Shown here piece after piece: positions 1-64,000 of a stretch of DNA of 64,000 bases. Every line of letters begins with the position of its first letter. Within the stretch, counting starts at the first letter, position 1. A model generated the notes under the pieces. That model worked only from the letters and a program-made list of their open reading frames with translations, was not told where the DNA came from and searched no databases. This DNA is from Tildeniella nuda ZEHNDER 1965/U140. GTDB taxonomy: Bacteria > Cyanobacteriota > Cyanobacteriia > Leptolyngbyales > Leptolyngbyaceae. Location of the stretch: the NCBI GenBank assembly GCA_019358895.1, contig JAHHIG010000003.1:248001-312000 (forward strand), read 5' to 3'. Made by a program: the position numbers and the translations under genes.

Positions 1-284
1 ATGTCGAAAATGCTTATGGAGTAAACCTTTTTAGCGCGTGTGTGATGCAGCCATCGGCGATCGATGCCTCAGTCTCGCTGGTTTAGGTTCCGTGTACCTC
101 AACCAGGTCGCTTACTCAGGTGAACTCGTTTAACCGCATTGACTGTATCCGAAGCGGTGCTGAAAGTGTATATTTGATAAGAATTTTCGCAGTTCCAGTA
201 TTTTCAGCTTGTCTGAAGCTAAGTAAAGCTGCTTGCCTGAGCTTAAGTAAAGCTGTTCTCCAGCAGTGCATTGAAGGGTTAGAA

Positions 285-1805
285 ATGAAACATTTTCCTG
301 TAGTCATCATTGGTGCTGGTCCAGCCGGATTGACAGCAGCGTATGAACTAATGAAGCGAGGCATTCGCTGTGTTGTCTTAGAACAGGCAGACAAAGTTGG
401 GGGTATCTCACGGACAGAAACTTACAAGGGCTATCGTTTCGATATTGGTGGACACCGTTTTTTTACCAAAGTTCCAGCGGTGCAACAGTTCTGGCAGGAA
501 GTTCTAGGGGATGACTTTATCAAAGTGCCCCGCCTGTCTCGAATTTACTACCAGGGTAAGTTTTATGACTATCCGTTGTCGTTGCTGAACACGCTGCGGA
601 ACTTAGGTATTGTACCCAGTGCCTTGATTTTGCTGAGCTATTTGAAAGCACGGCTGAACGTGAAGCTAAACCCTGGGCAAGACGCTGAAACCTTTGAGGA
701 TTGGGTCACAGAACGCTTTGGCGAACGGCTTTACCGGACGTTCTTCAAAACGTATACGGAAAAAGTTTGGGGTATTCCCTGTCATAAAATTCGAGCCGAT
801 TGGGCTGCCCAACGCATTCAAGATATGTCTTTGAAGAGTGCTGTGATTAACGCGCTCTTTGGTAGCCAGAATGCCAAAAGTTTGATCAAAGAGTTTGACT
901 ACCCGATTCTGGGTCCGGGGATGATGTGGGAGCGCTGTCAGGAAATGGTCGAAGCGAAGGGTTCTCCCGTACATCTCAACACGACGGTCACTCGCATTCA
1001 GCGTTCCGGTAGTCAGATTCAGCGCCTTACCGCGCGTCAGGGCGATCGCACGTTGCAATTTACGGCAGACCATGTGATTTCGACAATGCCTGTAACAGCC
1101 TTACTCCGTCGTCTCGATCCAACACCGCCTCCAGATGTGTTGGCGGCGGCTCAAGGCTTGAAATATCGAGACTTTCTCATCGTGTCGTTGATGATTAAGC
1201 GATCGCACCTCTTTCCCGATAACTGGCTGTATATCCACAGCCCGGAGTTTAAGGTGGGGCGGATTCAAAATTTCAAGAATTGGAGTCCAGCGATGGTGCC
1301 TGACCCTAGCAAAACGTGCCTGGGGATGGAGTACTTTTGCACCCAGGGCGATGAACTTTGGGAGCGATCGGATGCCCAATTAATTCAACTGGCAACGCAA
1401 GAAGCGATCGCGCTGAAACTCGGTGTGCAGACGGGCGATGTTGAAGATGCTGTCGTCATTCGTCAGCCGAAAGCCTATCCTGTGTATGATGCGGAGTATC
1501 GGCTGCACCTGCAAGTGTTGCAAGATTACTTGGAAACCTTTGACAACTTGCAGACGGTTGGGCGCAATGGGTTGCATCGCTATAACAATCAGGATCACTC
1601 TATGTTGACGGCGATGCTGGCGGTTCGCAATCTTCTGGGCGAAGACCACGACCTCTGGGCAGTTAATACAGAACGATCGTACCAGGAAGCGTTCACGGTT
1701 GAAGACGCGCAAAAGCAAGCATTGGCACAGGCGCTGCGTTCCAAGACCGATCCACTGTCGTCAGATTCACTGTCTTCAGATCACCCAACTGCTACAATCC
1801 ACTAA
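285..1805 (+). CDS. FAD-dependent oxidoreductase, amine-oxidase / UDP-galactopyranose mutase-like
   Basis: A flavoprotein of the NAD(P)-binding Rossmann / protoporphyrinogen-oxidase-like superfamily, 506 aa. The N-terminus carries the dinucleotide-binding motif [17 protein letters not shown] (about residues 6-22), followed by the FAD-domain sequence GGHRFFTK and a C-terminal segment [14 protein letters not shown] typical of these enzymes. I chose the ATG at 285 because the Rossmann strand begins right after it. The frame is open back to a GTG at 120, but those 55 residues are Leu/Ser/Lys-rich and look like translated repeat DNA. Glycosyltransferases and a flippase follow on the same strand, so a role in remodelling a nucleotide- or lipid-linked sugar is likely. 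The exact substrate is not visible from sequence. Confidence 0.85.
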
Positions 1806-1890
1806 GCTAACGGCTTACAGCAGGAGTCAGGAGCCAGAAGTCATACCAAATCAAATTGCAAACGCTACAGATTCTTTGCCCTCATCCCAA

Positions 1891-1912
1891 CCCTTCTCCC
1901 CAGGGAGAAGGG
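1891..1912. repeat. Perfect inverted repeat, possible terminator or REP-like element
   Basis: Ten-base arms CCCTTCTCCC and GGGAGAAGGG are separated by two bases, just after the oxidoreductase gene. The element resembles the CCCTTCTCCC...GGGAGAAGGG repeats dispersed in many cyanobacterial genomes. It could terminate transcription, although no T-run follows it. Confidence 0.6.
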
Positions 1913-1997
1913 CTAAATTCAAAAGCCAACGGGCTTGTCTAAAGCTGACTAAAACACCCAACGAAGAGACGTGTCAAACCTTGTAAGCGTTGAACCG

Positions 1998-3002
1998 ATG
2001 CAATTTCCCAGTTTCTCCATCATTGTGGAAACTGAGAACTTAGCCAGTGCTGCATTGGCAGGCTTATGCCGATCGCTCGATGCGATCGCTGCTCAAGACC
2101 TCTCTCCTGCCTGCGCCGAGGAGGTGTTAATCCTGGAAAGCGGTGATCTTTCGCCCGATTTGCTGGAAACGCTTGCTGGCAAGTATCCCTGGTTGACCGT
2201 GCGCACGATCGCTGCCGAGATGGACTACTATGCTGCCAAGATGCAAGGGGTTGCCCTGACCACAGGCGAGATTATTGTCTTTGTCGATTCGGATTGCCTG
2301 TATGAACCCAACTGGCTGCGGAGCTTGCTCACCCCGTTTACTCAGAAAGATGAGATTCAGGTGGTCGCGGGCGAAACCAGAACCTCACCGCGTGGTATCT
2401 ATGGTTTAGCCATCTCGCTCACCTACATTTTTCCGCCCTTTTCCCATAGGAGCGACCTGCACCCCACTCGCTTCTATTTCTTTAATAACGTCGCGTTTCG
2501 GCGTTCCGTATTGCTGGCGTATCCCATTCCCACCGCGTTGCCCATCTACCGGGGCAATTGTGTGCTCCATGCCCACAAGCTCACTCAGCACGGCATTACC
2601 CTCTGGCGACAACCGATCGCCCGTGCCGTCCATGCAGCGCCGAATGGTGTGGCTCATTTTTGCTGGCGGTTCATTCTGCTGGGCTACGATGCTCTGTCAC
2701 TGTATCGCTTGCGGCGAGCTAGGGGACAGACCTTGCCAGCTCAGCCATTGCCAGTCATTCACCCTGTTGAGGACTTGTTCATTGGTTTAGCCCTGGTTGC
2801 CATGCGAGTAAAGGAGGCAACGGTACGCGTATTCAAGCTTATCCGTGAGCAGCCCAGTCATCTCTTGGCGCTACCATTCGCAGCCGTGATTGCGCTGGTC
2901 TCGCTCTTGCTCTTTTTGCTAGGGGTTGGGATTGCCTACCTGCGACCTAGCTATTTCTTAGCGGATGGCGATCGGGTGAACGTCAACTGGGAGTCATCTT
3001 GA
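1998..3002 (+). CDS. Glycosyltransferase family 2
   Basis: A GT-A fold glycosyltransferase of about 334 aa. The nucleotide-sugar-binding region contains VDSDCLYEPNW, where DSD is the metal-binding DxD-type motif, preceded by TTGEIIVFVDSD. The last third has one strong hydrophobic segment (FAAVIALVSLLLFLLG), so it is probably anchored in the plasma membrane with the catalytic domain in the cytoplasm. A GTG at 1971 would add nine residues; the ATG at 1998 is placed directly before the GT2 beta-strand QFPSFSIIVE. It lies between the FAD oxidoreductase and a flippase in a presumed polysaccharide operon. Donor and acceptor cannot be predicted. Confidence 0.82.
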   Translation: MQFPSFSIIVETENLASAALAGLCRSLDAIAAQDLSPACAEEVLILESGDLSPDLLETLAGKYPWLTVRTIAAEMDYYAAKMQGVALTTGEIIVFVDSDCLYEPNWLRSLLTPFTQKDEIQVVAGETRTSPRGIYGLAISLTYIFPPFSHRSDLHPTRFYFFNNVAFRRSVLLAYPIPTALPIYRGNCVLHAHKLTQHGITLWRQPIARAVHAAPNGVAHFCWRFILLGYDALSLYRLRRARGQTLPAQPLPVIHPVEDLFIGLALVAMRVKEATVRVFKLIREQPSHLLALPFAAVIALVSLLLFLLGVGIAYLRPSYFLADGDRVNVNWESS

Positions 3003-3040
3003 GGCGATGAAAACCCCGTCTGAGAGACAGGTCGCCTACT

Positions 3041-4540
3041 ATGTCTAATGCTGAAAAGGCTGCTTCCGACAAAACAAAGATGTCATCTGGTCGTCGTTTG
3101 ATGTCGGGAACGGTTCAGGTGTTCCTGGCAGAATCGTTGTTATTGCCCACTGGCATCTTGACCGCAGCCTTCCTGACGCGCCGATTGGGACCAGACGGTT
3201 ACGGAGTGCTGCTTTTAGTGACTGCGATCGTAACCTGGGTAGGCTGGACCATTACCTCCGCTTTCACCCGCACCACGATCAAATTTATTAGTGAAACAGA
3301 CGATTGGCAGGCAGTTGCCACAACCGTTCTGCAATTGCATTTATGGCTGGGAATGCTGGCTGTCGCAGTGCTCTGGGTCGTTGCCGAACCGCTGGCGATC
3401 GCGCTGAGGGAACCCAGCATGACCCGTTATTTACGACTGGGGGCACTCGAAATCCCTATCTTTTGTCTGGCTTACGTTCACCGTAGCGTTTCTGTGGGCT
3501 TGGGCAATTATTACCAGCGGGCAATTTCGACTGCCTTCCGTTGGCTGGCGCGGATGATTCTGTGCGTGGCTCTGGTCGCCGCTGGATTTTCTACTACAGG
3601 TGCAATTTTAGGCAGCATCGCCGCTGCCCTGATCGAACTATTGATCTATCGAGTTTACATTCAAGCGCCGTTACTGACTCGTTCCAGCTTTCCGCTCCAA
3701 AAGTTGTGGGGCTATGCCATTCCGCTGTTCTTCCTTGCCATTACGCTCAGGCTTTACGAAAAGCTTGATTTGCTGATGTTGAAGCTGTTGGGCGGTACCG
3801 CTGCTGACGCGGGTTTCTATGGCACAGCTCAAAATCTTTCCCTGATTCCCAGTTTGTTCACGCTGGCGTTTGTGCCGTTGTTGCTCTCGACGTTGAGCTG
3901 TCTGATCCATGCAGGCAACCTGGAGACAGCCAGAACACTCAGCCGGGATGGGATGCGCCTGGTACTCCTATTCTTACCGTTTGCGGGTTTAGCCGCTGGC
4001 TCTGCGTCCGAAATCATCACCCTGGTTTTTAGCGCGACCTTTCTCCCCGCCGCCCCCTTATTTTCGGTGTTGATCGTTGCGGCTGTAGCGATGGCGATGA
4101 TTGGCGTTACCACCTGCATTTTGACCGCTGCCGGAAAGCCCCATTGGACGATCGCCACGACTGCACCAATGGTACCCGTGGCAGTGCTGGCTGATGGCTG
4201 GATGATTCCCCGATTTGGTTCACTCGGTGCGGCACTGGTGACAACGGCTGTCGCGAGTGTCGCTGCCATGACGCTGGTTTTTGTCATCTACCGCTTGTGG
4301 AACATTCTGCCAGATCTCTTTTCACTGGGACGTAGCCTGTTGCTCGGTAGCTTGGTTTATCTGCTGGCAACAGCTTGGGTGGCTCCTGGCTGGTTAGTGT
4401 TGGTAAAACTGACTATCCTTGGGCTGAGCATTTTGGTAGGACTATGGCTGTTAGGGGAGTTTCGCGATCGTGAGCGGGCAGTGATCCAATCCTTGCTGCA
4501 ATCTGGCGCTCGACTTTTCAAAAAGCCTCATTCTGACTAG
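3041..4540 (+). CDS. Polysaccharide flippase (Wzx / MATE-like oligosaccharide exporter)
   Basis: A 499-aa integral membrane protein with about 12-14 hydrophobic segments along its whole length, as expected for the MOP-superfamily oligosaccharide flippases that move lipid-linked glycans across the plasma membrane. The N-terminal SGTVQVFLAESLLLPTGI followed by FLTRRLGPDGYGVLLLV matches the usual start of these proteins (RxLGPxxyG). A soluble tail (EFRDRERAVIQSLLQ) ends the protein. It is followed without a gap by another GT2 gene, which indicates co-transcription and a shared job in exopolysaccharide or O-antigen-like glycan assembly. Confidence 0.85.
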   Translation: MSNAEKAASDKTKMSSGRRLMSGTVQVFLAESLLLPTGILTAAFLTRRLGPDGYGVLLLVTAIVTWVGWTITSAFTRTTIKFISETDDWQAVATTVLQLHLWLGMLAVAVLWVVAEPLAIALREPSMTRYLRLGALEIPIFCLAYVHRSVSVGLGNYYQRAISTAFRWLARMILCVALVAAGFSTTGAILGSIAAALIELLIYRVYIQAPLLTRSSFPLQKLWGYAIPLFFLAITLRLYEKLDLLMLKLLGGTAADAGFYGTAQNLSLIPSLFTLAFVPLLLSTLSCLIHAGNLETARTLSRDGMRLVLLFLPFAGLAAGSASEIITLVFSATFLPAAPLFSVLIVAAVAMAMIGVTTCILTAAGKPHWTIATTAPMVPVAVLADGWMIPRFGSLGAALVTTAVASVAAMTLVFVIYRLWNILPDLFSLGRSLLLGSLVYLLATAWVAPGWLVLVKLTILGLSILVGLWLLGEFRDRERAVIQSLLQSGARLFKKPHSD

Positions 4541-4546
4541 GTGTAT

Positions 4547-5470
4547 ATGGTTCCAACGTCTTTGCCCTTCGTCTCTGTGATTATTCCCGTTTTCAATGAT
4601 GGAGAACGGTTGCAGCGATGTTTGCGTGCGTTAGACCGACAAACTTATCCAGCCCATTTATACGAGGTCATCGTCGTGGATAATGGGTCTGATGCGTTGG
4701 AGCCGATCGCGGATATAGCAGCGCAATTTCAACAGACCACGCATACATATGAAAGCCAACCGGGTTCCTATGCGGCTCGCAATCAAGGGCTGACGCTGGC
4801 GAAAGGTGCCGTCATCGCCTTTACGGATGCCGATTGCCTTCCAGCGATTAACTGGATTGAGCAGGGTGTCGCATGTTTGTTGCAAACGCCTAAAGTCGGG
4901 CTGGTGGGTGGCAAAATCGAATGCTCCTTTGTTGATGCAACCAATCCAACTCCCGTTGAGCTGTACGAAAGCCTCTGGTATCCCCTGCCGCAACAGGAAT
5001 TTGTGGAAAAACACCATTTCGCTGCAACCGCCAATCTTTTTACGTTTGCCAGCGTGATGCAGCAAGTCGGCGGTTTTGATGGCACATTAAAATCGAATGG
5101 CGATCGCGAATGGGGGCAGCGCGTCCATCAAGCCGGATACACTCTCATCTATGGCGAAACCGTGCAGGTGACGCATCCTGCCCGACATCATTGGTCAGAA
5201 CTACAGCGCCGCGCCCGCCGCATCATTGGGGGACGCTACGACCTACACCAAAAAGCTCCCTTCTGGCAACGTCAACAATTTTTTATTCTTACCATCGCTC
5301 AGTATTTGCTGGCTCCGATCGTCATGCTAGGCTTCAACTTTCTGCTCGATCGCCGCTTGAAAACCCTTCAGCAAAAAGTTCACGTGTCACGAGTCATGTT
5401 TTTTGTGTCTTACTGGTATGTGTGGGAACTGGTGCGCTTGAAATGCGGTGCTCCGTCCTATCGCGGCTAA
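4547..5470 (+). CDS. Glycosyltransferase family 2
   Basis: A GT2 enzyme of 307 aa starting with VSVIIPVFNDGERLQRCL. The motifs AFTDADCLPAINW (DxD region) and GGFDGTLKSNGDREWGQRV (acceptor loop with the conserved D-x-x-W/G-x-R pattern) are present, and a weak C-terminal hydrophobic segment suggests membrane association. The upstream gene's stop ends at 4540; a GTG at 4541 is possible, but the ATG at 4547 has an AGG-type Shine-Dalgarno directly upstream. Last gene of the plus-strand glycan operon. Confidence 0.83.
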   Translation: MVPTSLPFVSVIIPVFNDGERLQRCLRALDRQTYPAHLYEVIVVDNGSDALEPIADIAAQFQQTTHTYESQPGSYAARNQGLTLAKGAVIAFTDADCLPAINWIEQGVACLLQTPKVGLVGGKIECSFVDATNPTPVELYESLWYPLPQQEFVEKHHFAATANLFTFASVMQQVGGFDGTLKSNGDREWGQRVHQAGYTLIYGETVQVTHPARHHWSELQRRARRIIGGRYDLHQKAPFWQRQQFFILTIAQYLLAPIVMLGFNFLLDRRLKTLQQKVHVSRVMFFVSYWYVWELVRLKCGAPSYRG

Positions 5471-5625
5471 GATCGCCGCCGCAGAAACGTTGTGTTTTCG
5501 AGTTGACTGACTAACAAAAGACTGCCAGACGAGGCAGGCGATCGCCGAAAGACTTATCGATCAATCAGATTTCCAAAACCGCAGGGTGCGATCGTCCATT
5601 GCACCTTAAACAAACAGAATTACTA

Positions 5626-7158
5626 TCACTTTAACTGATACAAATAGGCAGACGCTCCAGGTTGTTCAATGGAATCCAATCGTTGCCCAATGGAATCCAA
5701 ACGAGCCTTAGACACACCTCGTCCTTTCTCATTAACTCCTGCAAAGAGAAACCATAGCCGTTGTCCAGGTTTGAGATGATTCGCTTGCATGAAAGTGTGC
5801 CAAATCTGAGGTGAGAAATCACGTTTGTAATGAAATAAAAAGGCATCATAGTTACCGACGTAATCGGCTTTGGTATAGCCAAATTTGTCTGCATAATACC
5901 GGAAGTTATTAAAGGCATCGCCCACATAAAGAATATCGCCTGGTTGCTGACGAGTTTTGACATACGCAAGCACGGGTCGGAGTTCCTCTTTCTTTTCTGG
6001 ATGAAAGATAAAGCTCGTCGTCTGTTGCAGGGGAGGTATGAGCAATAAACTCGCCAATACAACACCCACAATGCCAACCGCTTTGCGTTTAGAAAATTGA
6101 GCTAAAAGAGAGCCGATGCCTTCAGCAATGACCAGAATAAAGAACGGAGCCAGAAACAAAATTAGGCGTGATAGAAACGGGTATTTGTGTAAATAGGCAG
6201 CGGCTAAGGTTGTAAAAGAGGGAGCCATTAAAAGCAAAAGCTCCACCTTTCGATTGAGCCTGAAGAAGGCAAAGCAGCCAATGACGAAGGCAATCAGCGC
6301 TATGCCATCGAAGGGTCCTGCATAGCCCAAAGGATTATAGAAGACTCGCCCAAAGGAATCAAATAACCAGGGCAGATCAAATATTGTTTCTGGATATTCA
6401 CGTCCCCACATTCTTTGCAAATTACGACTCGTCATTACATTCGCTGTAATGATGAAGTAAAGTGTAGCAAAGCTAGCAATCCATAAACAATAGCTTGGTA
6501 AGCGGTTGATCAGAACAGGTTTTCGCTTTTCTGAGGAAAGCGTGATCCAGTTGGCGGTTTCAATTCCTGCCAATACAAAAACAGCAGGATGCGAAAACCA
6601 AACTACGATCGCCCCAATCACTCCTAGCAAGAGCGATCGCCCTTTTGCTAAGAGTTTCCCACGTAGAGGTATTAATAAGAGGCATAGCAAAAGTGCCAGC
6701 ATGACATCACTGGAATATTGCTTAGTTTCAGTAGAAAAATAAAGTATAAATTTGGAGCAGGCGAAAAGAATCAAAGCAATAGGAACCGCGATCGTTGACA
6801 CTGCCCACTTGCTCAAGTAATAGAAGGCAATCATTGAAACAATGCCAGCAATTAAGGGAAATAACCGCAAAGAATATTCGCTATTGCCAAATACTTGAAT
6901 TGCCGTTTTTTCAATCCAAAGGAACCCCGGCGGAGCCGCCTGATCATAATCTAACGGTCGTAACAATTCCAGGTAGGAACGGTTCAGTAAATTCAACACC
7001 AACATCACTTCGTCTCCCCATAACGAACGATTGTTCAAGTATTGAGAAATACGCAGAAAAATTCCCCAAAAAACAATCAGTAGCGATAAGCGATCGAGTA
7101 GGGTCGATGAAGTGAGCTGATTGAAATTCAAGAAGGAAAACTTATCAGAAAGCTTCAT
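5626..7158 (-). CDS. GT39-like membrane glycosyltransferase (ArnT/PMT-type)
   Basis: A polytopic membrane protein of about 510 aa with around ten transmembrane segments. The first periplasmic loop carries RSLWGDEVMLVLNLL, the acidic DE motif used by GT-C enzymes that take lipid-phosphate-linked sugars, and QAAPPGFLWIEK follows as in the PMT_2 family. The soluble C-terminal domain (from about KTRQQPGDILYVGD) is also typical. The start at 7158 (MKLSDKFSF) is preferred; an ATG at 7179 would add seven residues. It is convergent with the GT2 operon, with about 150 bp between stops. A role in transferring sugar to a lipid or protein on the outer face is inferred. Confidence 0.75.
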   Translation of the reverse strand: MKLSDKFSFLNFNQLTSSTLLDRLSLLIVFWGIFLRISQYLNNRSLWGDEVMLVLNLLNRSYLELLRPLDYDQAAPPGFLWIEKTAIQVFGNSEYSLRLFPLIAGIVSMIAFYYLSKWAVSTIAVPIALILFACSKFILYFSTETKQYSSDVMLALLLCLLLIPLRGKLLAKGRSLLLGVIGAIVVWFSHPAVFVLAGIETANWITLSSEKRKPVLINRLPSYCLWIASFATLYFIITANVMTSRNLQRMWGREYPETIFDLPWLFDSFGRVFYNPLGYAGPFDGIALIAFVIGCFAFFRLNRKVELLLLMAPSFTTLAAAYLHKYPFLSRLILFLAPFFILVIAEGIGSLLAQFSKRKAVGIVGVVLASLLLIPPLQQTTSFIFHPEKKEELRPVLAYVKTRQQPGDILYVGDAFNNFRYYADKFGYTKADYVGNYDAFLFHYKRDFSPQIWHTFMQANHLKPGQRLWFLFAGVNEKGRGVSKARLDSIGQRLDSIEQPGASAYLYQLK

Positions 7159-7307
7159 TACAAAAGGGTAGAAGTACAACGCTGCCGCTTTGTTTGAAGA
7201 CTACTAACACCTTGCAAACAGCCAACCGCTGGCTTAAAAACTATCAGATAAATGTATTCTCTGCAAGGTGGACTATCGCTTCAGCCACGACGAGCTAGTG
7301 CCTAAAG

Positions 7308-8045
7308 TTATTTCCCAAAACTGCGATACCAGTGCGCTAGTAAGGTTGGAGAAACGCCCAGTAGATAGCCAAGAATGATCAATTGGTTAACGGCAGTGGT
7401 ATGAAAAACGCCCAGTTTCTGCCAGCGACGACCAGAGGTCAGTACCTTATCAGGCACGATCGCAATCCGTCCACGTCGCCTTAAGCGTTGCATGAGGGCA
7501 AAGTCCTCCATAATTGGCAACTCTGGAAAGCCGCCGATCGCTCGAAAGGTGATTGCTGGGAGATAAATAGCTTGATCGCCGTAAGGCATTTGGCATAGGC
7601 GCGATCGCATATTTACACCCCATTCCACTAAGCGTAGACCTGGACTATGTCCATCAATTGCCAGCTTGAATGCTCCAGCGATCACACCCGGCTGCGTTAA
7701 CGTTTGACGCATTAGACGATCGAATTGCCTCGGAAGCACTGTATCTGCATGTAGGAACAGCAAAATATCGCCGTTAGCCACAGCACCACCCACATTCATC
7801 TGGTGGGCACGTCCTGCGGCTGAACAGACCACTCTGACGTTCCAGTCCACTGCGATGCTCACGGTGTCATCCAGACTGCCACCATCTACCACAATCACCT
7901 CCACCTGAGGGAGATTTTGCAGTGCTCTCAGCGTTTGAGGTAAGGTTTCTGCTTCATTCAACGTGGGGATGATGATCGAAATAGGTCGATCGCGTCCAGA
8001 CATCAAGGGCTGATTCACGGGTTCCTTTGTCACAACACTCTGCAT
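7308..8045 (-). CDS. TIGR04283-type glycosyltransferase
   Basis: A 245-aa GT2-like enzyme. Its pattern SIIIPTLNEAETLPQTLRAL, EVIVVDGGSLDDT, GRAHQMNVGG and LFLHADTVLP matches the TIGR04283 group, which is annotated in databases as arsenosugar biosynthesis or general cyanobacterial glycosyltransferase. FLHADT is the metal-binding segment. The alternative internal start MSGRDRPIS (15 residues in) would still keep the whole domain. It is transcribed towards the GT39-like gene with about 130 bp between them. No arsenic methyltransferase or radical SAM partner lies nearby, so the arsenosugar label should not be taken literally here. Confidence 0.8.
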   Translation of the reverse strand: MQSVVTKEPVNQPLMSGRDRPISIIIPTLNEAETLPQTLRALQNLPQVEVIVVDGGSLDDTVSIAVDWNVRVVCSAAGRAHQMNVGGAVANGDILLFLHADTVLPRQFDRLMRQTLTQPGVIAGAFKLAIDGHSPGLRLVEWGVNMRSRLCQMPYGDQAIYLPAITFRAIGGFPELPIMEDFALMQRLRRRGRIAIVPDKVLTSGRRWQKLGVFHTTAVNQLIILGYLLGVSPTLLAHWYRSFGK

Positions 8046-8521
8046 CCTTGTCGTGTTCTAAGAGGTGGTTTGAATGTCTGGCGGTTAAAACCGCGACTAC
8101 GTAAACGAAGTCCGCCTGTGCGGACTACCGAAAAATGAAGGTTTTGCAACCTGCGGCGGCAGATTTTGCCCGTGTAGCTGCGACTTCAGTCGAAGGCTAC
8201 TCTACAAGGAACCTGATAGCGCTCAAAACCATCAGCTTACTTTTAGTCAGACTTAGTGTGGTGAGAAAAAATTGAGCGGTGAGAAAAAGTTGAGCGATCG
8301 CAGTAGGCGCATGTCGAAAGCATCCGGATGCTGTTTTCTCAGTAGCGAAAGTTGGTGGTACCCCTACAACACGCACTTAAAACGCTCCGAGCGCCAGCGC
8401 CTGTAAACGCCTGTAAGCATTGCAATCAAATACTGTCTTTGTCTTGGCTGTGTGTCAGCAACCAAGACAGAGAGCTGCCTGTCAAGCTTTAACCCTTCCA
8501 GACATTAATCATGTGCAATCT
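8046..8521. other. Intergenic region with a degenerate palindromic repeat
   Basis: A divergent region of about 475 bp between the TIGR04283 gene and the first protease. It contains cyanobacterial-type repeat sequence (GCGGTTAAAACCGCGACTAC near 8081 and GTAGCTGCGACTTCAGTCG near 8174) and probably the promoters of both genes. No convincing coding sequence seen. Confidence 0.5.
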
Positions 8522-9664
8522 ATGAAATCTAAGTACTTACTTCTGCTTGCGTTCTCTGTGTGGCTAGTGGGCGTTACCACCTCTATGACGGCTCCCATTC
8601 GAGCTGCCAATCGGTTGACAGCGGTTCGATTCACGCCTGACGCAGAGACGGCACCAGACACCTACCGAAATTGCCAAACAATTAGCCCAGCCGTGGTTAC
8701 AGTCTATGCTGGCGATGAAACGGGTTCTGGCAGTATCGTGAGTCCAGAGGGTTTAGTGATTACCAGCAACCACGTCATCAAGGATCGTGCGGGCAGTCAG
8801 ACGATCGTTGCTCGAACAGCTAATGGTAAGCAATATCGGGGACGGGTGATTAAAGTAGACATCCGCAATGACTTGGCGCTACTGCAACTGGATGCTCAAA
8901 ATCAGTTCCCGATCGTTCAGTTTCCGATCGTGCCGTTGGCGAGTGCTAATGCGGTGCAGCTTGGTCAGCAGGTTTGCGCGATCGGCAGTCCCTATGGTCG
9001 TCCTGGTGCTTTAAGTGAAGGTACGCTGAGCCTGATCAGAAGCAATGGTGACTTACAGGCAAAAATCCGGCTTTATCCTGGCAATTCGGGTGGACCCCTA
9101 CTCAACCCTCAGGGCGAAATGATTGGCGTGAACAAAGCCATTTTAGAGTCTCGATCGGGTAGAAATACTGGCATCAGCTTTGCCACTAATGTACAGGCAG
9201 TCAGAAATTTACTCGGCAACTCTGTGGCTGCGAAGGCTCCTGCTGCGATCGCTCCAACCATTGACCCAACATCGGCACCCTTACTTTCTGAGTCCCTCGC
9301 CATTGAATCTCCCACCGTTGAACCCCCTGTAACAGAGTGGACATGGACAGCTCCCGAAGTTCCCAATCAGCAATCAACTCCAGCACCGACGGCGGTCAAG
9401 CCGATCGCCCCACAGTCACGCTCAGCCACAGGTAGACGTTTGGGCATGACGGTTGATATACGCAATTTGGTGGTGCAACAGGTGCAGGTAGGTTCAGCCG
9501 CCGCTAGCAGCGGTTTTCGACCCGGCGATCGACTCCTTGCCATCAATGGTAGACGGCTCGGTGACTTCACTGCCCTGCAATCGTTTCTCGAACAACAGCC
9601 CGATGCGGCACTTTTTACGATCGCACGTGGTCAGAAAATAGCCAGCGTTCAGGTGCGCTTTTAA
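8522..9664 (+). CDS. HtrA-like serine protease with PDZ domain (copy 1)
   Basis: An exported trypsin-like protease of the Deg/HtrA class, 380 aa. From the ATG at 8522 there is a signal peptide (MKSKYLLLLAFSVWLVG). The catalytic triad is visible as His84 in TSNHVI, Asp117 in RNDLALLQ and Ser189 in GNSGGPLL. A Pro/Thr/Ser-rich linker leads to a C-terminal PDZ domain with SGFRPGDRLLAINGRRL. The frame is open to a TTG at 8420, but only the later start gives a proper signal peptide. First of three consecutive related genes (8.5-12.7 kb). Likely role: periplasmic protein quality control. The substrate is unknown. Confidence 0.85.
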   Translation: MKSKYLLLLAFSVWLVGVTTSMTAPIRAANRLTAVRFTPDAETAPDTYRNCQTISPAVVTVYAGDETGSGSIVSPEGLVITSNHVIKDRAGSQTIVARTANGKQYRGRVIKVDIRNDLALLQLDAQNQFPIVQFPIVPLASANAVQLGQQVCAIGSPYGRPGALSEGTLSLIRSNGDLQAKIRLYPGNSGGPLLNPQGEMIGVNKAILESRSGRNTGISFATNVQAVRNLLGNSVAAKAPAAIAPTIDPTSAPLLSESLAIESPTVEPPVTEWTWTAPEVPNQQSTPAPTAVKPIAPQSRSATGRRLGMTVDIRNLVVQQVQVGSAAASSGFRPGDRLLAINGRRLGDFTALQSFLEQQPDAALFTIARGQKIASVQVRF

Positions 9665-9716
9665 GCTAAACCCCCCAAACTGGAACCTCTCACTTTCACT
9701 GCGCGTCAATCTGCCA

Positions 9717-9846
9717 TATAGCAGTCCTAAATCATGGGTGAGCAAGACTGGATCATTGAGCGGTCAGCCGTCAGCCGTCAGCAAAAAAGCTGATTGTTGA
9801 TCGCTCATACCAGCGTCATTCTCATCATTCAAATCGGATCGCTATA
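9717..9846. repeat. MITE-like element, copy A
   Basis: About 130 bp bounded by near-perfect terminal inverted repeats: TATAGCAGTCC at 9717 and GGATCGCTATA ending at 9846 (9 of 11 match when complemented). The outer parts match a second copy at 28141-28262 (GTGAGCAAGACTG, ATTCTCATCATTCAAA). Between them lies a core of CGGTCAGC repeats. There is no coding capacity. Confidence 0.75.
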
Positions 9847-10064
9847 GCTTTGAAATTTTAGAGCCATTGAACGTGCTAGTTTAGCAACACGATCGGCATG
9901 GGCACGTGAAGCGATGAGCCATTGAAGCTGCATTTACCGCGACAGTCTTCTCACTAATTTTTTTCCCAGTTAAGTATCTTTGCGTTCCGAGCGATCGCCT
10001 TCTTTTTTTGGAACGCTACGGCAACAGCATCGGTTTTGGTGTCTTCATTCTTGACTCAACCAAC

Positions 10065-11129
10065 ATGAAATTCAAGTCTTTGCTGCTTTTTTCCGCATCC
10101 TCTGTGTTGATTCATAGTGCCTCTGTAATCGGCATACCTGAGCGCTCGATCGCGCAAGTGACCGCAGGCACATCAGCGAAGTCTGCCGATGGTTATCGCA
10201 ATTGTCAGCAAGCTGCAAAGGCGGTTGTCACGCTTTATGCGGGTGCAGAAATTGGGACTGGCAGCATTGTTGACGCAGATGGCACCATTTTGACAGCGCT
10301 ACACGTGGTTAAAGAAGCGGTTAAAAGTCCCAATAAAGTTAAAATTTACGTCAAACTGGCAAACGGTCATCGCTATATTGGGCGGGCGATCGCGAGTGAT
10401 ACGCGTAACGACCTGGCGCTTGTACAAATGCCAGTGGAAGAGACACTCTCAACAGTGCCATTAGCCAGCAGCAGCCCACAGGCGGGGCAGAAAGTCTGTG
10501 CGATCGGTAGCCTCGCAGGTCGCGCAGGCATTCTAAGCCAGGGCACGTTCAAAAATTTGCTGGCGAATGGCGACCTGCAATCAGCCGTGCGCCTCACCTA
10601 CGGCAATTCCGGGGGACCGCTACTGGATGCTCAGGGGATGTTGGTAGGCGTGAATAAATCAATCTGGGTGTCCAATCGTGGCGAAAATACTGGCATTAGC
10701 TATGCCACGAGCGCACGAGTAGCACAAAATTTTGTGAACAAGAATCGCCGCACTCCGGTTACTGCAATGGCGAAGCAACCCATCACCATGACGAAGCAGC
10801 CAATCATTACACCAGTGCAAGCGCCTCTTCCGGCACCAGGCTTAGTGCCTTCTCCAGCAACATTGCCGCAGCCGACACAAGAACGCGTTGCCTCTACCGC
10901 AGGGTTAGGTGCCAGCTTTGACGATCGAACTATGACCGTACAACAAATAGAGCGTGATTCTCCCGCTGCCCTGGGCGGACTACAAATTGGCGATCGGGTC
11001 ATTGCCATCAACGGCACCCAATTAAATGCACTACAGCAGCTACAAACATTTCTCAGTGCCCAACCCAGTACTGCCATTTTGACCATCGATCGTAACCAAC
11101 AGGTCACAAACGTTCAGGTGAATTTCTAG
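10065..11129 (+). CDS. HtrA-like serine protease with PDZ domain (copy 2)
   Basis: A second exported HtrA-like protease, 354 aa from the ATG at 10065, which begins a clear signal peptide (MKFKSLLLFSASSVLIHS). Triad: His80 in TALHVVKE, Asp116 in RNDLALVQ, Ser182 in YGNSGGPLL. After a repetitive linker (AKQPITMTKQPI) comes a PDZ domain with LGGLQIGDRVIAINGTQL. It shares architecture and the phrases CAIGS, LANGDLQ and NTGIS with its neighbours but is clearly diverged, so the duplication is old. An in-frame start at 10008 lacks a sensible signal peptide. Confidence 0.85.
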   Translation: MKFKSLLLFSASSVLIHSASVIGIPERSIAQVTAGTSAKSADGYRNCQQAAKAVVTLYAGAEIGTGSIVDADGTILTALHVVKEAVKSPNKVKIYVKLANGHRYIGRAIASDTRNDLALVQMPVEETLSTVPLASSSPQAGQKVCAIGSLAGRAGILSQGTFKNLLANGDLQSAVRLTYGNSGGPLLDAQGMLVGVNKSIWVSNRGENTGISYATSARVAQNFVNKNRRTPVTAMAKQPITMTKQPIITPVQAPLPAPGLVPSPATLPQPTQERVASTAGLGASFDDRTMTVQQIERDSPAALGGLQIGDRVIAINGTQLNALQQLQTFLSAQPSTAILTIDRNQQVTNVQVNF

Positions 11130-11628
11130 TTAGCAGGACTGATGTAGACGAGATCCTCCAACCCCGTGCTGTCGCTTCGCTAGAAAAAGATGGAACGCTC
11201 TGGACGGACGCTTTGCGGATCAAACTGCACGCTTCCAATGCGTAAGTCTAGTGAAATGCCTCTCTGCGACGTACCTTCTGACACTGAGGACGATCTATAG
11301 TATAGAAATACTAGTCTACAATGACTCTTTCTCTCTGCGTCGGTTTTTAGCAGCAGAGTATGATGGGCTTTAGCGAGTGCGATTGGGATTATAACCACAG
11401 CCATACTGGTGAGGACGGGGTGCAGGGTGGAACCCCTTCAGCTTGAGCGCTGTTCGGCTGAGCGCTCACGTCGAAGCTCAGGTCGAAAGCTGGCTGGGGG
11501 CATTGCCCCCACACCCCCTTTGCTTCCAATGTCCTAAGCTTTGTGGCGACAGCTATATCAATGCCTTTTGCTAAAAGTGGGCAACGTTACCCAAGTTCGT
11601 CAACGCGGGCGCTCTGAACATCAATTTT
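11130..11628. other. Intergenic repeat-rich region with GC hairpin
   Basis: About 500 bp between the second and third proteases. It contains a short palindrome at 11496-11510 (GGGGG CATTG CCCCC) within a GGGGTGCAGGGTGGAACCCC...ACACCCCC context seen in cyanobacterial dispersed repeats, and GAGCGCT-type short inverted repeats at 11436-11470. No gene seen. Confidence 0.5.
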
Positions 11629-12681
11629 ATGAGATTCAATCGTTGGGTATGGGCAGTTGGACTGTTGTTATTGGCTCATACTCTGGCTGCGTTTATTCCA
11701 TCCATCCCTAACCTGTCTCTGCCCCGTCCCGCTGAGACGAAAGCAAAACCAAACCAGTCTGAGCCGACGAGTGCCAATGTCTGCCAGACAGCTCGTACAT
11801 CTGTTCTAACACTCTATATCGACAGCGATTTTGGATCAGGTACCATTGTCAGCTCAGAAGGCTTGGTGCTAACCAACCATCACGTTGTCAAAGCTGCCAG
11901 TGACGGACAGGTAAGAGCTAGAAGCTGGGGCGGACAGCTCTACCAGGGACAGGTCGTCGCCACTGACCGCGTGAATGATTTGGCACTCGTGCAGCTCAAC
12001 ACAAAAGAACGCTTGCCAGCGATCCGTCTGGCTAAGCCAGAAGCGATCCAAATTGGACAAAAAGTGTGCGCGATCGGTAGTCCCTATGGTCGTGCTGGCG
12101 TGATTACTCGAGGGACGCTCAAAAGCACCCTTGAGAATGGTGATCTACAATCTTCCATCCTTTTGCATCCTGGAAACTCAGGCGGACCGTTGCTCAACAG
12201 TCAGGGTGACATGATTGGCATCAACAAGGCAATCTGGCTATCAGATTCCGGTAAGAATGTTGGCATTGGGTTTGCGACAACAACGACAATCGCCCAAGGC
12301 TTCATTGAGCAAAATCGACAAAAAGCAGCGGCAATCGCCGCACGTCCTTCAGCGCCTGCTATGCCTTCAGCACAGACCGAGACTGACCAGCAGACGACAC
12401 CACCAGAGGCTCCTGCTAATTTTGGTTTGCCGCCCGCAACACCGAGCGACGTTCGCTTAGGGGCAATGGTTGACAGTCAATCGCTCGTGATTCAACTTGT
12501 AGAGCCAGACTCCCCCGCTGAGAGAGCAGGGCTGAGCGCAGGCGATCGTTTGGTAGCAGTTGACAGTCAGCGGCTTGATCGAGTTGAAGATCTGCAAATA
12601 TTTTTGCAGCGCCGTCCCAGTAGCGCTGTTTTCACCATCAGCCGGAACCAACGACAGCAAGATGTACGGGTCGGTTTTTGA
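11629..12681 (+). CDS. HtrA-like serine protease with PDZ domain (copy 3)
   Basis: Third member of the protease cluster, 350 aa. The N-terminus RWVWAVGLLLLAHTLAAF is a signal peptide or anchor. Triad: His85 in TNHHVVK, Asp117 in VNDLALVQ, Ser184 in PGNSGGPLL. The C-terminal PDZ domain has RAGLSAGDRLVAVDSQRL. It is closest to copy 1 in the protease core (IGSPYGR, LHPGNSGGPLLN). It appears to have its own promoter in the 500-bp gap upstream, so the three copies may be regulated separately. Confidence 0.85.
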   Translation: MRFNRWVWAVGLLLLAHTLAAFIPSIPNLSLPRPAETKAKPNQSEPTSANVCQTARTSVLTLYIDSDFGSGTIVSSEGLVLTNHHVVKAASDGQVRARSWGGQLYQGQVVATDRVNDLALVQLNTKERLPAIRLAKPEAIQIGQKVCAIGSPYGRAGVITRGTLKSTLENGDLQSSILLHPGNSGGPLLNSQGDMIGINKAIWLSDSGKNVGIGFATTTTIAQGFIEQNRQKAAAIAARPSAPAMPSAQTETDQQTTPPEAPANFGLPPATPSDVRLGAMVDSQSLVIQLVEPDSPAERAGLSAGDRLVAVDSQRLDRVEDLQIFLQRRPSSAVFTISRNQRQQDVRVGF

Positions 12682-13279
12682 GCAGCCGTGGCAAAAAATG
12701 GATGAAAGCCCTTGCCTCTGCTGTCCAGTTCACTACATTCATCACCCTTTATGATGATTAATTGGTTAAACGTAGCCCTCGCGTTTCACTTTGAAGCTGA
12801 AATATCGCGCTTATAGTAACCACTCAACCGATCAGTCTTTACCACTTTAGAGCCTGCATGATCAGCTTTGATGCTATCAAAAAGCAGCAAGAACCGATGA
12901 GGGTGTGGTTGCTTTATCAGCAGGATTTGTATCCATTCTCCTTTTCATCGTTTATAGACTTTACTATCGTCAAGCCCTCTGATATTATTTCAACAGAAAC
13001 ATCTCTCTAAACGTTCTCCGTTTTAGATCAAGCTGATCGAATCTAAGCAATTAATATGCACGGCTAGCGATCGGGCATTTAGTGCTGCTCAAGTTCAAGC
13101 TTGAACGTTTCAAGGCTACTTAAGCCAAAATTCTGGAAGAATTTCGACTTGATTGAAGCCGCTTTTGTGCGTCTTCAAAGCCTTTCAATACCTGCTGCGA
13201 ATGCTGCATACGCTGCGGTTACTCACTGAGGCAGGTTTTTAATTCTATCGATCACCATAGACTGTCTTACAGGTACCAT
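12682..13279. other. Intergenic region, about 600 bp
   Basis: No supported gene. A 49-codon frame at 12858 opens with MISFDAIKKQQ, but it has no ribosome-binding site and no recognisable feature. The part next to 13280 probably holds the promoter of the peptidoglycan-binding protein. Confidence 0.4.
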
Positions 13280-14098
13280 ATGGAAACATTAGCCTTCATT
13301 CATGCCGCTGTTGCCCACGAAGATCCCACTCTTGATCCGGAAGTGACAGCCTTTGAAACTATTGACTTTAAAGCGTCAGGTTCTCTCGCTATGAGTTTTG
13401 TTGCAGCAGGCGTTGTAGCAACCACACTGTCTCATGCTGATCAAGCTCAAGCAACCATCTACTACGGACAAAGAGGTTCAGGTGTAGAAGCACTTCAAGC
13501 AGCGCTTGGAGTTTCCCGTGATGGCATTTTTGGTCGTGAAACACTATCAGCCTTGAGAACGTTTCAGGCTAACCGGGGCTTAGCAGTCGATGGTATCGCA
13601 GGACGTGCAACGCTGCCTGCTCTGGGTCTAGTTGCAAACCTTGGTCCTGGTGGTCCTGGCAGTAGTGGTGGTTCGGTGCCCGTCTCTGGTGGAGCGTATG
13701 TCACGGCTGGCAGCGGCTTGATTGTTCGTAACGCTCCTGCTGGCTACGCAATCGGTAGCCGTGGTTATGGGTCGAGAGTGAGTTTGACTGGCGCAGAGCA
13801 GTATGCTGGCGGTCGTAATTGGTCTCAACTTTCCAGTGGCGGTTGGGTTGCTAGTGCCTATCTCAGTAGCTACAGCGGTGGCGGCAATGGTGGGACTGTT
13901 CCGATCGGCAGTGGTAGTTACGCAGCCGCTGGCAGTGGTCTCCTGGTTCGCAGCGGTCCGGGGGGCTACGTCATTGGAGGCTTGGGCTATGGCGCACCTG
14001 TAAGACTTACGGGCGCTACGCAATACGCATCTGGTCGTAGCTGGTCGCAGCTGACAAGCGGCGGCTGGGTTGCCAGTGATTATATTGGCTACCGTTAA
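13280..14098 (+). CDS. Peptidoglycan-binding protein with two SH3-like repeats
   Basis: A 272-aa protein with an internal hydrophobic segment (about residues 35-55, SLAMSFVAAGVVATTLSHA) that probably directs export. Then comes a PG_binding_1 domain (about 65-115: LQAALGVSRDGIFGRETLSA, then VDGIAGRATLPALG). Two near-identical bacterial SH3-type repeats of about 65 residues follow, each containing AGSGL-VR and ending SGGWVAS-Y. Gly/Ser-rich linkers separate the modules. The architecture suggests a cell-wall-associated, non-enzymatic binding protein; no hydrolase domain is visible. Confidence 0.75.
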   Translation: METLAFIHAAVAHEDPTLDPEVTAFETIDFKASGSLAMSFVAAGVVATTLSHADQAQATIYYGQRGSGVEALQAALGVSRDGIFGRETLSALRTFQANRGLAVDGIAGRATLPALGLVANLGPGGPGSSGGSVPVSGGAYVTAGSGLIVRNAPAGYAIGSRGYGSRVSLTGAEQYAGGRNWSQLSSGGWVASAYLSSYSGGGNGGTVPIGSGSYAAAGSGLLVRSGPGGYVIGGLGYGAPVRLTGATQYASGRSWSQLTSGGWVASDYIGYR

Positions 14099-14204
14099 CT
14101 CTCAACTGGCGTAAGTGATTGCTACTTACGCACTACTCAACGAATGTTGGTTTATGTCGCTCTGGTGTTGCTTTTGCTGAAGCAGCGCCAGAGTTCTTGT
14201 TTAA

Positions 14205-15428
14205 TTAAGCTTGCTCTAGCAACGCCAGGACAGTTTTGGGCATTAGTTGGTCCTTAAACCAAACCACTTTGGCAGGAAGGTGGTCTACTTTAACGCCCGC
14301 CTTTTCTAAGTTCAGCCGTTCTGAAATTGCCAAGATCAGGTCATCGCGCCCCGACTGTCGCACCTGGGAAAATTTTTTCTGCAAATATTCGGGTCGCCAG
14401 TAGCCAACGATTTCTAGCAAAAAAGTACGTCCATCGGGGTGAGCGAGGCGAAAATCGGGAATCATGACACTGCCGGGGATGGGGATTAGATCGACTTCGC
14501 GCTCTAGCTGCCAGTCAGTCTTGGTTTTCAGCCAGCGATCGACAAAACTTTCTTCCACCATGCTGTCGTAGGTTTTGCCAGGGGGATAGTGTGTAACCAA
14601 ACCGCAGTCGGAGTTCAGCGTAAAGCGACCCGATCGCACTTTGCCAGAATACAGATCCCGTTGTTGCAGCGTGGCGGTCAGATTCCATTTAGTCACATGC
14701 AGCAAGGCAGGCAACAGCATTGCTAGCTTCAAGCCATAGTGTGTGTTGGGTTTGAAGAGGCTGGTGGGACCATCGATCGTGAGCGTAAAGCCATGATCCG
14801 CATCGCCTTCGATGTAGGTCATCAACCGAAAGAGCTTGAGGTAACGAAAGAGCAGCTTATACTCGCCGGGATCGTTGCGATGGGCATTCAGCGTGATATG
14901 GCTGGCGCGGTAGAACACACCTTGCACTTGAGATAGGTTGTAACGATGCAGTAGTGCTTCTGCTGTGGGCGCTTCAAAGCGAGTCAAAATCTGATTGTCG
15001 GGCAGGTCAGCGTAGAGACCAGCGTGAATCTGGGTGGGCAAAACGTCGTGCCCCAGTTCTTGACTGAGGCACTCTGCAAGGTGCTGTAGTGTTGACTGAG
15101 TGGCTGACGAACCGCCTGCTTTTTGGGCTGAGAGTGCAAAAACTCGCTGCCGCAGTGCCAGGGGATCAAGAGGACTGATCGTTTCAAAGTGGCTGAAGCT
15201 TTCGCTGGTGAGTAGATGGGCAAGACCGCGCTTCATTCTGTAGTCAGTGTTTTCACCCTCTAACGCTTGCAGTTGCCGCTTCAGTTCACCCCTGGTGCCA
15301 CCTTTTGCAGCTTGGAAGAGAGCAATCAAGCTGTTGGCGATCGCCAGCGTTTGCCCGCCGATCGCTAAACGTTTGGGCACGATTTCTTCACCGCTGTAGC
15401 GATACATGAGCAAATCCGTAGGCAACAT
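14205..15428 (-). CDS. DUF790 family nuclease (Bax1-type)
   Basis: A 407-aa protein recognised as DUF790/COG3372, a RecB-superfamily nuclease family whose archaeal member Bax1 works with the XPB helicase. The start MLPTDLLMYRYSGEEIVPK and the C-terminal PD-(D/E)XK-like core are characteristic: FTLNSDCGLV, then VMIPDFRLAHPDGRTFLLEI, where the PDF and LEI elements supply the nuclease acid residues. Archaeal and some bacterial genomes encode it next to XPB. Here the neighbours are a peptidoglycan-binding protein and a GH13 enzyme, so any helicase partner must be elsewhere. Probable role in DNA repair. Confidence 0.78.
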   Translation of the reverse strand: MLPTDLLMYRYSGEEIVPKRLAIGGQTLAIANSLIALFQAAKGGTRGELKRQLQALEGENTDYRMKRGLAHLLTSESFSHFETISPLDPLALRQRVFALSAQKAGGSSATQSTLQHLAECLSQELGHDVLPTQIHAGLYADLPDNQILTRFEAPTAEALLHRYNLSQVQGVFYRASHITLNAHRNDPGEYKLLFRYLKLFRLMTYIEGDADHGFTLTIDGPTSLFKPNTHYGLKLAMLLPALLHVTKWNLTATLQQRDLYSGKVRSGRFTLNSDCGLVTHYPPGKTYDSMVEESFVDRWLKTKTDWQLEREVDLIPIPGSVMIPDFRLAHPDGRTFLLEIVGYWRPEYLQKKFSQVRQSGRDDLILAISERLNLEKAGVKVDHLPAKVVWFKDQLMPKTVLALLEQA

Positions 15429-15604
15429 CTTAAGCTTTACGTCTTTAGACGGACGAAATGTTGAAAAATACTGTCCAAAGTGAGATACCCAAACGAGGAC
15501 ACAAATCGTAAATTCTACAAAACGAGGTTAACTCGTGTTGACTTGATGAACTTAACTGTTCCAAGGGACTAACCCTGCTCAATATTGGACTTTCTAGACA
15601 TACT

Positions 15605-17533
15605 ATGGTAGCAACTCCTCCCTCTCAAGGTTCTCCTGCTCAGTACGCAACGGATGACCATCAAACAGAAGTCGAATTACTGATAGCAGAACCCAGGCAA
15701 GATAGTGAGATTGACCTAGAGTTTCTTTACACTAGAGACATTGAATTTCGTCAGGAAACCATTTATTTTGCGGTTGTCGATCGCTTTTGTGACGGCGATC
15801 CTGATAACAGCGAAGGACCCAACCCAGAGCTGTTTGATCCGGAGGGGCAAGACTGGGGCAAGTATTGGGGTGGCGATCTACAAGGTGTGATCGATAAGCT
15901 TGATTATCTCAAAAACATGGGTGTAACAGCCCTCTGGCTCACACCGTTATTTGAGCAAGTAGAGGCACTCTTTGTTGATAATGCTGCGATTCACGGCTAT
16001 TGGACAAGAGATTTTAAGCGTCTTAATCCTCGCTACATTGGCAAAGACGAAGATCCATCGTTGAACAATACTCAGGAGCAAAAAAATACGATCTTCGATC
16101 GCCTGATTGAAGCGTTGCATCAGCGCAAAATGAAGCTCGTGCTCGATATCGTCTGCAACCACAGCAACCCTGATTTCAGCGGCAAAAAAGGTGAGCTTTA
16201 TGACGATGGGGTCAAAATTGCTGATTTCAACGACGACAAAAATAACTGGTATCACCACTACGGCGAAATCACGGACTGGGAAGACGAGTGGCAAATGCAG
16301 AACCGCGAACTCGCGGGGCTGGCAACTTTTAACGAAAACAATAGCGACTACCGCGATTACATTAAAAGTGCCATCAAACAGTGGCTCGATCGCGGTGTCG
16401 ATGCCCTGCGCGTCGATACCGTCAAACACATGCCGATTTGGTTCTGGCAGGAGTTCAACGCCGATATTCAGGCGCATCGACCGGATGTCTTTATTTTTGG
16501 CGAATGGATTTATAGCCATCCCGCTGATGATCAATCCGTCGAATTTGTGAACCGTTCTGGCATGACCTTGCTCGACTTTGGGCTATGCGTTGCCATTCGT
16601 GCAGCACTGGCACAAGGGGCAGACGACGGCTTTCAGCTCATTCAGGCTATTTTTGACCTGGATCATCGCTATTTTGGGGCAAACGAACTGGTGACGTTCA
16701 TTGACAACCACGACATGCCCCGGTTCCAGAGCTTGAACCCTGACCCCGAAATGCTGTCTGTTGCGATCGCCCTCATCATGACCAGTCGCGGTATTCCCTG
16801 TATCTACTACGGCACCGAGCAGTATCTCCACGACGATACCGATGGCGGCAACGATCCTTACAATCGCCCCATGATGGTTAGCTGGGACACTGAGACGGAA
16901 CTGTATCGTTCGATTCGCCTACTCTCAGGTCTGCGCCGCCTGAATCCTGCTGTCTCAATGGGTGGACATTGGCAAAAGCACCTGACACCCGATGTCTATT
17001 GCTATGCCCGACGCTACCGCGACTCCATCTGTTTTGTCGCGCTCAATCGCGGTGAGGCAACGACGATCGAAGATGTCGATACTGAGCTACCTGATGGCGA
17101 ACATACCTGCGTGCTGACCCGCAACAAATTTGAGGTCAGTGACAACAAGATTCAACGTTTGGCACTTCCCACCCGTAGCGCGATCATCATCAGCCATGTC
17201 GGAGGACGCATCAAAGGGCAGACGATCGTGCGCGTACAGTTGAACGGTGTCGAGACTCAGCCTGGAGAAACGATCGTCGTCACAGGCGATTGCCCTGAAC
17301 TGGGGAAATGGGACATCGCCAAGGCGTACCCACTGGAATACATCAATACCAACACCTGGTTTGGTGAAATTCCTTTTGAGGAAAGCGCTGGCAAAATGAT
17401 CACCTATAAGTATGCAATGTGGCGCGAGGGGCAATCACCGCTGCGAGAAAACCTGGTCGCGCGTCGCTGGGTCATTGCCAGCGAAGGCACCGTCAAATGG
17501 CGAGATCTCTGGGCATCTGGTCCCGAATCTTAA
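15605..17533 (+). CDS. GH13 alpha-amylase / CGTase-like enzyme with CBM20
   Basis: A 642-aa glycoside hydrolase family 13 enzyme. Region I is DIVCNHSNP. The catalytic residues are Asp271 (nucleophile, RVDTVKHMP), Glu300 (acid/base, FGEWIYS) and Asp370 (FIDNHDMPRF). The wording of these motifs is closest to cyclodextrin glucanotransferase and maltogenic amylase (GH13_2). The last 100 residues form a CBM20 starch-binding domain (GDCPELGKWDIAKAYPL, then YKYAMWREG). There is no signal peptide, so it probably acts in the cytoplasm on glycogen-like glucan. Whether it cyclises, transfers or hydrolyses cannot be decided from sequence. Confidence 0.85.
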   Translation: MVATPPSQGSPAQYATDDHQTEVELLIAEPRQDSEIDLEFLYTRDIEFRQETIYFAVVDRFCDGDPDNSEGPNPELFDPEGQDWGKYWGGDLQGVIDKLDYLKNMGVTALWLTPLFEQVEALFVDNAAIHGYWTRDFKRLNPRYIGKDEDPSLNNTQEQKNTIFDRLIEALHQRKMKLVLDIVCNHSNPDFSGKKGELYDDGVKIADFNDDKNNWYHHYGEITDWEDEWQMQNRELAGLATFNENNSDYRDYIKSAIKQWLDRGVDALRVDTVKHMPIWFWQEFNADIQAHRPDVFIFGEWIYSHPADDQSVEFVNRSGMTLLDFGLCVAIRAALAQGADDGFQLIQAIFDLDHRYFGANELVTFIDNHDMPRFQSLNPDPEMLSVAIALIMTSRGIPCIYYGTEQYLHDDTDGGNDPYNRPMMVSWDTETELYRSIRLLSGLRRLNPAVSMGGHWQKHLTPDVYCYARRYRDSICFVALNRGEATTIEDVDTELPDGEHTCVLTRNKFEVSDNKIQRLALPTRSAIIISHVGGRIKGQTIVRVQLNGVETQPGETIVVTGDCPELGKWDIAKAYPLEYINTNTWFGEIPFEESAGKMITYKYAMWREGQSPLRENLVARRWVIASEGTVKWRDLWASGPES

Positions 17534-17917
17534 AGTGGGCTGGCTCTCTTAAAACAATCAAGTTCTTGGCGCATAGCTTGATAAGAGATCTTTATTTCAC
17601 CCGGTTAGGTGACGCTAGTGGATGAAGTAGTAGTGAACCACTTGCCCGTAGTGTTAGTCCAAGGTTATGACATCGTCTTGTTTTCCTAAAAGCCCTCTTA
17701 GCTAAGGGGTTTCGGTGGCCAGGCTGATGGTCAGTTGTTGAGTCTGCTTTTAGTTAGCGTTAGTACAGTACACTCCTGAAGCGATGGCTTTTTGTCAAAT
17801 GGCTTTGTATTTTGAACGATGGCTTTGCCAATTTGACGATCAAGCAGCTATTCTGCATAAGGTTGCTCCTCGATCGGTGCCATCAACCAAGTTTTTTCGC
17901 TTGCAAGTAAGAAACGT
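17534..17917. other. Intergenic region, about 380 bp
   Basis: Contains an ATGGCTTT motif repeated three times around 17784-17825 and the likely promoter of the tolC-like gene. No coding sequence or structured RNA recognised. Confidence 0.4.
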
Positions 17918-19918
17918 ATGCAACCTTCTCGTCATTTAATTGTTGTGGGTGTGGGAGTTTTAGTTGCTTTCGGTAATGCGCCACCGGGCTTATCGGAGCC
18001 ACTCCCCAGTCACTCCCCAGCCATTCCTAACGCCGATGAGCTACTACAGCCTTTCTCCCTGCAAGAATCTACAGCCTCTGTAGAAGCAGCATCTCTCGAC
18101 CAGCCAAGGATAGTAAAGTCCAAGATAGTTCCGACCGAAAATATTGCACTGACCGCGATCGCGCCTGAGTTTAGTCGGCGAAACGCTCAGACAAGTGTGG
18201 CGCAAAGAACGACCGCGATCGCGCCGTCAAGCAAATTTAACCCCTCTGTGGCGATCATACCAGAGCCTAAAAAGGCTGTGATCGCGCAGACAAATCCCTC
18301 CACTACACCGAACCTTGCGCCTCTACCTTCTAGCTCTCAACAACAGGCTCCGACGACAACGCAGCCTCCCCTTTCAACGCCAGACCCCGGTCCTTCTAGA
18401 CCACTGGGACCTGCTAAGCCCGGTATTGCGCCAGAATACCTGAACCCCGACCCGAATCCATTAAGCTTCCCGACGAAACCAGAGGAAGTAAAGCTGCGGG
18501 GCATTCAGCCGATCACGTTACAACAGGCGATCGAGTTGGCACAGCGCAACAACCGAAGTCTACAGGTGACTCGCTTACAGTTAGAACGCAGTAAGGCAGC
18601 CTTGCGCCAGTCTCAGGCGGCGAGCTTCCCAACATTAAGTGTTCAAAGCACGCTCAGCCGTTCACTGTCTGCCAACAGCGGTCGCAACCAAAACAACGCG
18701 CTGTCTGAGCTGTTGGGTGGCAGCAGTAACGATGAGAGTGCGATCAGTAATGCCTTTAGTGCATCAGCAACGCTGAGCTATGACATTTTTACCTCTGGTC
18801 AACGCCCAGCTAATATTCGAGCCGCTGAGAGGCAGCTACGCTCGGATGAACTTCAAGTTGAGATCAGTCAAGAGCAACTGAGGCTGGATGTTGCAGGCGA
18901 TTACTACAACTTGCAGCAGAGCGATGAGTCGGTGCGGATTCAACAGTCATCGGTGCGAAATAACGAAGCCAGTCTGCGCGATACGCAAGCATTGGAGCGG
19001 GCAGGCTTAGGCACTCGCTTTGACGTTCTACAATCTGAGGTGCAGTTGGCAAACTCACGTCAGAACCTGACGAACGCCATTGCGCAACAGCAGATCAGTC
19101 GGCGACAGCTCGCGCAACGATTGAGTCTTTCACCCGCGATCGACCTGGCGGCGGCTGACCCGGTTGATGTTGCAGGCGAATGGAACCTGTCGCTGGAAGA
19201 AAGCATCGTTCTGGCGCTAAAAAACCGGGCAGAGCTGGAACAGCAGCTTGTGCAGCGAGAACAAGCGCAGCAGCAACGGCGAGCCGCTTTGGCAGGCTTA
19301 GGTCCTACCGTTACCGCGCAAGCACAGTATCAGTTGTCAGATATTTTAGACGATGACTCTCGCATTGGGGATGGGTATGCTTTTCAATTAGGCGTGAACT
19401 GGAACTTATATGACGGTGGCGCATCAGTGGCTCAAGCACAACAGGCAGAAGCAAACATTGCGATCGCAGAGCAAAACTTTGCCGATCAAAGCAACCAGGT
19501 GCGGTTCGCCGTTGAGCAAGGGTACGCTAACTTGCTCTCCAACTTTGAGAATATTGGCACCACGACGAGAGCCTTGGGTCAGGCACAAGAAGCACTTCGC
19601 CTAGCGCGCTTGCGCTTTCAGGCTGGGGTTGGCACCTCAACCGATACGATCAACGCTGAAAATGCTTTAACGACGGCTGAGGGTAATCGGGTCAATGCGA
19701 TTATCGGCTATAACCGATCGTTAGCGACCCTCGAACGTGCAGTGACCCATCTGCCCATTCCGACCGGTGCCACCACTCCCAGTCTGGCATCACCTCCAGG
19801 TGGCACGCCAGCCACCCCCTTAGTGCCCAGCACAACGACTCCTGGGACTACACCGCCAACAACACCCCCAGGCGCTACGCCTAGCACCACCACTCCTCCT
19901 TCTAACAGCACACCTTAA
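17918..19918 (+). CDS. TolC-family outer-membrane efflux protein
   Basis: An outer-membrane channel subunit of 666 aa. A signal peptide (LIVVGVGVLVAFGNAPPGLS) is followed by a long Pro/Thr/Ser-rich periplasmic segment to about residue 195. Then come the two OEP repeats of TolC: ITLQQAIELAQRNNRSLQV with coiled-coil helices, and LSLEESIVLALKNRAELEQQ with its own helices and the strand QLGVNWNLYDGG. A Thr/Pro-rich tail ends the protein. It forms the trimeric exit duct for efflux or type I secretion. The inner-membrane partners are not adjacent, so the substrate is unknown. Confidence 0.88.
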   Translation: MQPSRHLIVVGVGVLVAFGNAPPGLSEPLPSHSPAIPNADELLQPFSLQESTASVEAASLDQPRIVKSKIVPTENIALTAIAPEFSRRNAQTSVAQRTTAIAPSSKFNPSVAIIPEPKKAVIAQTNPSTTPNLAPLPSSSQQQAPTTTQPPLSTPDPGPSRPLGPAKPGIAPEYLNPDPNPLSFPTKPEEVKLRGIQPITLQQAIELAQRNNRSLQVTRLQLERSKAALRQSQAASFPTLSVQSTLSRSLSANSGRNQNNALSELLGGSSNDESAISNAFSASATLSYDIFTSGQRPANIRAAERQLRSDELQVEISQEQLRLDVAGDYYNLQQSDESVRIQQSSVRNNEASLRDTQALERAGLGTRFDVLQSEVQLANSRQNLTNAIAQQQISRRQLAQRLSLSPAIDLAAADPVDVAGEWNLSLEESIVLALKNRAELEQQLVQREQAQQQRRAALAGLGPTVTAQAQYQLSDILDDDSRIGDGYAFQLGVNWNLYDGGASVAQAQQAEANIAIAEQNFADQSNQVRFAVEQGYANLLSNFENIGTTTRALGQAQEALRLARLRFQAGVGTSTDTINAENALTTAEGNRVNAIIGYNRSLATLERAVTHLPIPTGATTPSLASPPGGTPATPLVPSTTTPGTTPPTTPPGATPSTTTPPSNSTP

Positions 19919-19994
19919 TGGTTCTTCTTTGTTTACCATGAAGCTGAAGCTTCACCCCGTCCTCTTTCGGTTTGCTAGACATAAGGATCTCACC

Positions 19995-21116
19995 ATGCTT
20001 TCCCACGTCACTGTCGCCCGTTTTCTCTCTGACGCTTCTCGTCGATCGCTCCTAAGCCAGGGAATGAGCGTTGTTAGCGCCGTTGCTATTCTCAGTGGTG
20101 GCACCGTCTGGGCACAGTCCGCTGATCTGGTCGTGGAGTCTGCTCCCGAAAGCACTACACCTCCTTCAAGCTTAGAAACCCCTCAGCCGTCTTCCGCTCC
20201 GCCCAGCGCGATCGCGCCTGCTGCACCAGAGGCGTTTCCAACGGTAGAAGCGCCGCTCAGCACTGACCTTAAAGTCGTAGCGCCAACCGCTGCTAGTGGT
20301 GCAGACGATCGCTACATTGATTCCACTAGTTACAACATTGGTGCAACGGAGCCGAGCGGCAGTGTTGCTCGGCGACCCCAACTGCCGAATGTAGCGTCAC
20401 CGCTTAATGTTGGTTCGACAGCCGTCGTTGATTACAACGTCACGTCTGGTCGTGCCGTCCCTTCTGTGAAGGACTACTATTACCGCACCTTGCGCCCACC
20501 CGCAATCTTGAGCAATGGTAATATTCGTCTCATTTTTCCCCTCTCGATTCCAGCGCCCATTACCTCTCTCTTTGGTTGGCGTACACATCCTATTGAGGGC
20601 GGGCAACGCTTTCACTCAGGTACTGATCTAGGCGCACCCATGGGAACGCCCGTCCTTGCAGCCTATGCGGGTAAAGTAGCCTTGGCTGATTTTCTGGGCG
20701 GTTATGGCTTAGCTGTTGCCGTCGAGCACAACAAAGGCACTCAGCAAACGCTTTATGGGCACTTATCCGAAATTTTTGTGAAGCCCGGTGAATGGGTGAA
20801 ACAAGGAATGGTCATTGGAAGAGTCGGCAGCACAGGGTTATCGACTGGACCACACCTGCACTTTGAGTTTCGCCAACTGACCGCAGAGGGATGGGTTGCA
20901 ATGGATCCTGGCGCGCAGTTGGAATATGCCCTGGCACAATTGGTGAAATCGTTTGACTTTGCTCAAGCTACGGGGGCAGGACTGGGCTTGGGTGGTCGTC
21001 TTGGCGCTGTAAATGTGGGTGCTAAGGGCGACATTACGTTGCAAGTAGAGGAACTGAAGAAGCTTAGCCAACGAGAGGATCTGAAAAAGCCAAACAGTGC
21101 GGCAGATGCAGGTTGA
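19995..21116 (+). CDS. M23-family metallopeptidase (LytM-like)
   Basis: A peptidoglycan endopeptidase-type protein of 373 aa. The ATG at 19995 is preceded by AAGGA and opens a signal peptide (LLSQGMSVVSAVAILSGG); upstream in-frame starts at 19929 (TTG) and 19938 are less likely. The C-terminal M23 domain has the zinc ligands: GWRTHPIEGGQRFHSGTDLG (H and HxxxD) and HLHFEFR (HxH). A long Pro/Ala/Ser-rich segment precedes the domain. It lies 76 bp after the TolC-like gene, and its 3' end overlaps the DUF2358 gene, so the three may be co-transcribed. It acts in the periplasm on cell-wall cross-links, or as a regulator of amidases. Confidence 0.85.
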   Translation: MLSHVTVARFLSDASRRSLLSQGMSVVSAVAILSGGTVWAQSADLVVESAPESTTPPSSLETPQPSSAPPSAIAPAAPEAFPTVEAPLSTDLKVVAPTAASGADDRYIDSTSYNIGATEPSGSVARRPQLPNVASPLNVGSTAVVDYNVTSGRAVPSVKDYYYRTLRPPAILSNGNIRLIFPLSIPAPITSLFGWRTHPIEGGQRFHSGTDLGAPMGTPVLAAYAGKVALADFLGGYGLAVAVEHNKGTQQTLYGHLSEIFVKPGEWVKQGMVIGRVGSTGLSTGPHLHFEFRQLTAEGWVAMDPGAQLEYALAQLVKSFDFAQATGAGLGLGGRLGAVNVGAKGDITLQVEELKKLSQREDLKKPNSAADAG

Positions 21117-21513
21117 ACGAACGATCGCAACCCTTCAGCACGAGTTACCAACGCTGTTTGAGCGTGATCTTTCCTACGACATCTACAGTCGAGACGTTGA
21201 GTTTAGCGATCCCGTGAATCGGTTCAAGGGCAAGTTCAACTACCGCATCATCTTCTGGACGCTGCGGTTTCATGGTCGCCTCTTCTTCACTGACCTTCAT
21301 TTTGACCTGCACAACGCTCACCAAGCCTCTCCAGAAACCATTCGTGCCGATTGGACTGTACGCGGCACCTTGCGACTGCCCTGGAAGGCAAAGCTTTTTT
21401 TCAACGGTTATTCAATCTATACGCTGAACCCGGATGGCTTGATCAGAACGCACGTTGACACCTGGGATCGATCGCCTGGAGCCATTTTGAGGCAGTTTGT
21501 TCAGGCGGGCTAA
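21106..21513 (+). CDS. DUF2358 protein (SnoaL-like fold)
   Basis: A 135-aa protein of the DUF2358 family, common in cyanobacteria and plastids. Recognisable segments are LFERDLSYDIYSRDVEFSDP and FFNGYSIYTLNPDGLI, then HVDTWDR. The fold is NTF2/SnoaL-like, but no enzymatic function is established. It starts inside the end of the M23 gene (ATG at 21106, 11-bp overlap), consistent with translational coupling. Confidence 0.75.
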   Translation: MQVERTIATLQHELPTLFERDLSYDIYSRDVEFSDPVNRFKGKFNYRIIFWTLRFHGRLFFTDLHFDLHNAHQASPETIRADWTVRGTLRLPWKAKLFFNGYSIYTLNPDGLIRTHVDTWDRSPGAILRQFVQAG

Positions 21514-21514
21514 G

Positions 21515-21630
21515 AGCGGTCAGCTATCAGCGGTCAGCGCTCAGCCATGAGGAGAAGACAGCTTTTTCCTCCACTCCACTGCCAAAGCCTCTCGTCATGC
21601 TTAAAAGCTGATAGCTGATAGCTGATCACT
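21515..21630. repeat. CTATCAGC/GCTGATAG repeat cluster
   Basis: After the DUF2358 stop there are copies of CGGTCAGCTATCAGC. They are matched about 80 bp later by the complement (AGCTGATAGCTGATAGCTGAT), giving a large imperfect inverted repeat. The same units recur at 26458-26520. They lie between convergent genes, so they may also act as a terminator. Confidence 0.7.
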
Positions 21631-21632
21631 TC

Positions 21633-22799
21633 TCAAGTAATCGGTAGCTTCAACCAGGTGGAAAGCTCGTACGCCAGCCAGTCTAACTCTGGTATTGTCA
21701 ACGGCGGATTACTTCGGAGTTCATATTTCTGGGTGCCAGCCCAAACCGCAAGGTGAGGTTCAGCATTGCCCTGTTCGCTTTCTTTGCGATACTCTAACCG
21801 ACTAATTTGTGTGCGTAGTGATGTTTGAGAACGTCCAGACTGGAAACCTAACCGTTTGCTAGTGAGAGAAATGTGCTGCTGGTCGATTTGGAGGTGGGCT
21901 TGTCCTAAAATCGATGGCATGAGGATTTCAAGGCTGGTAGACGCTTTGGTAAGGAAAACTTTGGTGTCACTGGGCTTGGCTACGGGTGCGATCGCGCTTG
22001 GTTTTCCAGTGCCCTGCTCTAGTGCCATAAGCGCTTCTTGAGCTGACTGCACCCGATAGTCTAGATTCGGATCGGTTAACCAGCCAAGCCATTCTGCATA
22101 CGCGGGGCTGAGGTTAGCAATTTTCTCAAAGTCTAGCTTCATGCCTTTGTGCGGCAGGCTAGAAGGATGTGTACCCGCCAGCATTGTCGTGAGCGTTGCG
22201 CCCAAACTGTAAAGGTCTGACGCTGGAATCGCACGTCCACTAAATTGTTCAGGCGGCATGTAACCATAGGTGCCGACCACTGTAAAAGCGCTGGTGTCGC
22301 CGCTATTTTTCAGCGATTTAACCGAGCCAAAATCGACTAAGTAAGCCTGACGGTTTGCCAGCAGAATGTTGCTGGGCTTGATGTCTCGATGCACGATCGG
22401 TGGCTGTTGCCCATGCAGATAGATGAGAATGTGCAGTAGTGCTTTAGCAAGCTGTTTCGTTTCTGCTTCTGTAAAAAGCCGCTGTTCTTGTAAACATTGC
22501 TCTAGCGATTTGCCTTCAACGTAGGTTTGGATGAGCGCAAGCGCCTTATCGTTGGGCAGTTGATGTTCAAAAAAGCCCAGATAGCGCGGGATCGACGGAT
22601 GCGAAAGGGACTTGAGGGTCTCCACCTCGCGCTCGAAGAGCTTCAGATCATCCCATTCAAGCGCCTCATCCAAAAACAGGAGCTTGATCACAACCCGCTC
22701 TTGCGTAGTCGTGTCACGGGCAAGCAGTGTCCAGCGCCCAGTTTGTTTACCAATCTGTCGTTCTACTTCGTAGCGATCGCCCAGTATCTGACCAGCCAT
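21633..22799 (-). CDS. Serine/threonine protein kinase
   Basis: A Hanks-type kinase of 388 aa. The ATP lysine is Lys39 (VVIKLL), the catalytic loop is HRDIKPSN (137-144) and the metal-binding motif is DFG (156-158), followed by GTYGYMPPEQ in the activation segment. The glycine-rich loop is IGKQTGRW. The C-terminal 120 residues form a separate beta-rich module that is not a PASTA domain and has no membrane segment, so this is probably a cytosolic kinase. Substrates are unknown. Confidence 0.88.
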   Translation of the reverse strand: MAGQILGDRYEVERQIGKQTGRWTLLARDTTTQERVVIKLLFLDEALEWDDLKLFEREVETLKSLSHPSIPRYLGFFEHQLPNDKALALIQTYVEGKSLEQCLQEQRLFTEAETKQLAKALLHILIYLHGQQPPIVHRDIKPSNILLANRQAYLVDFGSVKSLKNSGDTSAFTVVGTYGYMPPEQFSGRAIPASDLYSLGATLTTMLAGTHPSSLPHKGMKLDFEKIANLSPAYAEWLGWLTDPNLDYRVQSAQEALMALEQGTGKPSAIAPVAKPSDTKVFLTKASTSLEILMPSILGQAHLQIDQQHISLTSKRLGFQSGRSQTSLRTQISRLEYRKESEQGNAEPHLAVWAGTQKYELRSNPPLTIPELDWLAYELSTWLKLPIT

Positions 22800-22872
22800 C
22801 GTCTATTACCAGTGCTTATAGGTTGGTTATAACCCCCCTAACGCCGTTCCGCAACGGGATATTTGAGGGTAT

Positions 22873-23727
22873 TCAGGGTTCAGCGTGATGGCGGCGGAGA
22901 AAGGGCAGCAGCGCATCGCTAACTTTTTCGTGCCAATCTTCTTGAGGGTAATGCCCCACTTCTTCTAGCTCTACCAACTCTGCATCAGGGAGGGCATGGG
23001 TGAACTGTTTGGCGATGTCTAGCCGTAGCCACGGATCACGCATACCCCACGCCACCAGTATAGGTTGCTTCCACTGCTGAAAGCCTGCTTCGATTTCTGC
23101 TGTCACCTGTTGAAGCTGTAGATTCTGAATCGTTGCCAGCAGCGCCCGCCCTGCGTCAGAACTTCTCAAAAATGGTCGTCGGTAAATATCGAGATCAGCG
23201 TCTTCAACGCGATAGCCACCAGCACCTTCCAGGGCACGATCGACTAACAGTGGATCTTGCGTCATCATGTCGCCCACCAGCGGTATGCCCAATTGCCGCA
23301 GCTTCCAGGGCAGTTTTGCGGCTGTCGTTAAGGGTGCGTTGAGAATGGCGAGACGATCGATCTGCTCTGGGTGGCGCAGCGCATATTGCAGCCCAACGGA
23401 ACCCAAAAACCCTTGTACAACGAGCGTAAACCGCTCAATGTTCATGGCTTGGAGAAACGCCTCCAGCGCTTCGAGAAATGCCTCTGGAGTGTAGGCAAAA
23501 TCGCGCCGATCGGGCTGCGCCGAAAAGCCAGAGCCAATCCAGTCAGGCGCGATCGCTCGAAAGCCTTGATTTGCCAAAGTTGGTAGAATTTTGCGCCAGC
23601 TATAGCTCTGGGCTGGAATGCCATGCAGCAATACCACGGGCACGCGATCGCTACTGTTGAGCGGCAGCGCTTCGCGATAAAACCATGTCAGTTTGCCGAC
23701 CTCAATCCAGTTATCGCCTGTTGCCAC
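22873..23727 (-). CDS. Alpha/beta hydrolase fold protein, atypical nucleophile elbow
   Basis: A 284-aa alpha/beta hydrolase resembling haloalkane-dehalogenase and epoxide-hydrolase relatives. It has the oxyanion-hole HGIPAQSYSW, DWIGSGFS, the late acid region AWGMRDPWL and a His in EEVGHYPQED. The position of the nucleophile elbow reads VVQGFLGSVG instead of VxQDWGG or GxSxG, so the expected Asp/Ser is Gly. The enzyme may use another residue or be non-catalytic. It is transcribed upstream of and towards the kinase gene (73 bp), possibly co-transcribed. Confidence 0.75.
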   Translation of the reverse strand: MATGDNWIEVGKLTWFYREALPLNSSDRVPVVLLHGIPAQSYSWRKILPTLANQGFRAIAPDWIGSGFSAQPDRRDFAYTPEAFLEALEAFLQAMNIERFTLVVQGFLGSVGLQYALRHPEQIDRLAILNAPLTTAAKLPWKLRQLGIPLVGDMMTQDPLLVDRALEGAGGYRVEDADLDIYRRPFLRSSDAGRALLATIQNLQLQQVTAEIEAGFQQWKQPILVAWGMRDPWLRLDIAKQFTHALPDAELVELEEVGHYPQEDWHEKVSDALLPFLRRHHAEP

Positions 23728-23967
23728 AATATTTTCTACGCTACGTTCTGTCGTCTGAGCTTACCGCCTGACGGGATCGTAGAGCAAGTTGCCATACAGT
23801 TCTGTCTTGCTGTCGAGAGAGACGCTTGGTGTGAAGCTTGTTCGCCGATTGCGGCAACAATGGAGGACGTAAAGTTTTATCAAACTCACTTTTTGTAGCT
23901 TTAGATACAGAATTTTCTGTTATATTGGTAGTCAGGAGCAATAAATAAAAAAGAAGGAAATTAAATC

Positions 23968-24123
23968 ATGTCTACCCAAGATCAAGCACGCGCTTTAATG
24001 TCCCGCCATCAGCACGTTGCTAAAAACCGTGAACAGTCTGCCTTGAGCCGTATGGCTGCCGAAATTGGCGTTTCTAGCGAAGCGGCTGTGCGGAACCAAC
24101 CTCGTAGTGCTGGCATGAGCTAA
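23968..24123 (+). CDS. Small conserved-looking protein, 51 aa
   Basis: An ORF of 51 codons starting MSTQDQARALMSRHQHVAKN and ending RNQPRSAGMS. It has a good Shine-Dalgarno (AGAAGGA, 8 nt upstream), an AT-rich promoter-like upstream region and a strong terminator hairpin just after it, all signs of a real, separately transcribed gene. It is Ala/Arg/Gln-rich and probably helical, with no membrane segment. I do not recognise the family; it looks like one of the short cyanobacterial hypothetical proteins. Confidence 0.65.
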   Translation: MSTQDQARALMSRHQHVAKNREQSALSRMAAEIGVSSEAAVRNQPRSAGMS

Positions 24124-24155
24124 GCAGCAGTTTGCTGCCTGCATTTAATTTGTGT

Positions 24156-24189
24156 AGAAAAGGGTTCCCTCATGAGGGAACCCTTTTCT
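24156..24189. terminator. Perfect 34-bp palindrome, bidirectional terminator
   Basis: Two 17-base perfectly complementary arms (AGAAAAGGGTTCCCTCA and its complement) with no loop bases. A-rich and T-rich ends make it rho-independent-like in both directions. It lies between the 51-aa ORF and the convergent cysteine desulfurase gene. Confidence 0.85.
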
Positions 24190-24218
24190 GTTGCTACACC
24201 TGTGCTGTGGCGGATGCT

Positions 24219-25382
24219 TCAAACGGTAGCAACCTGACGCAACGATCGAATCGTCGCGATCGCGCACTCTGCGACCCGATCGATCTCCGCTATTGTATTG
24301 AACCGTCCAATCCCAAATCGTATCGATGCATAGGCAAGGGCATCTGATTGCCCCAGGGCTTGTAAAACATGGGATGGTGCCGTTTTAACAGATGAGCAGG
24401 CAGAACCAGAAGAAACCGCAACCACAGGCTGTAACCCCAACAGCAACGCTTGTCCGTCAATGCCTGCAACGCTGATGTTCAAATTTCCGCCTAACCGTTG
24501 AGTCGCATGACCGTTCAACTGCACTCCATCCAGCACGTTCAGCTTTTGCCAGAGGCGATCGCGTAGTCGTGTCACCCGCTCAGTTTCACTCGGCATGTCT
24601 CCAATGGCTAACTCGACGGCTTTCGCAAAACCGACTAATTGAGGGGTTGGCAGTGTGCCCGATCGCAGCCCGCGCTCGTGTCCACCACCATGCAGTTGGG
24701 GTGCCAACTGGACTCTAGGGCTGCGTCGCCGCACGTACAGAGCGCCAATGCCTTTCGGTCCATACACTTTGTGGGCAGTCAGCGACATCAGATCAATCTG
24801 CATCGCCTCTACGTCGAGAGGAATTTTGCCGATCGCCTGTGCTGCGTCTGTATGAAACAGCACCTGATGGGCGCGACAGAGTGCCCCGATCGCGGCTAAC
24901 GGCTGTAAGACCCCAATCTCGTTGTTGGCTGCCATCACAGACACCAGGATCGTATCCGATCGCAGCGCTTGCTCTAAAGTTGTCAAGGCGAGCAGTCCAT
25001 CCTGTTGCACAGACAGCACCGTTACTTCAAAGCCCAAAGCTTGCAGATAGCGGCAGGGATCAAGCACCGCACTATGCTCAGTGGCAACGGTGATAATGTG
25101 TCGCCCCTTGCTAATGTATGCCTCTGCTACACCTTTGATTGCCAGGTTGTTTGCCTCAGTCGCACCACTGGTAAACACAAGCTCTTCTGGCTGTGCCTCG
25201 ATCGCGGCGGCTAAGGTCTCTCTCGCTTGCTGCACAGCGGCTTCAGCTTCCCAACCGTAGAGGTGGTTGACACTCGCGGCGTTACCAAAGTGCTCTGTAA
25301 AGTAAGGAAGCATGGCAGCCAGCACACGCTGATCAACGGGCGTTGTGGCATTACAGTCTAAGTAGATTGGGCGCTGAGCCAT
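24219..25382 (-). CDS. Cysteine desulfurase (NifS/IscS family)
   Basis: A PLP enzyme of 387 aa that removes sulfur from cysteine for Fe-S cluster and thio-cofactor assembly. It begins IYLDCNATTPVD. The PLP lysine is Lys205 in TAHKVYGPKG, and the persulfide cysteine is Cys329 in SSGSACSS, with the short loop of the group I (NifS/IscS) type. GGGHERGLRSGT is the phosphate/substrate-binding segment. No isc/suf/nif genes lie next to it, so it is a stand-alone desulfurase. Confidence 0.9.
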   Translation of the reverse strand: MAQRPIYLDCNATTPVDQRVLAAMLPYFTEHFGNAASVNHLYGWEAEAAVQQARETLAAAIEAQPEELVFTSGATEANNLAIKGVAEAYISKGRHIITVATEHSAVLDPCRYLQALGFEVTVLSVQQDGLLALTTLEQALRSDTILVSVMAANNEIGVLQPLAAIGALCRAHQVLFHTDAAQAIGKIPLDVEAMQIDLMSLTAHKVYGPKGIGALYVRRRSPRVQLAPQLHGGGHERGLRSGTLPTPQLVGFAKAVELAIGDMPSETERVTRLRDRLWQKLNVLDGVQLNGHATQRLGGNLNISVAGIDGQALLLGLQPVVAVSSGSACSSVKTAPSHVLQALGQSDALAYASIRFGIGRFNTIAEIDRVAECAIATIRSLRQVATV

Positions 25383-25587
25383 GCGAACCTCTCAAGTCAT
25401 GTCGCAGATTCTCATAGTCTAGGCGATCGCTTCTGCAGTCAGCGATCGTGACACAGTGCACCATAGTTTTACCCGTGAGTGATTGACGGCAATCCTTTAC
25501 CTTCCTAAGATGAGAGATAAGATTAAAGAGTGTAAAGAAAGATTACGCTTTTCATCCGTCAATTCTTACAGCCAGCTAATATTTCCC

Positions 25588-26442
25588 ATGTCCATTTCTC
25601 ATGCTTTTGTTACAGGGCGATCGCTACAGCCTCAAGTCAAACAACTCTTGCATTGCACAGCCGTTCTTTTACTAGCTGTCTGCCTCTGGGTCTGTCCGCT
25701 CAACGGTTTGACGCGTTCAGCCGCCTACGCCTTCAACAACCCAGAGTTATTACCAGACGTGCAAACGCCCATTATCGACTTAGCAAAAGCGCTGACGGGT
25801 GAACAGGAAGCAACGCTGGCGAAAGATTTGGAACGCTTCGAGGCAGAAACCGGGTGGAAGCTACGGGTGCTGACTCAGTTTGAGCGGACACCAGGCATTG
25901 CGGTCAAAGACTATTGGGGACTCGATGACCACAGTGTCCTGCTTGTGGCTGATCCACGCGGAGGCAATCTCCTTAACTTCAGCGTTGGGGATGACTTTTA
26001 CCCGCTGATGCCGCGTACCTTCTGGATTGAATTGCAGACCCGTTTTGGCAATCAGTTCTTTGTGCGTGAACATGGTGAAGACCAATCGATTTTAGAAGCA
26101 CTAGAGTCGATCAAGCTATGCCTGCGTCGAGGTGGCTGTCTGGTAGTGCCTGGTTTGCCTCCAGAGCAGTGGATTCTTACCCTCATTACGTCGATCGTGG
26201 GCGGTGTGGTGTGTGGTTTTGCCGCCAAGCCGCGTAAAGAAGGACAGATTGTAGCGTGGCAGTGGGCGCTGATTTTCTCGCCGCTATGGGGCATTCTCTT
26301 CATTGCCTTTGGCATTGGTCCTGTCGTCACCCGTACCTCTGATTGGCTACCGCTGTTCCGTAATATTGCTGGCTTTGTGGTGGGTGCGCTGGCTGCCTTT
26401 CTGGTGCCTGTGCTCAGCCGCACTCCTTCATCAGACGCTTAA
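25588..26442 (+). CDS. TPM-domain protein (Psb32/TLP18.3-like)
   Basis: A membrane-anchored TPM-domain protein of 284 aa. The N-terminus from the ATG at 25588 has an export segment (LLHCTAVLLLAVCLWV). The domain begins with the characteristic TPIIDLAKALTGEQEATLAK and contains WKLRVLTQFERTPGI and VLLVADPRGGNLLNFSVGD. Two or three transmembrane segments follow (from about 205). The family includes the photosystem II repair protein Psb32/TLP18.3, so a thylakoid role is likely. A TTG at 25483 extends the frame but lacks a plausible signal. Confidence 0.75.
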   Translation: MSISHAFVTGRSLQPQVKQLLHCTAVLLLAVCLWVCPLNGLTRSAAYAFNNPELLPDVQTPIIDLAKALTGEQEATLAKDLERFEAETGWKLRVLTQFERTPGIAVKDYWGLDDHSVLLVADPRGGNLLNFSVGDDFYPLMPRTFWIELQTRFGNQFFVREHGEDQSILEALESIKLCLRRGGCLVVPGLPPEQWILTLITSIVGGVVCGFAAKPRKEGQIVAWQWALIFSPLWGILFIAFGIGPVVTRTSDWLPLFRNIAGFVVGALAAFLVPVLSRTPSSDA

Positions 26443-26457
26443 GGAGTATGGCTCTAG

Positions 26458-26520
26458 CAGTCAGCTATCAGCCGTCAGCTCAAAGGAACGCTGATAGCTG
26501 ATAGCTGATAGCTGACCGTC
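26458..26520. repeat. CTATCAGC/GCTGATAG octamer repeats
   Basis: CAGTCAGCTATCAGCCGTCAGC is followed by (GCTGATA)x3-type repeats, giving an inverted structure just after the TPM gene. Same repeat family as at 21515-21630. Confidence 0.75.
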
Positions 26521-26599
26521 ACTCAGTAGGCTGATCGAGATGTCTAATGTTAGGCTCATAGCAGTTCGTTATCCGCGATCGTGCCTATTCACCACACCC

Positions 26600-27376
26600 A
26601 TGCTCATTCCACTTACCCGTAAGACGTTTGAAAATTTGATTCCCGCGGTGGCTACAGGTCCGCAATACGTCTACTGCTGGGGAAAGTTTCCCGCGTTGCT
26701 GCTACGCTTGCTGGTTTCGCTTGTGGGCGTGACGATCGTCTTATTGCTGGGTGGTCTTCTGGGCGAGAGCTTTGGCTTCATTCGTTTTTTGCTCGGCATT
26801 GTCGTTGGGCTGTATTGGCTGTGGGGACCCGTACTGTGGTCGAGCCTGAAAAATATTGAGGCGCGCAAATATCCCTACAGTGGTTTTTGGCAAGGCGAAG
26901 TGGTTGATGTCTATGCCACAGAGGAACTGATTGGCAAAGAGGAAACGGTCAATGAGCGCGGCGAGTTGGTCATTGTTGAAAACCGTGAGCGCCGCTTGAA
27001 CTTAGTGGTGGGTGATGAGACGGGCTTTACGAGTCGTCTACAGGTGCCGCTGAAGCGCTACCATCAGGCGATCGCGATCGGCGATGCGGCAGAGATGCTA
27101 GTGATGTCTAACCGAGGCGATCTGGGTCGCATTAGCAAAACTTCAGATATTTATGTTCCCAGTCACAACATTTGGGTCAGTGATTACCCGCTATTGCTGC
27201 ATGAGTCGTTTGTTGAAGTCAGCCGCAGACTAAATGCACGCAACCGTAGCAACCAGTTTGAACCAGAGCCTGACCTGCCCTCACAAGAGCGGTATGACAG
27301 TGGTGGTGGCGCGATCGAGCTAAGCCGTCGCCCTCGTCGGCGATCGCCGCGTAGCCGACCCTCGATCGACTGGTAA
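26600..27376 (+). CDS. Conserved cyanobacterial membrane protein
   Basis: A 258-aa protein with two or three transmembrane segments near the N-terminus (LLLRLLVSLVGVTIVLLLGG and FIRFLLGIVVGLYWLWG), then a cytoplasmic beta-rich domain (VGDETGFTSRLQVPL) and an Arg/Ser-rich tail. Cyanobacterial homologues are often labelled 'phosphate ABC transporter permease', but I see no ABC-permease signature such as EAA. The ATG at 26600 gives the natural start; 26540 adds 20 unlikely residues. Function unknown. Confidence 0.65.
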   Translation: MLIPLTRKTFENLIPAVATGPQYVYCWGKFPALLLRLLVSLVGVTIVLLLGGLLGESFGFIRFLLGIVVGLYWLWGPVLWSSLKNIEARKYPYSGFWQGEVVDVYATEELIGKEETVNERGELVIVENRERRLNLVVGDETGFTSRLQVPLKRYHQAIAIGDAAEMLVMSNRGDLGRISKTSDIYVPSHNIWVSDYPLLLHESFVEVSRRLNARNRSNQFEPEPDLPSQERYDSGGGAIELSRRPRRRSPRSRPSIDW

Positions 27377-27428
27377 AAAGGAGTGTGCTGCTGGAACTGC
27401 TAGTGAAGCCCCTGCAATGCACGTTACG

Positions 27429-28052
27429 TCACCCCTTCTGTTCGCGCCCGTAGGCTTGCCATGCCAGGTCAACCAAGCCGTTGACGATCGCGGCAGCTAC
27501 AACAGCGCTACCTTTGCGTCCAGCAATCCGAATGTGTGGAATCAGTGAATCTGCTAACCGCTCCTTTGCCGTTTCCACATCGATAAACCCAGAAGGAGTC
27601 GCAATAATCAGCGCTGGGCGAATCTCTTCTGCCTCAATCAAATCGACTAATGCAGTGAGTGCTGTTTGTGCCTGACCCACCACAAAAACGCCTTCTGGGT
27701 AGCGTCGAGCTAACGTTTCAATGCCCCACGCAGCACGAGTCTTTTCCTTTTGCGGACGGGTCAGCGCTTCCATACTGCAATAGACCGGGTTGGCAAAGGT
27801 ATTCTGAATGTTGGTCGTGATACCCACTTGCACCATCGGCACATCTACTACGATCGTGCTACGGGCTGCAAGAGCCGCCGCTCCAGACTGTAGCGCTGCG
27901 TCTGAGAAGCGCACCAGCGACTTATATTCAAAATCAGCCGTTGCGTAGATGACCCGTCGCACAAGTTCATATTCGGCTGGTGAGAAGATGTGTTCACCAA
28001 TCTCGCGATCGATAATCGCCAGACTTTGAGCGTCCGTTGTGTGCCATTCCAT
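27429..28052 (-). CDS. cobH: Precorrin-8X methylmutase
   Basis: A 207-aa enzyme of the CobH/CbiC family that moves the C-11 methyl group to C-12 to form hydrogenobyrinate or cobyrinate in cobalamin biosynthesis. Recognisable segments are RVIYATADFEYKSLVRFS, IVVDVPMVQVGI, ATPSGFIDVETAKERL and RKGSAVVAAAIVNGLVDLA. The full family length is present. No other cob genes are adjacent, as is usual in cyanobacteria. Confidence 0.9.
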   Translation of the reverse strand: MEWHTTDAQSLAIIDREIGEHIFSPAEYELVRRVIYATADFEYKSLVRFSDAALQSGAAALAARSTIVVDVPMVQVGITTNIQNTFANPVYCSMEALTRPQKEKTRAAWGIETLARRYPEGVFVVGQAQTALTALVDLIEAEEIRPALIIATPSGFIDVETAKERLADSLIPHIRIAGRKGSAVVAAAIVNGLVDLAWQAYGREQKG

Positions 28053-28140
28053 CGCAACCCTTTCTGAAAAATATTTGCCCTGTGGTAATTAGCCTACACT
28101 TGCCAGACCAAAATGGCGACAATTTACGCGATCGCTGTAT

Positions 28141-28262
28141 CTATAGCAGTCCTGAATCATTTGTGAGCAAGACTGAATTAGTTAGCGGTCAGCTTTTTTG
28201 CTGACCGCTAATTGCTGACCGCTCATACAGCGCCATTCTCATCATTCAAACCGGATCGCCAC
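28141..28262. repeat. MITE-like element, copy B
   Basis: Second copy of the element at 9717-9846. It begins CTATAGCAGTCCTGAATCAT and carries GTGAGCAAGACTG and ATTCTCATCATTCAAA. The right end is decayed (GGATCGCCACG). The core forms a hairpin of TTAGCGGTCAGC and GCTGACCGCTAA. Confidence 0.75.
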
Positions 28263-28436
28263 GTTGCAGTAAGGCTGAAGGGACACCGTCCTTACAATGA
28301 ACCAGTTAGCTAACACTTATTTAGGAATAAGCGTTTAGTCGCCGAGATTCGTTCAAGGTATTTTATGAGTTTGAACTTGTCGCTTAAAGTTCACAAATAC
28401 GACTAAGTAGGAAGGTTCAACTAAATATAAAATCTG

Positions 28437-28535
28437 CGTAGGATGGGTATAGCCTTCGGCATTCAAGAAAAGTGAAGCGTAACCCATGCTGCTAAAGGTT
28501 TTGATGCGTTACGGCTATGCTTAACACATCCTACG
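28437..28535. repeat. REP/MITE-like inverted repeat
   Basis: CGTAGGATGGGT at 28437 pairs with ACACATCCTACG at 28524 (11 of 12), enclosing about 75 bp. It belongs to the common 'GTAGGATGGGTTA...TAACACATCCTAC' type of cyanobacterial dispersed repeat. Confidence 0.65.
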
Positions 28536-28644
28536 TTTAATTTCACCCAGCTACTTAGGGTAGTGAATTAACGCGGCTTTAGAGATCGCTAGCAGCAACC
28601 GTTTGTCCTTAAACGTAGCTTTATAAAGGCTGGATTCTACCCTT

Positions 28645-29163
28645 CTACGATCGCTCCAAATAGTGACGCACGCCCTCGCTCACTTGCAACAAGTTAGGTT
28701 CAATTTTTTTGCTGAGAAAATCCTCAACCGTCTGCGCCACCTTACCCGAAACAAACCACGGAACGCCAGTTTTGTTAGGATCGATCGCTAGCTCACCCAA
28801 ACAGTCAATGCGAGTACCATTCCCTTCTTCCACAAAGCAGTTCCTACCAGCACAGTGAACTGCTTCAGTAAAGGCATGGGTTTCAATGCGCCAATCGGTT
28901 GTGAATTTAGCGTCGTTCCAGGTTGCGTGATCCGTCCAAGACAGCATTGCTTCACTGAGAATCGCGCGTGCCAGTGCGGGAATTTCGCCGCCGCCATGCC
29001 AGATGTTAACCAGGTAAAGCAGTCCTGCTTTTTCTTGACGAGACTTCACTTCAACCTGCCGAACGTTAGACAGAAAAGGAACCAGATCGACCAACTTATC
29101 GCGGTAAGTAGCGTAAACGAGCGATCGTGGAAAGGGCAGATAAACCGAAGATTTAATAAGCAT
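28645..29163 (-). CDS. SRPBCC (polyketide cyclase-like) protein
   Basis: A 172-aa START/SRPBCC-superfamily protein. The start at 29163 (MLIKSSVYLPFPRSLVYATY) matches the usual first strand of this fold, followed by KLVDLVPFLSNVRQVEVKSR, then a WRIETHAFT strand and a long C-terminal helix (VEDFLSKKIEPNLLQV). The longer frame to 29262 adds 33 residues without similarity. Such proteins bind hydrophobic ligands; the ligand here is unknown. Confidence 0.65.
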   Translation of the reverse strand: MLIKSSVYLPFPRSLVYATYRDKLVDLVPFLSNVRQVEVKSRQEKAGLLYLVNIWHGGGEIPALARAILSEAMLSWTDHATWNDAKFTTDWRIETHAFTEAVHCAGRNCFVEEGNGTRIDCLGELAIDPNKTGVPWFVSGKVAQTVEDFLSKKIEPNLLQVSEGVRHYLERS

Positions 29164-29262
29164 GAAGCGTTCAGGAGTGGTGCAGAGCGATTCTCCTGAT
29201 GGAGCGATCGTGCCGCTGTTTGGGCTGTAGTGCTGACACAATACTAACTTGAGGTGAGACAC

Positions 29263-29567
29263 TGTAGCAGCAGTTGGAATGCGTTTAGTGAGTGTTGAGA
29301 CAGCGTTTAGATTTAAACTGCATCTTTAAATATAGAATACTCACGCCTAGTTCTAAACACTTCTATGACCGCAAGTATGCAATTTAAACAGTCTCAAAAT
29401 ATATCTCTGAGCCGATGAGTAATTTTAAGTATTGTTGCAAGATAAAGCTATAAATACGAGAAATATTCATTTAATGATTGCTTAAGCCGAAGCCTGAGAT
29501 GTCGAATAGTTCTGATAGATTTTGCTCACAAGGCACAGCGAACTTTACCTTCACTCAATTTTAACCT
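29263..29567. other. AT-rich intergenic region
   Basis: About 300 bp of AT-rich sequence between divergent genes. Probably promoters; nothing else recognised. Confidence 0.4.
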
Positions 29568-29792
29568 ATGGATATCTACTTCTTCTCTAGCCATGAGCCT
29601 GACTCTGAGATGACTCAAGCTTTAGGTAATTCTATCAAGTCTCGGTTTAAGGGTTGCATCAGTGATGTTCACGCTAGAGATAATCAGATTTCCTTGACGG
29701 AAACTCGACATATCGGTGGCGAAACCTGTCAAGTTTGCCATACGATTCCAACTCAATCAATTGTGTTTACTGAAGCTTCTTTAGCTATTTAA
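29568..29792 (+). CDS. Hypothetical short protein, 74 aa
   Basis: A possible gene beginning MDIYFFSSHEPDSEMTQALG. It has no recognised domain; a CxxC pair (CQVCHT) lies near residue 54. It stands alone after an AT-rich region with a poor ribosome-binding site. It may be real or a chance frame. Confidence 0.3.
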   Translation: MDIYFFSSHEPDSEMTQALGNSIKSRFKGCISDVHARDNQISLTETRHIGGETCQVCHTIPTQSIVFTEASLAI

Positions 29793-29866
29793 GCAGGACG
29801 ATTTGTGGCGCTTGGTGCTACGGCTTGCCTTCTCCATGACGCTCACAGTCAACGGTGAACTCCTGG

Positions 29867-30000
29867 TTGACTGACAAAACTCTTGAAACCCTTATCCTGC
29901 CGTAGGTTGGGTTAGCGTTAGCGTAACCCAACGAAACCGTTACTGGTGTTGGGTTACGCTCCGCTCAACACCAACCTACATCAGAACTTTTGTCAGTCAA
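29867..30000. repeat. MITE-like element with nested inverted repeats
   Basis: A 134-bp element with perfect 13-bp terminal inverted repeats, TTGACTGACAAAA (29867) and TTTTGTCAGTCAA (ending 30000). Inside, GTAGGTTGGGTTAGCG and the complementary CAACACCAACCTAC form further stems. There is no coding capacity. It abuts the heptad-repeat region. Confidence 0.8.
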
Positions 30001-30006
30001 TCAGCG

Positions 30007-30369
30007 GTGAACTCTAAGGATCCGATAACGAACGTCCAAGCTTCGTCACTGAAGCTTAAAGACTCATTAACGAGTATCGAAGACTCATTGACGGGCATCA
30101 AAGACTCATTAACGAATATCGAAGACTCATTGACGGGTATCAAAGACTCATTAACGAATATCGAAGACTCATTGACGAGTATCAGAGACTCAATGGCGAG
30201 TTTCAAAGGCTCAGGGCTGAACCCTAAACACTCAACAACGAGTCTCAAAGACTTAACGATGCGTATTAAACACTCGATCGCGCGAGTTGATCACTCAACA
30301 GCGAGCGCCAGAGACTCAGTTACTAGATTCTGGACTTCTGCATCTGGTCTAGCCCCACAGCAGGACTGA
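30007..30369 (+). CDS. Possible heptad-repeat coiled-coil protein, 120 aa
   Basis: The frame starting with GTG at 30007 encodes seven-residue repeats of the form DSLTxI(E/K), with Leu and Ile at positions a and d and E/K alternating, an ideal coiled coil. The repeat unit is exactly 21 bp, so expansion keeps the frame. Similar short coiled-coil hypothetical proteins occur in cyanobacteria. It is uncertain whether it is expressed: the start is GTG, no clear ribosome-binding site is seen, and the complementary strand is also open for 83 codons. Confidence 0.4.
   Translation: MNSKDPITNVQASSLKLKDSLTSIEDSLTGIKDSLTNIEDSLTGIKDSLTNIEDSLTSIRDSMASFKGSGLNPKHSTTSLKDLTMRIKHSIARVDHSTASARDSVTRFWTSASGLAPQQD
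30061..30333. repeat. 21-bp tandem minisatellite, about 13 units
   Basis: Seven well-conserved units of 21 bp (GACTCATTAACGAATATCGAA alternating with a GACTCATTGACGGG form) run from 30061 to 30207. Six degenerate units continue in the same register to 30333. Alternation gives a 42-bp higher-order period. Confidence 0.88.
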
Positions 30370-30452
30370 GCAAAGAAATTGGGAATCTGTTTCGATCGCT
30401 CAACGCTGACTCTCAATCGATCGTAGTCTCCCCGTTAAACTTCACCCTGATG

Positions 30453-32108
30453 CTATGAAGAAACAGCGTAATGCACCAGTTGGGCAAGCTTGCGGCGCAA
30501 GGTTTCCAGACCCAGACATTCGCTGGCGGAGATGAAGATTGCCTGTGGATACTCTTCTCGCGCCAGTTCCAGCGTGTCGCCGTCTACCTGATCGATTTTG
30601 TTGAAGGCGACCAGTGCGGGACCGGGTGCGATCGGCATGTCTGATAGAATTTTCATCACCGATCGAATCTGGCTTTGCCATGCGGGATGAGACAGATCCA
30701 CCACATGCAGCAGCGCTTCGGCTTCCGTGACTTCCTCCAGCGTGGCGCGAAAGGCATCCAGCAATGAGGGCGGTAAGTCATGGATGAAGCCCACAGTGTC
30801 GGTCAGGAGCAGGGCGATCGGCTCATCTGTCACCGCATCGGGTACGACGAGTCGTCGCGTCGTGGGATCTAGAGTCGCAAACAGTTGGTCTGCTGCATAG
30901 ACCTCGGCATTTGTCAGCACATTCAGCAGCGTAGACTTCCCGGCATTTGTATACCCAACAACGGCTACCGACGGCACCTCTTCATGCTGCCGTCGTTGCC
31001 GCATTCGTGCCCGGTGCGCCTGTAGCTGATTCACTTCCTGCTGCAAGCGCGTAATCCGTCGCTGGATTGCCCGTCGCTCGGTTTCTAGTTTCGTTTCCCC
31101 TGGTCCGCGTGTGCCAATACCGCCGCCCAAGCGAGACATTGCCTGCCCACGTCCGGTAAGTCGCGGCAGCATATATTCCAGTTGCGCCAGTTCGACCTGA
31201 AGTTTTCCGGCACCCGATCGCGCGCGCTGAGCAAAGATATCGAGAATGACTTCGGTACGATCGACCACGCGAATGCCAATCAAGGTTTCTAAATTTCGCA
31301 CTTGCGCGGGGGAAAGATCGCGATCGAACACGATCAGATTTGCGCCAACAGACTGCGCCGCCAGCGCAATTTCCTGTACCTTGCCTTCACCGACCACTGT
31401 TTGATGATGGGGATGGGAGCGCTTCTGCTGAAGCGTTTGCAGCACTTGACCACCCGCTGTTTCCACCAGGCGCTCCAACTCCGTCAACCCATCTTTGAAG
31501 CGCTGTACGGCTCGGTTGTCGGTCATCAGTCCTACCAGTAACACTTGATCATGATCGCGATCGACCTGCTGTGCGGTATAGTCTCGCCGAAACTCTTCTT
31601 CCAGTCCCTCAACGAGATTGAGAAAGTCTTGATTGGTCAACACATCTAGGCTCAGAGGCGGCGAAACCGTCCAGGCAGTTTCGGGATGCGGTACCAAATG
31701 CGCTAAGTATGTCTCTTTAACATACCCTGTTGCGCCACCTCCCCGACGTTCAAAGCCGCCGCCTGTGAGGGTTAGCGTTACCAGCGCGTCCAGCCGCTGC
31801 ATCGCCATTGCCGTCAGCGCTGAGTCACTGGGCGGCTCAAACTTCAACTGGGTTGAAAGACACCGAATCCCACAAAGTCGCTCGGCACCATAGCGGGGCA
31901 GTTCCAGCGGGGGAATCTGCGTCTGGCGAGGCGTGCCTACTCCAACCCGCATTACCTGTCCGCGCCGATTCACATACGCACACAAAGGCTGGTTCAACTC
32001 AGTGCTGACCGCTGCTAACCGTTGGGCAAATTCGGGCGTGGTGATGCGATCGCCCGGTAGCCGCTGGTGATACAACCGCTGCAACTGCTTGACCTGGCTG
32101 GTCTTCAA
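30453..32108 (-). CDS. hflX: GTPase HflX
   Basis: A ribosome-associated GTPase of 551 aa that rescues or splits stalled ribosomes in studied bacteria. It has the HflX-specific segment GGGIGTRGPGETKLETERR (328-346). The G1 P-loop is GYTNAGKS (385-392), then the G3 motif DTVGFI and the G4 motif NKID. The N-terminal 185 residues before the usual HflX domain are an extension typical of the longer cyanobacterial forms. It is transcribed alone. Confidence 0.92.
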   Translation of the reverse strand: MKTSQVKQLQRLYHQRLPGDRITTPEFAQRLAAVSTELNQPLCAYVNRRGQVMRVGVGTPRQTQIPPLELPRYGAERLCGIRCLSTQLKFEPPSDSALTAMAMQRLDALVTLTLTGGGFERRGGGATGYVKETYLAHLVPHPETAWTVSPPLSLDVLTNQDFLNLVEGLEEEFRRDYTAQQVDRDHDQVLLVGLMTDNRAVQRFKDGLTELERLVETAGGQVLQTLQQKRSHPHHQTVVGEGKVQEIALAAQSVGANLIVFDRDLSPAQVRNLETLIGIRVVDRTEVILDIFAQRARSGAGKLQVELAQLEYMLPRLTGRGQAMSRLGGGIGTRGPGETKLETERRAIQRRITRLQQEVNQLQAHRARMRQRRQHEEVPSVAVVGYTNAGKSTLLNVLTNAEVYAADQLFATLDPTTRRLVVPDAVTDEPIALLLTDTVGFIHDLPPSLLDAFRATLEEVTEAEALLHVVDLSHPAWQSQIRSVMKILSDMPIAPGPALVAFNKIDQVDGDTLELAREEYPQAIFISASECLGLETLRRKLAQLVHYAVSS

Positions 32109-32255
32109 GCCCTGGAGATTTCCATAAACCGTTTCGATAAAAGCAACTAGCCAAACGCAACTGTGTTCATTTTAATCAATTGCGGGGCAGAGTTTTGCTT
32201 TTTGGGAGAGGAGAGAGAAGTGAGGTGAGAGGGGAGTTTTGAGTTACGACCCGCT

Positions 32256-32290
32256 ACTCCCGACTCCCGACTCCCGACTCCCAACTCCCC
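32256..32290. repeat. Heptamer tandem repeat (ACTCCCG)5
   Basis: Five consecutive 7-bp units, the last two with one change each. A typical cyanobacterial short tandem repeat, ending at the stop of the ssb remnant. Confidence 0.9.
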
Positions 32291-32291
32291 G

Positions 32292-32669
32292 TTAAGCCGT
32301 CACAGGTGCTTTACCTTTCTTTTTCTGTGCGTCTGTTTCTAGTACAGTTGCTTCAGGCGCTGGAGCATCAGCGTAATCATCGTTGATCTGATTGTCTTCA
32401 TCTTCAGCACTCTTCACATTATCGAGATCGATATCCAGCACCGTCATTGATAATCCAGCGCGTGGCGTGTTGCCATTGCTGGAAATATACGGGTTCGGTT
32501 CAAGTTTGCCTGTGCAAATGATGAGCGATCCTTTTTTAAGAAACGGCAGTGTTCGCCATGCAGTCGATTTTTCCCAAATGCTTAACGAGACAGTGAACGA
32601 CTCCTCACGATTCCGTACGCCGCGAACGTAGAGGGTAGCTTTGGCGACTTTGGCTTTCTCGCTGTTAAC
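32292..32669 (-). pseudogene. ssb: 5'-truncated single-stranded DNA-binding protein
   Basis: The minus strand encodes about 125 residues of an OB-fold SSB: ATLYVRGVRNREESFTVSLS, then IWEKSTAWRTLPFLKKGS and LIICTGKLEPNPYIS, with an acidic tail. This is the middle and end of an SSB domain. The frame upstream (VNSEKAK preceded by FTFLL) reaches a TGA near 32720 without a start codon, so the first 25-30 residues are missing. The IS21 remnant begins 210 bp upstream, which suggests the 5' part was lost in a rearrangement. Frame and codon use are otherwise intact. Confidence 0.65.
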
Positions 32670-32879
32670 CAGTAAAAAAGTAAAACAATTTAGAAGGCTA
32701 GAAGCCTCACTCTTTCATCCAGGAATGTAAGGTTTTGTAAAAATCTAAAACAATTGTGTTCAACTTAGACTTCAAGAAACTCCTTATTTACATTAAAATT
32801 CAATAAAAAAGTCAAACAATCTCTTAGCAATTCTTAAAACTTTTAGGACTCTTAACTGACTTTATCTAGCAGTCTGTAG
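32670..32879. other. AT-rich spacer between ssb remnant and IS21 remnant
   Basis: About 210 bp with runs of A and T and no coding features. It replaces the expected 5' end of ssb. Confidence 0.4.
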
Positions 32880-33686
32880 GGGCTCTTCCCAGCTTTTGGT
32901 GATCTAGCGTCATAATTGCAAAATTTCACGATAGCTCGGCACCGGATTCTCCGGATGCTTCGGCACCTGAGTAACGATTCTTTCGGCACCTAATTCTCCG
33001 GATACCTCGGCAGGTAATTCACACTCAACATCGGCTACCTCTGACTACACTGCACTGGTTCATCAGTGAGGGGGTGTGGGAGATGGGGAAACGAAAGCAA
33101 CAAGGAGGATTACTGCCAATGGCAAAGTTTCGGGAAATGATCCGGATGCATGAGTTGGGGTACAGCCAGTGCGCGATTGCCCAGAGTTGTGCTGTAGCCC
33201 GTTCAACCGTGCAGGATTACGTGCGACGAGCGACGGCGAAAGGCTTAAGCGATGCGCAGCTGAGTCAGATGAGTGATAGCGAAGCGTTGGAACTGCTGGG
33301 CAAAGGCAAACGCAAAGTCTTGCCCAAAACTGAGACTATCGATTTTGCTCAGGTGGCAATCGAGTTGCAACGCAAAGGCGTAACGCTTGCCCTGCTGTGG
33401 CAGGGAGGATTGGAACAAGGGCAGTGGCAATTGAGTTACGGGGGCTTTTGTCGGCGCTACAACCGTTGGCGAGCGCAGCAAAAGCTATCGATGCGGCAAG
33501 TGTACAAAGGGGGCGACAAGCTCTTTGTGGACTACTGCGGACTGACGGTGCCAGTGGTCCATCCCGAAACTGGAGCAGTGACAGACGCCCAAGTCTTTGT
33601 CGCGCCATAATCCTTAGTATCGTTGGTACTATCTAGCAACGATGGTTGCTCTATGAACACTGATCACCAAAAGCTGGGAAGGGCCC
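32880..33686 (+). mobile_element. Internally deleted IS21-family element
   Basis: An 807-bp element bounded by about 25-bp inverted repeats with one mismatch (CTTCCCAGCTTTTGGTGATC at 32885; GATCACCAAAAGCTGGGAAG at 33662). The left end carries several copies of TTCGGCACC-TxxTTCTCCGG, the repeated transposase-binding sites typical of IS21 ends. Only the first third of istA remains and istB is absent, so it is non-autonomous. Confidence 0.8.
33083..33610 (+). pseudogene. IS21 transposase IstA, C-terminally truncated
   Basis: About 175 residues remain of an IstA-type transposase (normally about 500). The N-terminal helix-turn-helix is present (MIRMHELGYSQCAIAQSCAV, then ARSTVQDYVRRA). The catalytic core begins with KLFVDYCGLTVPV, whose Asp is the first of the DDE triad. 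The frame then stops at 33610, 51 bp before the right inverted repeat; the other catalytic residues and the IstB ATPase are missing. Confidence 0.85.
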
Positions 33687-33919
33687 AGGATAATTGACAT
33701 TTCACAACGGTCGATCCGGCTTTTCAAACAGCCTCTAAATCGTAAGGAGTTCCTCTACGATTCTTCAAGCAGTGCAGGAACAAACAAATTCGTGCCTCTC
33801 TAGGAGTAGCAAATCTATTATTGTTAAATTCTCGCGTCAGCAGCCTGCGGTTATCGGGTCGAGCCGTCGAAAAGGTATACTTCTGGAGAACGATAGTCTA
33901 ATGATGTAATCCCCCTTTC
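33687..33919. other. Junction between IS21 remnant and island
   Basis: About 230 bp. The minus strand has a short frame ending PYDLEAV before a stop, followed by sequence GGCTGTTTGAAAAGCC, which resembles insertion-sequence ends. I could not assign it. The pepM promoter should be at its right side. Confidence 0.35.
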
Positions 33920-35446
33920 ATGCCCACCAGTGCCAATCGCCTTCGTGAAATGCTCTATGGTTCTAGGATAGCTACTCTAATAGAGGCACATAATACACTT
34001 TCGGCTCTTGTGGCACAAGAGGCTGGCTTTGACGCCATCTGGCTAAGCTCTCTCACCATGTCTTGTGCATATGGAGTACGTGATAGTAATGAGCTTACAG
34101 TGGAACATATACTCGATAATATCGAGTATATTACTGAGCGCGTACATATTCCGGTTTTATTAGATGCTGATACAGGATATGGAGGTTTTAATCAGTTTCG
34201 ACGATTAGTGCGACGTCTCTGCGTACGAAAAGTGGGTGGAGTTTGTATTGAAGACAAGGTTTTCCCAAAAACTAATTCTTTCATCAATCCTACATCACAG
34301 AAACTCATCTCGATAGATGAATTCTGTGGAAAAATCCGTGCTGGTTGCGATACACGAACTGATGACTTGATCATAGTCGCTCGTACTGAAGCACTGGTGA
34401 TTGGATCTGGTCTAGATGAGGCACTTTTAAGGGGGCGAGCTTACAGCGATGCAGGGGCGGATGCACTTCTCGTACATTCAAGAGCATCGTCATTTGATGA
34501 AATTGCTGCTTTTATGAAAGAGTGGGATCGTAATATTCCCATTATTTGTGTACCTACAACTTACGCTGATACTCCCATCAACGTAATTCAAGAGGCTAGA
34601 ATTTCAGCGGTAATTTGGGCAAATCACCTCCTTCGCGCATCACTTCTGGCAATGCAGCAAACTGCATGTTATATCCTTGAACAAGGCAATGCACATGGAT
34701 TAGAGAATCAGTTAGTACCATTGAATGAGTTGTGGCGGCTTCAGAATGTTGAGGAGTTACAATCTGCTGAACATCGCTATGTTACATCTTCAAAATTGGA
34801 GACTATCTTGCTCTATCTACCTAGTCCACCCATAGTAGACTTTTACACTTCTCCACTAACTTCTAGTGATGTAATTACCCGTTGGAATAAGCAATTAAAA
34901 AGCTTTGGAGAATCTGAAATATGCAATATCAATACGTCCACAAGAGCCTCACTCAACGATCAGCACGTTCTATGTCTAGACAAGAACAGTATCGTGCAAA
35001 TCCAAAGTATTCTCGCTAGGATTGCTTCATCAACGAACGCATTTGTTATCTTAACGACTGCTACCGCTTTAGAAGACTATCTAATTAATCTTATCTACTC
35101 ATACCATTGTGAAGCGCTCATCCTTGTCAATGCGACCCAAAGTCCTGAAAAAATACCTTCTTCTTGGTGTGTGCATTGTACCAATTCATCAGGCTTAGGT
35201 GTTGTTGACACTCCTAAGCAACTCCTAAAAATAGGACATGAGGTATCTTATGAATGCACTCATGGTATGTGGACAGGAATTATGAGCTTCCGTGGCCATG
35301 GCATAAAAGCACTTTATGAAGAATTGACCCGTCTCAGTTCGAATACAAATCAACTGATTGAAATTAATGAGTTAATAAATTCCCTTGTTAGGCATGTAGA
35401 AATTAATGTGGTTTATGTGAATGGCGGATGGGAGTTCGCACAATAA
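33920..35446 (+). CDS. pepM: Phosphoenolpyruvate mutase with C-terminal extension
   Basis: A 508-aa protein whose first 290 residues are a PEP mutase, the entry enzyme of phosphonate biosynthesis (PEP to phosphonopyruvate). The hallmark EDK-x5-NS reads EDKVFPKTNS (111-120), after LLDADTGYG (metal-binding Asp) and YGVRDSNE. Lyase relatives lack this motif. The remaining 210 residues are not a second mutase. Their end (WTGIMSFRGHGIKALYEEL, then VVYVNGGWEFAQ) resembles the tail of nucleotidyltransferase domains fused to some PEP mutases, but no GxGTRL loop is present. It starts the AT-rich island and is followed 22 bp later by a NUDIX gene. Confidence 0.88.
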   Translation: MPTSANRLREMLYGSRIATLIEAHNTLSALVAQEAGFDAIWLSSLTMSCAYGVRDSNELTVEHILDNIEYITERVHIPVLLDADTGYGGFNQFRRLVRRLCVRKVGGVCIEDKVFPKTNSFINPTSQKLISIDEFCGKIRAGCDTRTDDLIIVARTEALVIGSGLDEALLRGRAYSDAGADALLVHSRASSFDEIAAFMKEWDRNIPIICVPTTYADTPINVIQEARISAVIWANHLLRASLLAMQQTACYILEQGNAHGLENQLVPLNELWRLQNVEELQSAEHRYVTSSKLETILLYLPSPPIVDFYTSPLTSSDVITRWNKQLKSFGESEICNINTSTRASLNDQHVLCLDKNSIVQIQSILARIASSTNAFVILTTATALEDYLINLIYSYHCEALILVNATQSPEKIPSSWCVHCTNSSGLGVVDTPKQLLKIGHEVSYECTHGMWTGIMSFRGHGIKALYEELTRLSSNTNQLIEINELINSLVRHVEINVVYVNGGWEFAQ

Positions 35447-35467
35447 ATGTCATAGAAACTTTCTCGT

Positions 35468-36085
35468 ATGTGTAGAAAAGTTGAGATTTTGAAACACTCT
35501 CGAATTACGAACGTTGGTCCGGGAATGGATCACCTGAAACTACGCTGCGAAAAATTTGATGGTCATATGAGCACCACCCAAGATTATTTTGTGGTGGGGG
35601 TAGGCAAACGCGCTGTGGGCGTGCTTGCGTATGACCCAATATCCGATTGCGTTGTACTTGTTGAACAATTTCGGGTAGGAGCTTATGTATCCAGGGCTTC
35701 AGTGGAAGGTTTAGGATGGACAACTGAGATTGTAATGGGGACACTTACAGATGGTGAGAAGCCAGAAGCATTAGCCCGATTGGAACTTAATGAAGAAATT
35801 GGATGTGAACCAGAGGATATTATTGAAATTTTTCAGTACTTGCCTGATCCAGCGTCTAATGCAGCACTAGTGCAGCTTTTTTGTGCTCGTGTCAAGGCTC
35901 CTAAAACTCTGGTTGAACGTGGTAATGCTTATGAGCAGGAAAATGTACGTCCCTGTATTGTATCTTGTGAGAAAATTCCCAATCTTCTTACAGAAGCATC
36001 CTGTGCTAATGCTTCTACACTATTAGCTCTTCAGTGGTTTTTGCTAAATCGCACCAAGGTACGTCATCAGTGGCTCTTAAACTAA
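35468..36085 (+). CDS. NUDIX hydrolase-like protein
   Basis: A 205-aa protein similar to ADP-ribose pyrophosphatase-type NUDIX enzymes. It has VVGVGKRAVGVLAYDP, VVLVEQFRVGAY and a Nudix box at 91-112 starting GTLTDGE and ending LELNEEIG. The box fits G-x5-E-x7-R-E-U-x-E-E-x-G except that Leu105 replaces the usual Arg; the metal-binding Glu residues (106, 109, 110) are kept. It is co-directional with pepM, and its last 4 bp overlap the end of the convergent HprK-like gene. Substrate unknown; a CMP- or other nucleotide-linked phosphonate is a guess. Confidence 0.7.
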   Translation: MCRKVEILKHSRITNVGPGMDHLKLRCEKFDGHMSTTQDYFVVGVGKRAVGVLAYDPISDCVVLVEQFRVGAYVSRASVEGLGWTTEIVMGTLTDGEKPEALARLELNEEIGCEPEDIIEIFQYLPDPASNAALVQLFCARVKAPKTLVERGNAYEQENVRPCIVSCEKIPNLLTEASCANASTLLALQWFLLNRTKVRHQWLLN

Positions 36086-37260
36086 CAGCGATCATCTGGA
36101 CTAATGGTAGGCAGGGGAGGGTAGTCGTGCAGATTCTCAGAATCTTTTTGGCAGTCAATTAGACTCCATTGAGTTTTTCTTAACTCAGGTACCTGTCCAA
36201 GTAGGTCATCCAATGAGGGACACCAGTTCAGCCGATACAATGGAACTTTAAAGGACTTTATTGCATCAACTACGCTATCAAGAGTCTTTAGAACCAAGTT
36301 AGAAGTAACAGAGTTGATTGCTAACCAATCTGAGTGATTAGGGTTAAAAATCCCCTGAAGGTATTCTGGAAGCTGCGAGGCAACTTCTTCAACATTTACT
36401 TGATGCAACTCTGGAGATTTATCCTTGCTGAAGTTAGGTAGAATAATAGCCCCAAGAGGGGCTTCTACTTCAATTCCAGCACTAAAGCGTGATGCTCCTT
36501 GTGATGGGTATAGAGCTACCTTGTTATAGACGTTCCATAGTGCATCACTATTATTTAGAATTGCACGATGTTCTTCTGGAAAATCCACCGCTAGCTCACG
36601 CAACGAAGATACAGTTGCTACTTCAACTTTGAAGAAAGCTGGCCAACCACGTGCTACGAGATGATCTTTACGTACTGCGATGCAGACATTGTCATTAGCT
36701 AGCTTTGCTACATTGAAGCTATGAAGTAGCCGACAAAGTATAGAAGTTTTACCAGCACCCTTATTACCAATAGCTATGACGGCTTGCCCATTTGCTACAA
36801 CTCCGCTAGCGTGGATAATAACACCCTCACGGCGCTGAATCGCATTCGACAAAAGATCTTCCACTATTCGTAGAACAGGAACACGTAGTGAATCTTGAGT
36901 AGGTCCCCAAATTTTTATTTCAGATGTATTTCGATCAATCCGTACAATTGCCTTACTCGGCAGCATCCAGACCCAGCGAATTTCTCCCTGATCTATATAT
37001 TTACCAGTACACTGAAGGAATGCTTTGCTTCGATCAATATCGATTTCAATACTTCCATTCTTGTTTGGCACCTCAATTGGCGGCATTCCCACTTCAACAC
37101 CAATACAAGCAATAGGTGTGTAAGTTGCTTGTCCTTGTGATGGACTTATTTTTATGTATGGTTCGAAGTATGCCTTAAGAAAAGGAATAAGGGATCCTTC
37201 AAGGTTAGGAAGAAGAACCTTGAGATCAAGATTGAAGTAAGTGAAACGGTAGTCTATCAT
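36082..37260 (-). CDS. HPr kinase-like P-loop protein A
   Basis: A 392-aa protein related to HPr(Ser) kinase. The Walker A motif is GNKGAGKT (165-172), preceded by GVIIHASGVV, and KLANDNVCI follows where HPr kinases have their second acidic motif. The N-terminal 140 residues have no recognised fold. It is the distal gene of a minus-strand run, 11 bp after a second HprK-like gene. HprK-related proteins of this type accompany peptide-modifying and small-molecule pathways, where they phosphorylate a substrate. The target here is unknown. Confidence 0.7.
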   Translation of the reverse strand: MIDYRFTYFNLDLKVLLPNLEGSLIPFLKAYFEPYIKISPSQGQATYTPIACIGVEVGMPPIEVPNKNGSIEIDIDRSKAFLQCTGKYIDQGEIRWVWMLPSKAIVRIDRNTSEIKIWGPTQDSLRVPVLRIVEDLLSNAIQRREGVIIHASGVVANGQAVIAIGNKGAGKTSILCRLLHSFNVAKLANDNVCIAVRKDHLVARGWPAFFKVEVATVSSLRELAVDFPEEHRAILNNSDALWNVYNKVALYPSQGASRFSAGIEVEAPLGAIILPNFSKDKSPELHQVNVEEVASQLPEYLQGIFNPNHSDWLAINSVTSNLVLKTLDSVVDAIKSFKVPLYRLNWCPSLDDLLGQVPELRKTQWSLIDCQKDSENLHDYPPLPTISPDDRC

Positions 37261-37271
37261 TGCTTATTTTT

Positions 37272-38384
37272 TTAATCAGCAATTATTTCTCGAAGATAGG
37301 GATGAGCTGCAGCCAGAGATGGAATTCGTTTCATTAAACTGCTCGCACTTGGTGCCCACCACATCTCAAAAAACTCGCATTGGTCTAAGAGGTTACAGGC
37401 TACAGCATCAATATTTTGGTCAATAAGTTCGTTGCCAGTGGGAAGATAGCCATGCCAATCATGATAAATAGGATCTCGGCTCCCTAGATACACAGTTCGC
37501 AAACACTCTGTAAGCGATACTATTTCGAAGATACGCTGAATCTGTGTTGGAAGATCCGGTGCAAAGTGTACAAAGATGCAAGTAGAAACTCGATCAGCAG
37601 ACGGAACAAGTCGCCGATTGAAGGCGGATACAACATTTTGAGATGTTAATATTGCCTTTTTACCCTCATTCCACAAGGTTTCGTATGGAATACCCCTACG
37701 TTCTTTTGGAAACCAAGGTGCCAAAGGTTGATGATCTGCCATAGTGCCATGAGAAACACTAAATGGTGACGGCCAACCATAAGCTCGAAGCTGTCCATTT
37801 TGACTTGCAAGCAAGACAGTGGTATCGCAGCTTAACTGATCAACCTCGAACTCCGATAACAACTCAAGGAGTAACGTCGTTTTGCCCTGCCACATATCTC
37901 CCATAATTATCGTGGCTTGCTCCTCATGCCGCACAGCTGCAGCATGCAATTGTACTCCCCCAGACTGTTCGACTGATGCTGTAAAAAAGGATTTAATTGC
38001 ACGCACAGCATCCAATATGGCGTGCTCTTGTCTTTGTTGGTAAAGTATTACCGTAGCAGTCTTCGCGTGAAAATGAAAAAGGGTATTGGTAAGGTCAATA
38101 CATACTATGTAACCATTCTCTATATTCCAACGACTTCCTTTAGATGCTAAATGAGCGTAGAGGCTAGTATCAACAACTACCTCTTTCCCTTTAGTCTTAA
38201 TGGTTTTAGCTATATGTTCTGGCGGTTCGGTCAACTGTACTTTCAGATTAAGTACTAATGAACCAACATTGTCATTACGGAACTGGAAAAATGGCTCAAC
38301 TTGGTTTGCAATCCCTTCTAAGACATCTTCTGAAGCTTCCAAATCGATGTACATTCCGGCATAGCTTAAATATTGATTGCTCAT
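37272..38384 (-). CDS. HPr kinase-like P-loop protein B
   Basis: A 370-aa paralogue-like relative of the adjacent HprK-like protein. GGVQLHAAAVR precedes a Walker A motif GDMWQGKT (162-169), then LSCDTTVLLAS. The two proteins share the order of motifs (H-A before the P-loop, GWP after it: AYGWPSPFSV here, ARGWPAFFKV there) but are divergent overall. It follows the split transketolase genes by 20 bp in the same direction, consistent with one operon. Kinase activity is inferred only from the fold. Confidence 0.68.
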   Translation of the reverse strand: MSNQYLSYAGMYIDLEASEDVLEGIANQVEPFFQFRNDNVGSLVLNLKVQLTEPPEHIAKTIKTKGKEVVVDTSLYAHLASKGSRWNIENGYIVCIDLTNTLFHFHAKTATVILYQQRQEHAILDAVRAIKSFFTASVEQSGGVQLHAAAVRHEEQATIIMGDMWQGKTTLLLELLSEFEVDQLSCDTTVLLASQNGQLRAYGWPSPFSVSHGTMADHQPLAPWFPKERRGIPYETLWNEGKKAILTSQNVVSAFNRRLVPSADRVSTCIFVHFAPDLPTQIQRIFEIVSLTECLRTVYLGSRDPIYHDWHGYLPTGNELIDQNIDAVACNLLDQCEFFEMWWAPSASSLMKRIPSLAAAHPYLREIIAD

Positions 38385-38404
38385 AGATTAATATAGAGAG
38401 AAGT

Positions 38405-39364
38405 TTATAGATGGGAGGACGAAAGGGGGAAATCACGCAGTGCCAATGCTCGAAGAGCAGCTCGTTCAATATCAATGTTTGAGAGTCCAAAGTGGATACG
38501 CAACTCCTGCCAGCTACCAGTATCTCCAAAGCAATCGTTAAGTGCTACAGGAGTACCTGGACAGCGTACTTCCCCTGCTAAAGCATGGAGAATAGCATCA
38601 TAAAGACCTCCATATCGACTGTGTTCCTCAGCAGTGACAAAACATCCACAGGAAGAACATACTTCTCGTATAGTAGTTATATCAATGGGCTTTAGAGTGC
38701 AAATTTCAACTAAGCTGGATTCAATACCTTGATTTAGCAATGATTCTGCTGCAATTATTGCTGGATGAACCATTGATCCTGTGGCAAAAATTGCTACGTC
38801 GCGTCCTTCACTTAATCTTCGAGCAGGACCAATTTGGAAGGTTTCATTAGGGGACGTAAGAATGGGAACAGGTTCTTTTTGTAGACGAATATAGACCGGA
38901 CCACTATGTTCTACTGCTGCAAAAACTGCATGACGAGCAGCATGGTAATCAACAGGCGAAATTACTGTCATTCCAGGCAGTGAGCGCATTAGAGCAATAT
39001 CCAGTACACCTTGATGCGATCCACCGTCATGGGAGGCTGCGAGACCAGCATGAGTAGCAACAATCTTCACATTCGTCCCAGCAAAGCACACTGATTGGCG
39101 AATTTGATCAAACGCCCGACCGATGAAAATTGCGTAGGTAGTGGCAAAAGGAATCAGCCCTGTCATGGATAAACCAGCAGCAACACCAATAAGGTTTTGC
39201 TCAGCTATTCCTACATTGAAGAAACGCTCTGGAAATCGTTTTCCAAATCGGTCAGTATACGTAGAACGGGATAGATCTGCATCTAGAACCACTACACGTG
39301 GATCACAACTCCCAAGTTCAAGTAAGGCCTCGCCATAAGCATCCCTCGTAGCACGCTCTAACAT
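38405..39364 (-). CDS. Transketolase, C-terminal (pyrimidine-binding) subunit
   Basis: A 319-aa subunit of a split transketolase-like enzyme. It begins with TRDAYGEALLELG and has the TPP-activating glutamate Glu55 in NVGIAEQNLIG, then the strand FATTYAIFIGRAFDQIRQS and a C-terminal transketolase domain (EICTLKPIDITTI). The start codon overlaps the stop of the N-terminal subunit gene by one base, showing translational coupling. Split transketolases of this size occur in secondary-metabolite clusters, where they transfer two-carbon units. In this island it could act on a phosphonate keto acid or aldehyde. Confidence 0.88.
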   Translation of the reverse strand: MLERATRDAYGEALLELGSCDPRVVVLDADLSRSTYTDRFGKRFPERFFNVGIAEQNLIGVAAGLSMTGLIPFATTYAIFIGRAFDQIRQSVCFAGTNVKIVATHAGLAASHDGGSHQGVLDIALMRSLPGMTVISPVDYHAARHAVFAAVEHSGPVYIRLQKEPVPILTSPNETFQIGPARRLSEGRDVAIFATGSMVHPAIIAAESLLNQGIESSLVEICTLKPIDITTIREVCSSCGCFVTAEEHSRYGGLYDAILHALAGEVRCPGTPVALNDCFGDTGSWQELRIHFGLSNIDIERAALRALALRDFPLSSSHL

Positions 39365-40200
39365 TACATCAAGGCTCCATCAAGCTCAGATAGGGCAAGG
39401 ACAAGATGGTTGTTATCAATAGGATGGTGATGCCACTTTACCACTCCTTCCATAAAAGAGACACCCCGCCCTTTAACTGTCTTAGCCACAAGAATACACG
39501 GAACTGAACTTTGGCGCGCATACCATAGAGCTTTATCAATGGCCTGAAAGTTGTGTCCATCTATCTCCATAGCCTGCCACCCAAAAGCTCGAAAGCGTGC
39601 GCAAAGATCGCCTAAAGGCATAATTGTTTCAGTATCTCCATCGTTTTGAAGTCCGTTACGATCTACAATGCAGCAGAGATTGGCAACCCCGAAGGTAGAA
39701 GCAGTATTTGCTGCCTCCCAATTCTGACCCTCCTGAAGCTCACCATCACCGAGAATACAAACTACACGGTTAGTACGTCCTTGTCGCATAAATCCTAGAG
39801 CAAGTCCCACAGCAATAGAAAGACCTTGTCCTAGTGAACCAGTAGATACGTCGATTCCTGGAAGTTGCCCAGCAACTGGATGCCCGTGAAGCCCACTCCC
39901 AAATTGACGCAAAGACTGAAGTCGCTCTTCGGAAAAGTATCCAGCAGCAGCAAGTGTTGCGTACAGAGCTGGTGAACCATGCCCCTTACTGAGAATGAAC
40001 CAGTCTCGATCTTCCCAGTTAGGGCATTTAGGATCAATCTTAAGATGCCGAAAATAGAGCATAACAAGAATCTCAATTAAGGAGAGCGAACTCCCCGCAT
40101 GTCCAGTTCCTACTGCATGAATTGCAGTCAGTACATTTTTCCTGATACGGCGAGCAGTTGTAATTAGATGCTGCTCTGTCTCAACAGAGAGTAAAGTCAT
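39364..40200 (-). CDS. Transketolase, N-terminal (TPP-binding) subunit
   Basis: A 278-aa subunit with FILSKGHGSPALYATLA, HGHPVAGQLPGID and STGSLGQGLS. The diphosphate-binding GDG motif (151-153, ILGDGELQEGQNWEAA) ends with Asn182 (VDRNG), which completes the Mg/TPP site. Together with the coupled downstream gene it makes a full transketolase-like enzyme. It begins within the last bases of the cupin gene (4-bp overlap). This is not a phosphonopyruvate-decarboxylase-type TPP enzyme by domain order. Confidence 0.9.
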   Translation of the reverse strand: MTLLSVETEQHLITTARRIRKNVLTAIHAVGTGHAGSSLSLIEILVMLYFRHLKIDPKCPNWEDRDWFILSKGHGSPALYATLAAAGYFSEERLQSLRQFGSGLHGHPVAGQLPGIDVSTGSLGQGLSIAVGLALGFMRQGRTNRVVCILGDGELQEGQNWEAANTASTFGVANLCCIVDRNGLQNDGDTETIMPLGDLCARFRAFGWQAMEIDGHNFQAIDKALWYARQSSVPCILVAKTVKGRGVSFMEGVVKWHHHPIDNNHLVLALSELDGALM

Positions 40201-40679
40201 TCAGATACTCCAACCTTTCCTATACGTCGGGCATACGGATCTGAGATACGGCACTTGTCATCTAAAATTGCTGGTGCAAATACTTCTAGAACTTCTGCCG
40301 GTTGAATACCACTGTTTGCTAATGAGTGTGGAATGCCTGGTATAGATTTTCCATGCTCAAGTGAATGTAAGTTACAGACACTAGTACCAGAAGTTAGAGT
40401 GACTTTCCCCACACGTACACAGAAGAATTCCTCTCGAGTGTTATGGTAATGCAAACTAGTACTGCGCCCAGGAAGCAGCCAAGCGCAGGACAGCCCAAAA
40501 TCTCCTTGGTCTATAAGGATGTGGTTACGTCCATAGGGTTTCTCCAAAATAAAAATAGATTGAGTAGCAAGTTCTTCAATTGGAGCTTCAAGCAGTGCAA
40601 GGAAATTTAAAGCAAAGGTTTCTGGGCAGTTTGGGAAAAGTTCTTGAAGTGCTTGCTGAATAACATTGTAATTTTTCAT
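40197..40679 (-). CDS. Cupin-domain protein
   Basis: A 160-aa cupin with the metal-binding first motif in LPGRSTSLHYHNTREEFFCV (HxH and Glu) and a weaker second motif around PGIPHSLANSG. It resembles sugar- or phosphonate-pathway cupins such as mannose-6-phosphate isomerase type II or HPP-dioxygenase relatives. Whether it is an isomerase, an oxygenase or a binding protein cannot be told. It overlaps the transketolase N-subunit gene by 4 bp, so it belongs to the same operon. Confidence 0.75.
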   Translation of the reverse strand: MKNYNVIQQALQELFPNCPETFALNFLALLEAPIEELATQSIFILEKPYGRNHILIDQGDFGLSCAWLLPGRSTSLHYHNTREEFFCVRVGKVTLTSGTSVCNLHSLEHGKSIPGIPHSLANSGIQPAEVLEVFAPAILDDKCRISDPYARRIGKVGVSE

Positions 40680-40762
40680 TTCTTTAGGCTTCCTTGAATT
40701 TACTTGTTCTTCTATATTTTTTACCCGTATTTGTTTAGTTGCTAATTAAAATTCAGTTCCAG

Positions 40763-41566
40763 TTATGATTTGATTGCACGTATAAAAATGTAGTCACCAA
40801 TTTGATCATCATAATATTGATTGCAAACTTGCTTAAAGTGACCTGAAACAATATCATCAGAAAGTTTTGCACATCCTTCAGATACCTCGTCTTGATCCGC
40901 CAAAGTAGCAAAGGTCGATGATCCTCGACGTATACGTTCATCAAGGTATATCTCGGGTCGATGCTTTCCGCTGTAAAGAAAGAAATCTTGAAGATCAGGC
41001 AACACAAAGTAGGGCTCAAGCTTATCAATGTAAAAGCCTCCTTGCTGGAGACTATCTAATGTATCGGGTAGTGTTGGCATCTGCGTAATTGATCGCTGCA
41101 TTGCCTTCGGAAAATAGTGATTCAGCCAATAATTTTCCATTTGCTCTGCCGTAGACGTAAACAGTACAAGAGGAGAGCCAACTTTAAGAATACGTGCCGA
41201 TTCACGAAAAACTCGCACAGAATTTTCGAAGTGATGTAGTGCTAACGTGATAATAACTCCATCAAAGCTTTCACTATCGAAAGGTAGATCTTCTGCGTCA
41301 GCAACACACCAAGTTATATCTAGCGATTTTCTTGATGCCTTTTTAAGCATTACTGATGAGTGATCAATCCCAGTCCATTTACCTGCTTTGGTTGCAAGAG
41401 CAAGGGTATAATTCCCAGTACCACAAGCTATATCTAGGTAATGACTGCTGTTACGAGGGTCAAGCAATTGGGTAATACAGTTCACAAGGTAAGGATCTGC
41501 TTGACGGGTGAGATTATATCCCTTTCCAATTTTTTCATAAGTAGGATCGTCCCTATTAGACTTCAT
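40763..41566 (-). CDS. Class I SAM-dependent methyltransferase
   Basis: A 267-aa methyltransferase with motif I DIACGTGNY (45-53), acidic motif II (WTGIDHSSVM), ADAEDLPFDSESFDGVI (motif III/IV region) and LALHHFENSVRVFRESARIL. This is the UbiE/Methyltransf_11 type, acting on small molecules. It lies 83 bp before the cupin gene in the same direction. In the island it is a candidate tailoring enzyme for the phosphonate product. Confidence 0.85.
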   Translation of the reverse strand: MKSNRDDPTYEKIGKGYNLTRQADPYLVNCITQLLDPRNSSHYLDIACGTGNYTLALATKAGKWTGIDHSSVMLKKASRKSLDITWCVADAEDLPFDSESFDGVIITLALHHFENSVRVFRESARILKVGSPLVLFTSTAEQMENYWLNHYFPKAMQRSITQMPTLPDTLDSLQQGGFYIDKLEPYFVLPDLQDFFLYSGKHRPEIYLDERIRRGSSTFATLADQDEVSEGCAKLSDDIVSGHFKQVCNQYYDDQIGDYIFIRAIKS

Positions 41567-41767
41567 GGTTCACCTCTATAAGATTCTAATTATTTCAAAT
41601 CTTCAATACACTCAAGCCATTCAACTTGAATAAACTGGTCAAGTAATCCCTAGAGCTAGCTGAGAATTTAAAGGTACGCAAGTTCAAGTGTCTCCAAAGA
41701 ATTCTTTCCCTGTTCTTAAAAAACTTTAATCTCGTCAAAAAATCACCTTACTGCTATACCTGCTTGA

Positions 41768-43681
41768 TTACCATTGCGAAAGAAAAAGCTCGAGATTAAA
41801 GAGAAGCCAAAGACGTTTTCCAAAAGCATCACTTGGGCATGCGGCTCCTTTCTCAAGCCAAGCTTTGAGATGATTAGGTTCGAATAATTCAGCTGTGCGC
41901 GCTTTAGGTGAAAGAAGCCGCTCACGAATTTGACCTAGTCTTTCCACTCCTAGCCACTGGCCTAAGGGCATAGGAAACCCCATTTTCTTACGACGAAGTA
42001 CCGAGATGGGAATAGATGAGCCATAAGCGCGTCTTAAAATTACTTTTGTCTCGTCAAACCGTTCGCTAAAAGAGCTGACTGGCTTCATTGCAGCAATTGC
42101 ACATCCTAAAGGATTACGCCAACGCAACCGATCTTCTACCGGAAGATTTACAGCCGCTTGTACAAGGTGATGGTTAAGAAAAGGAACACGTGCTTCCACT
42201 CCAGCAGCCATAGTCGTAGCATCTAGCATCGCAAGAAGTCCTGGTAAATGAAGCTCAAGAAAAACCAACATAATTCTGTTAACAGGTTGGAGATGACTAC
42301 TGCGCTCAAAAACTTTAGCAAATTCAACGTTGAGTGCAGCATCTGTATCTACCTGTACACGTATTTCTGGACGAAAGAGTAGTAACTTTTCTAAAATAGG
42401 GAAATAGCTATAGCGCCTTAAGAAGAAATCAACTTCTGACAAACAATGAGCATCATTTTCTATACTAAGTCGCGCTCGTAGAGCATTAGAGAATTGAGTT
42501 GGTAGCATTGCAGCAAACTTAGCGCGCTGATAGTCATATAAACTACGATAGATTCGACTGTAGCCAGCAAAGAGCTCATCAGCTCCCTCCCCACAAAGCA
42601 CTACTTTGCTGTAGCGTGCTGCTTCGCGCGCTAAAAGATACATTCCTACTTCGTTATGCATTGCTGTGGGCTCACCTCTTCTAGCAACCAAATCCTCCGC
42701 AACCATAATAGGGTCGTGTTCATCCAAATCAACTAAGTGATGGCTTAGCCCAAGAGCACTTGCTACTTCATGTGCGTATGCACTCTCGTTATAAGCGTCT
42801 TCCTTAAGCTGGGCAGTAAACGATAACAACGGGCAAGACGCAATTCGCCTCGCTTCCAACGCTATAATGGAAGAGTCGAGACCTCCTGAAAGAAATAAGG
42901 ATACGGGGTGATCTGCAATTAGGTTCTGACGTACAGATTTATTTATAAGTGAGGAGATATAGTCTGCACGCAAGTCAGCTCGACCCAGAAGTGGTAACTC
43001 GTGAAGATTTAGCTGCCAATAGCAATGACGGCGATGTATGCCTTCTCCGATTTCTAAGATAGTAGCCGGAGGCACACGGTTGGCACCATAGAAGTAGGAC
43101 TCTTCGCCTATAGCATAGCGGTACGAGAGGAAAGAAGATACAGCTAGAGGATTCAGACGACGTTCAAACCCAGGATAGTTTGCAATTCCTGTTAACTCAG
43201 AAGAGAAAATGATGGTACTACGAATGAATGCATAGTAAAGGGGCTTAATTCCGAAGCGATCGCGAACGAGGTAAATCCTTCTCTTTTCTAGATCATAAAG
43301 TGCAAACGCAAATTGTCCTTCAAAGCGGCAAACGCAATTAATTCCCCATTCACGGTAAGCTTCAACTAAAACCTCAGTATCTGTTTTGGTACGAAAGTGG
43401 TGACCACAAATCTCAAGCTCATGCTTCAGCTCTAGGAAATTAAAAATTTCTCCATTGTACGTAACCCAAACCGTGCCTGTAGCATCAGACATTGGTTGGT
43501 TGGAGCGAGGGTGAGTATCCAAAATTGCCAGACGTAAATGCCCTAAAACTGCACCATCTAACTGCTGAATCCTCGAAGCATCCGGTCCTCTATATGTCAT
43601 CCCATTCAGGATTGCAACAACCAATTCTGGTTCAAGCCGAACTTGGTGGTCAAGTGCTACTACGCCAGCGATTCCGCACAT
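41768..43681 (-). CDS. asnB: Asparagine synthetase (glutamine-hydrolysing)-like
   Basis: A 637-aa amidotransferase. Cys2 in MCGIAGVVAL is the glutaminase nucleophile, and YRGPDASRIQ and TYNGEIFNF complete the N-terminal Ntn domain. The C-terminal synthetase has the pyrophosphate loop SGGLDSS (265-271) and LCGEGADELFAGYSR. Both half-reactions therefore look intact, unlike lasso-peptide cyclases, which lack the Cys. In natural-product clusters such enzymes amidate carboxylates or form amide bonds, so it may tailor the phosphonate. The downstream methyltransferase is 201 bp away; the upstream cytidylyltransferase is 3 bp away. Confidence 0.88.
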   Translation of the reverse strand: MCGIAGVVALDHQVRLEPELVVAILNGMTYRGPDASRIQQLDGAVLGHLRLAILDTHPRSNQPMSDATGTVWVTYNGEIFNFLELKHELEICGHHFRTKTDTEVLVEAYREWGINCVCRFEGQFAFALYDLEKRRIYLVRDRFGIKPLYYAFIRSTIIFSSELTGIANYPGFERRLNPLAVSSFLSYRYAIGEESYFYGANRVPPATILEIGEGIHRRHCYWQLNLHELPLLGRADLRADYISSLINKSVRQNLIADHPVSLFLSGGLDSSIIALEARRIASCPLLSFTAQLKEDAYNESAYAHEVASALGLSHHLVDLDEHDPIMVAEDLVARRGEPTAMHNEVGMYLLAREAARYSKVVLCGEGADELFAGYSRIYRSLYDYQRAKFAAMLPTQFSNALRARLSIENDAHCLSEVDFFLRRYSYFPILEKLLLFRPEIRVQVDTDAALNVEFAKVFERSSHLQPVNRIMLVFLELHLPGLLAMLDATTMAAGVEARVPFLNHHLVQAAVNLPVEDRLRWRNPLGCAIAAMKPVSSFSERFDETKVILRRAYGSSIPISVLRRKKMGFPMPLGQWLGVERLGQIRERLLSPKARTAELFEPNHLKAWLEKGAACPSDAFGKRLWLLFNLELFLSQW

Positions 43682-43684
43682 ACC

Positions 43685-44467
43685 TTAATTAGAACATATA
43701 AAGTGTCGCTCTGCCTCTGCTAAATCAGATGGAGTATCAATCTCAAACCACTGGCTTAAACCTACATTAAATGCCATTAGAGGCAACTTCCCGGCTTCAA
43801 TCCAAGTTTGCATCGCATACTCCAGCGGAGCAGTTGAATCCCATCGCTTGAGGGTTGTGTCTATTGCAGTTAGAAGAATGGTTTCCCAATTCCCCTCGCG
43901 TAAAAGGTACAGATTCACTGTCTTCCAAGCATTTTCAAAAGAGAAGTCTAATGGTCTGGCACTCGCGTGATATAAACCAATTACATATCCATCAGAAGAA
44001 CACTTAGCAAAACTCCCATTTGTATCAATTTCCGGTGAGTACGGGGCGAGCACACTTAAGTTTTTACGTTCTACTGCAAGTACACGAGCCACAAGTTCAC
44101 TTTCAAATACCATATCTCCTTCAATTACCAGTACGTCACGTTGTCGCGGAACTAGAGTAAGTCCCATTTGAAGAGAAATAGCAGTGCCGGTCTCAGCAAA
44201 ACGCTGGTTAACAACAGTTTTAATAGATAAAGTGCTCTCAAGATTCTTAAGGAACTCTTGAACCTGCTCGTGACGATATCCTAAAACTATTACTATCTCT
44301 TTAACACCACAATCCTCCAGAGATTGAAGAATTCGGCTAAGGATAGGTTGATCATTTACTTGTACTAAACATTTAGGACAATTATGGGTGATCTGTCCTA
44401 ACCGTGTTCCCAGTCCTGCTGCGAGGATCAGAGCTATAGGAGGAGGATTTTGATAAACTGTGTTCAT
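43685..44467 (-). CDS. Phosphonate/phosphocholine cytidylyltransferase-like (PntC-type)
   Basis: A 260-aa nucleotidyltransferase with the signature ILAAGLGTRLGQITHNCPK (14-32), where Lys32 contacts the triphosphate, and VIEGDMVFESELV for the metal site. The compact size and the tail WFEIDTPSDLAEAERHF match LicC/PntC enzymes that activate phosphocholine or 2-aminoethylphosphonate as the CMP derivative. Beside an AEP transaminase (4-bp ATGA overlap), PntC is the natural reading. This would prepare CMP-AEP for attachment to a lipid or glycan, or as a pathway intermediate. Confidence 0.78.
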   Translation of the reverse strand: MNTVYQNPPPIALILAAGLGTRLGQITHNCPKCLVQVNDQPILSRILQSLEDCGVKEIVIVLGYRHEQVQEFLKNLESTLSIKTVVNQRFAETGTAISLQMGLTLVPRQRDVLVIEGDMVFESELVARVLAVERKNLSVLAPYSPEIDTNGSFAKCSSDGYVIGLYHASARPLDFSFENAWKTVNLYLLREGNWETILLTAIDTTLKRWDSTAPLEYAMQTWIEAGKLPLMAFNVGLSQWFEIDTPSDLAEAERHFICSN

Positions 44468-45549
44468 CGCTTACCTACCTTAGGAAGGGCTTCTGAAAGC
44501 TGCGTAAGGAACCATGCTACGTTTTCTGAGTTCATATGTCCAAGAGTAGCAATAGCCATGTAGCCAGCATCCACAATTTCCTGATGAGTATGTACTATTG
44601 CACCTCGCTGATTTAGTTCTTGTTGGAGAGCTGAATAGTTTACATTGTGAGGAATACGGAACAAGCTAAGGATGTTGGACTGCACATCGGGACTCACTAA
44701 GGCAAGCTCTAAACCCAGATCTAACAATCCTTGTTGAAGCTGATCTCGGAGAGTTTGGTAACGACAGATTCGCTTTGGAACAGTTTCTTCTACTAACAAT
44801 CCAACAGCTATATCTGCCGCAGCCAGTAACTGGACTGGTGCAGTATAAGGGGTTGCGCGATTCTCTTTACACGCACGCCATTGTTCATGAATGTCTAGAT
44901 AGAAGCTACGAGATTTACCTGCACTCGCCGAAATGAGATCAGTACGGCCTATTACGAAGGAGACTCCCGGTAAGCCCTCTAAGCACTTATTGGCATTAAG
45001 AGAGCAAAAAGCTACATTATGAGCAACTATGTCAAACTCGTGCCCACCAATACTTGCTATTCCATCTACTAATAGCTGACAACCGTAGCGGTCGGCTATT
45101 TCACCTATCTTCTGAAGGGGAGCCAAAAACCCAGTAGTCGTCTGAAGATGAACTACAAAAATATATTTAATATATGGGTCCGAATCCAGTGCTAACTGAA
45201 TGGCCTCTAGGTTGATTGGCTCCATTGGTGATGTAGCTACTATTCGGACATTAAGCTGATGGCGTCGAGCAATCTCACCAATTCGTTTAGCATATCGCCC
45301 ATTGTCAAGGAGTAGAAGTTTTCCCTCTAGGCTTGCTAAAATCGCTTCATTTGCTCCTGTGCCTGAAGCTGCAAAAGGTACACAGCTATGCGTTTCGGTT
45401 CCTCCCACAATCCCTTCTAGCCGTTGACAAAGACGTTCAAGGATAGCTGCAAACACAGGCTCACGATGGCTCATGTTTTCTACTAGGAGAGCCCGCTGTA
45501 CTAACGGATGTACATTGGTAGGACCAGGTGTAAATAGTAACCTTTGCAT
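44464..45549 (-). CDS. 2-aminoethylphosphonate transaminase-like (class V aminotransferase)
   Basis: A 361-aa PLP enzyme of the alanine-glyoxylate/PhnW group. It starts LLFTPGPTNVHPLVQRAL and MSHREPVF. The PLP lysine is Lys188 in NANKCLEGLPGVSFVI, nearly identical in wording to PhnW, and LVDGIASIGG carries the PLP-ring Asp162. In this context it should convert phosphonoacetaldehyde to 2-aminoethylphosphonate. It is the first gene of the minus-strand operon, and its stop overlaps the cytidylyltransferase start. A serine-glyoxylate or phosphonoalanine transaminase role is an alternative. Confidence 0.8.
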   Translation of the reverse strand: MQRLLFTPGPTNVHPLVQRALLVENMSHREPVFAAILERLCQRLEGIVGGTETHSCVPFAASGTGANEAILASLEGKLLLLDNGRYAKRIGEIARRHQLNVRIVATSPMEPINLEAIQLALDSDPYIKYIFVVHLQTTTGFLAPLQKIGEIADRYGCQLLVDGIASIGGHEFDIVAHNVAFCSLNANKCLEGLPGVSFVIGRTDLISASAGKSRSFYLDIHEQWRACKENRATPYTAPVQLLAAADIAVGLLVEETVPKRICRYQTLRDQLQQGLLDLGLELALVSPDVQSNILSLFRIPHNVNYSALQQELNQRGAIVHTHQEIVDAGYMAIATLGHMNSENVAWFLTQLSEALPKVGKR

Positions 45550-45930
45550 ATCAAATGCATATCAAAGCTGTTGGCATAAATAGAAGCTGTTTTAGAAGTA
45601 GAAGCTATTTTCAGATTTCATAGAGGATAGTATTCCATTAACTAGTGAAACCGTTTGCTAATTCATTCAAATATATTTAGCGATATATATATATATGAAA
45701 TTATTAACTTTTGTATACTAATGTGTCGTTTTAGGACTGTATTTTCCTCTTATGGCAGTTTTAGATTACTATTCAATTAAATTTTGAGTAATTCCCTTTA
45801 AGGATTTTTCTGTTTGTATCTAGAATTAACCAAATTTCTATTATGAGCATTCCGAGAAAGTTCTTCATTCTTGCTTCTTGATGAGTCTTGGTTACTTTTA
45901 TCTTCCATCTTAATTAATTCATGGGGGCAC
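45550..45930. promoter_or_regulatory. Divergent AT-rich promoter region of the island
   Basis: About 380 bp between the divergent aminotransferase (minus) and TPR (plus) genes, strongly AT-rich, with an alternating AT tract around 45683-45697. It is the only place where the two arms of the island can have promoters. No repeat or operator is obvious. Confidence 0.55.
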
Positions 45931-46677
45931 ATGAAACGCTATAGCCAGACGAATCTTGTAGAGCTTGCATCTCTTCTTAAGGAACGGACATCTCAATCAC
46001 TTAACGAAATAGATTCTAGTTTGACTGATCAGACAGCAGGAGGGGCTTTAGCTAGAGGGCGTCTATTCTCCTTATACGGTTTACATGAGGAAGCGATTGA
46101 TTGCTTTAGTGACGCTCTTAGCTTAGACAGGGATTTGGATGATGCGCTTATTCGATTAGCAATAACTCAGCTCAAGGCAGGATATGTCGAAGCAGCACTT
46201 AAGAATGCTATGGTTTTGGCTGCGCGTAATCCTAACTTTGAATTTAGAGCTCAAACTACAGACGAAGTCGTTTCTGCAATGACAATTTTAGGTGATGCTT
46301 TGGCCGCTAGCGAGCGCTTAGAAGATGCTATAGAAGCCTATAAAATTGCCATTAAAATTAATCCTCAGGGTAACTACACTCCTGCTAGATTAGCTCAGGT
46401 TTATCTAGCTACGGGTAATCAAGATGAAGCTGTCGAACTTGCTCCACAATTTGCTAATAACCTTCGGTTTGCAGATCTTCATCATGTGCTCTCTCTAGGT
46501 AGGGAGAGCAAAGCTCTCTTACCAAAGTTCAATAGTAGTTTCATACGTTCTCAAATACTTTCAACAGTTGTTGGACGTCCTTTCAGTGTTAGAGGAAGCA
46601 TACGTTTGGCAGAACTGGTTCAAGACAATAATTGGTGTGTTGATATTCAAGACATTCTTCTAGACAATGACACCTGA
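45931..46677 (+). CDS. TPR-repeat protein
   Basis: A 248-aa protein with about four tetratricopeptide-like repeats: GRLFSLYGLHEEAIDCFSDA, LAITQLKAGYVEAALKNAMV, LGDALAASERLEDAIEAYKI and LAQVYLATGNQDEAVELA. The ATG at 45931 follows GGGGGC; the frame extends to 45871 but those residues are hydrophobic and unlike the family. Its 3' end overlaps the ferritin-like gene by 11 bp. Probably a scaffold for the neighbouring enzymes. Confidence 0.7.
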   Translation: MKRYSQTNLVELASLLKERTSQSLNEIDSSLTDQTAGGALARGRLFSLYGLHEEAIDCFSDALSLDRDLDDALIRLAITQLKAGYVEAALKNAMVLAARNPNFEFRAQTTDEVVSAMTILGDALAASERLEDAIEAYKIAIKINPQGNYTPARLAQVYLATGNQDEAVELAPQFANNLRFADLHHVLSLGRESKALLPKFNSSFIRSQILSTVVGRPFSVRGSIRLAELVQDNNWCVDIQDILLDNDT

Positions 46678-47335
46678 AGAGCGGATACGACTGGGAAACG
46701 CTTGGCTAAAAATGGGACTAGGGGAACATGCATCGGTAGCTGCATTTTCTCGCTTTGTATTGCAATTACTCGGGTTGGGAGCGCCTCCTGACTTGATTAG
46801 AGATACTATCAAAGCTATGGATGATGAAGTTCAGCACGCACGTCTATGCTTTGGATTAGCTTCAGAGTTTACAGGTCAAGCAGTTGGACCGGGGCGAATG
46901 AATCTTTCGAATGTTCTAGAACAAGCAGACGATCCCCAATCCATCTTAGAATTGGCGATTATTGAGGGATGTTTTGGAGAAACAATTTCAGCAGCTTGTG
47001 CAAAAGTAGCTTCCGAGCGTACTGAAGACATCAATATCCGTGCAGTGATTCTACGTATTGCTAAAGATGAATCTAGGCACGCGGATTTGTCTTGGCGTTC
47101 TGTTCACTGGATACTCAAGGCATACCCAGAATTAAGATCTATCGCGAGAGATGCCTTTATCCACTCCATAACACATGCTTCACCTGTAACACATGCTTCA
47201 CCTGTAGAAGAAGATGAATATGATTCCTTCGAGAAGTATGGTCATCTATCGCTTAGCTCAAAACAAGCAATCACTGAGCAAGTACTCAAGCAGGTGATAC
47301 GTCCGAGAATGGAGGAAATTTTCAGTAGTTCTTAG
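46667..47335 (+). CDS. Ferritin-like diiron protein
   Basis: A 222-aa four-helix protein with the carboxylate/His pattern of ferritin-like diiron enzymes: Glu20 in GLGEHASVAAF, E54xxH57 in DDEVQHARL, Glu100/Glu105 in IIEGCFGETI and E135xxH138 in KDESRHADL. The two ExxH motifs suggest a diiron oxidase or oxygenase rather than iron storage. A perfect 18-bp direct repeat (47170-47205) duplicates the sequence THASPV near the C-terminus. It sits between a TPR protein and a nucleotidyltransferase and may supply an oxidation step in the island pathway. Confidence 0.75.
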   Translation: MTPEERIRLGNAWLKMGLGEHASVAAFSRFVLQLLGLGAPPDLIRDTIKAMDDEVQHARLCFGLASEFTGQAVGPGRMNLSNVLEQADDPQSILELAIIEGCFGETISAACAKVASERTEDINIRAVILRIAKDESRHADLSWRSVHWILKAYPELRSIARDAFIHSITHASPVTHASPVEEDEYDSFEKYGHLSLSSKQAITEQVLKQVIRPRMEEIFSSS

Positions 47336-47367
47336 AGAACTAACTGTGTAATCTAATTAACTGGAAG

Positions 47368-48561
47368 ATGGATCTTAGTCGATTTCTAGAGTGGAATAAA
47401 ATTTCTCTTGATGATGTTTTTTCTCAAGCAAATGCTTCACTAGAACTTGTGACTGGAGATGTATTGTTTGCTGCCGGTTCGGTTGTGGAAGGGTTAGGGA
47501 ACTATAGGTCAGATTTGGATCTAATCCTCATTACTCAACGAAACGACATTCAGTACACATCCCTGAATGACGTTACTGTAACAGTAGGCGATTGCATCAT
47601 TGATATTCGGGTAATTCAGTTTGCTGAACTGGAATATCTTTTGATGTACTTTGATCAGTGGTCTAAACAGCCTAGAGAACCGCGGAGAGCAAAACAATTC
47701 ACTGAAGCCGAACGAATGCTTCTCCATCGACTTCGAACTGGACAGCCAATATATGGTGAAACTCTATTTGGACAGTTAAGGAACCAAGTTAACCCAACTG
47801 AATTAGCTCGTCTTAAATTAGACTTCGCTAGACACTTTGCTAGTACTATTCAGGTAGATTTAGATGGGTTTAGAACTGTAGGCGACCATTATTCAATGTT
47901 ATTTGCAGCACAAGAGTTACTTGGACACACAATTGATGCTCTTTTAGCAGGATACCGCCGTACAAACCCTTATCCAAAGTGGAGAGTTCGCTTATTACAA
48001 GATTTACCCAAAAACTGGGATATGCAAATACCTGGACGAATCGATGGGCTAGATCCAGTACAAACATTCCTTAAACTTCATTGTGCCATTCAAAATGACG
48101 TACCCACTAAAATTTTTGATCATGCATTGCAGATAGTTGCCTTTTCAAGGAGGGTTTTTCCTTGGGCAGAGTACAGTCTTTTGGACTCTCAGAGAGAGCA
48201 ATTATCGGAAGGACTTATAGGAAGCTCTGCCAGTGTATCTACCTTCTTAGAAGAACCTGTCCTACCGCACTTGAATTTAGACGTTGAGGTGAGCTACCAA
48301 GATAATCAGTTAGAGTTACGTTGTCTAAATCGTCGGGAAAATCTGTACATGCTATCTCCACAAATGTATTTATTATTATGTCTTTTTGATGGAAAAACTA
48401 CTGAGACAGAAGTTGTTTCTTATCTAGAGAAGCTTAATTCAAAAAATACTTTCACTGTTTCCTTAGATGAAGCGAAAGCTTTAGTACGATATGCTAACCT
48501 TCAAGCTAAGCCTATATTTAATCAATCGCAATTAGACTCGATTTTTAGTCGCTTCTCATAA
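47368..48561 (+). CDS. Nucleotidyltransferase with C-terminal PqqD-like domain
   Basis: A 397-aa protein. The N-terminal half is a Pol-beta-like nucleotidyltransferase: GS-x9-SDLD (residues 37-51, within AAGSVVEGLGNYRSDLDLIL) and the third carboxylate Asp79 in CIIDIRV. The middle is helical. The C-terminal 90 residues (LYMLSPQMYLLLCLFDGKTT, then EVVSYLEKL) look like the winged-helix PqqD fold used to bind peptides in RiPP systems. HprK-like kinases, a nucleotidyltransferase and a PqqD-like module are known to co-occur, which links this gene to the two kinases at 36-38 kb. Last gene of the island. Confidence 0.65.
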   Translation: MDLSRFLEWNKISLDDVFSQANASLELVTGDVLFAAGSVVEGLGNYRSDLDLILITQRNDIQYTSLNDVTVTVGDCIIDIRVIQFAELEYLLMYFDQWSKQPREPRRAKQFTEAERMLLHRLRTGQPIYGETLFGQLRNQVNPTELARLKLDFARHFASTIQVDLDGFRTVGDHYSMLFAAQELLGHTIDALLAGYRRTNPYPKWRVRLLQDLPKNWDMQIPGRIDGLDPVQTFLKLHCAIQNDVPTKIFDHALQIVAFSRRVFPWAEYSLLDSQREQLSEGLIGSSASVSTFLEEPVLPHLNLDVEVSYQDNQLELRCLNRRENLYMLSPQMYLLLCLFDGKTTETEVVSYLEKLNSKNTFTVSLDEAKALVRYANLQAKPIFNQSQLDSIFSRFS

Positions 48562-48613
48562 ATTCTATTACTATCTGACAGTATTATGGAGGCGTGGATT
48601 AAAGTAGGGAACA

Positions 48614-49628
48614 TACAGCGGATTGCAGTTTCATGAGGGACAGTAACAGCAGTGTGCAAATCAGTTGCGAAAATGCTTCGGATCGATTAAATCTATCGCT
48701 GTTGCAATGAGCGTATCGACCATTTTTGCGGTTGTTGGCGCAAACTGTCTGAGGAAAGCCTTTAACTGTGACCACCAATGCTCAATGGGATTAAATTCTG
48801 GCGAGTAAGGAGACAGGTACAGCACCTTCGCCCCCACGGCCTCAATCAACAGTGTAATGGCTTCTACCTTATGGGCAGGCAGATTAGCCATGACCACAAC
48901 AGCCCCTTGCCAGAGTTGGGGGACAAGACACTGGGAGACATAGACCTTAAAGGCAGTCGTATCCATCGAAGCATCCATTGTCATCACAGCTAAGACTTTT
49001 GAGGCCGAGATCGCACCAATGACACTGACCTTACTGCCTCGATAAAAGGGTTTGAAGTCGTAAGCGCGTGCTCCAGGCACCGCACGGGCATGCGTTCGCA
49101 TGAGTCCCAGTAAAACGCCCATCTCATCGAGAAACACTAAGTCCTTGAGGTCTATCCCCTGCACTTGTGTCCAATACTCCACTCTCAAGCGTTGGACTCG
49201 TTCGCTCGTCGCTTGGCTGGCACGGAGCTTTTTTTTGCGCGGTAACTCTAGTCGCTGGAATGTCCGACACAGGGTACTTTGGCTCACCCATAGTCCAGTC
49301 TCCGCAAACAGTAACTCACAATATTCTGCCAAGGTCGCATCGGTCTGCTGCTCGAAGAGGGCCATCAACTGGTCTTGATACGCCATCACCGAACTCACCG
49401 ACTCACCCTGCTTGCGTGGCACCACATGACCTTGGGCCCGCTTCTGAGTGACCCACCGCTCGACGCAGTTTTTGCTGACACAGAAGCGCTGCGCTACTGC
49501 TCTGAAAGAGCCATCTCCTTTTTCAATGGCACTGACAACTCGCTCTCGCAAGTCGATGGAATACGGCTGCATTCGTTACCTACTTTTGCAATCCCTTATT
49601 GTCCCCCATCTGAATGCAAACCGCCGTA
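48614..49628. mobile_element. IS630-family insertion sequence, complete ends
   Basis: A 1,015-bp element including flanking TA dinucleotides. Terminal inverted repeats of about 33 bp match at 25 positions: left TACAGCGGATTGCAG at 48614, right end reading TACGGCGGTTTGCAT on the complement and ending at 49628. Both carry GGGGACA/GGGACA and are flanked by TA, the IS630/Tc1 target. One transposase gene fills it. Confidence 0.85.
48661..49572 (-). CDS. IS630-family transposase with substituted catalytic residue
   Basis: A full-length 303-aa transposase with the helix-turn-helix (SFRAVAQRFCVSKNCVERWV), the second DNA-binding part and the DDE domain. Asp149 (VFLDEMG) and Glu264 (NPIEHWW) are present. 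The second catalytic Asp, normally in DN-LPAH, is Ala229 (VVMANLPAHK; codon GCT at 48888-48886). The reading frame is intact, so the element probably became inactive by a single point change, or the call should be rechecked against raw reads. Confidence 0.9.
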   Translation of the reverse strand: MQPYSIDLRERVVSAIEKGDGSFRAVAQRFCVSKNCVERWVTQKRAQGHVVPRKQGESVSSVMAYQDQLMALFEQQTDATLAEYCELLFAETGLWVSQSTLCRTFQRLELPRKKKLRASQATSERVQRLRVEYWTQVQGIDLKDLVFLDEMGVLLGLMRTHARAVPGARAYDFKPFYRGSKVSVIGAISASKVLAVMTMDASMDTTAFKVYVSQCLVPQLWQGAVVVMANLPAHKVEAITLLIEAVGAKVLYLSPYSPEFNPIEHWWSQLKAFLRQFAPTTAKMVDTLIATAIDLIDPKHFRN

Positions 49629-49677
49629 TTAGCCAGTTGAATCAGTTCCTGCTAGTCCAGGTAGCATCCCAACATCG

Positions 49678-49747
49678 GATCACCAAAAGTTGCCATGAGC
49701 CCGAAGCATCCGGAGAATCTGGTGCCGAGCTACCGCGAAATTTTGCA
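49678..49747. mobile_element. IS21 end fragment
   Basis: GATCACCAAAAG followed by a 45-bp stretch (GAAGCATCCGGAGAATC... to AAATTTTGCA) that matches the complement of the left-end repeat region at 32917-32961 in 42 of 45 positions. It is the same IS21 family as the element at 32.9 kb, but the order of the inverted repeat and subterminal repeat is rearranged. Confidence 0.7.
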
Positions 49748-50672
49748 GATGGTGAAGTTGCACTTTCTAAGGCTGAAAGTCAAAAAGTTTTAGAGCAAAT
49801 TGGCGAAGCCAGTGGAAGAGATGTCAAGCTTCGCCTTTTATGGGATCAGTTGTTGGATTCAGTCATTGAGCAGACTAATGAGTCGTGGGAACAATGGATT
49901 GAGAGACTTGAGGAGCGTCTAGTTGAGAAAGCGGAGCAGTGGTCTTCTGAACATTCAGCCCTTTGGAGCCGGGATCAGTTGATCGCTGACTATGCCAAGC
50001 AGTTTAATAATGATCTGTCAGCGGAACTAAATGATTGGATCGAAAAGCAGCTGAAGCAAGTTATCCTGCAACCTTCCCTAGACGGTCTTGATGCTGAAAT
50101 CCAAAAAGAGTTGAGCGCGATTCAGGCTGGTATTGAAGGCATTGATGTCTTGAAGCAAGGCCAGTCTTCAAATTGGGTGTTTTACAAGGATGATAGTGCT
50201 GCTTTGGGTGACTTTGGTTTTCTTGGAAACCTGGGACTAGCTGGCTTAGACGTTGCCGTTTTTGTACCAGCGATCATCCTCGCTGGCCCCATCTTGCTCA
50301 CTGTCGGTAGCTTAGTCGCTGGTGGCTTGTTCGGCACTGGTGTCGGTGGCGTCTTAGGCATTGATGCCGATATCAGAGCCAAAGTCTTCGAGAACGGCTG
50401 TGAACAGTTTGTTGAATCTTTGAGTAAAACGTTTGAGAATATTGATGAAATTAATTATTGGTATGACCTTTCGTGAAAGACTTGAGCGAGTGGATGCGGT
50501 GGTTGCAAGAGCAATTTCCATGTACGAAACCTTGCTAGAGCAACAGGAGAAAGTTCATCAGAAAACCTTGGAGCAACGTGAAGCCGAAAATGCCTGGCTT
50601 GGTCATCAGTCTCTCGAACTAGAGCGCCTGAAGAATAAGGTTGCAACCGTTTGCTGGCGTTCCATATCCTGA
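49748..50672 (+). pseudogene. C-terminal remnant of a dynamin-like GTPase
   Basis: About 300 residues of a mostly helical protein without a start or GTPase domain. The helical segments contain ESWEQWIERLEERLVEKAEQ, a hydrophobic membrane-dipping part (LDVAVFVPAIILAGPILLTV, GGLFGTGVGGVLG) and then coiled coil (RERLERVDAVVARAISMYE, QREAENAWLGHQSLELERL). The two parts are in different frames: the first stops at 50476 and the second takes over around 50450, so there is a one-base frameshift. The arrangement fits the tail of bacterial dynamin-family proteins. The GTPase half was lost to the left, where the IS elements now lie. Confidence 0.5.
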
Positions 50673-50926
50673 TGCTACGACCATCTCCTCGCCACGTTTT
50701 TGGTCACTCTCAGTCTGCTTGGTCTTTCCTGACTCAAGCAATAGACGACAAATTTGAGAGGCAACACTTCGACCGTAAAGAAGCTGGACGTCCACAGGGT
50801 AATGGAGCGCTTTCGAGTAACACACTGAATGGAGTCAAAGAGCTAGTCGTTAAGACGTTGTCTGCCTTTGCTAACAGCAATGTTGAAGGTGAGATTGCGC
50901 TCTCAGTGAGTCAGGACACCAGATGA
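50651..50926 (+). pseudogene. AlbA_2/Schlafen-like N-terminal fragment
   Basis: A 91-codon frame whose second half reads QAIDDKFERQHFDRKEAGRP and VKELVVKTLSAFANSNVEGE, the pattern of the AlbA_2 (Schlafen-like) domain at the start of many defence-associated ATP-binding proteins. It stops after SVSQDTR, so the rest of the protein is missing. Its end overlaps the end of drmC on the opposite strand. The first 30 residues do not look native and probably come from fusion with the dynamin remnant. Confidence 0.35.
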
Positions 50927-51703
50927 GATCAGGCTGTTGATCTGCTGAGTCACCTGTTCTGAGAGGTTTCGATTATGAATCAGGACACCCATTTCGATAT
51001 TGAGTGACATGGCATAGGCAGTGAGATTAGCGCTGGAAATAAAGAGATGTTGCTGATCGCAGACTGCACATTTGGCATGCAGAGAGCCAAAGCGTCCTTG
51101 CTCATCCACAGGCCGTTTCCCTTTGGGCCAAACATAGACTCGAGAACGCTCTAAAAGCTCAGATCCAAAAGTAGCTGCCATGCCAAAAGAGATTTTACCG
51201 TCGCTAGATTCAGGGGTTTCAGCAATAATGCGAACGTTAACCCCGCTCTCGATCGCGGCAATTAAGGCTTGAACAATTTCAGGAATATTGTAAATGGCAA
51301 AGCTGACAATCAGGAGATCCTGCCGTGCAGCGCGAATCAATTGCAACAAGGCTTGATCGGTGCGCCGCAGCGGCAGTGCGTCTGGATTGGGTCCAGTCCA
51401 CACCAGTTCAGCGGTTAGCTCCTGTTGGAGCCTATTTTGGCAGTGTGCGGCAGTTGCCAGGGCGGTCGCGATCGCGTTGCCATCTAACAGAGTTGCCTCG
51501 GTCTGCCACACATCAAGCAAGTCACTGGTTAACTGTCGCCATGAGGCTCTCGGCAGTAAGGGCAGCAGTTTGTGCTTTAACGTGGACACCTCACCCAAAC
51601 TGACCGTCATGAGCACTCGCAGCAGGGAGTCCAGGGTGGAGGCTGGCACTTCCTGAGCGACCCAGCGCAGCTGTTCCAGCAGTTTGGTAGAGAGGATAGC
51701 CAC
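50903..51703 (-). CDS. drmC: DISARM protein DrmC (phospholipase D-like)
   Basis: A 266-aa protein with one PLD-type HKD motif (His209, Lys211, Asp216 in SLHAKCAVCDQQHLFISSAN), preceded by LLIVSFAIYNIPEIVQALI and VNVRIIAETPE. It matches DrmC, the PLD-family component of DISARM anti-phage systems. It follows drmB with only 3 bp between stop and start. In the characterised Bacillus DISARM, DrmC was reported dispensable for part of the activity. Single-HKD proteins usually act as dimers. Confidence 0.85.
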   Translation of the reverse strand: MAILSTKLLEQLRWVAQEVPASTLDSLLRVLMTVSLGEVSTLKHKLLPLLPRASWRQLTSDLLDVWQTEATLLDGNAIATALATAAHCQNRLQQELTAELVWTGPNPDALPLRRTDQALLQLIRAARQDLLIVSFAIYNIPEIVQALIAAIESGVNVRIIAETPESSDGKISFGMAATFGSELLERSRVYVWPKGKRPVDEQGRFGSLHAKCAVCDQQHLFISSANLTAYAMSLNIEMGVLIHNRNLSEQVTQQINSLISSGVLTH

Positions 51704-51706
51704 AGG

Positions 51707-53578
51707 TCAAACCACCGCCTGAAAGAAGGCAAGGGACTCTAATTCAGTCTTCACCGTTGGGATCAGGAGCGTCCGGTCGAGGTATTTGTTGCCCCGTTCG
51801 CAGGAGGTCTCTGGGCTGAAGAGGCAGGCATGACAGGCAGCCCAATGTAAGGCGTTCAGGGATTGGAGCGGGCTATGCTCTGCACACAGCGGATCAGAGG
51901 CACATAACCGCATCTGCTCTAAAGCCTGGTCAACATGCCGACCGAGTGTGGCTGGTGCGCCCAGGCTCACTAAGCCGCCCAAAGTGCCTTCACTATCGGG
52001 TGCCGCTGTGTAGAGCAGAATGCCTGCCATCGGTCCGTTCTCGTCATCCGGGGACTTGGAATAAATACGCTCCCTCAAACTGGCGGCGCTATAGCCACAT
52101 TCAATGGCTAACTGGCGCATCAAGGCATGAGCAAACGAATGCAGCAGCAGGTAGCGGACACCTGGATAGTTGGCATCAGGATCCAGCGATCGCGCTGTGC
52201 GCCAACGGCGATGGGCTGCGACACTCTGCTTTTTGTAGGCTTGCAGTTGTGGCAAGTGTTCCCACTGCGCGATCGCCGCTTCGTTGAACTGAAGAAAGAG
52301 ACCTTCACCGCGCACTTCGGTTGCTGGCACCCACTTGGGCTCTTGGCGGCTCAGAGGTGCCCAGTAAGATTCCGGCAACTCGCCCGTTTCCGTAAAGTCA
52401 CCAGGCGATTCAATGCGGGTAAAACCAACCAAGGCACGGACTTCCCGTAGGCGTTCGACCAACACGACCTGGCTGAAATAAGCTTCGTAGCCTTTGGGTG
52501 CGGCCACAGACGCAAGCCAAAAATCAGCCGAATTAAGGCTGGTATCTGCTTGAGAGAAAACCTGCCACTCGGGCGTTTTGATGTCTTTGGCTTCATCCTC
52601 CGCGTTGTCTGCTGCCGCCGATTGCCGCTGCTGTATCTGTACCCAGAGTTCGGCGTCGGTATACTTCGTAAACTCTTTCAGTTGACCAATCAGCCGGAAA
52701 GCAGCCAGCACTTCTAGACTGACGGCTTTTTCTAGCACCGTCCAGTGTTTCTCCACCAGTTGCGCCAGTCGATCAACCGTCGTGGGGATGGAGAGGACAG
52801 AAAGGGTAATCGGAAACCAGCTATTGGACGCTCCCAAGGAGATGCCCACCATTTGCTGGTCGCAACCCCCGTCAGCAAAATGACGCAGGTGGACATGGCG
52901 ACCGCGACATTGCGGCAGATATTTTTTACCCAACTCCCCAAAGGCATCCGACATGCGACGATTGGCACCACAGCCATCGCATTTGACCTCAATATCAGCT
53001 GCCGAGCCAGAGACACCATACTCATACAGCCGCAAGGTGCCCCTTTGGCAATCGGCCCCGCGATGGACGAAGTAGCGCCAGGGAAAATCATCCAGATGCC
53101 CGTGTCGGCAAGCCACTAAAAAACGGGCAGGAATGACAGTCGGTGGGTGTTTGCCTTTAGGACAGTTGGTGTGGCGGTAGCAGTTTTGATCCGAGCGAAA
53201 GCGATCGGTCTTGAGGTCGAAGAGTCCGGATTGAAGTGGAGCCAGGAGGCGGCAACTGGGGCAAAGCATCCAGGTCGGGAACGGTGAGACTGGAATGCCC
53301 ACACGCTGGCTCTCGTCTAAGAGCGGCGACAGGGTCTCGGCTTCTGGCGGCACGGGCGGCGAGAGTAACCGCTTGACCGAGTAGCTAAGCGATCGCCGCA
53401 CGACGGCCAATAAGCGTTCTTCGCCCAGTTCAGCCGCATGGGTCAGATCCCAATCATCCAATCCCATCACCATCGTGGAGAGGTTCGGCAAATCAATCAC
53501 GGCACCAATGCCAGCCGAAAAGAGAATTTGGCTCGGACGGAGTTCACCAACTTTGCTGCGGGGTTGTGCTTGTGCCAT
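51707..53578 (-). CDS. drmB: DISARM protein DrmB (DUF1998)
   Basis: A 623-aa protein starting with VGELRPSQILFSAGIGAVID, the usual start of DrmB, and containing WMLCPSCRLLAP and VKCDGCGANRRM (zinc-binding Cys pairs). The DUF1998 part has LLHSFAHALMRQLAIECGYS and YTAAPDSEGTLGGLV, then a Cys cluster (CHACLFSPETSCERGN). DrmB forms a complex with DrmA that loads on phage DNA. The gene lies between drmA (13 bp) and drmC (3 bp). Confidence 0.9.
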   Translation of the reverse strand: MAQAQPRSKVGELRPSQILFSAGIGAVIDLPNLSTMVMGLDDWDLTHAAELGEERLLAVVRRSLSYSVKRLLSPPVPPEAETLSPLLDESQRVGIPVSPFPTWMLCPSCRLLAPLQSGLFDLKTDRFRSDQNCYRHTNCPKGKHPPTVIPARFLVACRHGHLDDFPWRYFVHRGADCQRGTLRLYEYGVSGSAADIEVKCDGCGANRRMSDAFGELGKKYLPQCRGRHVHLRHFADGGCDQQMVGISLGASNSWFPITLSVLSIPTTVDRLAQLVEKHWTVLEKAVSLEVLAAFRLIGQLKEFTKYTDAELWVQIQQRQSAAADNAEDEAKDIKTPEWQVFSQADTSLNSADFWLASVAAPKGYEAYFSQVVLVERLREVRALVGFTRIESPGDFTETGELPESYWAPLSRQEPKWVPATEVRGEGLFLQFNEAAIAQWEHLPQLQAYKKQSVAAHRRWRTARSLDPDANYPGVRYLLLHSFAHALMRQLAIECGYSAASLRERIYSKSPDDENGPMAGILLYTAAPDSEGTLGGLVSLGAPATLGRHVDQALEQMRLCASDPLCAEHSPLQSLNALHWAACHACLFSPETSCERGNKYLDRTLLIPTVKTELESLAFFQAVV

Positions 53579-53591
53579 GGAAGCTTCTCAA

Positions 53592-56500
53592 TCAGGTCGA
53601 ACTGGGCATGGGCTGAGGGGCGCGGAAATCATCCTCTGGAATGCGATCGTCCAAAATGAGCCCAATCGTCGGCTCCACATTACGCAGTGAATTCAAGCAG
53701 GTGAAGGGTTGCCAGTCTCCCTGCCCCGGTTGCGCCAATAAGCCCGTCGTGATGCCGTCCTTTTTGGGTTTGTAGCCTAGCACGGCTCCACCCAGCAAGT
53801 TGTCTGACTGCTCCAGCCAGTAGTCCAGTTTTGCTTCTAAGGCCTGCCTGACCAAATCCCTGGTTTTCAGACCATCGACATTGGCGGCACGCGTCACGAT
53901 CGTGTCGATGGCGGCTTGAACATACGGATGATTGCGATCGATACGCCCCGCTTTTTCATTCTGATTGAGTTCGATGCCCTGCAACCGTACCAGGGAGACA
54001 AACAAGGCTGCTAGCCCGCGATCAATGGCGCGAGGCGCAAAGGGCGTGACAGACAGCGCTTCGACGTGTTTGTAGAAGGTCGTGTGATAGTGTTCAAACT
54101 GCTCATAGTGGGATAAATCCCGTGGTCGTGCCCAGTTGTAAACGGTGAAGACAAGACCCGGAAACGTACGTCCCACACGAGACGTGGCCTGAATATACTC
54201 TGCTGTTGTTTTCGGCTGCCCTGTCACCACCATGACACCTAACCGCCGCACATCCACACCCACCGAAATCATGTTAGTTGCCAGCAGCACATCAATAGGT
54301 TTGCGTGTGTCTGCTTTCTTCTCGCGATGGGGACTAAAGGGCACTTCCAGCGCATCCAGGACAACGGGGATATCGGTGGAGGCAACCCGAGAGGTCAGTT
54401 CTTTCACTTCCAGGCGCGATCGCTTGGCCAGTCCGCGTTGATCCATCTTGCCCAGGCGTGACTGAATGTCGTCATCGACCAGGCGGCGTGTACCACCGAG
54501 TTCCCGCATGGAATTAAAGTAGCCCACCAACGTCATCCAGGGGTCAGCCGCTTCACCATATTTGCCGTAAAGTGCCTGTGAGGCAGCCAGCACGGCTGTG
54601 TAGACCCGAATCAAGGCGGCTTTAAGCCTGCGCCCTGTGGCACAGATACCTAAATAGCGTCGTCCCGGATAGTCTTCACCTGGCTCGCGCTGGAGGGAGA
54701 AGAAGTTATCGGTGACATCTAACCCTTGCGGTGGAAAGACCTGCACCTGGCGCAGGAAGAGATGATGGATCTGGTCGCGGGCTTGCCGAATGGTTGCTGT
54801 GGAAGCGATCACCTTAGGACGGACGGTTTTACCATCCACCGTCCAGGAACAGAGTTTGTCTACTGCCGTTTCATAGAGACCCACCAGCGTTCCCAGAGGA
54901 CCACTGATCAGGTGCAATTCGTCCTGAATAATCAGATCCGGGGGACGCAAGGGATTGGAAGGGAGGGTTTTAGCCAGCGGCTGACCATACTTGGCAGGAT
55001 GGCTCGGCGAATCCTCAATTTCAGGCGAGACAAACCCATGTCGTTGACAGTAGCCGTCGACCTGTCCAAATAACATTTGCACGGCCCCATTCCAGGGCAT
55101 CTGGGCAAACTTATCGACGGTCGCAATCAGCAGCGTCGGTAGACGACGGTAGATTTCTTCGTCCACCACTACAATCGGCAAGCCTTCGGTCGGGGCTTGT
55201 TTCTGGGTAAACAGACAGCGACCGAGGGCATCACCGCAGTAAATCAAGGTACGCGCCTGTCCTTTAGCAAAGGACTCCACCTTGATGTGTTGCTTACCAG
55301 GGTCGATTTTAGTGCCGCACCAGGGACAATTCGTGAGTTGGTGGGGAGAACCACTGCTGGTCGGCTGATATTGCCCCAGCTTTTGCTTGAGGAATTCTTC
55401 GCTTTGCTCTGTGCGATTAGGAGTCGTTTTCTGACCGACCCATAAGCCAATCCGAAATGGCTCATTGCCCCATTTGGCCGTGTCTTCTCGACGGATCACT
55501 TCACAAGCACAAATCAAAGCTGTGGCTCGCTGGAATTGCTGCAACGTTAGCAAGCGTAGGGTGTAGCGCATTAACACCGCCACACCCGCGTCTCCAGACC
55601 GTCCGGCGATCGTCCCTTGTAAGCGTCGTAGCCCGATCATGTAAGCGGTCAGCCCTAAATAAGCTTCTGTCTTACCGCCCCCGGTGGGGAACCAGAGCAG
55701 ATCGGCGATCGCTTCGGTTTCGTGGCTGCGATCGGGGTGGTGTAAGTCAGTAATGCTGGGTAAGTTCAGCAGAATAAAGGCAAGCTGGAACGGCCGCCAG
55801 GAGCGGTTTTTTGGTACATCAACAGTGTCTAGTTCAACCTCCTCGCCCCGTCGCTTCTGCTCGGCAAAGAGTGAATGCACCCGTTGCTGCCACATCGCCC
55901 GGTTGGCGAACTGAAATGCTTCCAGGGCTTGTGGGTCCGCTTGCAATAACGTTAGCCCGGCCTGAATGCGCTCTAAGGTGCGGGTACAGTTTGCCAACGT
56001 GTCGTTGGCGATCGTCTCATAGCCTTGCAGTTGGGCACTGGCGTCAGTGACACGAGCCGCCTGCTCAATAATCCAGGCGGCATAAGCCGTGACCAGGGGC
56101 TTCAGTTGCTCCAGCAGTGCGATCGAGGGAGCCTCGGCTAACACCTGCATGTCCAAAACGAGTCCTGCTAATCCAGGGATCTCGTCGAGTGTGGGCGCAT
56201 CCGTTTTAGGGACTTCGTAAGTAGGCACAACCCGTGTGCATAGCCGCACGGCGCGATCGGTGCTGCCGTCTGCCAACTCCGCATGAACACCCGTCCCGAG
56301 TCCTACAACAAATTCAACCTGATGCCGATAGAGCATGGCCATTGCCTGTTCTTCGGCGTACTGCACCGGATCGAGCTTGCCCAGCGAGCGTTGCGGCGCT
56401 TTGCGGATGAAAATATCGCGCTGGTTTGAGTCTGCGGCTTCTACACTCAATTCAGGCTGAAAGAGCCATGCCTGATCGGGGGAACGCTCTGGTTCTCGCT

Positions 56501-57605
56501 GTTCGTTGACCAGGAACAAACTGATAATCCAGTCATCGTCACAGGCACGGATTTGCCCGCGCACATAAACCTCGCGATCTGGGTCAATGCGCCAGGGTGC
56601 AATGCCACCCGCTTGCAGCGGTATCGGTGGGGATTGCCCCACGACAGGATATCTACGCCAAACTTTTTTCGGTGTGCCAGTGGGCGTTTCTAACGCTTCA
56701 CTTTTGGCACGCTCGTATTGTCCCCAGCCCGCTTTGATGGTGATGGCTTGAGCCGTACCGCTCACACAAAAGCTCAAGCCCAGCGAAGAGGGGAACATGG
56801 TTTCGCTGACTGGATTGGTCGTTTCGGTAGTGCCGTCGTCGATCGTTCCCGTGCCACCCACAGCCAATTCATCCAGCTGTTCGGTGCCCTCATCCACAGT
56901 GCCAGTTTGGGCGGTAGCGAGTGCGTCTGTTGGCTCTGCCTGCTCATTGGTTGGAGCCGAACGATTGCGTCGGTGGAGGGGAGCCAATAAACCAACCAGG
57001 TAGCGATCGCTAACGCGTGCCTCATCTACTTCTTCATATTCGCCGCCCGCCGGACCCAATAAATCTGCTAGTACTGCCTGTTCTAACTCGGCTCGGATTT
57101 GATAGTGAGAGGGTGGCTTCAGGATGGGTGGAGGATCGGACGGTAGCGGTTGTTCTTGGCTACCAACAGCCTCAGCAGCGGTTTGCTGGGCTTCCTGAGT
57201 GTTCACGGGCACAAATTGCATCTCGATCAACTTGCCTTGTCCTGCACCCCCTTCCTGGGTCTTTGCCACAAATTGAGGTTCGACCAGACTGGGTTGCTGC
57301 CAAACCGTAGGCGCTACTTTAGCAGAGACTGCTGCTGCTTTCACTCTTTTGGTCTGTTTCGGTGCGGCTTGCAGCGCCTGCACCACCTTCTTGGCGATCG
57401 TGTCTGATAGAGTGCTGTCTTCGCAGTCGAGTACATCCGCATCATCGGACAGATCCAGCCCTGCCAGCAGCACCGCGAGCTGCGGCTCAGGGGCCAAAAC
57501 GACAGCACTCCAGTCCAGTTGTGCCGTGCGCTCACGCAACTGTTGGTTGACCGCTGCCAGGTCTAAAGTACCTGGAAGTATGGCTGGGAGTTTGATAATG
57601 TTCAT
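53592..57605 (-). CDS. drmA: DISARM helicase DrmA
   Basis: A 1,337-aa SF2-type helicase. Walker A is FPTGGGKTEAYLG (639-651), motif II is QDELHLISGPLG, motif III is ASTATIRQA, and motifs V/VI are TNMISVGVDVRRLGVMV and IQATSRVGRTFPG. The DrmA-specific N-terminal part starts at about residue 168 (YQIRAELEQAVLADLLGP). The first 165 residues are an extra module (MNIIKLPAILPGTLDLAAVN, then acidic and Gln/Pro-rich). Its ATG overlaps the stop of the RelE-UvrD gene (ATGA), so the two are translationally coupled. It is the sensor/effector helicase of DISARM. Confidence 0.9.
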   Translation of the reverse strand: MNIIKLPAILPGTLDLAAVNQQLRERTAQLDWSAVVLAPEPQLAVLLAGLDLSDDADVLDCEDSTLSDTIAKKVVQALQAAPKQTKRVKAAAVSAKVAPTVWQQPSLVEPQFVAKTQEGGAGQGKLIEMQFVPVNTQEAQQTAAEAVGSQEQPLPSDPPPILKPPSHYQIRAELEQAVLADLLGPAGGEYEEVDEARVSDRYLVGLLAPLHRRNRSAPTNEQAEPTDALATAQTGTVDEGTEQLDELAVGGTGTIDDGTTETTNPVSETMFPSSLGLSFCVSGTAQAITIKAGWGQYERAKSEALETPTGTPKKVWRRYPVVGQSPPIPLQAGGIAPWRIDPDREVYVRGQIRACDDDWIISLFLVNEQREPERSPDQAWLFQPELSVEAADSNQRDIFIRKAPQRSLGKLDPVQYAEEQAMAMLYRHQVEFVVGLGTGVHAELADGSTDRAVRLCTRVVPTYEVPKTDAPTLDEIPGLAGLVLDMQVLAEAPSIALLEQLKPLVTAYAAWIIEQAARVTDASAQLQGYETIANDTLANCTRTLERIQAGLTLLQADPQALEAFQFANRAMWQQRVHSLFAEQKRRGEEVELDTVDVPKNRSWRPFQLAFILLNLPSITDLHHPDRSHETEAIADLLWFPTGGGKTEAYLGLTAYMIGLRRLQGTIAGRSGDAGVAVLMRYTLRLLTLQQFQRATALICACEVIRREDTAKWGNEPFRIGLWVGQKTTPNRTEQSEEFLKQKLGQYQPTSSGSPHQLTNCPWCGTKIDPGKQHIKVESFAKGQARTLIYCGDALGRCLFTQKQAPTEGLPIVVVDEEIYRRLPTLLIATVDKFAQMPWNGAVQMLFGQVDGYCQRHGFVSPEIEDSPSHPAKYGQPLAKTLPSNPLRPPDLIIQDELHLISGPLGTLVGLYETAVDKLCSWTVDGKTVRPKVIASTATIRQARDQIHHLFLRQVQVFPPQGLDVTDNFFSLQREPGEDYPGRRYLGICATGRRLKAALIRVYTAVLAASQALYGKYGEAADPWMTLVGYFNSMRELGGTRRLVDDDIQSRLGKMDQRGLAKRSRLEVKELTSRVASTDIPVVLDALEVPFSPHREKKADTRKPIDVLLATNMISVGVDVRRLGVMVVTGQPKTTAEYIQATSRVGRTFPGLVFTVYNWARPRDLSHYEQFEHYHTTFYKHVEALSVTPFAPRAIDRGLAALFVSLVRLQGIELNQNEKAGRIDRNHPYVQAAIDTIVTRAANVDGLKTRDLVRQALEAKLDYWLEQSDNLLGGAVLGYKPKKDGITTGLLAQPGQGDWQPFTCLNSLRNVEPTIGLILDDRIPEDDFRAPQPMPSST

Positions 57606-59692
57606 GCGTTGCCAAGATTCCAGAGACGCGGATCAAACGTTTGGAGCAGCAGTGGTGGCTGCTTGACAGGCACCAGCACGAGCAGGGCACGCATGGCTCT
57701 TGTCATCGCCACATAAAGCGTGCGCCGCTCACGGGTTGTTATTTCCGCGACTGCCTCTGGCGCAGTGCCTTTGGCGATCGTCGGGTAGGCACCTTCTAAA
57801 AAGCCTGCGATCGCCACGATCGGAAATTCCAAGCCCTTTGCCGCTTTGAGTGGTAACACCTTCACTCCTTTGTAGTTAAGATCCAGGTCTTTGCTCGTCA
57901 TAAACCGCGCGTCGAGGCTCAGATAGTTTAGTTGTCCTGTGATGTTTTTACCAGCTTTTTCAGTTGGCACCAGGATTGCACAGGCTCCCAACCCTAAACG
58001 AAATTCATGGGCGGCGGTACGGCAGAACTGAGCCAGCAGACTGCCTTCAGAGGCGCGATCGGGGATGGCACGTACCGCTGGCGGTGGTCCTGTATGGACA
58101 TAGAGCTGTTCCTTGTCGTCTTCATCCAGCATGCCTTCTTGCAGGTAGGCAATGGCCGCTTCGCCAATTTCTTGGGTGGTGCGGTGGTTCACTTTGAGGA
58201 TGCCTGTGCGCCCCACAAACTTGAGGGACTCATGGATTTCACTCCAGCGGAAACTGCTACCGTAGATGGACTGGTTGGCATCGGCGGTAACGAAGAGGCG
58301 ATTCGGTGCCTTGCACAGTTGGATCAGGCACCGTAGCACGGTCGGACTTAAGTCCTGCGCTTCATCGATGATGACCGCATCATATAGCAGTGGCTCTGGC
58401 GCGTCTTGCAGTAAAGCTAATGCACGCTTGCGTAGCTGTGCCCAGGTTTCCATACCCTGGTCTGCCAGGAGACGATCGCAGTGCTGCCGTAGTTGCCAGA
58501 TGGCCTGCCGCTGCACTTTGTTGAGTGGCAGGCTGCGCCCGGTGCGAGGGGTGGCGCGGTAAGCGTCTAGCGTTTCGATGCCTCTCGCATCAATCATCTC
58601 GGTCAGTTCTTCTAGCAGATATGCCGGTTGCAGGCGTTGCAGAATCAACCGTTGTGCCTGCTGCTGCAACGCATTGCCCTCTAAGGCTGCGATCGCCTGC
58701 GGTACGGCTTGTTGCACCAGCTTCAGCAGGTCTTTGGTGGCAGCAAGGTTCGGTGCTCCTGTGGCGTGACAGACCAACGAGTAGATCAAGGCATCGGCCG
58801 TCTTCACCGCCACGAACTGAGCGTCTTGACCCAAAAGCTCTTGCAGCAGTTGCTCTGAGAAGGTAACAAGGGCGTTCGTGTAGGTGGTAAAGAGAATCCG
58901 GGGCTGGTTGACACCGTTGGCTCGAAGTTGTTGCAGGATTTCGCGGGTACGGTAAAGCGCCACCGTGCTTTTGCCTGTACCGGGACCGCCTTTGAGCAAG
59001 GTAGGACCCGTAGCATTGCTTGCCCAGGTGACAAATTTCTCTTGCTCAGGGTTCAGCTTGAGCAGGAAGCCGAGTAAATTCCCTTCTTTGAAACGCAGCA
59101 GTGCATCAGGGCTACCCGTGACAAAACTGGGTTGATTGAGGACTTGATCAAAATTTGGGGCTGTAATGCAATCGAAAAGGCGATCGCGGACAGTACCATC
59201 AACATCGGCTTCTAACAAGTCATCGAAAGTACGGCAGGTCAGCAGTGCTGGGAAACAGGTTTTGGGAATGAGTAGGCGTTCAAGTAGCACTGCCGTTAAC
59301 TCAACGGGTAAAAGAGCTTCGGCTTGAGACGGTTTGGGCTCAGGCGACTGCGGCGGCTCTGGGGTCAACAGATTATCCAGCCTGGCAAGGGCGGTGATAT
59401 CAACCTCAGTCTCTTCCGCGACCAATTTGTCGCCTTTATAAACATCCTTGCGGGCATCTACCCCCAAGAGCGCCACCCAACCGTCGCTGTAGGTGTAGAT
59501 GATGCGAAAATCGCCAGAACGCAGGCGGTAGATGTCGCCTTTGTACCCATGCAGTTTTTTCTTCAGACTGCCGTGGGGCTTGGGGTCATCCCGCAAGACC
59601 TCAATCTTTTCCAAAATCTGCATGACTCGCTCCTTGGGAATGGCGAGCAGTTGGTTGGTAAAAGTAGGCTTGTGGATGATCTCGAAGGGCAT
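57602..59692 (-). CDS. RelE-like domain fused to a UvrD-type helicase
   Basis: A 696-aa fusion. Residues 1-87 resemble a RelE/ParE toxin or mRNA interferase (IIHKPTFTNQLLAIPKERV, then LHGYKGDIYRLRSGDFRIIY). After a linker comes an SF1A helicase: Walker A GGPGTGKS (235-242), motif II IIDEAQDLSP, motif IV VNHRTTQEIG, motif V LKAAKGLEFP and motif VI YVAMTRAM. It precedes drmA with a 4-bp overlap, which makes it part of the defence operon. It is not one of the described class 1 or class 2 DISARM genes. The RelE-like part could act on RNA or only regulate. Confidence 0.85.
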   Translation of the reverse strand: MPFEIIHKPTFTNQLLAIPKERVMQILEKIEVLRDDPKPHGSLKKKLHGYKGDIYRLRSGDFRIIYTYSDGWVALLGVDARKDVYKGDKLVAEETEVDITALARLDNLLTPEPPQSPEPKPSQAEALLPVELTAVLLERLLIPKTCFPALLTCRTFDDLLEADVDGTVRDRLFDCITAPNFDQVLNQPSFVTGSPDALLRFKEGNLLGFLLKLNPEQEKFVTWASNATGPTLLKGGPGTGKSTVALYRTREILQQLRANGVNQPRILFTTYTNALVTFSEQLLQELLGQDAQFVAVKTADALIYSLVCHATGAPNLAATKDLLKLVQQAVPQAIAALEGNALQQQAQRLILQRLQPAYLLEELTEMIDARGIETLDAYRATPRTGRSLPLNKVQRQAIWQLRQHCDRLLADQGMETWAQLRKRALALLQDAPEPLLYDAVIIDEAQDLSPTVLRCLIQLCKAPNRLFVTADANQSIYGSSFRWSEIHESLKFVGRTGILKVNHRTTQEIGEAAIAYLQEGMLDEDDKEQLYVHTGPPPAVRAIPDRASEGSLLAQFCRTAAHEFRLGLGACAILVPTEKAGKNITGQLNYLSLDARFMTSKDLDLNYKGVKVLPLKAAKGLEFPIVAIAGFLEGAYPTIAKGTAPEAVAEITTRERRTLYVAMTRAMRALLVLVPVKQPPLLLQTFDPRLWNLGNA

Positions 59693-59902
59693 AAATGAAG
59701 ACGGTGTTGGGGAAGTTTGTCGCGCTGAATCAAGCTCTCAAAGATGAACAGTCGTCTGTGAGGCTTCTGAGCTTCTTTTGTTCAGCCACAACATCCTTCC
59801 AAAGATGATTCCGCCCATGCTTTGAGACTGCCCTTCTCTAGTAAAGCCATTCCACAGTGAATCGTCACTACGTCTCAGGAGTGGCTCGTTTAAGTCGGCT
59901 CT
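59693..59902. other. Spacer inside the defence cluster
   Basis: A 210-bp gap between two minus-strand genes, large compared with the overlaps around it. It may hold the promoter for relE-uvrD/drmA/drmB/drmC, dividing the cluster into two transcription units. No strong hairpin was noticed. Confidence 0.4.
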
Positions 59903-62602
59903 TTACCAAAACTGAACGCCAAAGCGCTCATTCAGATTGTCTAGAAAGCGATCGCACTCTTGATAGGTTGCCCACCGACGCTCGTACTCTCGAAAAGTCT
60001 GGGTGTGTCCCTGTTGCAGATAGAGGTGCAAGTACTCATGCCAGAGCAGGTATTGAATCACGTCTTCACTGACATCAGGACTATCAAGCAGGCGATTAAG
60101 CCGGATTTTACCTTGCCCATGAGGCTGACCGGGTTCCCAGTAAGCCTGTCCATACCAACCTTTCACTAAGCGCTTTGTCCACACCACAGAGTGCCGTTGC
60201 GTCAGTGGCTGATCGATCCCTAGCAAGCCGGAAGCCAACTCCAGCACTTTGATCATGAGATGATCTAAATTGTGGTGCGGTCCTGGTTGTAGTGTTTCTT
60301 CGGGTCTGGGGTGGAAAATTGGCACTGCACGCTGAGCGCGAGTGCTAGCGTCTGGATGTTGCCTTTCGTAGAGAGCATCCTCGATCGCGGCTCGAAAGTC
60401 TCGAAGCGAAGGGTAAATCGCTTGAGCTAAAGCGGTATAGCGGTCCTCAGTTAAAGTATTCTGCGCTTTGGCTCCTAAGTCGGCTTCAAAAATCTGGTTT
60501 GCAAGGCGGTAAGGATCGCACGCTTCGCGCTCGGCGAGGTCGTTATACTCTGGGTAGTCTCCACCTGCCAGCCGATGTGCGATGACCTTTTGCACGTCAT
60601 GTTGCGAGGGGAGGGGATAATCAGAATCCCAAAAGAATTCATCAAAGGCAGTGTCTGCTGGCATCGTTTCAAGCGCCGCTTGAGGCAGTGTCCATAGATA
60701 CTTCAGCAGTGCTTCCCAGGATGAATGTTGGTGCTCGTAAACGGCAATCACTTGATAAACATCTTCACCATCCTGGTCGCGGGAGAGCAGGTACCAACCA
60801 TGTGGAATTGCTTCAAAGACATCTGCCTCAAAACCCCGCCCTTGCGTTGCCACTTGAGCCGCTGCTGCTCGAATTAAATCCCAAGGCAGCATCGAAACCA
60901 ATGTTGGCGGCACCACTTTTGTAGATTTTTCAGCATCAGGCTCTGGAGGCACAATATCTGGAACTAGCGCCAGTGGGCGTTGCCATTCGCGGAAGCGTTC
61001 CCAGTGGTCTTCAAACGAGACAATGTAAGCATCCTTCGTGCCGCCAGCTTTCTCACCTCTCAATGCACGTCCAATCATCTGGCGCATCAAAATTTCACTG
61101 ACCGTTGGACGAGTCAAAAAGACGGTTTGGATGCCAGGAATATCAACACCTTCAGTGAGAATCTGGACATTCACCAGTACCTCGATCGCGTCTTCACCAT
61201 CTTTGTCACGGAAACGATGCATCCTTTCCTGATTGTTGGTCGGTTCCCCGTCAAGCCGATAGCTAGCAACATAGTCTGCTTTGATACCCTTGGCTTGCAA
61301 CCGTTCCGTCAGGAGTGCGGCATGGGACACATCAATGGCGAAAATTAAGGTCTTGCCATATTTCTCGTGGTTTTGCAGGTAGTGATCGACAATGAGGCGG
61401 TTCCGTTCTTCCAGGTGACCAATGCGCTGGAGCCAAGCTTCACTCAAGTCATGGAATTGAGCGAGAAATTGCTCATCTTGCGACGTGACTCCTGCCTCCA
61501 CATCAGCCTCCGTTGCGACCCGCACCGGTAAGGGACGAGCCAGAAACTGGCGTTCAATCAGGGTTGTGATGGGTACGTCGTGAAGAATCCGGTTGCCAAA
61601 GAGTTTGGCAAGGGTGCCTCGCTCAGTTTCTGCTGTGCGCGTGGGTGTGGCAGTGATGCCCAAAATACGGCGACGATCAATTGTTCCAAGTCGGTTAATC
61701 AGAGCCTGGTAGCTTTTTGCTGTGGAGTGATGCGCTTCGTCGATGACCAGAAAGCTCTTTGGGTCAGCAAGAATTTGATCAATCAGGTCAGGGCGACGGG
61801 CAAGGCTGCTGACTGAGGCAATCAGGATGTGGTCTGCCGGATCAATTTGGGTGGTCGAGCAGTGAATGCCGGAAATAATCCGAACTCTCACCTTTTCGAG
61901 TTGGGTTGCGAAGCTCGCCAAATTGTGAAACTCTCGTGCTGCTTGCTCTAGCAATTCATGCCGATGCGCCAGCCAGATTAAACGATAGCCACGATTAATC
62001 ACGTTCTGCATCAACCAACGGGCGCTGGTAAAGGTTTTCCCTGACCCCGTAGGCATGACCAAAAGACCCTGAAAAACTTTGGTCACTTCAGACTCTGCGA
62101 AATGAACCGATAGTTTGTCCCAAGCTTCGATTTGATAATCGTAGGGCTGACGGCAATCTACAGGCTGTTTCGTCGGATCGAGAATGGCAAACCGAGGCAC
62201 AGAGCCATCGGTAGGAAACAGAAGCGGATCATCCGGTTGGCGATCCTGGTCACCGTAGCGCAGCATGGCTTCCAACAGTCGCAGCCGCACTGTTTTGGAG
62301 TTACGACATTTTCTAACGTAAGCAACACAATCCATTGGAGTTTTGGGATTGCCAAGTGGACCGATGCCTGCGTCAATTAACTGCTCCACAAGCTGAGGAG
62401 TTCCCTCATAGTCGGGTAGCCAGCATTGTTCTAACGTTGACTTCATGCGCTCAACGAAGTATTCATCCGGGCGGCTATATTTATTGGTCAGCCAGGTTCG
62501 TGGATCGGACTCCAGATGAGAGGAGTAGCCATTTGCATGGGCGATCGCTTTTACCGTCCCTTCACCAAACGCGTCCCAAGAGAAACGGTATTTTCGAGCC
62601 AT
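59903..62602 (-). CDS. SF2 helicase with C-terminal SprT-like metallopeptidase domain
   Basis: About 899 aa from the start at 62602 (MARKYRFSWDAF); the longer frame to 62656 adds 18 doubtful residues. The helicase core has LLVMPTGSGKTFTSARWL, VIDEAHHSTAKSYQ, GITATPTRTA and QILTEGVDIPG with IGRALRG. The last 50 residues contain WHEYLHLYLQQGHTQTF, an HExxH zinc site (His about 855) with a following GH and F, as in SprT/WLM proteases that digest DNA-bound proteins. It lies 210 bp before the RelE-UvrD gene and 95 bp after the RNase III-like gene on the same strand. The fusion suggests removal of protein from DNA during defence or repair. Confidence 0.82.
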   Translation of the reverse strand: MARKYRFSWDAFGEGTVKAIAHANGYSSHLESDPRTWLTNKYSRPDEYFVERMKSTLEQCWLPDYEGTPQLVEQLIDAGIGPLGNPKTPMDCVAYVRKCRNSKTVRLRLLEAMLRYGDQDRQPDDPLLFPTDGSVPRFAILDPTKQPVDCRQPYDYQIEAWDKLSVHFAESEVTKVFQGLLVMPTGSGKTFTSARWLMQNVINRGYRLIWLAHRHELLEQAAREFHNLASFATQLEKVRVRIISGIHCSTTQIDPADHILIASVSSLARRPDLIDQILADPKSFLVIDEAHHSTAKSYQALINRLGTIDRRRILGITATPTRTAETERGTLAKLFGNRILHDVPITTLIERQFLARPLPVRVATEADVEAGVTSQDEQFLAQFHDLSEAWLQRIGHLEERNRLIVDHYLQNHEKYGKTLIFAIDVSHAALLTERLQAKGIKADYVASYRLDGEPTNNQERMHRFRDKDGEDAIEVLVNVQILTEGVDIPGIQTVFLTRPTVSEILMRQMIGRALRGEKAGGTKDAYIVSFEDHWERFREWQRPLALVPDIVPPEPDAEKSTKVVPPTLVSMLPWDLIRAAAAQVATQGRGFEADVFEAIPHGWYLLSRDQDGEDVYQVIAVYEHQHSSWEALLKYLWTLPQAALETMPADTAFDEFFWDSDYPLPSQHDVQKVIAHRLAGGDYPEYNDLAEREACDPYRLANQIFEADLGAKAQNTLTEDRYTALAQAIYPSLRDFRAAIEDALYERQHPDASTRAQRAVPIFHPRPEETLQPGPHHNLDHLMIKVLELASGLLGIDQPLTQRHSVVWTKRLVKGWYGQAYWEPGQPHGQGKIRLNRLLDSPDVSEDVIQYLLWHEYLHLYLQQGHTQTFREYERRWATYQECDRFLDNLNERFGVQFW

Positions 62603-62697
62603 TAACCATACCTGTTGAGTGCCACCTTCTAGCATGCCCACTTCTGGCTGGCGCAAACTTAACCATTCAGTGAAGAGGCAATGCCGTCTGGCTAGTC

Positions 62698-63315
62698 TTA
62701 ATAGTCGTCATCACCGGGTGCCCACATGTCGGGAAAATCATACAGGCCAATCATATCCAGATACTGACGGGTCGTTACCTGATGGCTAAACGCTGCTTCG
62801 TCGTACTCATCATCTTCCTCATCCTCAAGTAAGTCCGCAGCAATTTCTCTAATCCGTTCAACTAGCCAATGGCGCGATCGCGCGAAGTCACGATCGAACT
62901 CTAAATAAAGTGCGCCAAAGACTGCCTCAAACATTTCAGCAAATAGCCTTACCTGCGTTTCTGGTGTTTGCCCTTGTTGGCTTTTGCCAAGTTTGCAAAG
63001 CTGATGGAGGTTCAGTTCATCAGCAAGTTCGGCAAGTTGAGTTTTATCGACAAGACACTGTTTTACCTCTGTGAGCTCGCCCTGGTTAAGGTCAGGGTAC
63101 GAACTATAAAGGTGATCGGTCACGATCGCACCAATGACAGCATCGCCAAGATGCGCCAAGCGTCTGTATTCTTTCTCTTTAAGGTCCTGCACTTGCCTTG
63201 GCAAGTTTGTTTCGTAGATATATGACGGGTGCAATAAAGCATTTTCAAAGATTGCACATTGTTCGATCTTTGGAAGACCCATTGCTCGTTTAACTGCTTC
63301 TATGTCAATGCTCAT
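62698..63315 (-). CDS. RNase III domain protein without dsRBD
   Basis: A 205-aa protein with an RNase III fold. RRLAHLGDAVIGAIVTDHLY corresponds to the signature box, NQGELTEVKQCLVDKTQLAE to the middle, and RLFAEMFEAVFGALYLE to the second catalytic box. Asp58, Glu127 and Glu130 match E. coli Asp45, Asp114 and Glu117, but the two Glu residues of the box (E38, E41) are Arg51 and Ala54. There is no double-stranded-RNA-binding domain; the tail is acidic (LLEDEEDDEYDE). It opens the minus-strand defence cluster. It may cut RNA or be a catalytically impaired binder. Confidence 0.78.
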   Translation of the reverse strand: MSIDIEAVKRAMGLPKIEQCAIFENALLHPSYIYETNLPRQVQDLKEKEYRRLAHLGDAVIGAIVTDHLYSSYPDLNQGELTEVKQCLVDKTQLAELADELNLHQLCKLGKSQQGQTPETQVRLFAEMFEAVFGALYLEFDRDFARSRHWLVERIREIAADLLEDEEDDEYDEAAFSHQVTTRQYLDMIGLYDFPDMWAPGDDDY

Positions 63316-63754
63316 CGTTATACTGCGAGGCTAAGCCTGATCTACTGGGTAGCTTTAGATACACAGAGCTACAATCAGCAGTGCAGCAATTACCAAAAAA
63401 AAGAGTTTGGTTAACCGTACAGCAGTTTTTTCTTCAGACTACTGTGGGGTTTTGAGTCATTTTGCAAAATCTTGGTTTTCTCCAAAATCTGGATGGCTTG
63501 CTCCTTGAAGATGGCAACGGGTTGATTGCCGAAGGTAGGTTGATGGATGACTTCAAAGGGTATCCGTACTAGCATCAAAGACTTAGCACGTTAATTTATT
63601 GGCCAGCTATTAGGATGTCCAGCAAATAGTTGACAATGTTCATGGGTATGCTGCTGAAGGAGAGATCGCTGCCTTGGTAGATAGTACAATTGAACTATAA
63701 ATAAAAGCTATTTATTTGCTGCTTGTATAAGGTGTGTGCTAATTATCGTAGGTC
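63316..63754. other. Divergent intergenic region with RelE relic
   Basis: About 440 bp between the RNase III-like gene (minus) and the AAA ATPase gene (plus). Apart from the RelE-like relic at 63411-63563 it contains AT-rich sequence likely to hold both promoters. Confidence 0.45.
63411..63563 (-). pseudogene. Decayed copy of the RelE-like segment
   Basis: Fifty codons on the minus strand (IPFEVIHQPTFGNQPVAIFK, ending SSLKKKLLYG and a stop) correspond closely to residues 2-49 of the RelE-UvrD fusion at 57602-59692. DNA similarity is also obvious (for example GCAGTTTTTTCTTCAGACT in both). The rest of the domain and all of the helicase are missing, and there is no start codon at the equivalent place (ATA). 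Confidence 0.8.
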
Positions 63755-64000
63755 ATGACTAGAGCCGATGTCCTCAAAAAATTGATTCTGAGTCACAAGA
63801 AGGGCGACGATCTCGCCTTTCGAGAAACTGTGGCTCAAATTATTGAGGAGGAGCGGAAGAAGCACCACCCTGTACTGGCTAATGAGCTAGAGCAACTTCT
63901 GAATAATGGTTCGGCTGTAAACGGTTCAAATGGTCTTCATGCTCTTGAGCGCCCTCCCCAAGATTCCGATAAAGGAATTCCCCTGCTTGAGGTAAGGAAT
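63755..64000 (+). CDS. AAA-family ATPase, N-terminal part (runs off the window)
   Basis: The first 82 codons of a plus-strand gene start MTRADVLKKLILSHKKGDDL, then RETVAQIIEEERKKHHPVLA and NELEQLLNNGS. This helical start is the one seen in AAA ATPases that are often paired with an S8 (subtilisin-like) peptidase gene in bacterial accessory islands. The ATPase core is outside the window. It is divergent from the RNase III-like gene. Confidence 0.55.
   Translation, partial: MTRADVLKKLILSHKKGDDLAFRETVAQIIEEERKKHHPVLANELEQLLNNGSAVNGSNGLHALERPPQDSDKGIPLLEVRN

What the first reader, a model, noticed from the sequence alone, without database searches (positions are those of the whole stretch)
33920..48561. 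Candidate undescribed phosphonate biosynthesis island
PEP mutase with a clean EDK-x5-NS motif, an AEP-type transaminase with the PhnW-like NANKCLEG lysine site and a PntC-like cytidylyltransferase are seen in the sequence. Established knowledge: these are the entry, amination and CMP-activation steps of phosphonate metabolism. Inference: together with asparagine synthetase, a methyltransferase, a cupin, a split transketolase, two HprK-like kinases, a diiron protein and a NUDIX protein, they form one pathway with a combination I do not recognise from known clusters such as fosfomycin, phosphinothricin, dehydrophos or rhizocticin.
Basis: partly seen in the sequence, partly recalled or inferred. 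Interest (0 to 1): 0.82.

Follow-up and report, generated by a model that had tools for sequence, protein, structure and literature searches.

The report
Unusual cyanobacterial phosphonate biosynthesis island
A cyanobacterium carries an apparently mobile set of genes that very likely makes a carbon-phosphorus compound, but by a route lacking the usual second enzyme and containing helper genes (a two-piece transketolase, two HprK-like kinases, a nucleotidyltransferase) not seen together elsewhere, so its product may be new.

Summary
Window 33,920-48,561 (a cyanobacterium) encodes a true PEP mutase (EDKX5NS; TIGR02320 above cut-off; inside the PepM clade, apart from isocitrate-lyase types), a PhnW-like class V aminotransferase, a PntC-like cytidylyltransferase, an AsnB, a methyltransferase, a cupin, a split transketolase, two HprK-like proteins, and NUDIX, TPR, ferritin-like and nucleotidyltransferase-fold proteins. 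It is a low-GC (41-45% against 50-56%), IS-bounded, strain-specific island.

No phosphonopyruvate decarboxylase was found in the genome. The aminotransferase has lost an arginine present in 71 of 71 relatives. The nucleotidyltransferase domain fused to PepM is degenerate. The free PntC groups (99/97, long branch) with those of decarboxylase-less pepM-aminotransferase-pntC cassettes on rhizobial plasmids, and the AsnB is sister (100/100) to one from such a cassette. The nucleotidyltransferase and HprK proteins have relatives inside two Rhizobium phosphonate clusters.

Best reading: a decarboxylase-independent phosphonate pathway, probably through phosphonoalanine and a CMP-activated phosphonate, with unassigned tailoring genes. 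The full combination was found nowhere else; its parts recur. It is a new variant of a known kind; the product is unknown.

The parts
33920..35446 (+). pepM: PEP mutase (residues about 1-290) with a C-terminal degenerate PntC-type nucleotidyltransferase domain
   Evidence: TIGR02320 above cut-off; PepM clade 100/100. C-domain keeps 16 of 47 columns conserved in 76 fused relatives, against 117 of 166 in the PepM domain; loses PK.ML, GY, EL and GD motifs
35468..36085 (+). NUDIX hydrolase, ADP-ribose diphosphatase-like
   Evidence: PF00293 25.4 bits, cut-off 21.1; ADP-ribose diphosphatase NCBIfam hits below cut-off
36082..37260 (-). HprK-like P-loop protein 1
   Evidence: TIGR04355 E 7e-9, below cut-off; Walker A, conserved His and Asp shared with HprK-like proteins of Rhizobium phosphonate clusters
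37272..38384 (-). HprK-like P-loop protein 2
   Evidence: TIGR04355 E 2e-6, below cut-off; 24% identical to protein 1
38405..39364 (-). split transketolase, C-terminal chain
   Evidence: 298 bits to 6YAJ; GIAEQN and DGGSHQ motifs kept
39364..40200 (-). split transketolase, N-terminal chain
   Evidence: 246 bits to 6YAK; catalytic His motifs kept
40197..40679 (-). small cupin, mannose-phosphate-isomerase-like
   Evidence: PF01050 just over cut-off
40763..41566 (-). class I SAM methyltransferase
   Evidence: PF08241 79 bits
41768..43681 (-). asparagine synthetase B-like amidotransferase
   Evidence: TIGR01536 above cut-off; sister to AsnB of the S. fredii pepM cluster, 41% identity, 100/100
43685..44467 (-). 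stand-alone PntC-like cytidylyltransferase
   Evidence: Catalytic motifs intact; groups with PntCs of Ppd-less clusters 99/97, p-AU 0.066 against the alternative
44464..45549 (-). PhnW-like class V aminotransferase, K188 kept, conserved Arg replaced by Ala332
   Evidence: TIGR03301 319.8 bits, cut-off 360.8; alignment of 71 relatives
45871..46677 (+). TPR protein
   Evidence: PF00515 45 bits
46667..47335 (+). ferritin-like (putative diiron) protein
   Evidence: Motif level only; no database hit
47368..48561 (+). nucleotidyltransferase-fold protein (GSxxEGxGNxxSDLDL)
   Evidence: 32-40% identical to proteins inside two Rhizobium phosphonate clusters; none in 389 other cyanobacterial genomes
32880..33686 (.). 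left edge: truncated IS21 element with inverted ends
   Evidence: NF033546 fragment; 25-nt inverted ends 32880/33662
48661..49747 (.). right edge: IS630 transposase and IS21-end remnants
   Evidence: NF033545; 47-nt inverted match 32917-32963 / 49701-49747

Best explanation
This is a horizontally acquired phosphonate biosynthesis island that does not use phosphonopyruvate decarboxylase. PepM isomerises PEP to phosphonopyruvate (inferred from family, motif and phylogeny). The unfavourable equilibrium is most likely pulled by the PhnW-like aminotransferase acting on phosphonopyruvate to give phosphonoalanine, the logic proven for PnaA in phosphonoalamide biosynthesis (inference). The free-standing PntC-like enzyme then activates the product as a CMP-phosphonate, replacing the apparently dead nucleotidyltransferase domain of PepM (inference). 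AsnB makes an amide, the methyltransferase and other enzymes tailor it, and the nucleotidyltransferase-fold protein may transfer the phosphonyl group to an acceptor, standing in for the CDP-alcohol phosphotransferase of the rhizobial cassettes (inference, weak). The roles of the split transketolase, HprK-like proteins, cupin, NUDIX and ferritin-like protein are not assigned; the transketolase probably supplies or extends a carbon unit.
For: True PepM by family cut-off, motif and tree. No Ppd above cut-off in a 96%-complete genome. Seven of eight rhizobial plasmid cassettes inspected combine pepM with a class I/II aminotransferase of one family and a PntC-like gene, and none of the eight has Ppd in the 15-19 kb fetched; at least four also have an annotated AsnB-type gene near pepM. 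The window's AsnB is sister to one of these (100/100) and its PntC groups with theirs (99/97). At 36 columns that separate the two PntC types, the window matches the Ppd-less type at 15 and the Ppd type at 6, while left-out Ppd-type controls match their own type at 31-38 and the other at 0-4. Transamination as a PepM coupling step is proven for PnaA (PMC11867202). NT-fold protein present without CDP-alcohol phosphotransferase in the window and two Rhizobium clusters; the reverse in ten other clusters. Low GC, IS edges and absence from six congeners.
Against: The aminotransferase lost the arginine that in fold type I transaminases normally binds the carboxylate (A332; 71/71 Arg in relatives), which does not favour phosphonopyruvate as substrate and may mean a quite different reaction. 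It is class V, whereas PnaA and the rhizobial enzymes are class I/II. The window PntC has a long branch, and the alternative placement is not rejected (p-AU 0.066). About 4% of the genome may be missing. No biochemical data exist for any of these proteins.
Confidence: 0.55

Rival explanations
1. The split transketolase is the PepM coupling enzyme: it takes phosphonopyruvate (an analogue of hydroxypyruvate, a known transketolase donor) as ketol donor, releases CO2 and joins the two-carbon phosphonyl unit to an aldehyde, giving a phosphono-ketose that is then aminated and activated.
For: No Ppd; the transketolase is an extra TPP enzyme besides a housekeeping transketolase and a DXS-like protein with TPP and catalytic motifs kept; it lies inside the nine-gene run; another pepM cluster, in Streptomyces aurantiacus, has a similar split transketolase next to pepM.
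Against: The Streptomyces cluster also has Ppd, so there the transketolase is not needed as coupling enzyme. Its motifs are those of ordinary sugar transketolases. No transketolase is among the PepM coupling enzymes listed in the literature read (PMC12871164).
Confidence: 0.15
2. Ordinary AEP pathway: a decarboxylase encoded elsewhere makes phosphonoacetaldehyde, the aminotransferase makes AEP and PntC makes CMP-AEP for surface decoration.
For: The aminotransferase is closest to PhnW/AepZ; activation of AEP by PntC is the characterised pattern (PMC6697681) and the matching gene set is seen in four other cyanobacteria.
Against: No Ppd above cut-off in the genome; A332; the PntC groups with the other branch.
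Confidence: 0.15
3. The transketolase uses phosphonoacetaldehyde or another aldehyde as acceptor and builds a phosphono-sugar or aminosugar, with HprK-like kinases phosphorylating the polyol; phosphonoalanine is not an intermediate.
For: Split transketolase beside pepM and ppd in Streptomyces; cupin of the mannose-phosphate-isomerase type.
Against: Needs phosphonoacetaldehyde, for which no source is seen.
Confidence: 0.1
4. A decaying or inactive transferred fragment.
For: IS remnants at both edges; the degenerate domain of PepM.
Against: All fourteen frames are open and the catalytic motifs of PepM, PntC and transketolase are kept; a free PntC could compensate for the dead domain.
Confidence: 0.05

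Closest known systems
Rhizobial plasmid cassettes pepM - class I/II aminotransferase - PntC-like - CDP-alcohol phosphotransferase, often with AsnB-type genes (S. fredii L174, R. leguminosarum L172, Mesorhizobium L173/L175, S. meliloti L186, Agrobacterium L187); no published description found in the library searched
   Same: PepM, an aminotransferase, PntC of the same branch, AsnB (S. fredii sister gene), no Ppd nearby
   Different: Window has a class V aminotransferase, a PepM with degenerate fused domain, split transketolase, HprK-like and NT-fold proteins, no CDP-alcohol phosphotransferase
Rhizobium NT clusters (R. leguminosarum pRLTp73_2 L163, R. rhizoryzae L164)
   Same: PepM, PntC-like, AsnB (36% identical), HprK-like, ferritin-like and NT-fold proteins (NT 32-40% identical)
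   Different: They have Ppd, TauD, a thymidylate-kinase-like protein and a conserved 71-residue peptide; their PepM belongs to another deep branch; ferritin-like proteins not detectably homologous
Pnt (AEP) clusters pntC-pepM-ppd-aept of Burkholderia, Mycetohabitans, Nostoc and other cyanobacteria
   Same: PepM with C-terminal NTase domain, PntC, PhnW-like aminotransferase
   Different: Window lacks Ppd; fused domain degenerate; aminotransferase pocket changed; extra genes
Phosphonoalamide biosynthesis (PnaD/PnaA, Streptomyces)
   Same: Proposed PepM-transaminase coupling without Ppd
   Different: PnaA is of the aspartate aminotransferase family; ATP-grasp ligases instead of PntC and AsnB

Membership tests
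PEP mutase (PepM) | EDKX5NS motif and TIGR02320 cut-off | tested here: met
   EDKVFPKTNS; 329.7 against 319.55 bits
PEP mutase (PepM) | Groups with PepMs, not with isocitrate-lyase-type enzymes | tested here: met
   100/100 split from four non-PepM relatives
PEP mutase (PepM) | Converts PEP to phosphonopyruvate | not testable with these tools
   needs an enzyme assay
AEP (Pnt) pathway | Phosphonopyruvate decarboxylase present | tested here: not met
   TIGR03297, nothing over cut-off in the genome; genome 96% complete
PhnW/AEP transaminase | PLP lysine | tested here: met
   K188 in NANKCLEG
PhnW/AEP transaminase | Family cut-off (TIGR03301) and conserved substrate-site Arg | tested here: not met
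   319.8 of 360.8 bits; A332, 71/71 relatives Arg
PntC cytidylyltransferase | NTase motifs (LAAGxGTRL, PK, EGD, EID) | tested here: met
PntC cytidylyltransferase, AEP branch | Groups with PntCs of Ppd-containing clusters | tested here: inconclusive
   Groups with the other branch 99/97, but p-AU 0.066 and long branch
Phosphonoalanine pathway (PnaA type) | Class I/II phosphonopyruvate aminotransferase | tested here: not met
   Aminotransferase is class V; so it may work like this pathway but is not a member
HprK-related kinase | TIGR04355 cut-off | tested here: not met
   35 and 27 bits against 200; Walker A, His and Asp kept
Split transketolase | Two chains matching a solved split transketolase, catalytic His and Glu kept | tested here: met
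Ferritin-like diiron protein | Fold and four-helix carboxylate/His site | tested here: inconclusive
   Motifs only; all-helical model of pLDDT 48

The most novel reading that the evidence does not exclude
The split transketolase is a new type of PepM coupling enzyme that decarboxylates phosphonopyruvate and forms a new C-C bond in one step, giving a phosphono-ketose natural product class; the arginine-less aminotransferase then acts on that ketose.
Probability: 0.13. Interest if true: 0.82.

Novelty: new variant of a known kind. Interest (0 to 1): 0.55.

Why it matters
PepM-based phosphonate routes are usually driven by decarboxylation to phosphonoacetaldehyde; few other coupling steps are known. 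This island and the rhizobial cassettes found on the way suggest a widely spread, decarboxylase-free branch in which the phosphonate is aminated and then CMP-activated. If true, CMP-phosphonoalanine would be a new activated building block, and the PntC family would fall into two branches by substrate. In the library searched, no paper combines phosphonoalanine, cytidylyltransferase, aminotransferase and phosphonate, or pepM, asparagine synthase, phosphonate and cytidylyltransferase. The split transketolase makes a specific, testable case for a new coupling chemistry.

Tried and rejected
Structure prediction of the ferritin-like protein and HprK-like protein 1 gave low-confidence models (pLDDT 48 and 39), so no fold search was run. 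A PqqD-like domain at the end of the nucleotidyltransferase-fold protein, suspected by eye, was not supported by Pfam. A precursor peptide like the conserved 71-residue one of the Rhizobium clusters was not found in the window, so a RiPP reading was dropped. Looking for the same HprK and NT proteins in other cyanobacteria: none among 389 other genomes each (one marginal HprK hit, E 5e-6). Close relatives of the whole PepM: best full-length identity about 38-39% among hits in 84,980 species genomes (a pattern-based search that can miss relatives). Near-identical DNA on plasmids: none. The right junction of the island could not be placed from congeners: similarity stops at 32,662 and nothing to the right aligns.
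Full report
What is there. The window lies in contig C24 of a 6.08 Mb, 96% complete genome with psbA-type genes, hence a cyanobacterium. Fourteen intact genes occupy 33,920-48,561: pepM and a NUDIX gene on the plus strand; a tight nine-gene minus-strand run (45,549 down to 36,082: aminotransferase, PntC-like, AsnB, methyltransferase, cupin, transketolase N, transketolase C, HprK-like 2, HprK-like 1); and a plus-strand run of TPR, ferritin-like and nucleotidyltransferase-fold genes.

PepM is real. It passes the PepM cut-off and fails those of phosphonopyruvate hydrolase and methylisocitrate lyase, carries EDKX5NS, aligns over its whole domain to Mytilus PEP mutase, and sits in the PepM clade (100/100) on a separate branch without a supported sister. 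Its domain is 51-53% identical to Burkholderia-type PepMs. A C-terminal domain of about 215 residues aligns with the nucleotidyltransferase domain fused to those PepMs, but keeps only 16 of 47 conserved columns (117 of 166 in the PepM domain) and has lost the PK, GY, EL and GD motifs: a dead domain by sequence. Fusion of PepM with such domains is common (PMC6697681); its decay beside a free, intact PntC-like gene is the oddity.

No decarboxylase. A search of the genome for phosphonopyruvate decarboxylase found nothing above cut-off; the best hit (32 bits) is a 614-residue frame elsewhere. Four other cyanobacteria with pepM, and Burkholderia-type, Mycetohabitans and Roseomonas clusters, have the usual pepM-ppd-aminotransferase set (in the Burkholderia loci the gap between pepM and the aminotransferase fits ppd, but was not annotated here). 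Known PepM coupling steps are decarboxylation, transamination, reduction and an acetyl-CoA condensation (PMC12871164); of these only transamination has a candidate in the island. The genome's other transketolase-type hits are a housekeeping transketolase and a weaker hit in a 638-residue frame that is probably DXS, so the split transketolase is an extra enzyme; its catalytic motifs are kept.

The aminotransferase is not a normal PhnW. It keeps the PLP lysine (K188) but scores below the PhnW-AepZ cut-off, and alanine stands at position 332 where 71 of 71 phosphonate-cluster relatives have arginine, the position of Salmonella PhnW Arg340 by alignment (the numbering and role of that arginine are from general knowledge). 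It also differs in the HxETTTGR stretch. Nothing closer than about 31-32% was found among about 390 cyanobacterial genomes. Its substrate has therefore probably changed.

Relatives elsewhere. Rhizobial plasmids carry pepM - class I/II aminotransferase - PntC-like - CDP-alcohol phosphotransferase cassettes (seven with that aminotransferase, an eighth with a histidinol-phosphate-type one), several with AsnB-type genes, and no Ppd in the fetched 15-19 kb. The window's PntC groups with theirs (99/97), although its branch is long and a topology test does not reject the other side (p-AU 0.066); at 36 type-specific columns it matches them at 15 and the Ppd type at 6. The window's AsnB is sister (100/100, 41% identity) to the AsnB of the S. 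fredii cassette and further from paralogues in its own genome and genus, 25-30%.

A second link. The nucleotidyltransferase-fold protein (47,368) has relatives (32-40%) inside two Rhizobium clusters that also hold pepM, ppd, a PntC-like gene, AsnB, an HprK-like and a ferritin-like protein. HprK-like and NT-fold proteins also sit together on a Parageobacillus plasmid without PepM, so they may be a module not limited to phosphonates. In this small sample, clusters with the NT-fold gene lack CDP-alcohol phosphotransferase and the reverse (3 against 10); since LicD-type phosphotransferases share the nucleotidyltransferase fold (general knowledge), the NT-fold protein could be the transferase. This is an inference. 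A split transketolase next to pepM recurs in Streptomyces aurantiacus, there with ppd.

Mobility. The cluster is 41-45% GC in a 50-56% background. A truncated IS21 element lies on the left; an IS630 gene and IS21-end remnants lie on the right, with a 47-nt inverted match between the edges. The six congeners searched have no pepM; in three of the four compared, similarity to the window ends at 32,662, just left of the IS remnant.

How it most likely works. Shown by sequence: PepM, an intact PntC-like enzyme, AsnB, an intact split transketolase, no detectable Ppd, an altered aminotransferase, horizontal origin. Inferred: phosphonopyruvate is drained by transamination to phosphonoalanine, activated as a CMP-phosphonate, amidated and otherwise tailored, and perhaps transferred to an acceptor. 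The lost arginine is the main difficulty; the chief rival is that the transketolase consumes phosphonopyruvate.

Verdict. A new variant of phosphonate biosynthesis, of real interest to specialists, with the product and several steps unknown.

Noticed in passing
window 50903-59692: A DISARM anti-phage system (DrmC, DrmB, DrmA by PADLOC and NCBIfam) with a UvrD-like helicase gene lies directly right of the island.
   Followed up: partly
L172, L173, L174, L175, L185, L186, L187: Decarboxylase-less pepM - class I/II aminotransferase - PntC-like - CDP-alcohol phosphotransferase cassettes on rhizobial and Agrobacterium plasmids, often with AsnB-type genes; no description found in the library searched.
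   Followed up: partly
L163 13597-13812; L164 10665-10880: A 71-residue peptide gene, 82% identical between two Rhizobium phosphonate clusters with an invariant tail FVAMNSPFDPVSQC, next to a ferritin-like gene: possible precursor peptide.
   Followed up: partly
L167 13483-15968: Dolichospermum plasmid: a 71-residue peptide with a leader-like LNGG site, then a ferritin-like protein related to those of the Rhizobium phosphonate clusters (31%), then a cupin: looks like a RiPP cluster.
   Followed up: no
L162 14210-18756: Streptomyces aurantiacus plasmid: class IV aminotransferase, split transketolase, pepM and ppd followed by a transporter and an NRPS/PKS gene: possibly an uncharacterised phosphonate cluster.
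   Followed up: no
L165 7142-14825: Parageobacillus plasmid cluster joining an NT-fold protein, PqqD, inositol-phosphate synthase, SAM synthetase and an HprK-like protein without PepM.
   Followed up: no
L189 9001-17605: Azospirillum thermophilum: pepM and ppd with three aminotransferases next to contractile injection system tape-measure genes.
   Followed up: no
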